Source: Bacteroidaceae bacterium
Lineage (GTDB): Bacteria; Bacteroidota; Bacteroidia; Bacteroidales; Bacteroidaceae
Length of the DNA stretch: 40,883 bases
NCBI GenBank assembly: GCA_017642425.1
Contig: JAGCPB010000037.1
Location: forward strand, 1 to 40,883
Direction: 5' to 3'
Each line of letters opens with the position of its first letter. The stretch's first letter is position 1. Under the pieces are notes generated by a model, which was not told where the DNA came from, did no database searches, and worked only from the letters and a program-made list of their open reading frames with translations. A program made the position numbers and the translations under genes. Below are positions 1 through 40,883 of the stretch, one piece after another.

Positions 1-849
1 GGTATTCTTCATTACTATATCCTGCCAGAATGCCTTGTCCGGGTTTCCCTTCGCTGCCTGCACAAACTGCTCAAGTATGGGTTTCAACTCTTTTGCCCAC
101 TTGCCTGCACCAAGTTCCTGTAAACGGGCAGTCTTATCTACTATTGCTTGCCAATCATCAACTGTACCGGTCAGGGTGATTGAAGGGAAACCGCAACCGG
201 CATACATTATTATGAATTCAAAGAAAGATTTGGTGGTCTCCATCAGGACAATCTCTGATGCCATACGCTCTATTGTGCCGGTGGTTGAGAAATCGGCCGT
301 AATGAGTTTGGCCACATCATTTTTGGTGTTGGAATCAATCTGCTGGGCAAAACCGTCAACAATTGCGGTCCAATCAAAATCAGGATGATAGAGCGGATAT
401 CGTGACTGAACAATAAGGTCTATCTTTCCGTCAAAATCCACGAACTTGTCACGGAACTTTTCAGGGTCGGCATTAACGTCATGTGAGAACGCCTGGCTTA
501 TGAGCATCCAGATCACATCGGGTGATAGTGTTATGGGCCGATGATCGGCAAATGCCTGAACCATTCCGGTAAAGAACGGAGCATCGTCAGGCATCAAGGG
601 AGTATCCCAGAAACTGGCAGCGATATAACTGTTATCCAAGCCATAATAGGTTTCACGGCCTATACTTTTAAGCCTTTCTGCCTGCGATATCCAATTGAAA
701 TGTTCATTCTTTGGCTTGGGAAGATTCTCATCAACCACAAACGTTATGCTGCCCTGTTTCTGTTCAAGAATGCGGGCCTTATCGGCACTGGCGGTTGTGG
801 CTGCGCTTAACAGCAGCATTGCCAGCATGTATGTTTTTATCCTTCTCAT
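1..849 (-). CDS. DUF4419 family secreted protein, 3' end cut by window edge
   Basis: The frame is open from the ATG at 849 to base 1, 283 codons with no stop, so the C-terminus lies outside the window. The first 22 residues are a signal peptide (two Arg and a Lys, then a Leu/Ala/Met-rich core ending in TTASA), so the protein is exported. After it come blocks that I recognise as DUF4419: HRPITLSPDVIWMLISQAFS near residues 100-120, then a segment with STTGTIERMASEI, and a segment with AGCGFPSITLTGTVDDW. The family is found in bacteria and fungi and has no established biochemical function. A canonical promoter lies 25 bases upstream, so the gene is probably the first of its transcript. It diverges from the membrane protein at 1111. 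The family call is confident; the function is unknown. Confidence 0.82.
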   Translation of the reverse strand, partial: MRRIKTYMLAMLLLSAATTASADKARILEQKQGSITFVVDENLPKPKNEHFNWISQAERLKSIGRETYYGLDNSYIAASFWDTPLMPDDAPFFTGMVQAFADHRPITLSPDVIWMLISQAFSHDVNADPEKFRDKFVDFDGKIDLIVQSRYPLYHPDFDWTAIVDGFAQQIDSNTKNDVAKLITADFSTTGTIERMASEIVLMETTKSFFEFIIMYAGCGFPSITLTGTVDDWQAIVDKTARLQELGAGKWAKELKPILEQFVQAAKGNPDKAFWQDIVMKNT

Positions 850-873
850 AACTCATGCTATTTTGTTTGCTGG

Positions 874-905
874 CAAAAATAGTTCTCAAATAAACAATTG
901 CCAAA
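874..905 (-). promoter_or_regulatory. Bacteroidota-type promoter for the DUF4419 gene
   Basis: On the minus strand a TTTG -33 box (902-905) is followed after exactly 20 bases by TATTTTTG (874-881), a perfect TAnnTTTG -7 box. Transcription should start near 867, giving a leader of about 18 bases. The rest of the divergent spacer (906-1058) shows only a short TTCTTTC/GAAAGAA inverted repeat at 940-956 and no gene. Confidence 0.7.
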
Positions 906-1058
906 GATTAGGCGTTGCAAAAACGTTGCACTGAACAAGTTCTTTCTCAGAAAGAAAGGGTTTACTCATCACTCTATTCTGCCTTTCCTATAATAAAACG
1001 GCAAATTACTCAAAATGCGTCTTTGAAACATATAGAAAATGTTAAAAAGTAAAATTTG

Positions 1059-1090
1059 CTTGGATAATTGTTAAGCGTGCTTTACTTTTG
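1059..1090 (+). promoter_or_regulatory. Bacteroidota-type promoter for the membrane protein/XRE pair
   Basis: CTTG at 1059-1062 (one mismatch to TTTG) is followed after 20 bases by TACTTTTG at 1083-1090, an exact TAnnTTTG. It lies 20 bases ahead of the ATG at 1111 and supports that start. Confidence 0.68.
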
Positions 1091-1110
1091 TCGCATCAAA
1101 CTTTACAATT

Positions 1111-2169
1111 ATGAGAGATTACAAGAAACATTTGACTCTGCTGCCTCATAAATGGCAGAATGTGGGATTCGTGATGCTGGCCATTGTTGCCGTTTGCTTT
1201 GTGCCGTTTATTTGTTTGCGGGATCAATATGAAAGCCAGTTCTGGTACTTGTGTCTTTATTTTGCCGGTGACATCACTTTAAGCATTTCACTCTTTCTTG
1301 TCTGTTTTTCACAGGAAAAATATGAAGATGAGTACATTACTTCAGCACGTTACCGGGCACTTACAATCGTGGCTTACACCTTTATTGTGGGATGGGCAAT
1401 TGCCTCAATGATTAAAGGTGGCCCGACGCTTGGAAGGGGCGTCATTTCTTCTATCGGACAGATGGTTGGAGAGGAAGATTATTATAGAGACCTCATGACC
1501 ATGGCCAATACCCCGGCTGTATTAAGGGGAATATTCCTGATAGCTGCCTATATTTCAAACCTGGCTATCCTGCAGTTGTTCTATATCCTGCTTCTTAAGA
1601 TAATAGTACGTACAGGAAAAGGAATAGGATTTGAGTCTATTCTTCTGCCATACAGTTACAAGAAAACCGGTTGGTGGATACTGATCATTTCAGCAATACT
1701 GATACCAGCCGTGTTGTATTTTATCGGACATGTCCTGCCTGACAATATGGGCAATGTGATGGAACGTTCTGCCGACAGACAAGCCTTTATCAGGTTATAC
1801 GTAACTGTTTGCAGAATAATGGCTCCTATTCCATATGTAGGCATTCTATTTATTTGCCTGTCAAAAGAGAAGCAGGAGGATGAGTTTATACAGCACATCA
1901 GGGTCCGAATCCTGGCTTTCTTTGTAATTTACTATCTGGTAGCTATGTTTTTAAGGAAACATACTGATTTCTCTATACCCACATTGATTGCAATGAAAAC
2001 CCAAGGTACAGGATTGAGGGGTATCGCTTTTACCACCTATTCAGTTATGTTACGTATAGGAGGACTTCTTGGTAGACTGACATGGGTTCCATTGGTATCA
2101 GTCGTATATGCGCTTGTGTTAAAGAAAGTATTGTCTAAGAACTTAACTGAGAGCAGCAATGAAGAATAA
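1111..2169 (+). CDS. Multi-pass membrane protein with internal duplication, paired with an XRE regulator
   Basis: The 352-residue protein has about eight hydrophobic segments, roughly at residues 18-36, 45-66, 84-101, 138-165, 187-209, 228-250, 266-281 and 318-338. Both halves carry the same cytoplasmic motif: SQEKYEDEYITSARYRAL at 67-84 and SKEKQEDEFIQHIRVRIL at 251-268, each directly after a membrane segment. The protein is therefore a duplicated and fused form of a roughly 170-residue unit. No enzymatic motif is visible. Its last 11 bases overlap the start of a 62-residue XRE regulator. Small membrane protein plus tiny HTH protein is a recurrent gene pair in Bacteroidota and Firmicutes (DUF2975/YozG-like), so signalling from membrane to regulator is a reasonable inference, not a demonstrated role. 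Confidence 0.75.
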   Translation: MRDYKKHLTLLPHKWQNVGFVMLAIVAVCFVPFICLRDQYESQFWYLCLYFAGDITLSISLFLVCFSQEKYEDEYITSARYRALTIVAYTFIVGWAIASMIKGGPTLGRGVISSIGQMVGEEDYYRDLMTMANTPAVLRGIFLIAAYISNLAILQLFYILLLKIIVRTGKGIGFESILLPYSYKKTGWWILIISAILIPAVLYFIGHVLPDNMGNVMERSADRQAFIRLYVTVCRIMAPIPYVGILFICLSKEKQEDEFIQHIRVRILAFFVIYYLVAMFLRKHTDFSIPTLIAMKTQGTGLRGIAFTTYSVMLRIGGLLGRLTWVPLVSVVYALVLKKVLSKNLTESSNEE

Positions 2170-2347
2170 CATACGTGTAGAGAGGGCAATCCTCAGGATT
2201 TCCCAGCAGGATCTGGCAAACGCCATAGGCGTATCGCGCCAGACTATATTTGCCATCGAGAACGGCAAGTTCATCCCTTCAACAGAACTCGCCTTGAAGC
2301 TTTCCGCCTACTTTGGCAAGAGCGTAAACGATCTGTTCCAGCTGTAA
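2159..2347 (+). CDS. Small XRE-family (Cro/CI-like) helix-turn-helix regulator
   Basis: The whole 62-residue protein is one HTH domain. RISQQDLANAIGVSRQTIFA is helices 2 and 3, followed by IENGKFIPSTELALKLSAYF and the closing helix ending VNDLFQL. It resembles the YozG-type stand-alone regulators that are encoded next to membrane proteins. Its ATG lies inside the end of the membrane-protein gene in another frame with an 11-base overlap, so the two are probably translationally coupled. The gene ends one base before the convergent carB stop codon, with no terminator visible between them. Confidence 0.85.
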   Translation: MKNNIRVERAILRISQQDLANAIGVSRQTIFAIENGKFIPSTELALKLSAYFGKSVNDLFQL

Positions 2348-2348
2348 T

Positions 2349-5300
2349 TTATACGTACTCGTCTATGCGCTTTATGGCCAGACCATCAACTCCTATCTTG
2401 CAGAAGGCGTAGATGAAGGCACTTGCCTGACGGGCGTTGGTAATAAGCGGGATGTTGAAATCAACCGCCGTACGCCTTATCTGATAGCCGTTCTGGAGCT
2501 CACGCGCCGTATTGTTCTTGGGAATGTTTATGGCCAGGTCTATCTTGCCGCCGCGCATATAGTCAATAACATTAGGCTTCTCGTCCGAATCCGGCCAGTG
2601 CAGCACCTCCTGCACCTTAACTCCGTTCTCCTCAAGGAAATGAGCCGTACCGCTTGTAGCGTAGATTTTATAGCCGTAATCATCAAGAATACGTGCTGCA
2701 TCCAGCAGGTCAATCTTTGACTTTGTGGGGCCAGATGACAGCAGGATTCCCTTCTCCTTGGACGGAACGCGTGTTCCTACCGATATCATACTCTTGAGCA
2801 GAGCCTCGTGATAATTGTCACCTATGCAGGCAACCTCACCCGTCGATGCCATATCCACTCCCAGTATTGGATCAGCCTTGAGAAGACGCGCAAACGAGAA
2901 CTGTGAGCACTTCACGCCCACATAATCGATGTCCGCAAACGTCTTGCCAAATGGCTCAACCTCACGGCCCAGCATAATCTCCGTAGCCATACCTATGAAG
3001 TTGAACTTGGTGATCTTACTTACGAACGGGAAGCTGCGTGAAGCACGAAGGTTGCATTCGATAACCTTTATGCTGTTTTCCTTAGCCAGGAACTGGATAT
3101 TGAACGGTCCCGATATGTTCAGGGCACCTGCAATCTTCTTGGATATCTTCTTGATCTGACGTATAGTCTCGTAGTAGAGCTTCTGTGCCGGGAATACCAC
3201 CGTAGCATCGCCTGAATGCACGCCGGCAAACTCAATGTGCTCACTGATGGCGTAGCACTTGATAACACCATTCTGGGCCACAGCATCAATCTCAACCTCC
3301 TTGGCGCGCTGCAGGAACTCGGTCACCACAACCGGATGCTCCTGGCTCACCACAGCGGCATTATTGAGCGCGGTCTCAAGCTCCGCACGGTCACTTACCA
3401 CACGCATGGCGGCACCGGAGAGCACGTATGACGGGCGGATAAGCACAGGCAGCCCCACCTCATCCACAAAGCTCCAGATATCATCCATGCTGGTAAGCTC
3501 TTTCCAGCGCGGCTGGTCAATACCCAGCGAGTCACACATCTCCGAGAACTTCTGACGGTCCTCGGCCATATCGATTGACTTGGCCGATGTTCCCAGGATA
3601 TTGATTCCCTCATGATCCAGCAGCAGAGCCAGGTTGTTTGGAATCTGACCGCCGGTTGATACAATCACGCCCTTGGGAGCCTCCATATCGCAAATGTCAA
3701 GCACACGCTCAAGCGTCAATTCATCAAAAAACAGGCGGTCACAAGTATCGTAGTCAGTACTTACGGTCTCAGGATTGTAGTTGATCATGACAGCCCTGTA
3801 ACCCATCTCCTGAATCTTCTTGACGGCAGCCACACCGCACCAGTCAAACTCAACTGATGAACCTATGCGGTAAGCACCGCTACCCAAAACGATCACGGAC
3901 TTTCCGTCCTGCTCAAACTGGACATCATTCTCAGTTCCGTTATAAGTAATGTACAGGTAGTTTGTAAATGCCGGATACTCGCCTGCCAGCGTATCAATCT
4001 GCTTAACGACAGGCAGAATGCCCAGACCTTTACGGTACTTGCGAACTGCAGCCTGTTTCTCATGCGGATTCATTTTATCGCCGGCAATGCAGATCTTACC
4101 TATCTGATAGTCGCTGAATCCCATGCATTTGGCCTCACGCAGCAGATCCTCCGAAACCTTTTCAAGACTACCGGCAGCAGCCAGCTGCTCCTTGATATTA
4201 TGAATGTTTGCCAGGCGGCACAGGAACCACTTGTCAATCTTGGTCAGCTCATGCAGCTTATCTACGGTATAACACTGCGCAAAAGCCAGCTCAATGGCCG
4301 GCAGACGGCGGTCGGTAGGATTCACCAATTCTGCCTCAATATCGGGCACATGCACGTTGTTGCACACAAATCCGTGCAGTCCCTGCCCAATCATACGCAT
4401 ACCCTTCTGGATTGCCTCCTCAAAGGTTCGTCCTATGGACATAATCTCTCCCACAGACTTCATGCTGGAGCCAATCAGACGTGACACGCCCTCAAACTTA
4501 CCCAGGTCCCAACGCGGAATCTTGCACACCACATAGTCCAGGGCTGGCTCAAAGCAGGCCGATGTAACCTTTGTCACAGAGTTTGGAATCTCATCCAAAC
4601 CGTAGCCCAGACCCAGTTTTGCAGCCACAAATGCCAGCGGATAACCGGTAGCCTTTGATGCCAGGGCCGATGAGCGGCTCAATCGGGCATTAACCTCAAT
4701 CACGCGGTAATCATCAGAATTGGGATCCAGGGCATACTGGACGTTGCACTCTCCCACTATACCCACGTGGCGGATTATATCAATTGCTATGCGGCGCAGC
4801 TTGTGATACTCGTGGTCGCTCAGAGTCTGTGACGGAGCCACAACCACACTCTCGCCGGTATGTATGCCCAGCGGGTCAAAGTTCTCCATGTTGCAGACCG
4901 TGATGCAGTTGTCATAACGGTCACGTACAACCTCGTACTCAATCTCCTTCCAGCCCTTGAGTGACTCCTCAACCAGGATCTGCGGAGAATATGAGAATGC
5001 CGATGCAGCAACCTTCTTAAGTTCCTCGTCATTAGAGCAGAATCCGGAACCCAGACCGCCCAGAGTATAGGCAGCACGTACGATTACAGGATAACCAATC
5101 TCCTTAACAACTTTAAGAGCCTCCTCCATATTGTTTACAGCCTCGCTGCGCGGGGTCTTCACGTTGATGGAGTGCATCATATCGGCAAACAGCTCACGGT
5201 CCTCGGTATTGATTATAGCCTGAACCGGAGTGCCCAGCACCTTGATGCCGTATTTCTCCAGTATGCCGCTCTTGTAGAGCTCCACGCCGCAGTTAAGGGC

Positions 5301-5585
5301 CGTCTGGCCGCCGAATGCAAGCATAATGCCGTCGGGCTTTTCTTTCTGGATTACCTTCTCCACAAATGCGGGGGTTATGGGCAGATAATAGATGGCATCG
5401 GCCACACCCTCGGATGTCTGGACCGTTGCCACGTTGGGGTTTATAAGTATCGTGAACTTGCCGTCCTCACGCAGCGCCTTCAGGGCCTGCGAACCGGAAT
5501 AGTCAAACTCACCTGACTGTCCTATCTTGAGTGCTCCTGAACCCAGCACAAGTACTCTCTTTACATCTTCCATAGCATCATTCAT
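2349..5585 (-). CDS. carB: Carbamoyl-phosphate synthase (glutamine-hydrolysing), large subunit
   Basis: At 1078 residues this matches the usual length of about 1070. It uses two ATP, bicarbonate and the ammonia channelled from CarA to make carbamoyl phosphate for arginine and pyrimidine synthesis. The two homologous synthetase halves are visible. Each starts with a VLGSGA/RIG(Q/S) block (LVLGSGALKIGQSGEFDYSG near 13 and VLGSGAYRIGSSVEFDW near 570) and carries an ATP-grasp domain (about 130-340 and 680-870). The C-terminal 140 residues form the MGS-like allosteric domain (SSGPTKSKIDLLDAARIL, YATSGTAHFL, NARQASAFIYAF). The start codon overlaps the carA stop as ATGA (5582-5585), indicating translational coupling. 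An alternative in-frame start is Met5 (5573). It is the last gene of the nitrogen run and converges on the XRE gene. Confidence 0.97.
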   Translation of the reverse strand: MNDAMEDVKRVLVLGSGALKIGQSGEFDYSGSQALKALREDGKFTILINPNVATVQTSEGVADAIYYLPITPAFVEKVIQKEKPDGIMLAFGGQTALNCGVELYKSGILEKYGIKVLGTPVQAIINTEDRELFADMMHSINVKTPRSEAVNNMEEALKVVKEIGYPVIVRAAYTLGGLGSGFCSNDEELKKVAASAFSYSPQILVEESLKGWKEIEYEVVRDRYDNCITVCNMENFDPLGIHTGESVVVAPSQTLSDHEYHKLRRIAIDIIRHVGIVGECNVQYALDPNSDDYRVIEVNARLSRSSALASKATGYPLAFVAAKLGLGYGLDEIPNSVTKVTSACFEPALDYVVCKIPRWDLGKFEGVSRLIGSSMKSVGEIMSIGRTFEEAIQKGMRMIGQGLHGFVCNNVHVPDIEAELVNPTDRRLPAIELAFAQCYTVDKLHELTKIDKWFLCRLANIHNIKEQLAAAGSLEKVSEDLLREAKCMGFSDYQIGKICIAGDKMNPHEKQAAVRKYRKGLGILPVVKQIDTLAGEYPAFTNYLYITYNGTENDVQFEQDGKSVIVLGSGAYRIGSSVEFDWCGVAAVKKIQEMGYRAVMINYNPETVSTDYDTCDRLFFDELTLERVLDICDMEAPKGVIVSTGGQIPNNLALLLDHEGINILGTSAKSIDMAEDRQKFSEMCDSLGIDQPRWKELTSMDDIWSFVDEVGLPVLIRPSYVLSGAAMRVVSDRAELETALNNAAVVSQEHPVVVTEFLQRAKEVEIDAVAQNGVIKCYAISEHIEFAGVHSGDATVVFPAQKLYYETIRQIKKISKKIAGALNISGPFNIQFLAKENSIKVIECNLRASRSFPFVSKITKFNFIGMATEIMLGREVEPFGKTFADIDYVGVKCSQFSFARLLKADPILGVDMASTGEVACIGDNYHEALLKSMISVGTRVPSKEKGILLSSGPTKSKIDLLDAARILDDYGYKIYATSGTAHFLEENGVKVQEVLHWPDSDEKPNVIDYMRGGKIDLAINIPKNNTARELQNGYQIRRTAVDFNIPLITNARQASAFIYAFCKIGVDGLAIKRIDEYV

Positions 5586-6661
5586 TTCTTAGAGTAATTA
5601 ATCATATTCTCCACAAACATACCGAACAGATTGCCTGTATCGGTAGGTCCGCTTGATGCCTCCGGATGAAACTGTGTCGAGAAGAAGGGTTTTGACTTGT
5701 GCTTTATACCCTCGTTCGTTCCGTCGTTAAGATTCTCGAACATACGCTCCCAGTCTGCGGGAAGCGTGCTGTCATCTATGGCAAAACCGTGGTTCTGCGA
5801 TGTCACAAAGCACTTATGGGTGCCGGGAATGCGTACTGTCTGGTTGTGTCCGCGGTGTCCGTACTTGAGTTTGTAGGTCTTTGCTCCTGCGGCAAGCGCC
5901 AGCAGCTGATTGCCCAGGCAGATACCCATGATGGGCCTGTCCTGCTGCAGAGCCTTGCGTATGTTTGCTATTGTCTCGGTGCACATGGCAGGGTCACCGG
6001 GGCCGTTTGATATGAACAGGCCGTCGTAATCCTCGCCGCTGAAATCATAGTTCCAGGGCACGCGCTTAATCTGTACGTTGTAGTCCAGCAGACAGCGCAG
6101 AATGTTGTTCTTCATGCCGCAATCCACCATCAGGACCTTATACTTACCATTTCCGTAGTGCTTTATCTCGGGGCACGACACCTGAGCCACCAGATTGTCC
6201 TTGTTGGGATCATAGAACGGTATATCTTCATCACCGAATACTATCTTGCCCAGCATGGCTCCTTTCTCGCGCAGACGCTTGGTTAGGGCTCTTGTATCAA
6301 TACCATAGATTCCGGGAACCTCCCATTTCTTGAGCCACTCGCCCAAACTCTTGGCGGAGTCCCAGTGGCTGTATTCGGCCGAATACTGTGCAATTACCAG
6401 TGCCGAGCACTGGATCCTGTCGGATTCGTAGAACTTTGATATTCCGTTTACTGTCTCGTCACCGGGCACTCCGTAGTTGCCTATCAGCGGGAATGTGGGG
6501 ACCAGGATCTGGCCTTTGTATGACGGGTCGCTCAAACTCTCCGGATAGCCCGTCATAGCCGTATAGAAGACAAGTTCGCCCGATACGGATTTCTCAAATC
6601 CGAACGAGCGACCTTTGTAACGGGTTCCGTCCTCAAGTATAAGAACTGCTTCTCTCTCCAT
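5582..6661 (-). CDS. carA: Carbamoyl-phosphate synthase, small (glutamine amidotransferase) subunit
   Basis: The 359-residue protein hydrolyses glutamine and passes ammonia to CarB. The N-terminal CPSase_sm domain (AVLILEDGTRYKGRSFGFEKS, then FYTAMTGYPE) fills about residues 1-150. A class I amidotransferase follows, with the nucleophile elbow MGICLGNQLLAL holding the catalytic Cys and the His/Glu pair in TQFHPEASSGPTDT near 335. The ATG at 6661 shares one base with the dapL stop (TAATG), and the stop overlaps carB, so dapL-carA-carB are almost certainly cotranscribed and translationally coupled. Confidence 0.97.
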   Translation of the reverse strand: MEREAVLILEDGTRYKGRSFGFEKSVSGELVFYTAMTGYPESLSDPSYKGQILVPTFPLIGNYGVPGDETVNGISKFYESDRIQCSALVIAQYSAEYSHWDSAKSLGEWLKKWEVPGIYGIDTRALTKRLREKGAMLGKIVFGDEDIPFYDPNKDNLVAQVSCPEIKHYGNGKYKVLMVDCGMKNNILRCLLDYNVQIKRVPWNYDFSGEDYDGLFISNGPGDPAMCTETIANIRKALQQDRPIMGICLGNQLLALAAGAKTYKLKYGHRGHNQTVRIPGTHKCFVTSQNHGFAIDDSTLPADWERMFENLNDGTNEGIKHKSKPFFSTQFHPEASSGPTDTGNLFGMFVENMINYSKK

Positions 6662-7863
6662 TATTTCTTCAACAAATTCTTTATTCTTTCCATTGCTTCA
6701 ATTGTACGCTGTCGGTCGGCAAATGAGGTTATACGGAAATATCCTTCACCTGCCGGGCCGAATCCGCTTCCTGGAGTTACCACAACCTGTGCCTTTTCAA
6801 GCAGAAGGTCAAATAACTCCCAGGAACTCATTCCGTTGGGAGTTTTGGCCCAGATGTAGGGGGCGTTTTCTCCTCCTTGCGGCTCCAGGCCTACTTCATC
6901 CATACTCTTTCTTATTATGCGAGCGGTCTCCAGATAGTAGTCTATAGTTGCCTTTGTCTCTGCACGTCCCTCCTCCGAGTAAACTGCAAGGGCTCCTTTC
7001 TGGGAGATATATGAGGCACCGTTGAACTTACAGCTTTGACGGCGCTCCCACATGGCATTCAGGTTGGCCTTTCCGCCCTTTCCATCTGACACCATAAGTT
7101 CCTGTGGGATAACGGCATAACCGCATCTTACTCCAGTAAATCCTGCCGTCTTTGAGAAGCTGCGGAACTCTATTGCGCAGTTCCTTGCTCCCTCAATCTC
7201 GTAGATTGAATGGGGTATCTGCGGGTCGCATATGAATGCTTCGTAGGCCGAATCGTACATGATCAGAGCACCGTTCTGCAGGGCCCAATCAACCCACTGT
7301 TTCAGCTTGCTGCGGGTTATTACGGCACCGGTGGGATTATTCGGGTAGCAAAGATACACAACATCGAACTTTTCCTTTGGGATATCGCCCGTAAATCCGT
7401 TCCCGGCATTACAGGTTATGTATTTTATCTCATTGCCGCGCATCAGGTTGGTATCCACATATACCGGATATACCGGGTCTGTAATACCTATAAGCGACCC
7501 GGGAGTAAGGATATCACCTATATTGCCCGTGTCGCTTTTGGCTCCGTCATTAATGAAAATGTCATCGGGGTTCATCTGTACCCCCAGCGGTGCGTAATCA
7601 CCTTTCACTATGGCCTCCCTTAGCCAGAGATAGCCACGCTCGGGGCCGTAGCCGTGAAAGGTCTCCGGTGCAGCACAGTCATCTACGGCCTGGTGCATCG
7701 CCTTGATTACGGCAGGAGCCAGCGGACGTGTAACGTCACCTATTCCCATACGGATTATATCGGCCTGGGGATGGGCCTCGCTGTAAGCCGCTACCCTCTT
7801 GGCGATATCCAGAAACAGATATCTCTCTGGCAGACGGCTAAAGTTTATGTTTGCTTGTGGCAT
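6661..7863 (-). CDS. dapL: LL-diaminopimelate aminotransferase
   Basis: This 400-residue fold-type I PLP enzyme converts tetrahydrodipicolinate to LL-diaminopimelate in one step with glutamate as amino donor, bypassing the succinylase and acetylase routes. Diagnostic features are the N-terminus with INFSRLPERYLF, the IRMGIGDVTRPL block, YPNNPTGA for cofactor binding, and SFSKTAGFTGVRCGYAVIP containing the Schiff-base lysine (SKT). The DapL-type N-terminus separates it from generic aspartate aminotransferases. It lies 5 bases downstream of dapF, the next enzyme of the pathway. Its placement after gltBD fits its glutamate demand. Confidence 0.95.
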   Translation of the reverse strand: MPQANINFSRLPERYLFLDIAKRVAAYSEAHPQADIIRMGIGDVTRPLAPAVIKAMHQAVDDCAAPETFHGYGPERGYLWLREAIVKGDYAPLGVQMNPDDIFINDGAKSDTGNIGDILTPGSLIGITDPVYPVYVDTNLMRGNEIKYITCNAGNGFTGDIPKEKFDVVYLCYPNNPTGAVITRSKLKQWVDWALQNGALIMYDSAYEAFICDPQIPHSIYEIEGARNCAIEFRSFSKTAGFTGVRCGYAVIPQELMVSDGKGGKANLNAMWERRQSCKFNGASYISQKGALAVYSEEGRAETKATIDYYLETARIIRKSMDEVGLEPQGGENAPYIWAKTPNGMSSWELFDLLLEKAQVVVTPGSGFGPAGEGYFRITSFADRQRTIEAMERIKNLLKK

Positions 7864-7868
7864 ATATA

Positions 7869-8708
7869 TCAGATTTCTATCTTTCCTTCATAAACCAGGT
7901 TGGCATCGCCGGTCATAAGGACCTCCTTGGTATCTGGGTCCCATGATACGGTGAGCGCTCCGCCATCCATAATCACCTCACAACCAGTAGGATCGGTGTA
8001 TCCCTGCATGGCCGATGCCACCGCCGTTGCGCAGGCACCCGTACCGCAGGCGCAGGTAATGCCGCTTCCGCGCTCCCAAACGCGCATACGTATATGATTG
8101 CGGTCCAGAACCTGTGCAAACTCTATGTTTGCGCGGTTGGGGAACATGGGGTTACGCTCCATAAGCGGACCCACACTGGCCACCGGGGCCTTCTCGGCAT
8201 TCTTTACGAACATGACCAGATGAGGATTGCCCATATTTATTGCGGTGCATACGGTAGGACCTTCACCCACATTCAGAGTCTCACCAACCAGCGTTCCGGC
8301 TCCGTGCTTTACATTGAGCGGAACTCCTGCGCCCATACCTACGGTCACGGACTCAATCCTGCCGTCAGCACCTGGATGTAGAGACAGTTTCTTTATACCT
8401 GAAAGTGTCTCTAAAGTGATTTCAGTCTTGGTGGTTAATCCCTTATCATACACATACTTACCAACACAGCGCGAACCATTTCCGCACATCATTGCCTCGG
8501 ACCCGTCGGCGTTGAAGATACGCATGCTGAAATCAGCTTTCTGCGAGCGTCCTATCAGGATAATGCCGTCAGAACCGATGCCTTTGTGGCGGTCACTCCA
8601 CAGTATGGATAGCTTATCGGGATTGGGCAAAACGGTATCCATGACATTGACATAGATATAGTCATTGCCCAGACCGTGCATCTTGCTGAATTCCACTACT
8701 CTACCCAT
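7869..8708 (-). CDS. dapF: Diaminopimelate epimerase
   Basis: The 279-residue cofactor-independent epimerase converts LL- to meso-diaminopimelate for lysine and peptidoglycan. Both catalytic cysteines sit in their standard contexts: [13 protein letters not shown] near residues 73-85 and [18 protein letters not shown] near 215-235. The N-terminus contains [15 protein letters not shown], which is typical, so the start at 8708 is well supported. The gene begins 3 bases after the gltD stop and ends 5 bases before dapL. Confidence 0.96.
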
Positions 8709-8711
8709 CGT

Positions 8712-10058
8712 TTATTTGCTCTTTAGGTATGCGTCAACCTTTGCTGCAGTCTCGCGTCCGCTAGCCAAAGCCCTTACCACCAGGCTGGCACCGTTCTTGG
8801 CGTCACCGGCCAGGAAAACGTTCTCAGCGTACTGCGGATGCTCGGGCTTGAGGAATCCCATAGCCAGCAGCACCATATCGCACTCTATTATCTCCTTGTT
8901 GCCTGTAGGTTTCATCTGCGGGCGGCCACCGTTAGGATCCGGTACCCACTCCACCGTCTCAACCTCAACGCCCTTAAGGTTGCCCTTGCCGTCATCAAGG
9001 AACTTGTTTGACGTAAGGCACCAGCGGCGCTCGCAACCCTCCTCATGACTGGTTGTGGTCTTAAGTATGTTAGGCCACTGCGGCCACGGTGTTGCAGGGT
9101 TATAGCCGATAGGCGGCTTAGGCATGATCTCAATCTGTGTGACGCTCTTGGCACCCTGACGATGGCATGTTCCTATACAGTCGCTGCCAGTATCACCGCC
9201 GCCAATCACAAGTACCTTCTTGCCCTTGGCCGATACGGTCTCCTCAGGGCTAAACTGTAATCCGGCCAGACGCAGATTCTGCTGTGTAAGCATCTGCAGG
9301 GCAAAATATACGCCCTTAAGCTCACGTCCCGGAATCTTGAGGTCACGTGCGGTAGGTGTTCCGTTTGATATGATATATGCGTCAAAGCCCTCGGGCAGTT
9401 TGTTCAAATCAACCGTTGTGTTGAACTTGAACTTTATCCCCTCCTGCTCCATGATCTCCATTCGGCGGTCAATCACATACTTGTTCAGCTTGAAGTTAGG
9501 TATTCCGTAACGTACCAGACCACCGGCCGACGGCATCTTGTCAAACAAAGTCACCTCATAACCCAGGCAGTTGAGCCTTACTGAGGCACTCAGTCCGGCA
9601 GGACCTGCACCAATAATGGCCACCTTCTTGCCGTTACGCTCATATGTCTGTGGCTTTACGTAACCCTCACGGAAAGCATGCTCTATGATTGAGCACTCGT
9701 TCTCACGTATGGTTACGGGAGCGTCAATGCAAAGATTCAGCGCGCAACTCTTCTCGCACAGAGCCGGGCAGATACGACCCGTAAACTCAGGGAAGTCATT
9801 GGTTGCGGTAAGCAGCTTGTATGCCAGCTCCCACTTGCCTTTGTAGACGGCATCCTGCCATTCGGGCTGCTTGTTGCCCAGCGGGCAGGCCCAGTGACAG
9901 AACGGTACGCCGCAGTCCATGCAGCGTGAAGCCTGCAACTGGCGGCTGCTGTCGTTAAGGGTCTGTTCCACCTCACCAAAGTCAGCTACTCTCTCACGTA
10001 TAGGTCTATGACCGGCTTCCTGTCTAGGTACGGTCAGGAAAGCTCTTGGATTTCCCAT
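8712..10058 (-). CDS. gltD: Glutamate synthase (NADPH), small subunit
   Basis: The 448-residue flavoprotein transfers electrons from NADPH through FAD and Fe-S centres to GltB. The N-terminal cysteine cluster (CMDCGVPFCHWACPLGN, later RICPALCEKSCALNLC) binds [4Fe-4S]. GAGPAGLSASVRL near 150 is the FAD Rossmann motif and VIGGGDTGSDCIGT near 285 is the NADPH-binding motif. The C-terminus has FLAGDAKNGASLVVRALASG, the closing FAD motif. Length and order match GltD. It lies 19 bases after gltB with no promoter between them. Confidence 0.96.
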   Translation of the reverse strand: MGNPRAFLTVPRQEAGHRPIRERVADFGEVEQTLNDSSRQLQASRCMDCGVPFCHWACPLGNKQPEWQDAVYKGKWELAYKLLTATNDFPEFTGRICPALCEKSCALNLCIDAPVTIRENECSIIEHAFREGYVKPQTYERNGKKVAIIGAGPAGLSASVRLNCLGYEVTLFDKMPSAGGLVRYGIPNFKLNKYVIDRRMEIMEQEGIKFKFNTTVDLNKLPEGFDAYIISNGTPTARDLKIPGRELKGVYFALQMLTQQNLRLAGLQFSPEETVSAKGKKVLVIGGGDTGSDCIGTCHRQGAKSVTQIEIMPKPPIGYNPATPWPQWPNILKTTTSHEEGCERRWCLTSNKFLDDGKGNLKGVEVETVEWVPDPNGGRPQMKPTGNKEIIECDMVLLAMGFLKPEHPQYAENVFLAGDAKNGASLVVRALASGRETAAKVDAYLKSK

Positions 10059-10077
10059 AGTAGTGTCTCTTTAGAAT

Positions 10078-13000
10078 TTAATAATCACGCTGAACGTTGT
10101 CAATCTTCTGCTGCAGCGCCTTCATCTTCTCCTCCTGAAGTATGCGGCGATACTCGATAGGAGTTACCTGGATGAACTCACCCACATAGTGTTCCCAGTC
10201 ATCAAGCATGCGCTTGGCAAGCGGAGAACCTGTGTATTTGTAGTGCTTCTCTATCAATCCTCGCAACTCGTCACGACCAGCCTTGTCCTCAATCAGGTCA
10301 AGCTCAATCATATCCATGTTGCAGTAGTAGTCAAAGTCATGGTTCTTGTCCCAGACGTATGCCAGGCCACCCGACATACCGGCTGCAAAGTTCCTGCCTG
10401 TAGTACCAAGCACAACCACGCGGCCGCCTGTCATATACTCGCAGCAGTGGTCTCCTGCGCCCTCCACTACGGCAATGGCACCGGAGTTACGCACCGCAAA
10501 ACGCTCACCTGCGCGTCCGTTTATGAATATCTCACCGCTTGTGGCACCATACAGTATCGTATTACCTGCAATGATATTTTCCGATGGCTCATAAGTGGTC
10601 TCCTTGGGCGGGCATATTGCAATGCGGCCACCTGAAAGACCCTTGCCTACATAGTCATTGGCCTCACCCTCCAGCTTAAAGCTAACGCCCTTCATAAGGA
10701 AAGCACCGAAGCTCTGTCCGGCCGAACCCTTGAACTTGACGTCAATTGTTCCGTCAGCCAGGCCGTCATGCCCGTACTTGCTTGCAATTGTACCAGAAAG
10801 CATAGCACCAACTGCACGGTCAGTGTTGATTATGTCGTATTCAAGTTTAACCTTACCTATCTTCTCTATAGCCTGGGCAGACTTTCTGATAATATTCTGG
10901 TCAATCACCTGGCTCAAGTCATGCTGCTGGTCCTCAACTTTACGCAGATCACCGTCAATCTTGGTGAGCATGCGGCTAAAGTCAAGACCGTTGGTCTTCT
11001 CGTTGAACTTGGCTGTATCAATCTCAATAAGGTCCGTACGGCCTATGATATCCTCAAACTTACGGAATCCCATATCGGCCAGGAACTCACGTACGCCCTC
11101 AGCCATATACATGTAGTAGTTGATAAGATACTGGCTGTGTCCGCGGAACTTGGCCCTCAGAGCCGGATCCTGCGTGGCAACACCTACAGGGCAGGCGTTT
11201 GTATGGCACTTACGCATCAGCAGGCAACCCAGAACGATAAGCTGAGCAGTTCCGAATCCAAACTCGCCTGCACCCAGCAGAGCCATCGATATCACGTCAC
11301 GCGGGGTCTTGAGCTGACCGTCCACCTGAACCTCTATCTCCTTGCGCAGACCGTTCAGAACCAGAGTCTGCTGAGTCTCGCTCAGACCGATCTCGGGCGA
11401 AATGCCTGCATAACGGATTGATGATGCGGGTGATGCGCCTGTACCGCCCTCAGAACCGGATATAACCACCAGGTCTGCCTTGGCCTTGGCCACACCGGCT
11501 GCGATGGTACCTACGCCGCTCTCGGCCACCAGCTTGACACTGATCTTGGCCTTGGGGTTCACGTTGCGCAAGTCAAATATAAGCTGTGCCAGATCCTCGA
11601 TAGAATAGATATCGTGATGAGGCGGAGGTGATATCAATGAAATTCCGGGAATTGAGTTACGTGTACGGGCAATGATCTCGTTCACCTTGAATCCCGGCAG
11701 CTGACCGCCCTCACCGGGTTTTGCGCCCTGGGCAATCTTAATCTGAATCTCCATTGCGTTGACCAGATACTCGGCTGTGACACCGAATCGGCCCGATGCC
11801 ACCTGCTTGATGCGGCTGCTCAGCGATACGCCGTCCACATCCTCGTGGAAACGGGTGCTGTCCTCACCTCCCTCACCGGTATTGCTGCGTGAATCAAGAG
11901 TATTCAGTGCAATTGCTATAGCCTCATGAGCCTCCTTGCTTATGGCGCCGAATGACATTGCGGCACCTATAAAGCGCTTCACAATGTTCTCGGCGGGCTC
12001 AACCTCATCAATTGAAATGGGGTTGCTCTTGAACTTGAAGAAGTTACGCAGGAACAGCTGCTCCGGACGGTCATCCACAATTGAGCAGAACTCCTTGAAC
12101 TTCTTGTAACTGCCCAGACGTGTTGCCAACTGCAGAGTTGAAATAGCTTCGGGAGTCCATGCGTGACGTATTCCGTCCTTACGGAAAGCATACTGGCCTA
12201 TGAACGGCAGCACGCTGTCTGGCTCGGCCTTACCGAATCCCTGCTCCTGCAGGCGTACGGCATCACGGCATATGCCATCAAATCCCACACCGCCTACGGT
12301 TGATGAGGCTGTACCGAAGTACTTGGCCAGAACCTCCTGGCTGACACCTATGGACTCGAATATCTTGGCACCGCGATAAGAACGTATGGTGCTGATACCC
12401 ATCTTGCTGAGTATCTTCTTAAGGCCCTTGTCAACGGCCTTGATGTAGTTGTGCTGGGCGGTCTCGTAGTCAAGCTGGATCTCGCCCTTCTTTACAAGGT
12501 CATCTATGACTGCAAACGCCATATAGGGGTTCACGGCACTTGCGCCGTAGCCCATAAGCAGAGCCACATGCATAACCTCACGGATCTCGCCGCTCTCAAC
12601 AATCAGAGCAGTCTGCACGCGCTTCTGGATAGATACCAGATAGTGGTGAATGGCGCTTACGGCCAGAAGTGAAGGTATTGCGGCATGAGTATCGTCAATT
12701 CCGCGGTCACTCAGTATTATGTAGTTGATACCTGCATCGACAGACTTTTCGGCCTCCTTGCAAAGGTTCTGAATAGCTTCGGCCATACCCTTGGCTCCCT
12801 TTGATTTCTCAAACAGGATAGGCAGAACCTCTGTGTTAAAGCCCTTGTAGCGGATATTGCACAGGGTATCAAGCTCTGTATTGGTAAGAACCGGCTGCGG
12901 CAGACGTACCATCTTGCAATGCTCGCCGCTGGGGGTAAGGATGTTCATGCCAACTGCGCCGATATATTCGGTCAGAGACATGACAAGCTCCTCACGTATG

Positions 13001-14544
13001 GGGTCAATAGGCGGGTTTGTAACCTGAGCAAACTGCTGACGGAAATAGTTGAACAGCAACTGCGGACGGTCAGACAGAACCGCAAGCTGTGTATCGTTAC
13101 CCATTGATGACAGAGGCTCCTGGGCCGTCTGGCACATAGGCACGATTATGCGGTCAATATCCTCACGTGTATAGTCAAACGCCCTTAAACGGCGTGTATA
13201 GTCCTTAATATCATTGGGTGCCTTACGGCCGCTCTTGAGCTTACCCAGCTCAACACGGCCTGCGCTGAGCCACTCGCCGTAGCTGTACTCGCTGGCCAGA
13301 GCATCCTTAACCTCATCATTACGGAATATCTGACCGTTATCTGTATCAATAAGCAGAATCTTACCGGGCTGAAGCTTACCCTTCTCAACAATGCTGGCGG
13401 CATCCACATGGATGCAACCGGCCTCGGATGCCATAATCAGCATACCCTCCTTTGTTATAAGGTAACGGGCGGGACGCAGACCGTTACGGTCCAGCATACC
13501 TCCGGCGTATCGGCCATCGGTAAAGAGCATTGCGGCAGGACCGTCCCACGGCTCCATGAGTATGGAATGATACTCATAGAACGCCTTGAGCTTGTCACTG
13601 ATGGGGTTTTTCTCATTGAAAGACTCAGGGATCATCATGGCCATAGCGTGCGGCAGCGACATACCGGAGCGAACAAAGAACTCCAGCACATTGTCAAATG
13701 ATGCACTGTCGCTCATATTGGGCTGAACAATGGGATGTATCTCCGATACATTACCAAGTGCCTCCGATGAGAGCACGCTCTCACGTGCCTCCATCCAGCC
13801 GCGGTTACCGCGAATGGTGTTGATCTCGCCGTTGTGTGCCAGCATTCTGAACGGCTGGGCAAGTGACCATGTAGGGAATGTGTTGGTACTGAATCGGGAA
13901 TGAACCATTGCAATGCCGCTCGTAAAGAACGGACTGCTCAGGTCCGGATAGTACTCACGCAACTGGGTTGACGTAAGCATTCCCTTATAGACCATAATAC
14001 GACTTGACAGTGAAACAATGTAGAAATCCTTGTTGTCAATACGTTTCTCCACATGCTTGCGGATCTTGTAGAGAGTAGTTTCCAGACCCTCAATCTCGGC
14101 TGCTCCTGTCACGAATATCTGCATGGTGCAGGGCTCGGTAGCCTTTGCCGCATCACCCAGGATATTGCTGTTTACGGGAACGTCACGTGTATTTGACAAC
14201 TGCAGGCCCATTCTCTCGGTCTCCTCACGGATGATACCAAGATACTGCTCACGCAGCTCTTTGTCCTGCGGCAGGAACACCAGTCCTGTGCCGTAGTGCA
14301 GACGCTCGGGAACGGGAATTCCCTGCAGCAGAATGAACTCGTGCGGTATCTGGACCATGATTCCGGCTCCGTCACCACTCTTGTTGTCGGCAGCCTCGGC
14401 TCCACGGTGCTTCATATTCTCAAGCAGCGTCAAGGCCTCGTCCACAAGCTGGTGCGTCTTGTTTCCCTTCAGATTGACCATCATGCCTATTCCGCAGGCA
14501 TCATGCTCGTTCTGAGGATCGTATAATCCCTGTGTCTTAATCAT
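10078..14544 (-). CDS. gltB: Glutamate synthase, large subunit
   Basis: The 1488-residue GOGAT alpha subunit turns glutamine and 2-oxoglutarate into two glutamates. Domains in order: class II (Ntn) amidotransferase with the nucleophile Cys17 in HDACGIGMM, exposed after loss of a 16-residue propeptide; a central domain from about residue 450; the FMN synthase domain with PPPHHDIYSIEDLAQLI and the 3Fe-4S binding CLLMRKCHTNACPVGV near 1110-1130; and the C-terminal right-handed beta-helix domain (GXGXG) with GGRIAICPP and TGGRVVVLG. An 87-base spacer separates it from glnN. No TAnnTTTG box is visible there, so it is probably read from the glnN or asnB promoter. Confidence 0.97.
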   Translation of the reverse strand: MIKTQGLYDPQNEHDACGIGMMVNLKGNKTHQLVDEALTLLENMKHRGAEAADNKSGDGAGIMVQIPHEFILLQGIPVPERLHYGTGLVFLPQDKELREQYLGIIREETERMGLQLSNTRDVPVNSNILGDAAKATEPCTMQIFVTGAAEIEGLETTLYKIRKHVEKRIDNKDFYIVSLSSRIMVYKGMLTSTQLREYYPDLSSPFFTSGIAMVHSRFSTNTFPTWSLAQPFRMLAHNGEINTIRGNRGWMEARESVLSSEALGNVSEIHPIVQPNMSDSASFDNVLEFFVRSGMSLPHAMAMMIPESFNEKNPISDKLKAFYEYHSILMEPWDGPAAMLFTDGRYAGGMLDRNGLRPARYLITKEGMLIMASEAGCIHVDAASIVEKGKLQPGKILLIDTDNGQIFRNDEVKDALASEYSYGEWLSAGRVELGKLKSGRKAPNDIKDYTRRLRAFDYTREDIDRIIVPMCQTAQEPLSSMGNDTQLAVLSDRPQLLFNYFRQQFAQVTNPPIDPIREELVMSLTEYIGAVGMNILTPSGEHCKMVRLPQPVLTNTELDTLCNIRYKGFNTEVLPILFEKSKGAKGMAEAIQNLCKEAEKSVDAGINYIILSDRGIDDTHAAIPSLLAVSAIHHYLVSIQKRVQTALIVESGEIREVMHVALLMGYGASAVNPYMAFAVIDDLVKKGEIQLDYETAQHNYIKAVDKGLKKILSKMGISTIRSYRGAKIFESIGVSQEVLAKYFGTASSTVGGVGFDGICRDAVRLQEQGFGKAEPDSVLPFIGQYAFRKDGIRHAWTPEAISTLQLATRLGSYKKFKEFCSIVDDRPEQLFLRNFFKFKSNPISIDEVEPAENIVKRFIGAAMSFGAISKEAHEAIAIALNTLDSRSNTGEGGEDSTRFHEDVDGVSLSSRIKQVASGRFGVTAEYLVNAMEIQIKIAQGAKPGEGGQLPGFKVNEIIARTRNSIPGISLISPPPHHDIYSIEDLAQLIFDLRNVNPKAKISVKLVAESGVGTIAAGVAKAKADLVVISGSEGGTGASPASSIRYAGISPEIGLSETQQTLVLNGLRKEIEVQVDGQLKTPRDVISMALLGAGEFGFGTAQLIVLGCLLMRKCHTNACPVGVATQDPALRAKFRGHSQYLINYYMYMAEGVREFLADMGFRKFEDIIGRTDLIEIDTAKFNEKTNGLDFSRMLTKIDGDLRKVEDQQHDLSQVIDQNIIRKSAQAIEKIGKVKLEYDIINTDRAVGAMLSGTIASKYGHDGLADGTIDVKFKGSAGQSFGAFLMKGVSFKLEGEANDYVGKGLSGGRIAICPPKETTYEPSENIIAGNTILYGATSGEIFINGRAGERFAVRNSGAIAVVEGAGDHCCEYMTGGRVVVLGTTGRNFAAGMSGGLAYVWDKNHDFDYYCNMDMIELDLIEDKAGRDELRGLIEKHYKYTGSPLAKRMLDDWEHYVGEFIQVTPIEYRRILQEEKMKALQQKIDNVQRDY

Positions 14545-14587
14545 TGGAACTTATTTAAGGTATTACAACTTCTAAAAATCTCATTAA

Positions 14588-14618
14588 ACAGATCACCCCC
14601 ACTTTGGGGATGACCTGT
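14588..14618 (-). terminator. Strong intercistronic hairpin between glnN and gltB
   Basis: On the minus strand ACAGGTCATCCCC and GGGGGTGATCTGT form a 13-bp stem around a 5-base loop. The only two non-Watson-Crick pairs are G-U on the minus-strand RNA and would be A-C mismatches on the plus strand, so selection appears to act on the minus transcript. It is followed by TTTAATGAGATTTTTAG, a broken U-tract. It may be a partial terminator or an mRNA-stabilising barrier that sets the glnN:gltB ratio. Confidence 0.6.
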
Positions 14619-14631
14619 AAGAACTGTCAGA

Positions 14632-16818
14632 TTAGTTTATAAAGAGCAGCTCACGATACTTCGGCAGCGGCCACATATCGTTGTCAACCACCTCCTCAAG
14701 TTTATCGATGGTCTTGCGGAGCGGGAAGAGGCTCTCGGCAATCTCGTGGTAAGCAAGTGCCTTCTCATACTCACCCTCAATCTTGTTGGCAGCCTTGCGG
14801 GCGTTGACCATATCGTCAACCTGACCCTTCAGTTTATTGACAAGATCTGATATCTTGGTCACAAATCCCATGCTCACTGCAGCCATATCCTTATAGCTGT
14901 CACCATAGACCTGCTTCATAAGCTCTATGTTCTTGAGCAGCTTGGTCTGATAGTCAAGAGCGGCGGGAATGATATGGTTCAGAGCCATACGTCCGGTTAC
15001 GCGGGCTTCAATCTGTACCTTCTTGGTATATATCTCCCACTTAACCTCGTTACGGGCCTCAAGCTCCTTCTCACTGTAAACACCCAGCTTGGTGAACAGC
15101 TCGATAGCCTTGGGAGTGGTGAATGACTTGAACATCTCAGGAACGTTGGTGCTGGTATCCAAACCGCGTTTCTTGGCCTCGGCCTTCCACTCATCGGTAT
15201 AACCGTTACCGTCAAAGCAAACAACATCGATAATGCTCTTGATGATAGGCTTCAGGGTATCCATGATGGCAATGTTCATGGCCTTGCCCGATGCAATCTC
15301 CTTATCCACAGCTGCCTTGAAAGCAATCAGCTGCTCGGCAACGGCTGCGTTCAGGGTGGTCATTGCGCCAGCGCAGTTTGCGCTTGAACCAACGGCACGG
15401 AACTCAAAGCGGTTACCGGTGAATGCAAACGGTGATGTACGGTTACGGTCGGTGTTATCCACGAATATCTCAGGAATCTCAACCAGACCTACTGACTTAC
15501 CCTTCTTGCCGGCAATCTCGATAGGAGTATCTGACGGAACCTCAAGCAGTTTCTTGAGCACTGCAGTCATTGTGCGGCCCAGGAATGCAGATACGATTGC
15601 AGGAGGTGCCTCGTTGGCGCCCAGACGGTGAGCGTTGGTTGCGGTTGCGATAGAAGCCTTCAGTATATCGTTGTGCTTCTGTACGGCAGCCAGAACGTTT
15701 ACAAAGAATGTAACGAACTGCAGGTTACCCATAGAGTCCTTACCGGGAGCAAGCAGAAGTGTGCCTGTATCGGTACCCAGTGACCAGTTGTTGTGCTTAC
15801 CTGAACCGTTGATGCCGTCAAACGGCTTCTCGTGGAACAGAACCACAAATCCGTGCTTACGGGCGATGCTGTTCATCACGTTCATCATCTGCTGGTTCTG
15901 ATCGTTTGAAAGGTTGGTCTCACCGTAGATGGGAGCAAGCTCAAACTGGTTGGGAGCAACCTCATTATGACGAGTCTTAAGAGGAATACCAAGCTTGTAA
16001 CCGGCAATCTCAATGTCGCGCATGAAAGCAGCCACACGTGAAGGGATGGCACCAAAGTAGTGATCATCCAGCTGCTGGTTCTTTGACGATGCGTGACCCA
16101 TCAGTGTGCGGCCTGTAAGCATCAGGTCAGGACGGGCAGCGTAGAGGTCCTCATCAACCAGGAAATACTCCTGCTCCCAACCCAGGTATGAATATACCTT
16201 CTTAACCTTGGGATCAAACATCTGGCAGATAGGTACTGCAGCATCGCTGACAGCCTTAAGGGCCTTCTTAAGAGGAGTCTTGTAGTCAAGAGCCTCACCG
16301 GTATATGAAATGAATACGGTAGGTATGCAGAGAGTGTCATCCTGTATGAACACAGGTGATGTGGGATCCCATGCTGTGTAACCGCGGGCCTCAAATGTGG
16401 CACGGATACCGCCGCTTGGGAATGATGATGCGTCAGGCTCCTGCTGTGCCAGGGCTTTGCCATCGAAAGTCTCTATCATACCGCCCTTGCCGTCATACTC
16501 CATGAATGAGTCGTGCTTTTCGGCAGTACCGTCAGTAAGAGGCTGGAACCAGTGTGTAACGTGTGTTACGCCGTGCTCCATAGCCCAGGTCTTCATGCCT
16601 GCGGCAACACCGTCAGCAGTCTTGCGGTCCAGAGGTTCGCCATTGTCGATGCAGTTCACAATAGCCTTGAAAGTAGCGTCATCAAGATACTTGCGCATCT
16701 TGTCACGGTTGAACACCAACTCACCGAAATACTCCGATGTCTTCTTGGCGGGTGCCTCTACTACAGCAGCCTTCTTCTTGAAAGCATCCTGTATCACATC
16801 AAATCTTAGTTCACTCAT
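14632..16818 (-). CDS. glnN: Glutamine synthetase type III (GSIII)
   Basis: With the start at 16818 (MSELRFDVIQDAF) the protein has 728 residues, the normal size for the dodecameric GSIII class typical of Bacteroidota and cyanobacteria. It condenses glutamate and ammonia with ATP. Visible GSIII blocks are SGGIRATFEARGYTAWDPTS, the EQEYFLVD metal-binding strand, HNEVAPNQFELAPIY, NGSGKHNNWSLGTDTG in the nucleotide site, and NRTSPFAFTGNRFEFRAVGS near the C-terminal half. A 16-residue upstream extension is in frame, but it lacks family similarity and approaches the -7 box, so the shorter start is preferred. It sits between asnB and gltB, making a GS/GOGAT unit. A second, type I-like synthetase is encoded at 24379. 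Confidence 0.96.
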   Translation of the reverse strand: MSELRFDVIQDAFKKKAAVVEAPAKKTSEYFGELVFNRDKMRKYLDDATFKAIVNCIDNGEPLDRKTADGVAAGMKTWAMEHGVTHVTHWFQPLTDGTAEKHDSFMEYDGKGGMIETFDGKALAQQEPDASSFPSGGIRATFEARGYTAWDPTSPVFIQDDTLCIPTVFISYTGEALDYKTPLKKALKAVSDAAVPICQMFDPKVKKVYSYLGWEQEYFLVDEDLYAARPDLMLTGRTLMGHASSKNQQLDDHYFGAIPSRVAAFMRDIEIAGYKLGIPLKTRHNEVAPNQFELAPIYGETNLSNDQNQQMMNVMNSIARKHGFVVLFHEKPFDGINGSGKHNNWSLGTDTGTLLLAPGKDSMGNLQFVTFFVNVLAAVQKHNDILKASIATATNAHRLGANEAPPAIVSAFLGRTMTAVLKKLLEVPSDTPIEIAGKKGKSVGLVEIPEIFVDNTDRNRTSPFAFTGNRFEFRAVGSSANCAGAMTTLNAAVAEQLIAFKAAVDKEIASGKAMNIAIMDTLKPIIKSIIDVVCFDGNGYTDEWKAEAKKRGLDTSTNVPEMFKSFTTPKAIELFTKLGVYSEKELEARNEVKWEIYTKKVQIEARVTGRMALNHIIPAALDYQTKLLKNIELMKQVYGDSYKDMAAVSMGFVTKISDLVNKLKGQVDDMVNARKAANKIEGEYEKALAYHEIAESLFPLRKTIDKLEEVVDNDMWPLPKYRELLFIN

Positions 16819-16863
16819 AATTGTATTGTTTTGTGGTTTTTGTTTGCGATATACAAAACGATG

Positions 16864-16871
16864 CAAAATTA
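16864..16871 (-). promoter_or_regulatory. -7 box for glnN
   Basis: TAATTTTG on the minus strand matches TAnnTTTG exactly, 45 bases before the glnN ATG. No convincing -33 TTTG lies at the right distance, which could mean an activator-dependent promoter. No terminator is visible in the 148-base asnB-glnN gap, so readthrough from asnB is also possible. Confidence 0.5.
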
Positions 16872-16966
16872 GTTATTTTTGCTTCATTTTGTACACCATT
16901 GTTAATAATTATTCTCAAATTGACATTTAAAAATTGTTTAATGAGCAATATTGTCACTTTACTCAC

Positions 16967-18661
16967 TTATTTATAAGCGTTTTCGTGTACGCCCTTTACT
17001 GCACGGCCGCTGGGATCGTTCAGTTTGCTGAAACTTGCATCCCATTTCAGAGCCTCGGCGGTAGAGCAAGCTACGCTTGGAACACTGGGAACACACTTGG
17101 CAGCCGATGCACTCGGGAAATGCTCCTCAAATATGCTACGGTAATAATACTCCTCCTTGTTCATAGGCGTGTTGATGGGGAACCTCTCGGCTGCATGAGC
17201 CATCTGCTCATCACTTATTGCAGCTGCGGTAATCTCCTTCAGGGAGTCAATCCAGCTGTAACCTACTCCGTCGCTGAACTGCTCTTTCTGACGCCATGCA
17301 ACGCTCTCCGGCAGCATATCGGCAAATGCCTCACGTACCACTCGTTTCTCGATGCTCTTACCCGGGCACATCTTGGCCTCAGGGTTCATGCGCATTGCAA
17401 CATCCAGGAAATCCTTGTCAAGGAACGGAACGCGACCCTCAACGCCCCAAGCTGCCAGTGACTTGTTGGCACGCAGACAGTCATAAAGGTGCAATTTTGA
17501 AAGCTTCCTGACAGTCTCCTCGTGGAATGCCTCAGCGTCGGGGGCCTTGTGGAAGTAGAGATAACCTCCAAACACCTCATCGGCCCCCTCGCCGCTCAGC
17601 ACCATCTTGATTCCCATGCTACGTATAACTCGGGCAAGCAGGTACATGGGAGTGCTGGCACGTACCGTGGTAACGTCATAAGTCTCAATGAAGTAGATCA
17701 CGTCACGTATGGCATCCAGTCCCTCCTGGACTGTATAGTTGATTTCATGGTGTACTGTACCAATGTGGTCGGCAACCTCGCGGGCCTTAGCCAGATCCGG
17801 AGCACCCTTAAGACCCACTGCAAACGAGTGCAGACGCGGCCACCAGGCCTCCTGCTGGTCATCGGTCTCAACACGGCGGGCAGCGTTTTTCTTTGCTATG
17901 GCCGATATCACCGAACTGTCCAGACCGCCGGAGAGCAGCACTCCGTAAGGAACATCGCACATAAGCTGACGCTTTACTGCTGCCTCAAGGGCATCGTGCA
18001 GTTCCTTTATATCGGCCTTGTTATCCTTCACTGCCTCATACTTGAACCAGTCACGGGTGTACCAGCGCTCAATATGTCCGCTGCGGCTGCTCAGGAAATG
18101 TCCGGGCAGGAACGGCTCATACTCAGTGCAGATACCCTCCAGAGCCTTGAGCTCGCTGGCCACACAGATATGCCCCTGGGCATCCTTACCAATATAAAGA
18201 GGTATAACACCTATCGGGTCACGGGCCACCAGATACTCATCACGCTCTGCATCATAAAGCGCAAAGGCAAAAATACCGTTCAGGCGCTCCAGCATGCGGA
18301 TAAAATCCTCCTGGCTTCCACCTGCCCTGACGGCATCGCGGTAAAGCGCCAGAATAACCTCACAGTCACTGCCGGTACTGAACGTGTATCGGCCAGCGTA
18401 CTCACGGCGTATAGCCTGATGGTTGTAAATCTCACCGTTAACGGCCAGCACCTGCAGACGGTCCTCACTGAACAGCGGCTGACCACCAGATTGGGGATCC
18501 ACAATACTCAAACGCTCATGAGCCAGAATGGCAGAGCCTCCGCACCAGATACCGCTCCAATCGGGACCGCGATGACGTATCCTACGGCTCATTTCAAGCG
18601 CCTGATGGCGCAACTGCTCTGACTGCTCCTTAATCCTGAAGATTGAAACTATTCCACACAT
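16967..18661 (-). CDS. asnB: Asparagine synthetase B (glutamine-hydrolysing)
   Basis: The 564-residue enzyme makes asparagine from aspartate, glutamine and ATP. MCGIVSIF gives the N-terminal Cys2 nucleophile of the Ntn amidotransferase domain (about 1-190), with RHRGPDWSG and VNGEIYNHQ following. The synthetase half has the PP-loop LLSGGLDSSVISAIA near 235 and the conserved LSGEGADEVFGGYLYFHKAP and EGRVPFLDKDFL blocks. All catalytic landmarks are present. It is preceded by a 230-base leader with an Asn/Gln-rich short ORF and an intrinsic terminator, which strongly suggests attenuation control by Asn and/or Gln tRNA charging. It heads the minus-strand nitrogen run. Confidence 0.97.
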   Translation of the reverse strand: MCGIVSIFRIKEQSEQLRHQALEMSRRIRHRGPDWSGIWCGGSAILAHERLSIVDPQSGGQPLFSEDRLQVLAVNGEIYNHQAIRREYAGRYTFSTGSDCEVILALYRDAVRAGGSQEDFIRMLERLNGIFAFALYDAERDEYLVARDPIGVIPLYIGKDAQGHICVASELKALEGICTEYEPFLPGHFLSSRSGHIERWYTRDWFKYEAVKDNKADIKELHDALEAAVKRQLMCDVPYGVLLSGGLDSSVISAIAKKNAARRVETDDQQEAWWPRLHSFAVGLKGAPDLAKAREVADHIGTVHHEINYTVQEGLDAIRDVIYFIETYDVTTVRASTPMYLLARVIRSMGIKMVLSGEGADEVFGGYLYFHKAPDAEAFHEETVRKLSKLHLYDCLRANKSLAAWGVEGRVPFLDKDFLDVAMRMNPEAKMCPGKSIEKRVVREAFADMLPESVAWRQKEQFSDGVGYSWIDSLKEITAAAISDEQMAHAAERFPINTPMNKEEYYYRSIFEEHFPSASAAKCVPSVPSVACSTAEALKWDASFSKLNDPSGRAVKGVHENAYK

Positions 18662-18703
18662 AGTATTTTGTTTTTGTTATTTATTTGCCTTACCGTTTGG
18701 AAC

Positions 18704-18736
18704 AAAAAAAAGACTGATCAAATTGACCAGTCTTTT
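18704..18736 (-). terminator. Attenuator terminator in the asnB leader
   Basis: AAAAGACTGGTCA (18724-18736) pairs with TGATCAGTCTTTT (18708-18720) through 13 bp with one G-U and a 3-base loop, and runs into eight U residues (18704-18711). It lies between the leader ORF and the asnB start, 43 bases ahead of the ATG, so it can only act as a premature terminator of asnB itself. The same hairpin occurs at 31743-31776 ahead of glnK. Confidence 0.9.
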
Positions 18737-18797
18737 ATGTTTTGTTCTTTATATACCCTGAATGATTAGCTTTCCCGCTGGCCAAAAGAAGTAACCA
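18708..18797 (-). promoter_or_regulatory. Mutually exclusive pairing segments of the asnB attenuator
   Basis: Segment 1 (TGGTT, 18793-18797) can pair with GGCCA, part of segment 2, leaving a 9-base loop. Segment 2 (TTGGCCAG, 18778-18785) can instead pair over 8 bp, one of them G-U, with CTGGTCAA (18723-18730) in the 5' arm of the terminator. Segment 1 begins 7 bases after the last Gln codon of the leader, so a ribosome stalled in the Asn/Gln run would cover it and free segment 2 to block the terminator. A ribosome at the leader stop would cover segment 2. The pairings are read by eye; energies were not computed. Confidence 0.7.
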
Positions 18798-18873
18798 TCC
18801 GAACCTGATTATTCTGGTTCTGATTCTGGTTATTCTGATTATTATTGGCGGTGTAAGCCAAAACTTTAGCCAT
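18766..18873 (-). CDS. Asn/Gln-rich leader peptide of asnB (35 residues)
   Basis: The short ORF starts at ATG 18873 directly after AAGGAA and ends in TAA at 18766-18768. Residues 10-23 are NNNQNNQNQNQNNQ, fourteen consecutive Asn and Gln codons (AAT/AAC and CAG only). They are followed by VRMVTSFGQRES. It lies between a canonical promoter and an intrinsic terminator. The ORF at 31806-31922 ahead of glnK has the same plan: the N/Q run, a V-x-M-V block, an F-[GD]-Q triplet and a final Ser-stop. This is what a leader peptide of a ribosome-mediated attenuator looks like, and no independent function is likely. Confidence 0.88.
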   Translation of the reverse strand: MAKVLAYTANNNQNNQNQNQNNQVRMVTSFGQRES

Positions 18874-18899
18874 TTCCTTGATTATGCTAATTACGAATG

Positions 18900-18931
18900 C
18901 AAAATTAAGCACTCTATTTGAAACCACCAAA
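18900..18931 (-). promoter_or_regulatory. Promoter of the asnB leader
   Basis: On the minus strand TTTG (18928-18931) is followed after exactly 20 bases by TAATTTTG (18900-18907). The -7 box sits in the context GTGCTTAATTTTGC, almost identical to GTGCTTATCTTTGC at the glnK leader. The start of transcription should be near 18893, about 20 bases before the leader ATG. Confidence 0.8.
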
Positions 18932-19036
18932 GCATTTGATAGAAAATTATCACTTTATCGTGAAATTTTTTGCTGCGCTTACATTTTGACACCTTTATAT
19001 ATAATACGCTTTCATTTTGTCAAACGCCCCACACTC

Positions 19037-19177
19037 GCCAAAGTGTCCCACGCTCACCCCACTCAGCAGCCTCACAAAGCACACTGCTGTGGGACACCCC
19101 CACCAAAACAGCCCCATGTCCCACGCTCACCCGCGTCATAACGCATTCTCACGCACATCACCGTGGGACACTTTGGC
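19037..19177. repeat. Cluster of GTCCCAC/GTGGGAC repeats with a 16-bp perfect inverted repeat
   Basis: GCCAAAGTGTCCCACG at 19037-19052 is repeated in perfect inverted orientation at 19162-19177. TGTCCCACGCTCACCC occurs as an exact direct repeat at 19044-19059 and 19117-19132, and an inverted core GTGGGACAC lies at 19089-19097. The segment is C-rich on the plus strand, unlike its surroundings, and has no gene. It precedes the helicase-nuclease gene. With the rest of 18932-19218 it fills a 290-base stretch holding no other recognisable element. Its role is unknown: possible operator array, recombination site or remnant of a small element. Confidence 0.75.
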
Positions 19178-19218
19178 AAAATAGCGCCACAAGTACCCTA
19201 CTTATTCAATGTTCTGAC

Positions 19219-19248
19219 TATATTTGCAAACGTGATGAGCAGCATCAC
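19219..19248 (+). promoter_or_regulatory. -7 box and downstream hairpin ahead of the helicase-nuclease gene
   Basis: TATATTTG at 19219-19226 is an exact TAnnTTTG. GTGATG (19232-19237) and CATCAC (19243-19248) form a 6-bp inverted repeat with a 5-base spacer at the expected transcription start. It could be an operator or a 5' mRNA hairpin. No good -33 box is seen. Confidence 0.55.
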
Positions 19249-19251
19249 AAC

Positions 19252-19287
19252 ATGGACGCGATATTTATAAAGGGAATCGAACGATGA
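19252..19287 (+). CDS. Possible 11-codon minicistron coupled to the helicase gene
   Basis: ATG at 19252 opens MDAIFIKGIER and stops at TGA 19285-19287, overlapping the helicase start as ATGA. It sits a few bases after the predicted transcription start, so ribosomes would meet it first. It could couple or dampen translation of the helicase. It may equally be chance. Confidence 0.3.
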   Translation: MDAIFIKGIER

Positions 19288-22200
19288 ATGAAAGCATCGG
19301 GAAAGTAATAGTTAAAGCTATACGCACTGGGAAGTGGGTATATATCACCTATGCCAGTAACGGCGATGCCAAGACATTTTTTTGGATTGCCGTCGAAGAC
19401 ATTGAGTTTGGAGCCGATGATATCAGACTAATCGTGTCGATGTACAATCCCGACAAAAACATTGATCAAGCAATTCAAGGTAAGCTCTATTTCAGTAAAA
19501 TACTGACAGCAAAGATTCTTGACTTCACTGAGTATGATGTCCCGGAACTTTTGCTGAACAAACTGGATCTGAATATGGGCAAATATGAATGGCTCAAATA
19601 CGAGCTGGAAATAAGCTATTTGCTCGATTACTATGAAGATTGCAACTGGTTTGACAAGGACCCGTATCAGAAAGAGCACATTACAATACCGGGAATTGAC
19701 TACAATGTCTTGGTGGCCGAGAACGAATTTGGCCTTGATTCAGAGCAAAAGAAACAACTGACCAAAATCTACAACGGATACACACGAAAGGAGCAGACAA
19801 CAGCCTGGAGTGAATTTGCCATATCCAGACTGGCAATAAGCAAGACCAGCAATAACAGAACATATATTGTTTGCCATAACAACGTGTACTATAATCCTAG
19901 AAAAGGAGTCCTATGCTTGGATAAAACACTGCGATTCAACAAGACGTTTCTATTCAAGAAACTGACAGAGATAAGCAGGACCGATAATGATGCCAGAACA
20001 ACACTGCTCCAATACACGGATATGGATGTAGACACATTCATAGAGCAATACAAACAGGACCAAGCATGGGGTTTGGAAGTTATAGAGGGAAATCTGAAGA
20101 AGGGCGAAATAATCAACACCATGCCGGAAATGATGATTATTGAGCGTGAAATCCCCATTGATGTAAGAACCACGTTTGACGCTATTCTGGACAGATATGA
20201 GAACGGCAAACTGAATGTTCCGTTAAAGTCATTCTTTGGAATGATAACAGGCCGAGATAATCAGCGCCGCAAGGAACCAAATATCATTATATGTGATGAA
20301 AAGATTAACGTTGACCAGACACGAGTACTTTATAACTCAATGAAGCAGCCGGTCACGTATGTCCAAGGCCCGCCGGGAACAGGAAAGACTCAAACCATTC
20401 TGAATGTGGTTCTGAACGGATTCTACAATGACAGGACAATGATTGTCTGTTCTTCAAACAACAAGCCAGTAGACGGTATTCTTGAGAAGCTGAATTATGA
20501 ATACTGGAACCGCCCCATCCCATTCCCGTTTTTGCGTCTGGGTAACATGGATCAGGTTGATAAGGCGCTTGACAAGATAAAGGAACTGTTTGCATACACA
20601 TCGAACCTTGAGCCCAATGAAGAAAAGATAGATCGCATAAAGGCATCTACCAACAACAAAAACGAGAAGTTGTGCGAGATTCTGAAACATCAGGAAAAGC
20701 ATGTAAAACTGGAAAGCTTTTACAAAGATGCCGTTCAGTTGCAACATAACGTAAGTTCAATGGGTATCAACAACCAGTTCTCAAGAAATATCGCCAAGCA
20801 TATTGAGAATCTTAAAACTGAACTAGACAGGAACCCAGAGGTAAAGAACAATGAAGTCCTGCAACTGTTTACTCCAATGGAGAAAGACAGCCAACTGATA
20901 CAGTGGATGTACTTCACATCCCTTAAGCATATCAGGTTATTGCAGAAACCCACGTATGAGGACTTGCGCAACATTTGTGATATCAATGACCGGGATTTAA
21001 GAAAACGCACATTTAATGAATGGTTGGCCAATGACGAGAACATGAAGAGGTTCACAAAAGTGTTCCCCATCATATTCACGACCAACATATCGGCCCAAAG
21101 ATTAGGTAGCCCCAACTTCATGTTTGACCTTGTGGTAATGGACGAGGCCGGCCAATGCAATGTGGCGCATTCTTTGATACCTATAACCAAAGCAAACTCT
21201 CTGTTGTTGGTTGGTGACCCTGAACAACTTAGGCCGATAGTAGTTATTGAGGATTCTATCAATAAGATGCTGATGGAGAAGCATTCAATACCTCAAGACT
21301 ACGATTATAAGCGCAATTCAATACTTGACGTAATGAGAAATCACGACTCGATTTCCCAATACGTTCTATTGAAATACCACTACCGCTGCAGTCGCAGAAT
21401 CATAAACTTCTCAAACAAGAAATATTACGATTCAAAACTTGATTTGACGCCTATCAAAGAGAACGGAGAATTGGTTCTTATTGACGTCAAGAATGTAAAT
21501 AACGTCGTCAAAAATCAGGCATGGGAAGAAACTGAAGCCATAATTGAGTATTTGAAACGCAATGGATACACAAATACAACTATCATTACCCCATTCGCCA
21601 ACCAACGTGATCTGATAAACTCCAGACTTAAGGACGAAAACATTGAAGGAGTAACCTGCGAAACCGTTCATGCAATGCAAGGCGGAGAAAGCGACACAAT
21701 CATACTATCCACCGCCCTATCCACAAGTACCAGAGAAAGAACGTTTGAATGGGTTAAAAACAACACCGAACTCATTAATGTAGCCATAACAAGAGCAAAG
21801 AAAAAGCTAGTAGTAGCTTGTGATGAGGAAGTTTTGTCAAAACTTGCAAAGGGTCAGCAAAGCGACATTGTCGACCTGGTGAATTATGTAAAAAGCCAAG
21901 GAACGACCCAAGTTCCACTAAACGAAGAACTGAAAGTTGAACTAGGTAAATCCAACAATAGCTACTACGAGAAAGAGTTCTATAAAACAATATCCCAATT
22001 CTGCTCTGTTCACCAGACATTCGAGGCCAAGCGTAACGTACCATTCAGCACATTCTTTGCCGATGATCCTGAACTGAGTCAGTTGAAATATGAGTTTGAC
22101 TGCGTTCTATATGAAAAGAAGTGGCTACGCAACCCTACTCCCAAAATCGTGATTGAGATAAACGGAGGCGAACATTTTGGAAATAAAGCACGTGAAGCAG

Positions 22201-22373
22201 CAGACAAGCGCAAAGCGGATATTTGCAGGCAGAAGAATATAGCCTTCTTGATGATACCCAACACGTTTGTTAAGTCTTATGAGCAGCTTCGCGAGATTAT
22301 TCTCAGCTCAAAAGATGTTTTAGACACCCAGTTGTCTTTGCTGGATGAGATGGAGAAGAATGGAACTCTGTAG
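19284..22373 (+). CDS. WYL-like / SF1 (UPF1-like) helicase / PD-(D/E)XK nuclease fusion, candidate phage defence protein
   Basis: The 1029-residue protein has three parts. Residues 1-90 (KAIRTGKWVYITYASNGDAK, then IAVEDIEF and a closing LYFSKILTAKIL) look like a WYL-type beta-barrel. The middle is a superfamily 1 helicase of the AAA_11/AAA_12 (DNA2/NAM7/UPF1) kind: Walker A GPPGTGKT at 362-369, Walker B DEAGQ from 620, motif III GDPEQLRP at 644-651, motif V HAMQGGESD at 796 and motif VI VAITRAKKK near 833-841. The C-terminus has the PD-(D/E)XK pattern D939, E958-I-N-G-G-E-H and a K975-R-K helix, resembling DUF2726/Vsr-like nucleases. The gene is visibly more AT-rich than the flanking nitrogen genes, suggesting acquisition by transfer. 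Helicase-nuclease fusions of this plan occur in anti-phage defence (for example Hhe, DUF4011-helicase-Vsr), but the role here is inference. Met2 of a second in-frame ATG (19296) is not excluded. Confidence 0.85.
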   Translation: MNESIGKVIVKAIRTGKWVYITYASNGDAKTFFWIAVEDIEFGADDIRLIVSMYNPDKNIDQAIQGKLYFSKILTAKILDFTEYDVPELLLNKLDLNMGKYEWLKYELEISYLLDYYEDCNWFDKDPYQKEHITIPGIDYNVLVAENEFGLDSEQKKQLTKIYNGYTRKEQTTAWSEFAISRLAISKTSNNRTYIVCHNNVYYNPRKGVLCLDKTLRFNKTFLFKKLTEISRTDNDARTTLLQYTDMDVDTFIEQYKQDQAWGLEVIEGNLKKGEIINTMPEMMIIEREIPIDVRTTFDAILDRYENGKLNVPLKSFFGMITGRDNQRRKEPNIIICDEKINVDQTRVLYNSMKQPVTYVQGPPGTGKTQTILNVVLNGFYNDRTMIVCSSNNKPVDGILEKLNYEYWNRPIPFPFLRLGNMDQVDKALDKIKELFAYTSNLEPNEEKIDRIKASTNNKNEKLCEILKHQEKHVKLESFYKDAVQLQHNVSSMGINNQFSRNIAKHIENLKTELDRNPEVKNNEVLQLFTPMEKDSQLIQWMYFTSLKHIRLLQKPTYEDLRNICDINDRDLRKRTFNEWLANDENMKRFTKVFPIIFTTNISAQRLGSPNFMFDLVVMDEAGQCNVAHSLIPITKANSLLLVGDPEQLRPIVVIEDSINKMLMEKHSIPQDYDYKRNSILDVMRNHDSISQYVLLKYHYRCSRRIINFSNKKYYDSKLDLTPIKENGELVLIDVKNVNNVVKNQAWEETEAIIEYLKRNGYTNTTIITPFANQRDLINSRLKDENIEGVTCETVHAMQGGESDTIILSTALSTSTRERTFEWVKNNTELINVAITRAKKKLVVACDEEVLSKLAKGQQSDIVDLVNYVKSQGTTQVPLNEELKVELGKSNNSYYEKEFYKTISQFCSVHQTFEAKRNVPFSTFFADDPELSQLKYEFDCVLYEKKWLRNPTPKIVIEINGGEHFGNKAREAADKRKADICRQKNIAFLMIPNTFVKSYEQLREIILSSKDVLDTQLSLLDEMEKNGTL

Positions 22374-22384
22374 AGCAACAAGCC

Positions 22385-22660
22385 CTATCTAACCACAATA
22401 AAGTCATGATCAAGTGCAACAGAGAGCTTGGCTATTGTTGCCAACGTAAAGTTGTGCTGTCCAGATAGCCAGCGCGTCACTTCCGATGGCCTTTTACCTG
22501 TCATGCGAGCCAATCCACGTTGAGATATACCCCGCTCTTTCATGATAGCATCAAGGCGGTCTGAAATATCATTGGATAATTCAAACTGCTTCTTCTGCTC
22601 TGGCGGAACAGCCGCCACCAACTGTTCCACTATCTCCCAAGTCCCTTCTTCTTTCTTCAT
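22385..22660 (-). CDS. HigA-like XRE antitoxin or regulator
   Basis: The 91-residue protein has an N-terminal helical tail (about 1-30) and an HTH domain: RLDAIMKERGISQRGLARMTG, then SEVTRWLSGQHNFTLATIAKLSVAL. The SGQHNFTL wording is typical of HigA/HTH_3 antitoxins of the HigBA or RelE-associated kind. No toxin ORF is visible on either side, so it is either a solitary regulator or an orphan antitoxin. It converges on the helicase-nuclease gene with 11 bases between, and could regulate it. A near-perfect 20-bp palindrome covers its own -33 region, suggesting autorepression. Confidence 0.8.
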   Translation of the reverse strand: MKKEEGTWEIVEQLVAAVPPEQKKQFELSNDISDRLDAIMKERGISQRGLARMTGKRPSEVTRWLSGQHNFTLATIAKLSVALDHDFIVVR

Positions 22661-22750
22661 ATCATTGTATATTACTTATTCTAAACGTCGTATGCTTTAT
22701 CATCGGCACCTATAATATCGGTCGATTAGTATGTTTTTCATTCAACGTTG

Positions 22751-22793
22751 CAAAGATAATGATATTTCTTTAATGTACACATATATGCGTACA
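22751..22793 (-). promoter_or_regulatory. Promoter and palindromic operator of the HigA-like gene
   Basis: TATCTTTG (22751-22758) is an exact TAnnTTTG on the minus strand. A 20-bp near-perfect palindrome TGTACACATATATGCGTACA (22774-22793, two changes from symmetry) covers the place where the -33 box would lie. An XRE dimer bound there would block the polymerase. The leader to the ATG is about 85 bases and holds nothing else recognisable. Confidence 0.65.
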
Positions 22794-22801
22794 CTAATTT
22801 C

Positions 22802-22840
22802 AAAAAATATGGCACAATGGGAGCAACCCTACTGTGCCAT
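22802..22840 (-). terminator. Intrinsic terminator of the DUF3795 gene
   Basis: ATGGCACA and TGTGCCAT (22809-22816 and 22833-22840) form a perfect 8-bp outer stem with a GGG/CCC inner stem, followed on the minus strand by a run of six T residues (22802-22807). The stem overlaps the stop codon by one base. Confidence 0.8.
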
Positions 22841-23199
22841 TACGCTTTAAGATTCTCTTTAGCCTCGGGATTGTTTTGCCAAATGGCGCCAACCTTGGAG
22901 CAGGTTTCCTTTTCTGCGCAGTCGCCGCAAGTGGAATATCCTTTGGCTACGGCACATTTGCGGATCTCACACAAGGAGCTGCAGTACACGGTCTTGACGC
23001 CATCCATGCGGCAGCCTTCGCAGTTGATATGCTCCGGCAGGATGGTTACATGATTCAGTTCTGACCAATACTTTGCAGTCTTCTCACGCAATGCCTGGTC
23101 GTTATTCTTCGTAGCGATGTAGGAATCGCATTTCTCGCAGTCTAAGCCACAAATAGCAATCAATCGTTTCATATCATTCAGGATTATCTTTTCATCCAA
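22840..23199 (-). CDS. DUF3795 cysteine-rich protein
   Basis: The protein has 119 residues from ATG 23199, or 110 if it starts at Met10 (23172), where the family similarity MKRLIAICGLDCEKCDSYIAT begins. GGAG lies just before 23199 and favours the longer form. Eleven cysteines in CGLDCEKC, NCEGC, YCSSLCEIRKC and CGDCAEKETC arrangements suggest two or more metal sites, probably zinc. DUF3795 is widespread in anaerobes and has no established function. It has its own intrinsic terminator. No clear TAnnTTTG box is seen upstream. Confidence 0.82.
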   Translation of the reverse strand: MDEKIILNDMKRLIAICGLDCEKCDSYIATKNNDQALREKTAKYWSELNHVTILPEHINCEGCRMDGVKTVYCSSLCEIRKCAVAKGYSTCGDCAEKETCSKVGAIWQNNPEAKENLKA

Positions 23200-23259
23200 C
23201 TCCTACCACTGTTAATTGAATAATATAGGCCCTTACTGGTGGTAGCTAATTTTCTTTCC

Positions 23260-23724
23260 TTAAGGGATTATATCGGGTAAGAACGTCAGAGTATAACAAC
23301 ATTTAAACTTTTTATCCTCTCTAACCCATTTGTCTTCGGAATAATCCGATGGCAATAGAGTGTCATTTCCTATCACGATAAAACTAATCCGTTCCCAGAG
23401 AGGAGAGATGTCGTATGCTTTGGGTATATCATATTTTGTGGGGAAATTCGCGTTAACTAATCCGGCATCATATCTATAAGACAGAGAATAATGAGGTTCT
23501 ATAATCACTACAGTATCTTTATCGGCTATTGACAATTGATAATCCTCTCCGTGATCGTATGTAGGCAATACATCCTCATATTTTACCAACTGTTCCTTAT
23601 AACTTATTCTGATTGTATCTTCAGTCCCATTTTCAATCACAAATTGAAAATAGCCCCAATAATCACATGACTCCAGAAAGAACAGAGCAAGCAACAAAAG
23701 CAGACTTAAAACACTCCTTTTCAT
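23260..23724 (-). CDS. Hypothetical lipoprotein
   Basis: From ATG 23724 the sequence is MKRSVLSLLLLLALFFLESC, a signal peptide with the lipobox LESC, giving a 154-residue lipoprotein. The frame is open further upstream, but that part overlaps the promoter and lacks signal features. Met22 of the longer frame (23730) is an alternative start. The mature part is rich in Tyr, Asp and Ile with the look of a small beta-sandwich; I do not recognise a family. A TATACTTG box (23763-23770, one mismatch) with CTTG 20 bases upstream is a plausible promoter, and a GCCGATATCGGC palindrome lies between it and the divergent gene. Confidence 0.7.
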   Translation of the reverse strand: MKRSVLSLLLLLALFFLESCDYWGYFQFVIENGTEDTIRISYKEQLVKYEDVLPTYDHGEDYQLSIADKDTVVIIEPHYSLSYRYDAGLVNANFPTKYDIPKAYDISPLWERISFIVIGNDTLLPSDYSEDKWVREDKKFKCCYTLTFLPDIIP

Positions 23725-23776
23725 ATTCATTATATCGGCAGGAAACTTGCAAAAACCGGATACAAGTATAGTGATT

Positions 23777-23809
23777 TTTGCCGATATCGGCAAGATTTGG
23801 TTACTTTTG
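23777..23809 (+). promoter_or_regulatory. Promoter with a 12-bp palindrome in the spacer
   Basis: TTTG (23777-23780), a 21-base spacer and TACTTTTG (23802-23809) form a canonical promoter for the gene at 23829. The perfect palindrome GCCGATATCGGC (23780-23791) sits inside the spacer, and a half copy ATATCGGC recurs at 23732-23739. The element could be an operator shared by the two divergent genes. Confidence 0.6.
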
Positions 23810-23828
23810 CCATCTCAAATGACTATTT

Positions 23829-24377
23829 ATGGAAGACCAGCTATACTACAATATGTTTCAGGACCGCCTGGAACGGGAACTGCTCAAGATATGTTCTGAT
23901 GCGGGTATGCTGAGCGGCATACTGTTAAGGTCCGATGACATTGACCTTAAATGGAAGGAACTTGCGCCCAATTATATTGCAGACGGCGTGAAGGAGATTG
24001 CTGCCTATCCCACCGTATCTGTAGCCTGGGCCGGTTATATAGGTATGGCTGTTGCCTGCTGGTGGAACCGAGATTGGAACAAGCTAAAGGGGCAGCCCTA
24101 CAGTGTGCTGCTGGGTCCCAACGGCTTTGACGATATGGATGACCATATCCTTAAAGACATACTGGGCCTGCTTCCCGATGGAAAGCAAGCCCAGCAGATT
24201 ACGTCTATTATACAGACCTGCGCCCAGACTGCAGTCACCTTTATACGTCAGGAGAAGATTGAGCCTCAGAGCCCGCGTGCATTTTACGTTTATGCCCGCG
24301 CTGTGCAGGTTTTGTTCTCAATCGGTGCAGCTATTGAACTGCACCGTCTGGGTTATGAGATGAAGAAACTCCGGTAA
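23829..24377 (+). CDS. Conserved-looking hypothetical protein
   Basis: The 182-residue protein has no signal peptide. It appears mostly alpha-helical and contains one moderately hydrophobic stretch (VSVAWAGYIGMAVACWW, about residues 63-79) and another near the C-terminus (YARAVQVLFSIGAAIEL). I do not recognise a family. It has a good promoter and ends one base before the convergent glutamine synthetase stop. Codon use and length indicate a real gene. Confidence 0.65.
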   Translation: MEDQLYYNMFQDRLERELLKICSDAGMLSGILLRSDDIDLKWKELAPNYIADGVKEIAAYPTVSVAWAGYIGMAVACWWNRDWNKLKGQPYSVLLGPNGFDDMDDHILKDILGLLPDGKQAQQITSIIQTCAQTAVTFIRQEKIEPQSPRAFYVYARAVQVLFSIGAAIELHRLGYEMKKLR

Positions 24378-24378
24378 G

Positions 24379-25881
24379 TTATCCCTTATCTATACTCTCC
24401 TCCACAAGTTTAAGCAGACCCTTTGAGTCTAGCTGACTGCGCAGGGTCTCGTCATGGAATTCGGTCAGGAACTTGATCAGATAATCCACAATGCTGTCTG
24501 AGAACACGCCGCGTGATGTGTAAATTGCACGGTCTTTGGCAAGTTCCTTGGCTGCCTCAACGCAACAACCGGGAAGCTGCTCAAGAGCCTCCTGAACAGC
24601 AAGGTTCTTCTCATCGTGAATGTTTACGCCAAGTCCCACATAGGTCTTATCGGCTACAGCCAGACCATCGGGCATCTCAAAACCGTGACGGGCGGCGCAG
24701 CATAGAGCAGCCATAAGCAGATAAGTATCAGCAAATCCGTCACTGGCACGCCACTCGAATGTCTGTTTGTCGCTGAAATCCTTATCGGCAGCCTGTTCAA
24801 GCGGATTACACTTGGCTGCCATATCCATACGCTTGAGCCAGCCCAGAGGTACGCGTACCAGGGCACTGCGGTTGGAGAATGACCAGCAGAGTGATGTGGG
24901 AGCCTCCTGATGAGGAACCAGACGCATGAATGAGAGCGGATGCGGGTTTCCGAATGCGGGCAGTGATGTGCCGGCAGCCATGTATCCGGCTATAGCCTTG
25001 CGGCACTCGTCAGTGAGTTCGCCGTTCTTGGTCATTACAGATTTTCCGTTACGTGTAAACTTGCAGTGAACGTGCATTCCTGATCCGGCCTTGCCCACGG
25101 TAATCTTGGGAGCAAAGGTCAGAGTAACGCCGTACTGGTATGCCAACTGGCGCATCACCCACTTTGCAACCACCAACTGATCGGCAGCATCCTCTATATC
25201 GGTGGGTAGGAATTCAATCTCATTCTGTTCATAGATTTTACCATCCTGAGTAAAGTTGCCCACCTCACTGTGACCGTACTTAATCAGACCGCCGCACTGG
25301 GCAATCAGTTTCATTGCCTCGGTGCGCAGATCCTGAAACTTGCAGAACGGTGCGCTCTCGTGATAGCCGCGCTGATCAGGGGTAAGATAAAGATCCTCGG
25401 CCTCAGATATCACATAGTACTCAAGTTCACCCATGGCCTGCATCTTAAGGCCGGTCACTGCAGTAAACTCACTGTGCGCCTTGTGCAATATGTACTGCGG
25501 GCTACTCTCAAACTGGTTACCCTCGCGGTCAAAATATGAGCACAGCAAATCTACTGTAGGAACATCGGCAAAGGGATTTACAAAGGCGGTCTTGTAGCGT
25601 GGGAGCACATACAGATCGCTCTTACCAGCCTCGATGAAGGGGAACAGGCTGGAACCGTCAACGCGCTCGCCAGCCTGCAGAATGCTCTCCAGGTGTGCGG
25701 CGCTGTTTATTACAAAATTAAGGGTCTTGAGTTTTCCGTCCCATCCGCAATAGTGCAGATTGATAAACTGCACTGCATTCTCGCGGCAGTAACGGAGAAT
25801 GTCATCACAAGTAAACTCACTGGCCGGCTTACCAAGTAAGCGTACCAGCAGGTTAGGATTCATTTCAATGTTTTTGTCCAT
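24379..25881 (-). CDS. glnA: Glutamine synthetase, type I-like
   Basis: The 500-residue protein has the GS beta-grasp N-domain (about 15-110, with FINLHYCGWDGKLKTLNFVI) and the catalytic domain. Visible sites are ELEYYVI for the metal strand, YGHSEVGNF followed by NEIEFLPTDIEDAADQL, the nucleotide block APKITVGKAGSGMHVHCKF, and RLVPHQEAPTSLCWSFSNRSALVRVP with the flap glutamate and the substrate arginine. The normal HEVAPGQ-E motif appears as a diverged HSEVGNF...NEIEF. It may supplement GSIII under other nitrogen conditions; a gamma-glutamyl-amine ligase role is possible but not indicated. A TATATTCG box at 25918-25925 (one mismatch) gives a leader of about 30 bases without an Asn/Gln ORF. 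Confidence 0.87.
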   Translation of the reverse strand: MDKNIEMNPNLLVRLLGKPASEFTCDDILRYCRENAVQFINLHYCGWDGKLKTLNFVINSAAHLESILQAGERVDGSSLFPFIEAGKSDLYVLPRYKTAFVNPFADVPTVDLLCSYFDREGNQFESSPQYILHKAHSEFTAVTGLKMQAMGELEYYVISEAEDLYLTPDQRGYHESAPFCKFQDLRTEAMKLIAQCGGLIKYGHSEVGNFTQDGKIYEQNEIEFLPTDIEDAADQLVVAKWVMRQLAYQYGVTLTFAPKITVGKAGSGMHVHCKFTRNGKSVMTKNGELTDECRKAIAGYMAAGTSLPAFGNPHPLSFMRLVPHQEAPTSLCWSFSNRSALVRVPLGWLKRMDMAAKCNPLEQAADKDFSDKQTFEWRASDGFADTYLLMAALCCAARHGFEMPDGLAVADKTYVGLGVNIHDEKNLAVQEALEQLPGCCVEAAKELAKDRAIYTSRGVFSDSIVDYLIKFLTEFHDETLRSQLDSKGLLKLVEESIDKG

Positions 25882-25917
25882 ATATTCGCATTTTGATTCG
25901 TTCGTAATCAGGTAGCG

Positions 25918-25925
25918 CGAATATA
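25918..25925 (-). promoter_or_regulatory. Possible -7 box of the second glutamine synthetase
   Basis: TATATTCG on the minus strand differs from TAnnTTTG at one base. The surrounding TTATATTCGCG(C/G)TAC is also found at 27087-27094 ahead of another minus-strand gene. No -33 box is evident. Confidence 0.4.
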
Positions 25926-25949
25926 AGAATTTTTCATGATATCAGACTC

Positions 25950-26022
25950 CTCTTACTGTCATTATTTATTAGGAGTCAGACAGCTCAATGCTACATCGGA
26001 CAAAAAGGGGACAGTCCTTTTT
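25950..26022. repeat. REP-like palindromes in the glutamine synthetase-mtgA spacer
   Basis: GACTCCT and AGGAGTC flank about 18 bases near 25945-25977. AAAAAGGGGACAGTCCTTTTT at 26002-26022 is a near-palindrome centred on GGAC-A-GTCC. A related AAAAGGGGTCAGACC occurs at 40661-40675. Short GGGGAC/GGGGTC palindromes of this kind are typical of REP elements mobilised by RAYT (Y1) transposases. No transposase is present here. The rest of 25926-26144 holds nothing else recognisable. Confidence 0.5.
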
Positions 26023-26144
26023 ATGAACGATTACAAAGTTTCAATACAGGTATGCAAAAACTTAGCAGAGCAAAAAAAAAAACAATTAACTAGTTATTAG
26101 CAACTCCAGCCCTTATTGCAAGGACACCACACGGATTTAATAAG

Positions 26145-26152
26145 TAATTTTG
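26145..26152 (+). promoter_or_regulatory. -7 box for mtgA
   Basis: TAATTTTG is an exact TAnnTTTG 25 bases before the mtgA ATG. No clear -33 box is visible. Confidence 0.55.
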
Positions 26153-26177
26153 CACCCGTTTAGGATCCATCCCTGCA

Positions 26178-26846
26178 ATGAAGAAGAAGCGCAAGTGGAC
26201 ATATAAGCTGTTTGTAAAGCTCCCCCTACTCTTTATAGCGTTGAGCTTTGCGTTGGTGCTGTTGCTGCGCTACGTTCCCGTATATTACACTCCGCTTATG
26301 CTCAAACGCAGCATCGAGAACCGGAATGTGGAGTCATTCAAGACTAAACACACATGGGTCAGCCTGGATCAGATATCACCTCAACTTGCCAAAGCTGTGG
26401 TTCTAACTGAGGACCAGAAGTTCTACACCCATAAAGGTTTTGATTGGGAAGAGATTAAGAAAATGCGCGACGATCACCTGAACAAAGGCACCAAACTGCG
26501 CGGTTGCAGCACGATATCGCAGCAGACCGCCAAGAACGTATTCTCATTCGGCTCCCGCACTGGCGTCAGAAAGGTTTGGGAGGCATATTGGACCGTCCTG
26601 ATTGAACTGCTCTGGAGTAAAGACCGGATAATGGAAGTCTACCTCAATGTGATTGAGATGGGCCCTGGCATCTACGGAGCCGAAGCCGCTGCACAGCAAT
26701 ACTACAAATGCCACGCCAATAATCTAACCCGCAGGCAGGCCGTATCCATAGCCATATGCCTGCCCAACCCACTAAAGTACAATCCTACCAAACTCACCAC
26801 CTACCAGCGCAATCGTTGCAACCGGCTGTTAGAGCAGATGCAATGA
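26178..26846 (+). CDS. mtgA: Monofunctional peptidoglycan glycosyltransferase
   Basis: The 222-residue GT51 enzyme polymerises lipid II into glycan strands at the inner membrane. One N-terminal membrane helix (about 13-34) anchors it. GT51 motifs appear in order: VVLTEDQKFYTHKGFDWEEI with the catalytic Glu78, GCSTISQQTAKNVF, RKVWEAYWTVLIELLWSKDRIMEVYLN (written here in parts) and GIYGAEAAAQQYY. There is no transpeptidase domain. The usual GGSTISQQ is GCSTISQQ here. The start is placed by the promoter 25 bases upstream and the basic KKKRKW N-terminus. Confidence 0.94.
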   Translation: MKKKRKWTYKLFVKLPLLFIALSFALVLLLRYVPVYYTPLMLKRSIENRNVESFKTKHTWVSLDQISPQLAKAVVLTEDQKFYTHKGFDWEEIKKMRDDHLNKGTKLRGCSTISQQTAKNVFSFGSRTGVRKVWEAYWTVLIELLWSKDRIMEVYLNVIEMGPGIYGAEAAAQQYYKCHANNLTRRQAVSIAICLPNPLKYNPTKLTTYQRNRCNRLLEQMQ

Positions 26847-26868
26847 CGCAAAGCAGGCTCATATAGTG

Positions 26869-27060
26869 TTACTCACTCTTGTGGCGACGCAATAAAATGT
26901 GCAGTACCACACTTACCAAACCTACAATAATGCAGATATTGATTATTGGATCAGGATCTGTTGCATATGAGTAACGTGCAGCTGCTGCAATGCCAACAAA
27001 TGAAGCTATAATCAGAAAGAAGCAAATGTTGGACAGGATTCTGTTTGTCTTTGGTGTCAT
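26869..27060 (-). CDS. Small two-helix membrane protein
   Basis: From ATG 27060 the 63-residue protein has two hydrophobic segments (about 9-26 and 38-57) with a short SYATDPDP loop between them and a basic C-terminus (LLRRHKSE). The longer upstream frame runs into the divergent nuclease gene and is unlikely to be used. TATATTCG at 27087-27094 is a near-consensus -7 box about 27 bases upstream. I recognise no function. Composition and position argue for a real gene, but the evidence is modest. Confidence 0.5.
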   Translation of the reverse strand: MTPKTNRILSNICFFLIIASFVGIAAAARYSYATDPDPIINICIIVGLVSVVLHILLRRHKSE

Positions 27061-27135
27061 AACGGTTTTATATGGAGTTCGTACCGCGAATATAATGGTT
27101 TTTCTCGGAATGTTGCGGGCATCGGAAGTAATTGG

Positions 27136-27143
27136 TACTTTTG
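27136..27143 (+). promoter_or_regulatory. -7 box for the secreted nuclease gene
   Basis: TACTTTTG is an exact TAnnTTTG 23 bases before ATG 27167. It lies inside any longer version of the nuclease frame and so decides for the downstream start. Confidence 0.6.
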
Positions 27144-27166
27144 CGTATTGGATAATAAATAGGACT

Positions 27167-27940
27167 ATGAAACTTTCCGTTAACATATTGATCATTATAC
27201 TCGGTCTGAGCCTTGAGGCTTGCGGGCAGAGCACATTACAGTTGGAGCATCCCCTTGAATGGCCGGCAGTGCCCAATGATGCCCAGGCCTATGTTCATAC
27301 AGGCTATGCCACTTTATACAACCGTCAGACCTTGATTCCGGACTGGGTGGCATATGAGCTTACGGCCGATGAAGTCAACCCTCCAGAGAAACTGCGGGGC
27401 AATGAATCGTTCCGATGGGACCCGGAGACCAGGGGCAAGAATACAGCATATCGTGAAGACTACAAGAACGATGACGGTTGGCAGCGCGGCCACATGGCCC
27501 CCAAGGCCGATATGCGGTGGTCACAGCAGGCATATGAGGAAAGTTTCTATCTAAGCAATATTTGCCCGCAGAACGGCACAATGAACAGCGGAGACTGGGC
27601 TACCACAGAGAGTCTGGCTCGCAGGATGGCCACAAGATACGGCTCAGTATATATAGTGTGCGGACCGATTATAGGCACTAACAGATATGGCACTCTTGGA
27701 GAGCACAAGGTTGTGATACCGGATTCTTTCTTCAAGGCTTTCCTGATTAAGACAAACGGCAAGTATCAGAGCATTGCCATGGTGCTGCCCAACGAGTCCA
27801 CTCATCATCAGCCAGAGGAGTATTGGTGTACGGTAAACGAACTTGAGTCACTGACAGGATTGGATCTGTTCCCGGGGCTAGATGATTCTATAGAGGAAAC
27901 AGTCGAAAATACAATAGACAAGTCTATCTGGAGTAAATAA
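27167..27940 (+). CDS. DNA/RNA non-specific endonuclease, lipoprotein
   Basis: From ATG 27167 the protein has 257 residues and a lipoprotein signal peptide (MKLSVNILIIILGLSLEAC, lipobox LEAC). The beta-beta-alpha-metal nuclease domain follows. GWQRGHMAPKADM holds the catalytic His109, and YLSNICPQNGTMNSGDW supplies the metal-binding Asn. The usual DRGH reads QRGH here, a change at a position that is normally Asp. Members degrade extracellular DNA and RNA, probably for nutrient recovery or defence at the cell surface. The in-frame extension back to 26990 is rejected because the promoter lies inside it. Confidence 0.88.
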   Translation: MKLSVNILIIILGLSLEACGQSTLQLEHPLEWPAVPNDAQAYVHTGYATLYNRQTLIPDWVAYELTADEVNPPEKLRGNESFRWDPETRGKNTAYREDYKNDDGWQRGHMAPKADMRWSQQAYEESFYLSNICPQNGTMNSGDWATTESLARRMATRYGSVYIVCGPIIGTNRYGTLGEHKVVIPDSFFKAFLIKTNGKYQSIAMVLPNESTHHQPEEYWCTVNELESLTGLDLFPGLDDSIEETVENTIDKSIWSK

Positions 27941-27944
27941 TTTT

Positions 27945-27952
27945 TACCTTTG
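27945..27952 (+). promoter_or_regulatory. -7 box for the tyrosine-phosphatase gene
   Basis: TACCTTTG is an exact TAnnTTTG. It overlaps the first possible ATG of that frame (27950), so the real start must lie downstream, at 28013. Confidence 0.6.
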
Positions 27953-28012
27953 TACCAAGACAAGCTAACCGCGCCAGTTAAATTAAAAAGGACTAATTAC
28001 AATAAAAAGGAT

Positions 28013-29224
28013 ATGAAACGTATTACAGAATTGCTTATCAAGAGAATTACATTAGTATCACTGTTGCTTACAGCATATTTGAATGTTTCCGCACAGTATT
28101 ACATGAACATACAGAAAACTGACGGGACCAATGTTGAGTATAGAATTGCTGATATTGACAGTGTCTGGTTCTCAATCATTGAGGAATGTGATATTGAGAA
28201 TGAAAAGGCAAGAGAGTTTCTGGACAACACTGATTATTCGGCCGATACCGCCTATACCGTTTCAAACGTGCTGAAATACTGGAAAACCAGCAAGGGTGAC
28301 CGCCCCGCTCCCGTAACCATCTCATGGGAAGGAACAGCATCCAAGCTCATAATGTCCGTATCCCCCGATTTTGCCGTACTGCCCGATGCACAGCGTATGG
28401 CTGCCCCCGCCGAGTTGTCTGTATCCACATCACCCCAGAAGGTATACAATCTCATTCCTGGCATAAAATACTACTATAAGGTGCTTGACGCAAGCTCAAA
28501 TGTAATCAAGAGCGGTTGCATAAGACCTGTAGGTCCGCTGCGTATGATAAAGGACGTGGCCTCTAACGTGCGTGACCTGGGCGGATGGAAGGTTCAGGGC
28601 GGAGGCCATATAGCATACGGCCGTCTTTACCGTGGTGCCAAGATAGACAAAATAACAAGCAGCGGAAAGGAAATCTTTCTGCATGACCTGAACATATCAT
28701 TGGATATGGATCTGCGTGGCATTAAAGACAGTGAATCCGATATAAAACAGATAGTCAGTGATGCCGATTATCTCATATTCCCGGTTGAGAAGAATCTTGG
28801 ACGTGGCACCGGCAATACGCAGGAACTGTATCAGAAAGCCATCCGCACCATAATACAGTATCTGTCAGAAGGCAAGAATGTATATTTCCATTGCGCCGGC
28901 GGAGCAGACCGTACAGCTACCTTGGCATTCCTTATCGAGGCTCTAGTGGGCGTATCGGAAAGCGATATGTCAAAAGACTATGAGCTGACCACATTTGACA
29001 GTTCAAACAAACGTGCACGTAATTTCGGCGTTACTGACACATCCGATGACTCACATATCATATACGAAACCATAACCCACCTGCGCAAATTCGGATTCCC
29101 GGAGATATCGAGTATCAATGAATTGACGCTAAGATGGGCTATGACACGTCATTCTGACAGTGTGGATCCTCTTACAATGGATGAAATCAATCTCCTAAGG
29201 AGCTTGCTGATTGTAAAGGAGTAA
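28013..29224 (+). CDS. Secreted tyrosine-phosphatase-like protein (Y_phosphatase3)
   Basis: From ATG 28013 the protein has 403 residues. The N-terminus is a signal peptide ending in YLNVSAQ, followed by YYMNIQKTDGTNVEYRIADI, a short beta module common in Bacteroidales exported proteins. A fibronectin-III-like segment (about 70-150) precedes the phosphatase domain. That domain has NVRDLGGW near 185 and the P-loop HCAGGADRTAT at 293-303, with Cys294 as nucleophile and Arg300 binding phosphate. It belongs to the Y_phosphatase3 group of dual-specificity or lipid phosphatases. The substrate is unknown. It ends 3 bases before the convergent outer-membrane protein. Confidence 0.85.
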   Translation: MKRITELLIKRITLVSLLLTAYLNVSAQYYMNIQKTDGTNVEYRIADIDSVWFSIIEECDIENEKAREFLDNTDYSADTAYTVSNVLKYWKTSKGDRPAPVTISWEGTASKLIMSVSPDFAVLPDAQRMAAPAELSVSTSPQKVYNLIPGIKYYYKVLDASSNVIKSGCIRPVGPLRMIKDVASNVRDLGGWKVQGGGHIAYGRLYRGAKIDKITSSGKEIFLHDLNISLDMDLRGIKDSESDIKQIVSDADYLIFPVEKNLGRGTGNTQELYQKAIRTIIQYLSEGKNVYFHCAGGADRTATLAFLIEALVGVSESDMSKDYELTTFDSSNKRARNFGVTDTSDDSHIIYETITHLRKFGFPEISSINELTLRWAMTRHSDSVDPLTMDEINLLRSLLIVKE

Positions 29225-29227
29225 CAC

Positions 29228-29920
29228 TCAGAATGAGATTCCGAATACAAAGAAAGCCGATTCAGAGCAGGGATTAAGGGTAAGACCGGCCGATATCGGT
29301 AGGCTGAAACGGTCCGTTATCTCAAGCGCTTTGGTAGCGGTAAGGGATATGTTTGTCACTGCAAAGCCGTCAGTCCCATACAGCGGGCTCTCGGTCGGAA
29401 CGAATCCTATGCACGCAGTCCAGTCCGCACCACCGACGCTGAACGGAGCTGCCACCTCACAGTATGAACTGAACGCCCGGTCACCGTCGTCTTTGTAATC
29501 ATTGCCGGCAAAGTTTGTATTCCACGTAATTGAAGCAAATCCCAGGTCGTAGCCTAAGAATGCCTCGAACACATGGTTCGTAGCCCCTTCTTCGTACTTG
29601 AAATAGCGGCCGTAAGGTTCCGGACCAACATTGAACCAGTAATCAGTGACACCTACGCTCAGGCCTGCAATGCCATAACTGAGAGTAATGTCAAACTCTT
29701 TTGTGTCGGCTGCACTGACTATGCCGGTGCTTCCCCAGAGTGACAGGTCAAATCCCGCCGCGCTCACGCCAAGTGAGGGTTGTATTGCAGCTTCGCCCAG
29801 ATCACATCCACGCCAGATATAGCGGCTTACCACATCGGCCCCAACTGTTGTTTCAACTTCGGCACTTACATTTGCCACGATTGTAAATATCATTATTGCT
29901 ATTGAGAAATACTTTTTCAT
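29228..29920 (-). CDS. Outer-membrane beta-barrel protein (TorF/Gcw_chp-like)
   Basis: The 230-residue protein has a signal peptide (MKKYFSIAIMIFTIVANVSA) and alternating hydrophobic strands ending in the aromatic VFGISF expected of an outer-membrane barrel. VSRYIWRGCDLGEAAIQPSL right after the signal matches the opening strand of the TorF/Gcw_chp putative porins. It lies downstream of amtB in the same direction, 178 bases away across a structured RNA segment, so it may help ammonium or small nitrogen compounds cross the outer membrane. That role is inferred from position only. Confidence 0.72.
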   Translation of the reverse strand: MKKYFSIAIMIFTIVANVSAEVETTVGADVVSRYIWRGCDLGEAAIQPSLGVSAAGFDLSLWGSTGIVSAADTKEFDITLSYGIAGLSVGVTDYWFNVGPEPYGRYFKYEEGATNHVFEAFLGYDLGFASITWNTNFAGNDYKDDGDRAFSSYCEVAAPFSVGGADWTACIGFVPTESPLYGTDGFAVTNISLTATKALEITDRFSLPISAGLTLNPCSESAFFVFGISF

Positions 29921-29958
29921 AGTTATGTGTTGTTTTTTGGTTATTTGTTAATTGAAAA

Positions 29959-30092
29959 TAATTGAAAGCCGGATATTCAGGAACGGGAATCCGTTCTCTC
30001 GAATCTTTATATGGACATAGTAAAGATTTAATAAATACGAATCAAATACAGATCGAACAAACGCCCGTTGCTCAAGACCCGGCTTTCAATTA
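29959..30092 (-). repeat. Long-range 14-bp inverted repeat between amtB and the outer-membrane protein gene
   Basis: TAATTGAAAGCCGG (29959-29972) and its exact reverse complement CCGGCTTTCAATTA (30079-30092) bracket 106 bases. An inner GAACGG/CCGTTC hairpin with a 4-base loop lies near the outer-membrane-gene end. On the minus strand the outer stem begins a few bases after the amtB stop and closes just before a TTTTC run. This could be a terminator with a large structured loop or a regulatory RNA. No exact TAnnTTTG box is seen for the downstream gene. Confidence 0.6.
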
Positions 30093-30098
30093 AGGGAA

Positions 30099-31325
30099 TC
30101 AGATATTGTATGCAGTCTCTCCGTGCTCGTAGATATCCAGTCCCTCCTCCTCTACTCTAGGCTCAACGCGGATTCCGTGAACCTTCTTGAGTATTACAAA
30201 GGTGAGCAGACCCAATCCGAACGACCAGCTGATTGTAGCCAGTGAACCAAGAGCCTCAACGCCCAGGAAATGCCAGCCGCCACCGTAGAACAGGCCACCG
30301 TCAACGGCAAACATACCAGTCATGAGGGTACCCAGGATACCGCATGTTCCGTGAACCGATACAGCACCAACGGGATCATCAATCTTGCAGACCTTGTCAA
30401 TCAGAGCAACAGAGCCAACCATTGCTATACCGCATACGGCACCGATGATTGCCGCACCACCTATAGATACCAGGTCACAACCGGCTGTGATACCTACAAG
30501 ACCTGCCAGGATGCCGTTGCACACCAGCGAGAGTGAAGGTTTGCCGTAAACCAGCCAGGTAAGGAACAGGACCGATATACCGCCTGTTGCTGCAGCCATG
30601 TTGGTTGTGCACATCACGTGAGAGATTGCAATTGCGTTCTCAGCACCTTCGGCAGCCAGCTGTGAACCGGGGTTGAAACCAAACCAACCGAACCAGAGCA
30701 GAAATACACCCAGAGCACCGAATGTCAGGTTGTGACCGGGAATAGCGCGTGACTCACCTGTCTTTGAATACTTACCTATACGCGGACCCAGTACCATAGC
30801 ACCTGCAAGAGCAATGACACCACCGCAAGAGTGTACAACCGTTGAACCTGCAAAATCATGGAAACCAAGCTCTGACAGCCAGCCGCCACCCCAGGTCCAG
30901 TGACCCTCAATGGGATAGATGATTACTGAAATAATGATTGATATAAGAATGTACATTGAGAACTTGGTTCTCTCAGCCATACCGCCCGATACTATTGTGG
31001 CAGCAGTGGCGCAGAAAACGGTTTGGAAAATCAGCGTACACTCGGCCGGAACGTTGGTATCACCAAAGAACGACCAGTCAAAAAGATGAAGGCTTCCGAT
31101 GAAACCGTTGCCGCTTCCGTGCATCAGGCCGAATCCTATCATCCAGAACAGGAATGAACCGACCATGAAATCCACAAAGTTCTTCATAAGTATGTTGGCA
31201 GTGTTCTTGGATCGGGTAAAACCTGCCTCTACCAACGCAAAACCCGGTTGCATAAAGAACACAAGCATTGCTGCTATCAGTACCCATACGGTATCAAGTC
31301 CGCTAATTGTTGTAATGTCTTCCAT
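30099..31325 (-). CDS. amtB: Ammonium transporter
   Basis: The 408-residue Amt/Rh channel has about eleven membrane helices. The twin histidines are present in DFAGSTVVHSCGG and DPVGAVSVHGTCG, the Phe gate in FQTVFCATAATIVSG, and the recruitment-site Trp in HWTWGGGWL. It moves ammonium across the inner membrane and is inhibited by GlnK when nitrogen is plentiful. It follows glnK after 27 bases, the standard glnK-amtB arrangement, and lies downstream of the Asn/Gln attenuator. Confidence 0.96.
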   Translation of the reverse strand: MEDITTISGLDTVWVLIAAMLVFFMQPGFALVEAGFTRSKNTANILMKNFVDFMVGSFLFWMIGFGLMHGSGNGFIGSLHLFDWSFFGDTNVPAECTLIFQTVFCATAATIVSGGMAERTKFSMYILISIIISVIIYPIEGHWTWGGGWLSELGFHDFAGSTVVHSCGGVIALAGAMVLGPRIGKYSKTGESRAIPGHNLTFGALGVFLLWFGWFGFNPGSQLAAEGAENAIAISHVMCTTNMAAATGGISVLFLTWLVYGKPSLSLVCNGILAGLVGITAGCDLVSIGGAAIIGAVCGIAMVGSVALIDKVCKIDDPVGAVSVHGTCGILGTLMTGMFAVDGGLFYGGGWHFLGVEALGSLATISWSFGLGLLTFVILKKVHGIRVEPRVEEEGLDIYEHGETAYNI

Positions 31326-31352
31326 AACTTAATGATTTAATTGTTTCTACAC

Positions 31353-31700
31353 TTACTTCTTGTCTCTCAGTACGGTATCTCCGTGTTCTCCGGTACGGAT
31401 TGACCATGTGTCATCCACGGGACTCACGAATATTCGGCCGTCACCCACCTGACCGGTTCGGGCTGCACCCATAATGGCATCAATGGCGGGCTGTACAAAC
31501 TGGTCGCGGCAGATGATGGTTATCTCGATGCGTGAGATAATATCAGTACTGTACATTACGCCACGATAAATTCGGTCCTGACGGTCCTGTCCGATGGCAT
31601 GTACCTCTGCGTAAGAGAACCAGTTGATGTCGGCCTCAAAAAGTGCCTCCTTCACATCCTCAAACCGGGTTTTCCGGATGATTGCTTCAATTTTTTTCAT
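31353..31700 (-). CDS. glnK: PII-family nitrogen regulatory protein
   Basis: The 115-residue protein has the PII trimer fold signatures MKKIEAIIRK at the start and AARTGQVGDGRIFVSPVDDTWSIRTGEHGD near the end. The T-loop is IGQDRQDRIYRGVMYSTDII, one residue shorter than in E. coli GlnB. Tyr50 corresponds to the uridylylated Tyr51, but its context is YRGVMY and not YRGAEY, and the lysines equivalent to Lys58 and Lys90 are Arg. It probably controls AmtB according to 2-oxoglutarate and nucleotide levels; whether it is uridylylated is open. Confidence 0.93.
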   Translation of the reverse strand: MKKIEAIIRKTRFEDVKEALFEADINWFSYAEVHAIGQDRQDRIYRGVMYSTDIISRIEITIICRDQFVQPAIDAIMGAARTGQVGDGRIFVSPVDDTWSIRTGEHGDTVLRDKK

Positions 31701-31742
31701 AGTGTTTTGTTATTAAAGGTTTATTGAAAATGGTTATGCAAC

Positions 31743-31776
31743 AAAAAAAAGACTGATCAAATAATGACCAGTCTTT
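31743..31776 (-). terminator. Attenuator terminator in the glnK-amtB leader
   Basis: AAAGACTGGTCA (31765-31776) pairs with TGATCAGTCTTT (31748-31759) through 12 bp with one G-U and a 5-base loop, running into eight U residues (31743-31750). It stands between the leader ORF and glnK, 43 bases before the ATG. It is nearly identical to the asnB terminator although the loops differ. Confidence 0.9.
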
Positions 31777-31837
31777 ATATTGAATTCTCTATTTATCTAC
31801 GATGCTTAGCTTACCTGCTGGTCAAAAGGTATAACCA
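31748..31837 (-). promoter_or_regulatory. Mutually exclusive pairing segments of the glnK attenuator
   Basis: Segment 1 (TGGTT, 31833-31837) can pair with GACCA around a 9-base loop. Segment 2 (TGACCAG, 31818-31824) is exactly complementary to CTGGTCA (31765-31771), the inner half of the terminator 5' arm. Compared with the asnB leader, segment 2 differs by A versus G, yet it pairs with both partners in each leader. The loop length of 9 is the same. Energies were not computed. Confidence 0.7.
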
Positions 31838-31922
31838 TCGGAACCTGATTATTCTGGTTCTGATTCTGCTGCTGATTATTATTCAGCTGAACAGTGGTTA
31901 TATTGTTAAGACCGATAAACAT
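31806..31922 (-). CDS. Asn/Gln-rich leader peptide of glnK-amtB (38 residues)
   Basis: ATG 31922 opens MFIGLNNITTVQL, then residues 14-26 are NNNQQQNQNQNNQ, thirteen consecutive Asn/Gln codons, then VPMVIPFDQQVS and TAA at 31806-31808. All Gln codons are CAG. The ORF has a -7 box 32 bases upstream and an intrinsic terminator 30 bases downstream. It shares plan and part of its sequence with the leader at 18766-18873, while the N-termini differ. That is expected if only the run and the pairing segments matter. Confidence 0.88.
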   Translation of the reverse strand: MFIGLNNITTVQLNNNQQQNQNQNNQVPMVIPFDQQVS

Positions 31923-31953
31923 AAAATCTGTCTGTTGTTTCTGATTTCTGCGG

Positions 31954-31961
31954 CAAAGATA
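31954..31961 (-). promoter_or_regulatory. -7 box of the glnK-amtB leader
   Basis: TATCTTTG is an exact TAnnTTTG on the minus strand, in the context GTGCTTATCTTTGC shared with the asnB leader promoter. The best TTTG upstream (31986-31989) is 24 bases away, longer than usual, so the -33 contact may be weak or activator-assisted. The rest of 31962-32102 shows no other element. Confidence 0.65.
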
Positions 31962-32140
31962 AGCACTATCTCAATACGTTGTTCTCAAAATGCGCAGAAA
32001 TTTTACTTTTTTCTATCAAATTTCCATAATTCCTGACATTTAGACAGCACATACGGCAAAAATAAAACATCTTGCCACAATTGCATATTTTGCAAACTAT
32101 CAGTAACTTTACAACCATTCAAATGGAAACCAACCTGAAT

Positions 32141-35100
32141 ATGAAACTATCATATTACTTTTCAATAGCGGTGCTGACCGTAGCGGCTGTAATGCCTGCC
32201 CAGGCGCAGATTACCATAAATGAGGTGCTGGCATCAAACGGCAGCATCAATACCGATCCTGATTACGGCACAAATGCAGACTGGATAGAACTGTACAATG
32301 CTGGACAGACCGACGTAAATCTGGGCGGATGGTCAGTTACGGACAATCTGGACAAACCCAAGAAATACATTCTGTCTGACGGTACTACCATCAAAGCCGG
32401 AGGTTATCTGCTGATATGGTGCGATGACATCGGCACCGGACTTCACGCCGCTTTCAAGCTGAGTGCCGACGGTGAGGAGGTGGGACTTTTTGACACTGCC
32501 GGCAAAATGGTTGACAGCATGAGTTTCGGTCCTCAGTATGGCGATATCAGTTTTGGCCGATCCATGGACAACGCCGCAGCAACAGTCTTCTTCATGACCC
32601 CCACTCCCGGTGCCGCCAACACCACCCAGGGCTACACCGGCAGATCCAACCAGCCGGTAATACTGACGCAGGGTGGAGCCTATGCAGGATCAGTTACGGT
32701 AACTGTCACCAATGATCAGGGCGGCGTAGTTTATTATACCACCGATGGTTCAGAGCCTACCAGGGAGTCAAAAGTATACTCTACTCCCCTCACCTTTACC
32801 AAGACTACGGTACTGAGGGCACGCATCCTGGAGGACGGCAAGATGCCGGGTCAGACAAAGACCATGACATACTTCCTCAATAATGAGTTCCAGGGCCACA
32901 GCCTGCCGGTGGTATCGCTGGCAACAGAAAGCGATAATTTCTGGGACTCCGAGCATGGAATTTACGGTTGGACCAACGCTAATAATGAAAAGGCCGATTT
33001 TGAGATTCCGGTAAACATCGAGCTCTATGAGAACAACGGCAGTGACAGGGCTGCATTCAACGAGCCTGCAGGCGTAAAGATAAACGGTCTTTATGCATGG
33101 CAGCTGCCGCAGAAAATGCTTGGAGTATATTTCAAGAAGAAATACGGCGAGAGCAAGCTGTCATACCAGCTGTTCCATGACGATGAGCGCACTGAGTTTG
33201 ATGACTTTGCGCTGCGTGCATCGGGCAATGACTGGAACTATACCATGTTCCGGGACGGCCTTCTGCAACAGGCATGCCGCAGGGGCGGACTCAATCTTGC
33301 CCTGCAGGCTTTCCGTCCGTCGGTGGTATATCTTAACGGAGAATTCCTGGGAATCCACAACATACGCGAGAAAGTCAATGAGGACTATGTAGAAACCCGC
33401 TACGGGCTTGAGTCCGGCACATTTGACATGATTGAAGGCGACCAGAACATTGAAGCCGGCGATATGGTAGAATGGAACCATTACAAGGAACTGTGGCAGA
33501 AAGACCTGAGCGTACAGGCCAATTATGACGCCCTGGCCGCCGTAATGGACGTCGAGAACTTTACTGACTTCATTGTTGCGCAGATATACAGCCACAACAC
33601 ATCGGTCGACCATAATCCTATGGCTTGGAAGCCAAAGGGCGGCGGCGTATGGCGCTGGATTTTTACTGACGGAGACCGTGGTTTCAACAAATATGGCGAT
33701 GACTTTGCAGACTGGTATGCAAAAAAAAGCAACATGCCTTTCGGGTCGATGCTCAAGAATGATGGTTATCGAAAATATTTCTGCAAACGCATCGCCGACC
33801 TCCTGTTCACAGCGTTCAATCCGGAGGAGATACAGCGACAGGTGACAGAGCACGCCAAGGATATAGAGCCGCTTATGGAACAGCAGGTTCAGAGATGGCT
33901 GGGCACCAGCAGTTCCTACAGCGGCAATGCGCTCACATCGACCATGCAATGGCGCAGCAGGATAAGCTATCTGCGGGATTTCTGCAACGGCCGTCCAATA
34001 ATGCTGCTATGGGACTTGAATGAGAACTACGGCACAGGGATACCCGCCATGCTCACCCTGACCGGCAAGTCCGGTTTCAAGTTCAACGGACTCTCCATCG
34101 ATAAGAACAAATGGAGCGGATCATACCCTACCGGTATGGAAATAACCCTTACCGCCGGAGAGCGCGTAGGCTATACGTTCAAGGGTTGGCGTGAGAATGC
34201 CGTTAAGAAGCTGATATCCACCGGCAATAAGTGGAAATATCTTGATGACGGAAGCAGTCCTTCTTCATGGTATGCAGTTTCATTTGATGACTCAGGATGG
34301 AAAACAGGGGCATCGCCTCTGGGATATGCCACAGACAGCAGGATGACGGACCTGATAAAGACTACCGTAAACTACGGCTCAAGCAGTTCCAAATATGTCA
34401 CCACATATTTCCGCCAGAAATTCACTGTCCAGGATGATCCCGAATCATATTTGCAGATAAAGCTCCGCCTTATGCGCGATGACGGCGCGGTTGTTTGGAT
34501 CAACGGAAAGCAAATCATCCGCAGCAACCTCAGGGAGAACTTTGAAGCAAGTCCGCTGGCTGACAACTATGCCGTTCCCAATAATGCCGCTATAAAATAT
34601 CTCACATATGATATCGACCCCTCCTGCCTCCATCAGGGAGAGAACACCATAGCCGTTGAGATTCACCAGACCTCCAGGACCAGCTCGGATATCATAATGG
34701 ACGTTGAGCTTCTGGCTGTACTTAACCAGGCGGCATCGCGCAACAGGTTAGGCGGCCAGACCAGCCCCACAATCAAGCTCACTTTTGATTCCGATATAGC
34801 AGTAGAGGCAATGTATGAGCCTGACGGCCTCAACATGCTTCCGGATACCATATACACCGATATGACCTTACTCAAGTCCAAGTCGCCCTACTATACCGCG
34901 TCCGATGTTACTGTAGCCAAAGGAGCACGCCTGACCATTGAGCCTGGTGTAGAGATAAGGTTTGCACCCAATTCCTGTATGATTGTGCACGGAGGCCTTA
35001 CCGCTCAGGGCACCCGCTCGGACAGCATACGTTTTGTACTCAATCCGCAATATGCCGGGCAGTCCTGGGGAGCGCTTTGCTTTATAAACACTGATTCCAG

Positions 35101-36481
35101 GTCAACACTCAGTTATGCCACCATGACTGATGCCAGCCAGGGTCCACGCCTGTACAACTGTGTGGCTGCCATATCGGCTTTTGGCTGTCAGCAGCTGGTA
35201 CTTGACCATCTGAACATAACGGATGTGACCAGTAATCCCATCGCGGCCCGTTACAGTGACGTGACGCTCACAAACAGCATAATACACAGCCGTGTTACCG
35301 GTGACCTTATAAACATCAAGTACGGCAAGGGACGCGTGGAGCATTGCACGTTCATTGGCAATGACCAGGTTGACACTGATGCCATTGACTTTGATGGCAT
35401 AAACGGCGGAATCATCAGGGATGTGGTGGCTCACCACTTCCTTGGTGACAACAGTGACGCCGTTGATATAGGCGAGCAGGCACTGGGCGTGGTCATTGAC
35501 AGCCTTATGGCATACAATATAACCGACAAAGGCATAAGCGTGGGACAGCGCTCAACCGTAAAAGTGAGCAACTCAACATTCATCCAGACCAACATGGGCA
35601 TCGCCGTAAAGGACTCATGTCATGCCGATGTTGACAGATGCACGTTTTTTGCCGTAGCAACTCCGGTAGCCTGCTATGAGAAGGTCGAAGGCCGTCTTGG
35701 CGGAAATGCCGTGGTAAATGAATGTATACTCTCCAATAGCTATGACCAGACATACCAATGTGATGCCAGGTCCAGCATCAGGTTCAGCGGATCGCTATCG
35801 GACGGTGATACGCTCTCCGTCGGCAACCTGTACGGCGACCCGCAGTTTACATCGGCTACGGATTTTCTGTTGACGCCAGCAAACCTTAATATTGGCTCTC
35901 TGTACATGCCTGAGACACCGCAGAAGGAACCCGTCATAAGTGAAATCTGCTACCACCCCAAACTTGATTCCGAATCCGAGTACATAAGGATTTACAATCC
36001 AGCCGATGCACCCTTTGACATAAGCGGATACATACTGAGCCAGGCCTTTGACTTTACATTCCCTCAAGGAAGCCTGATTCCGGCACACGGAAGCGCCTAC
36101 ATTGCTGCCAACGCCTCCAAGCTCACACCTAAAGTCAATGGTGAGCAGGTATGGCAGTGGACCGATGGAAAACTCTCCAACAACGGTGAGTCTATTCGTC
36201 TTAGCAATGCAGCGGGCATAGTCGTTGACCAAGTGAGCTACATGAGTGTGGCTCCATGGCCTGTATCGGAACAATCGGGCACAACGGTACTGCTTCTGCG
36301 TGACCTTAATGCCGATAACCACCTTGTTGCCAACTGGAGCCTGAAACAGTATCCCGATGATGTAGAGCTGATACCGGCGGTACCCGGTACGGATATGATT
36401 TATGACCTCAACGGACGCGCAATAGATGGACAGCCCCGTGGCTTAGTGATTATTAACGGCAAGTTATATTTCTACAAATAG
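32141..36481 (+). CDS. Large secreted protein with lamin-tail, CotH kinase-like and beta-helix domains
   Basis: From ATG 32141 the protein has 1446 residues, starting with a signal peptide (MKLSYYFSIAVLTVAAVMPAQA). Met at 32123 is an alternative start. Domains in order: a lamin-tail domain (about 24-150, INEVLASNG...WIELYN), a chitobiase/FN3-like module (VYYTTDGSEPTRESKVYSTP), a CotH domain (about 250-560, with IFTDGDRGFNKY and Asp510/Asp512), a galactose-binding-like segment with YAVSFDDSGWKTGASPLGY, a right-handed beta-helix (about 910-1220), and a second lamin-tail domain (about 1263-1390, ISEICYHP). The C-terminal tail, with DLNGRAI and GKLYFYK, resembles short Bacteroidales export tails. 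CotH proteins can be atypical protein kinases or structural coat factors. A surface or extracellular role is likely; the substrate is unknown. TAACTTTA at 32103-32110 is a possible -7 box. Confidence 0.85.
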   Translation: MKLSYYFSIAVLTVAAVMPAQAQITINEVLASNGSINTDPDYGTNADWIELYNAGQTDVNLGGWSVTDNLDKPKKYILSDGTTIKAGGYLLIWCDDIGTGLHAAFKLSADGEEVGLFDTAGKMVDSMSFGPQYGDISFGRSMDNAAATVFFMTPTPGAANTTQGYTGRSNQPVILTQGGAYAGSVTVTVTNDQGGVVYYTTDGSEPTRESKVYSTPLTFTKTTVLRARILEDGKMPGQTKTMTYFLNNEFQGHSLPVVSLATESDNFWDSEHGIYGWTNANNEKADFEIPVNIELYENNGSDRAAFNEPAGVKINGLYAWQLPQKMLGVYFKKKYGESKLSYQLFHDDERTEFDDFALRASGNDWNYTMFRDGLLQQACRRGGLNLALQAFRPSVVYLNGEFLGIHNIREKVNEDYVETRYGLESGTFDMIEGDQNIEAGDMVEWNHYKELWQKDLSVQANYDALAAVMDVENFTDFIVAQIYSHNTSVDHNPMAWKPKGGGVWRWIFTDGDRGFNKYGDDFADWYAKKSNMPFGSMLKNDGYRKYFCKRIADLLFTAFNPEEIQRQVTEHAKDIEPLMEQQVQRWLGTSSSYSGNALTSTMQWRSRISYLRDFCNGRPIMLLWDLNENYGTGIPAMLTLTGKSGFKFNGLSIDKNKWSGSYPTGMEITLTAGERVGYTFKGWRENAVKKLISTGNKWKYLDDGSSPSSWYAVSFDDSGWKTGASPLGYATDSRMTDLIKTTVNYGSSSSKYVTTYFRQKFTVQDDPESYLQIKLRLMRDDGAVVWINGKQIIRSNLRENFEASPLADNYAVPNNAAIKYLTYDIDPSCLHQGENTIAVEIHQTSRTSSDIIMDVELLAVLNQAASRNRLGGQTSPTIKLTFDSDIAVEAMYEPDGLNMLPDTIYTDMTLLKSKSPYYTASDVTVAKGARLTIEPGVEIRFAPNSCMIVHGGLTAQGTRSDSIRFVLNPQYAGQSWGALCFINTDSRSTLSYATMTDASQGPRLYNCVAAISAFGCQQLVLDHLNITDVTSNPIAARYSDVTLTNSIIHSRVTGDLINIKYGKGRVEHCTFIGNDQVDTDAIDFDGINGGIIRDVVAHHFLGDNSDAVDIGEQALGVVIDSLMAYNITDKGISVGQRSTVKVSNSTFIQTNMGIAVKDSCHADVDRCTFFAVATPVACYEKVEGRLGGNAVVNECILSNSYDQTYQCDARSSIRFSGSLSDGDTLSVGNLYGDPQFTSATDFLLTPANLNIGSLYMPETPQKEPVISEICYHPKLDSESEYIRIYNPADAPFDISGYILSQAFDFTFPQGSLIPAHGSAYIAANASKLTPKVNGEQVWQWTDGKLSNNGESIRLSNAAGIVVDQVSYMSVAPWPVSEQSGTTVLLLRDLNADNHLVANWSLKQYPDDVELIPAVPGTDMIYDLNGRAIDGQPRGLVIINGKLYFYK

Positions 36482-36502
36482 CAAGTTTTTTGCAATTTGT
36501 CC

Positions 36503-38200
<1,698 letters not shown>

Positions 38201-38227
38201 CGATATAATCAAATAAATGACAAATTG

Positions 38228-39460
38228 TCACTTCTTATTTGGAGTCAGCCTATACATTGCCACATCGTGGCCGGGAACCGTAACCTTAAGGGCTTTCTTG
38301 GTGTTACCCACCTTGGCCTTCTTGGCATTCTGCTCCCACAGATTCTCTATATTATAGGTAATGGCATCAAAAGATGTGGAGAGATGGCTCACCTCATCAT
38401 CGGTCAGGTTGTAATCCTGCCAGTTTATGTTGCACTCCACGGGCTCAGTGCTGCGGTTAAGCAGGCAGAATGCCCAATCGCCGTTCTCCAGCGGCTTGAA
38501 CCAATACTCTATCTCGTTCTCGGTCTTGTAACGCAGTCCCTGCACTCCCAGCTTGTCCTGGTCAATTGCAATGACTTTCTTGTTCAGGATGATGGCGCGG
38601 GTCTCATCGGTCATCTTAGAGAGGTCATTGCCCAGAATAAGCGGAGCGGCCATCATGCACCACATGCTGAAATGGGCGCGGTCCTCATTTACGCTCATGC
38701 CGTTGCCAACCTCAAGCATATCGGGATCGTTCCAGTGGCCCGGGCCTGCGTACTTGCGCAGAGGAGCGTTCTGGTCAATGATACTCAATACCGTCTGCCC
38801 CCAGCCGCGCTGACGCGGGTTACCGGCAAAACGGGCTGTGATATCGCCGGTGGTACGCCATGAATGACCCACATTCTCTGCCCATTCCCAGGGCTTGTTG
38901 GTACCCCACTCGCACATACTGAACAGTATGGGGCGGCCTGCGGCACGCAGAGCGTCACGCATCAGGGCGTATGCGCCGCGCGGGTTTATGTTCTCGCTCG
39001 AGCACCAGTCATATTTAAGATAGTCTATTCCCCAGCGGGCATACTGCAGTGCATCCTGATATTCGTGACCGAAACTGCCGGTACGGCCTGCACAGGTCTT
39101 GCGTCCTGCATCAGAATAGATACCCAGTTTCATACCTTTTGAGTGTACATAATCAGCCAGGGCCTCTATTCCTGAAGGGAATGTCTTGGGATCGGGCTGC
39201 ACAAAGCCGTCGGCATCACGCTCGCCGTGCCAGCAGTCATCCATGTTAAGGTAAATGTATCCTGCATCCACCAAACCTTCGGCCACCATGGCATCGGCCT
39301 GCTCGCGTATAAGTTTCTCACTTATGTTCTGTCCGAACTTGTTCCAGCTGTTCCATCCCATCTGAGGGGTATCGGCCAGACCTTCCCATTTTTGTGCCAT
39401 GCCCCATACAGGAACCAGTGCAATGGCTGCCACAAGCAGCATTCTAGTAAGTTTTCTCAT
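38228..39460 (-). CDS. GH27 alpha-galactosidase, secreted
   Basis: From ATG 39460 the protein has 410 residues with a signal peptide (MRKLTRMLLVAAIALVPVWGMAQ). It is a clan-D (beta/alpha)8 enzyme that removes terminal alpha-galactose from oligosaccharides and plant galactomannans. TPQMGWNSWN opens the barrel and LNMDDCWHGERD is the conserved sugar-binding strand. YLKYDWC has the nucleophile Asp151 and SWRTTGDI the acid/base Asp206. A C-terminal antiparallel beta domain follows from about residue 310. Upstream in-frame codons overlap the -7 box and are excluded. The substrate beyond alpha-galactosides cannot be told. Confidence 0.93.
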   Translation of the reverse strand: MRKLTRMLLVAAIALVPVWGMAQKWEGLADTPQMGWNSWNKFGQNISEKLIREQADAMVAEGLVDAGYIYLNMDDCWHGERDADGFVQPDPKTFPSGIEALADYVHSKGMKLGIYSDAGRKTCAGRTGSFGHEYQDALQYARWGIDYLKYDWCSSENINPRGAYALMRDALRAAGRPILFSMCEWGTNKPWEWAENVGHSWRTTGDITARFAGNPRQRGWGQTVLSIIDQNAPLRKYAGPGHWNDPDMLEVGNGMSVNEDRAHFSMWCMMAAPLILGNDLSKMTDETRAIILNKKVIAIDQDKLGVQGLRYKTENEIEYWFKPLENGDWAFCLLNRSTEPVECNINWQDYNLTDDEVSHLSTSFDAITYNIENLWEQNAKKAKVGNTKKALKVTVPGHDVAMYRLTPNKK

Positions 39461-39496
39461 AATAATCATATTGTTAAGGTTATGTTTCTTATGCCA

Positions 39497-39504
39497 CAAA
39501 AGTA
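39497..39504 (-). promoter_or_regulatory. -7 box of the alpha-galactosidase gene
   Basis: TACTTTTG on the minus strand is an exact TAnnTTTG, 36 bases before ATG 39460. It overlaps the first in-frame ATG (39499), so that start is not usable from this promoter. Confidence 0.6.
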
Positions 39505-39569
39505 GCGGAAATGATTCCCATACACTAATATTTTCACCTAAAAAATAAGAACATTCGGTTTTTATACGT

Positions 39570-39577
39570 TATATTTG
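39570..39577 (+). promoter_or_regulatory. -7 box of the lipocalin-like lipoprotein gene
   Basis: TATATTTG is an exact TAnnTTTG, 31 bases before the ATG at 39609. No -33 box at the usual distance is clear. Confidence 0.58.
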
Positions 39578-39608
39578 ACCCCAGTTTTTAACCTAAAACA
39601 ACTTAATT

Positions 39609-40583
39609 ATGAGCAAAATTGAAAGGATTATCTTTAAATCCGGCATTCTGGCAATCGTCGCATTTATGACAGTGCTGTCATTCTCATCATGCGACAAAGA
39701 TGATGATGGAACAACCAAGGTTGATGATAATGCCATTCTGGGAACGTGGAGAATGATTGGCGAGGATTATCATCCTGCCATAGCCACATTCAAGTCAAAC
39801 GGCGAGTACGAATGGGAATGGGGAGGCATTACAGGCCTTAAGGACAACGGAACCTACACAATGAAAGACGGTGTCATAACAATGACCATCAAGGAGCGTT
39901 GGGAATGTGAGACCGACTGGAAAGACCAACAGATAGTACACGGTGACTGGACAAAAATCACCGAGATTGACCCTGAAGACCCCACCACAAGAGTCTGCAC
40001 CGTCTACACCGTGCAGGAGAGTTTCCTTATCTGGAATTTTGGCGGTGACTATTTTTACAGACCTGACACTGAATACGGCTACACTGAGTACAATGCCGTA
40101 ATTTTCATGCTAAATGACAAATACCAGGAGCCCAATATCAATATTGACCCGAATCTGGTTAAGGGTGAATGGATATCCACTGATTCTGAAGGAAAACTGG
40201 ACGGCCGTGTTATAATTGAAGGAAACAACTATACCGCATACAGCGCTTTCCCGTTGAGCTTGCAGGATGAAGGAGGCGAATGGATTGAAGTGCTTGTCTC
40301 AACTAAAATCACAGGTACATACCGGTTTGACAGAGGGTTCTTTATGTTAAACATGAGCAAGTATGAAAGATCATATGAGTATCAGGGATATGACAGGCAA
40401 ACCGGAAGGAGTTTATATGAATACTCAACTGTAAATCCCAACACCCTTGAAGCAGAAGAATGGATTGTATCCGAAGAGTATGAAAACATGGAACCGGAAC
40501 AGATTATGGTCTATGTTTATGGCAACAACCTGTTCTTCCAGCAAGAAGGCGACCGTGAAGCCACAGTTTACAAGAAGAAATAA
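39609..40583 (+). CDS. Lipoprotein with two lipocalin-like domains
   Basis: The 324-residue protein has a signal peptide with lipobox SFSSC followed by DKDDDG, the acidic stretch typical of surface-exposed Bacteroidales lipoproteins. Two repeats start with a GTW/GEW motif: ILGTWRMIGED near 43 and VKGEWISTDSEGK near 184. Each is followed by a strand pattern ending in NGTYTMKDGVITMTI or GTYRFDRGFFMLNM. This fits tandem lipocalin-like (DUF4923/lipocalin_4-type) barrels. The ligand is unknown. A strong intrinsic terminator lies 25 bases after the stop, so the gene appears monocistronic. Confidence 0.75.
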   Translation: MSKIERIIFKSGILAIVAFMTVLSFSSCDKDDDGTTKVDDNAILGTWRMIGEDYHPAIATFKSNGEYEWEWGGITGLKDNGTYTMKDGVITMTIKERWECETDWKDQQIVHGDWTKITEIDPEDPTTRVCTVYTVQESFLIWNFGGDYFYRPDTEYGYTEYNAVIFMLNDKYQEPNINIDPNLVKGEWISTDSEGKLDGRVIIEGNNYTAYSAFPLSLQDEGGEWIEVLVSTKITGTYRFDRGFFMLNMSKYERSYEYQGYDRQTGRSLYEYSTVNPNTLEAEEWIVSEEYENMEPEQIMVYVYGNNLFFQQEGDREATVYKKK

Positions 40584-40607
40584 TACTTCACTGTAACAAC
40601 GCGTATA

Positions 40608-40649
40608 AAAAATCAACCCCGCCTGCATCTGCGAGCGGGGTTGGTTTTT
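40608..40649 (+). terminator. Intrinsic terminator after the lipocalin-like lipoprotein gene
   Basis: AAAAATCAACCCCGC (40608-40622) and GCGGGGTTGGTTTTT (40635-40649) form a 15-bp stem with one U-G and a 12-base loop. The A and T runs make it usable from either strand. Confidence 0.9.
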
Positions 40650-40660
40650 GAAAATAGTAC

Positions 40661-40675
40661 AAAAGGGGTCAGACC
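40661..40675. repeat. REP-like GGGGTCAGACC motif
   Basis: AAAAGGGGTCAGACC contains the GGTC-A-GACC palindrome and is related to AAAAAGGGGACAGTCC at 26002-26017. It looks like a half REP element. The rest of 40676-40771 shows nothing recognisable. Confidence 0.4.
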
Positions 40676-40771
40676 TAGGGTGTTAAGTTAACTTTAATCT
40701 TTTTTCTCGGTTTTTGCCAACAATTCCATCTAATTATTCTTACAAAAATGATAAAATTATCGGCTTAAATA

Positions 40772-40803
40772 TTTGTTTATATCACTGATTATTAGTAACT
40801 TTA
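40772..40803 (+). promoter_or_regulatory. Promoter of the gene at the right edge
   Basis: TTTG (40772-40775), a 20-base spacer and TAACTTTA (40796-40803, one mismatch to TAnnTTTG). The ATG follows 24 bases later. Confidence 0.55.
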
Positions 40804-40827
40804 TATAGTTATTAAACATCTAAAAAT

Positions 40828-40883
40828 ATGGCAAATATTGACAAGACGGACGAGAATAAGGAGCTAAAACGCCAGTTAAGGCA
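40828..40883 (+). CDS. Start of a gene cut by the right window edge
   Basis: ATG at 40828 opens MANIDKTDENKELKRQLR and the frame runs off the window after 18 full codons. The hydrophilic, charged start without a signal peptide suggests a cytoplasmic protein. It is too short to classify. The promoter and spacing support the start. Confidence 0.5.
   Translation, partial: MANIDKTDENKELKRQLR

Follow-up and report, generated by a model that had tools for sequence, protein, structure and literature searches.

Asn/Gln codon-rich leaders ahead of glnK-amtB and asnB in a Bacteroidaceae genome: candidate ribosome-mediated attenuators of nitrogen-assimilation genes

Results

Two leaders with uninterrupted Asn/Gln codon runs

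The window analysed here is a stretch of 40,883 nt from a Bacteroidaceae bacterium (GCA_017642425.1, contig JAGCPB010000037.1). Its minus strand encodes a PII protein (glnK, 31353..31700, PF00543) and an ammonium transporter (amtB, 30099..31325, PF00909), both identities being confirmed by Pfam. Ahead of these genes lie a 38-codon open reading frame (ORF, 31922..31806) and an intrinsic terminator (31776..31743), a 12-pair hairpin with T run that starts 29 nt past the leader stop. The predicted leader peptide, MFIGLNNITTVQLNNNQQQNQNQNNQVPMVIPFDQQVS (38 aa), contains 13 consecutive Asn or Gln (N/Q) residues, as the earlier note on this DNA had claimed; the corresponding codons 14–26 (31845..31883) are the presumed sensing codons. 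A hairpin in the run (GAACC...GGTTC, 31841..31860) holds its one AAC codon. Segment 2 (TGACCAG, 31818..31824), the putative 5' half of an antiterminator, is located inside the ORF just before the stop. It can pair with CTGGTCA of segment 3 (GACTGGTCA, 31765..31773), the 5' arm of the terminator, whose 3' arm is formed by segment 4 (TGATCAGTC and the T run, 31743..31759). Upstream, GTGCTTATCTTTGC (31953..31966) presumably represents a promoter element of the -7 type. The glnK leader folds with z = -5.4 and is more stable than all 200 shuffles. A 1469-aa frame with a signal-like start on the plus strand (window 32072–36481) reads away from the glnK leader and has no NCBIfam match.

The second leader precedes asnB (asparagine synthase, 16967..18661, PF00733), also on the minus strand. 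Its ORF (18873..18766) encodes 35 aa with 14 consecutive N/Q (codons at 18805–18846) and is accompanied by a presumed -7-type promoter element (GTGCTTAATTTTGC, 18899..18912), a segment 2 (TTGGCCAG, 18778..18785) and a terminator (18704..18732); the fold (z = -5.1) is likewise more stable than all 200 shuffles. Behind asnB, the same strand carries glnN, gltB, gltD, dapF, an aminotransferase gene, carA and carB (2349..16866), which are possibly co-transcribed with asnB; glnN is preceded by a -7-like box of its own. By eye, GTGTCCCAC/GTGGGACA-like motifs were seen to recur upstream of the asnB leader promoter (window 18995–19230).

Comparison of the two copies

The leader ORFs are 12.9 kb apart, in agreement with the second copy that had been reported at about 13 kb, and the terminators GACTGGTCATTATTTGATCAGTC and GACTGGTCAATTTGATCAGTC proved nearly identical, as stated before, with eight T after each. 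N/Q runs of at least five codons occur in the six frames of the window only in these two leaders, and the longest N/Q run in 60 dinucleotide shuffles of the window was 5, compared with 13–14 in the leaders. The earlier note had also listed a shared -7 context. The sequence GTGCTTAnnTTTGC is indeed found upstream of both ORFs, but we take it to contain an ordinary Bacteroidetes -7 element, so the shared context is generic, and its reading as a special element was rejected.

When the two leader types of the same genome are compared (averaged over 5 genomes), identity is 80% from the N/Q run to the stop and 83% in the hairpin, versus 51% in the N-terminus, 51% in the spacer, 48% downstream and 55% upstream. 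The functional parts are thus kept between types while the flanks are not, as had been proposed. Within types across genomes (12-leader alignment), the corresponding values are 90% and 88% for the N/Q run to the stop and the hairpin, and 76%, 60% and 55% for the N-terminus, spacer and downstream region. Pairwise gaps in this alignment, in which pairs are not independent, are multiples of three in 100 of 100 cases inside the ORFs and in 57 of 318 outside. This pattern of identities and in-frame gaps argues that the copies are old, have been kept separately and are read as codons. A recent duplication without constraint, which the 81% identity of the copies over ~149 nt might suggest, is extremely improbable and was rejected: core identity is higher within type across genomes (0.90) than between types (0.80), the flanks are unlike, and more instances stand before pyrG and purF.

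Asn codon choice in the N/Q runs looks structured. Across 43 runs, which include near-duplicates and one non-leader (L032_747), 57 of 317 Asn codons are AAC; 42 of these 57 are followed by a C and have GGTT further on, so that AACC and GGTT could form a helix, but AAT, too, is followed by a C in 101 cases.

Genes behind such leaders in the family

Run on 301 family genomes, a peptide-only profile built from 14 leaders gave 49 rows with E no higher than 0.1, distributed over 31 genomes. Of these, 43 are N/Q leader ORFs before genes and amount to 42 leaders, as one asnB leader (G230) is frame-broken and hence gives two rows; the other six (E 0.011–0.088) were judged non-leaders by frame length or absent terminator. 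All 42 leaders precede nitrogen or glutamine-amide genes, namely glnK (n = 21), a small exported protein gene followed by glnK-amtB (n = 4), asnB (n = 14), and purF-pyrG (G288), pyrG (G217) and glnN (G120) with one leader each. Downstream genes random with respect to nitrogen metabolism, the outcome that the earlier note had named as contradicting its proposal, were therefore not what the listing returned. The expected asnB, glnK-amtB and glnN are all represented, and the gene set is wider than proposed in that it extends to purF and pyrG and, by operon, to carAB and guaA. A loose scan detected a terminator behind 41 of the 42 leaders; the miss (G081) has a broken T run. In G120, the genes glnN-carA-carB-guaA follow the leader together with a frame resembling CTP synthase, and glnN has a second hairpin ahead of it.

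Genomes of group g22 have a single leader before (exported protein)-glnK-amtB-asnB, with glnN next in G228. In the window's genus the glnK-amtB/asnB cluster is split and each piece has its own leader; 7 of 21 genomes of this genus are leaderless, and GlnK and AsnB matches are missing from all seven. The designation 'TorF porin' for the small exported protein was dropped because Pfam Gcw_chp scored below cut-off in one of two proteins tested and was absent in the other; no NCBIfam match was obtained for any of three tested.

Some family members deviate in single features. One genome (L003/L121, G024) has an intact leader, behind which the glnK frame is interrupted and the next amtB-like start runs into other sequence. 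In L150 (G230), the N/Q frame of the leader before asnB is broken after NNNQNNQNQNQ, via assembly error or decay. G161 and G243 carry a second leader with terminator, rich in Asn and almost devoid of Gln (NPKRNAGNNNSGNWNRF), between asnB and glnN (L141 3350–3490, L144 3563–3703), a position at which the window has no leader.

Taxonomic distribution

The leader system is restricted to a few lineages of Bacteroidales. Among 80 named glnK loci, a leader lies ahead of glnK in four (L030, L031, L033, L050) and ahead of the exported-protein gene in one (L032); L030 carries a second one before asnB. No such leader was seen upstream of glnK in the remaining 75 loci (two with <500 nt upstream), and none lies within 500 nt upstream of glnK in L034–L049 and L051–L060, mostly Prevotella/Prevotellaceae by title. 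G048 has glnK and asnB without leader. In 393 order genomes, few of them from the window's family, clear leaders are confined to the window's own genome, G527 and G667, with three additional weak rows, and the peptide model recovered from 296 phylum genomes only the window's own leaders and three weak rows (E 0.005–0.009). G527 and G667 belong to another family and have three leaders per genome, in which Asn is mixed with Lys, Arg and Ser and which precede glnN-gltB, exported protein-glnK-amtB, and a second Amt gene followed by asnB. In the search among Bacteroidales that the earlier note had proposed, the leaders are thus not order-wide.

A covariance model gave matches in 331 of the 393 order genomes, mostly generic terminators, so this tally is no count of leaders. 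Twenty-three of the 24 full-length matches listed outside the family were inspected; six of them, three from G527 and three from G667, proved to be leaders and 17 did not. DNA BLAST against 151 genomes found close relatives, with 12 strong rows (E 1e-24 or better), and its short matches led in some cases to distant glnK leaders (L011–L013, L016) and in others were promoter fragments (L009, L010). The GlnK of L032, a MAG labelled Salinivirgaceae, is 90% identical to that of the window, and many Prevotella-titled glnK loci are near 70%. This pattern hints that the cluster has been exchanged by gene transfer; the leaders found there differ considerably.

Terminator and antiterminator pairing

Pairing was assessed in an alignment of 28 leaders, hand-chosen from 57 candidates without near-duplicates and non-leaders, with the L132 row truncated past its first terminator. 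The terminator helix is paired in 98.6% of cells and has 47 both-side changes. Its paired cells, both-side changes and covariation score were each reached by none of 500 shuffles; the number of pairs with a both-side change was reached by 52 of 500 and the number of pair types by all 500. The antiterminator core CC[AG]G:C[UC]GG, between the ORF end and the 5' arm of the terminator, pairs in 28 of 28 leaders, with CC[AG]G just after the stop and not inside the ORF in L011. Both sides of the core have changed in three of the 28 rows (purF leader, L033, L050). Over the nine pairs of the antiterminator helix, pairing amounts to 77.0% of cells versus 75.9% in shuffles (77.0% was reached by 92/500), and the covariation score of the whole helix is not above shuffles in the 28 leaders, so covariation is no proof of this helix. 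Sliding the antiterminator partner lowers pairing to 8–39%, and 13 of the 28 leaders, taken one by one, have a duplex better than that of shuffled tails at p < 0.05. A leader's own arms pair longer than swapped ones (mean 7.1 vs 6.6), a value reached in 33 of 10000 permutations and, with 14 representatives, in 129 of 20000. The last N/Q codon lies 15–34 nt (median 26) before segment 2, which itself is located -8 to 20 nt (median 13) from the stop; as analysed, this spacing and layout appears to fit attenuation of the trp/his type.

An ORF that is kept in frame could also encode a functional Asn/Gln-rich small protein, with the hairpin as the ordinary terminator of a small transcript. This is very improbable and was rejected, as N-termini and lengths vary, Asn and Gln swap freely within the run, and the ORF-end nucleotides match the terminator arm in all 28 leaders.

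Amino acids predicted to be sensed

GlnRS scored over the cut-off in all ten genomes tested and AsnRS in nine, with a partial match in G278, and GatB was found in none of these ten genomes and in 12 of 14 control genomes. Such direct charging of tRNA-Gln and tRNA-Asn means that the leader would read free Gln and Asn. Since Asn is present in all 28 aligned leaders and Gln is scarce or absent in some (0–2 residues in four), Asn is possibly the more general signal. This distribution is also what would be expected of an attenuator with one amide as the true signal, Asn being read and Gln codons tolerated, or the reverse, and the leader before the second Amt gene and asnB of G527/G667 has many Asn and no Gln. 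We consider a single amide rather unlikely, given that Gln makes up about half of the run in the window's copies and Gln runs are kept across genera.

Proposed switch and footprint model

Taken together, the leader is very probably a ribosome-mediated transcription attenuator that is read through Asn and Gln codons. We infer its translation, termination, kinetics and amino-acid response from its parts, their conservation, complementarity and spacing, and the downstream genes. With Asn-tRNA and Gln-tRNA well charged, the ribosome would reach the stop and cover segment 2, segments 3 and 4 would form the terminator, and glnK-amtB would be off. If charging falls, the ribosome would stall in the N/Q run, stalls on the last codons being the most useful, and leave segment 2 free to pair with segment 3; the terminator would then come too late and the polymerase would read into glnK-amtB. 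The asnB copy would work likewise for asnB and perhaps for the genes behind it. Nitrogen-assimilation genes are thus probably switched on by Asn/Gln shortage via the ribosome itself, and ammonium uptake and PII signalling would be tied to free Gln and Asn. Such nitrogen control would act by translation and not by a transcription factor; promoter-level control may operate as well.

With the last three N/Q codons in the A site, a simple footprint model gives values of 0.97–0.99 (glnK) and 0.64–0.91 (asnB) for the pairing of segments 2 and 3 before segment 4 exists; this pairing is still high for the next three codons and drops to ≤0.02 from codon 30 (glnK) or 27 (asnB). Modelled without ribosome it is 0.00 or 0.21, and stalls earlier in the run give 0.10–0.85 (glnK) and 0.01–0.71 (asnB). 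Stalls at codons 1–3 of the glnK leader also favour this pairing (0.96–0.98), and the N/Q codons are therefore not distinguished by the model. Once segment 4 is present, the terminator always wins at equilibrium in the model, and the switch must therefore be assumed to be kinetic.

Because segment 2 is also set free in the model when the ribosome stalls at several codons other than N/Q, a leader that senses general slowing of translation, like antibiotic-sensing leaders, instead of Asn/Gln was weighed. It is improbable, as N/Q enrichment is retained while N-termini change and nitrogen genes follow every one of the 42 leaders.

Discussion

Relation to known regulatory RNAs

Ribosome-mediated attenuators combine a short ORF, in which codons for the end product of the operon are frequent, with an alternative pairing, and the position of the ribosome acts as the switch. 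The runs of 13 and 14 N/Q codons match this scheme, in that asnB makes Asn and glnN makes Gln. The codon-rich short ORF and the intrinsic terminator are features in common with the trp, his, thr, leu, ilv and phe attenuators; an alternative pairing of the ORF end with the 5' arm of the terminator and a switch by ribosome position, as in those attenuators, are predicted here. Unlike in the attenuators of amino-acid operons (reviewed in PMC2965389), two codons, Asn and Gln, are combined in one uninterrupted run, the genes concerned are those for PII, ammonium transport and amidotransferases, and copies stand on several operons per genome.

No Rfam family, including Thr_leader, Phe_leader, Bacteroid-trp and T-box, matches the window or 10 leader loci at or above gathering score. 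Sub-threshold matches at E up to 1 comprise two for the glnK leader (L20_leader, Thr_leader) and seven for the asnB leader (including Thr_leader and Phe_leader). The Bacteroid-trp RNA is a Trp leader. It was presented as a cis-regulatory candidate of Bacteroidetes (RF01692; Weinberg 2010). The cyanobacterial glutamine riboswitches glnA and Downstream-peptide are aptamer RNAs and not leader ORFs. A 5' UTR that acts as a metabolite riboswitch or as a protein-binding leader would account for the strong folds (z -5.4 and -5.1) and is nevertheless hardly credible; this reading was rejected because glnA and Downstream-peptide, too, are among the families without a match at gathering score in the window and the 10 leader loci, and the alignment has no consensus structure outside the terminator.

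Leader-peptide attenuation has been suspected in Bacteroidetes (PMC7366714, PMC9723704); the accessible parts of these papers mention BT_4401 and operons of amino-acid biosynthesis, but neither Asn/Gln leaders nor glnK-amtB. Neither an Asn/Gln leader peptide nor a glnK-amtB attenuator was found in titles and abstracts of the literature searched, which covers few subscription journals. The attenuation class is known, and its amide specificity and the PII/ammonium/amidotransferase gene set have, as far as we have seen, not been described.

A possible amide regulon

Nitrogen regulation in this phylum departs from the enteric paradigm, according to the available text of Kim 2017 (PMC5552732). A leader that couples PII and ammonium uptake to Asn/Gln charging would supply a concrete and easily tested answer in one group of lineages, of which several come from rumen metagenomes. 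Leader-peptide attenuation would thereby reach the amide amino acids as well as an operon that combines transport with signalling, and the sequence signature of the leader would allow the nitrogen regulon of uncultured relatives to be read off their genomes. A broader reading, which we advance tentatively and with the balance somewhat against it, is that the ribosome senses the cell's nitrogen status in these Bacteroidales, that a multi-operon amide regulon takes its main input from the charging of tRNA-Asn and tRNA-Gln, in the role that NtrC, GlnR/TnrA or NtcA play in other bacteria, and that the pieces of a split cluster gained or kept copies of the attenuator. Such a regulon would comprise PII, ammonium transport, the exported protein, AsnB, GSIII, GOGAT, PurF, PyrG and, by operon, CarAB and GuaA, and the cluster that was split would be the ancestral-looking exported protein-glnK-amtB-asnB-glnN.

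Published expression data from Prevotella ruminicola 23 concern the same gene set as that behind the leaders here. In the available text, amtB (69-fold), PRU_1977 (58-fold), glnK (46-fold), asnB (38-fold), glnN-2 (35-fold) and gltBD are among the most changed genes (Kim 2017, PMC5552732). These genes are higher on ammonium than on peptides (PMC5552732), which is what the attenuator predicts if peptides supply amides. In the comparison of excess with limiting ammonium, this text is contradictory as to direction, higher expression in excess being supported by the figure legend, the enzyme data and the discussion (PMC5552732); higher expression in excess ammonium is not predicted by a simple starvation switch. 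Given both directions and the mostly Prevotella glnK loci without N/Q leader upstream, the P. ruminicola expression is no proof of the attenuator. The strongly changed PRU_1977 may correspond to the exported protein met before glnK-amtB.
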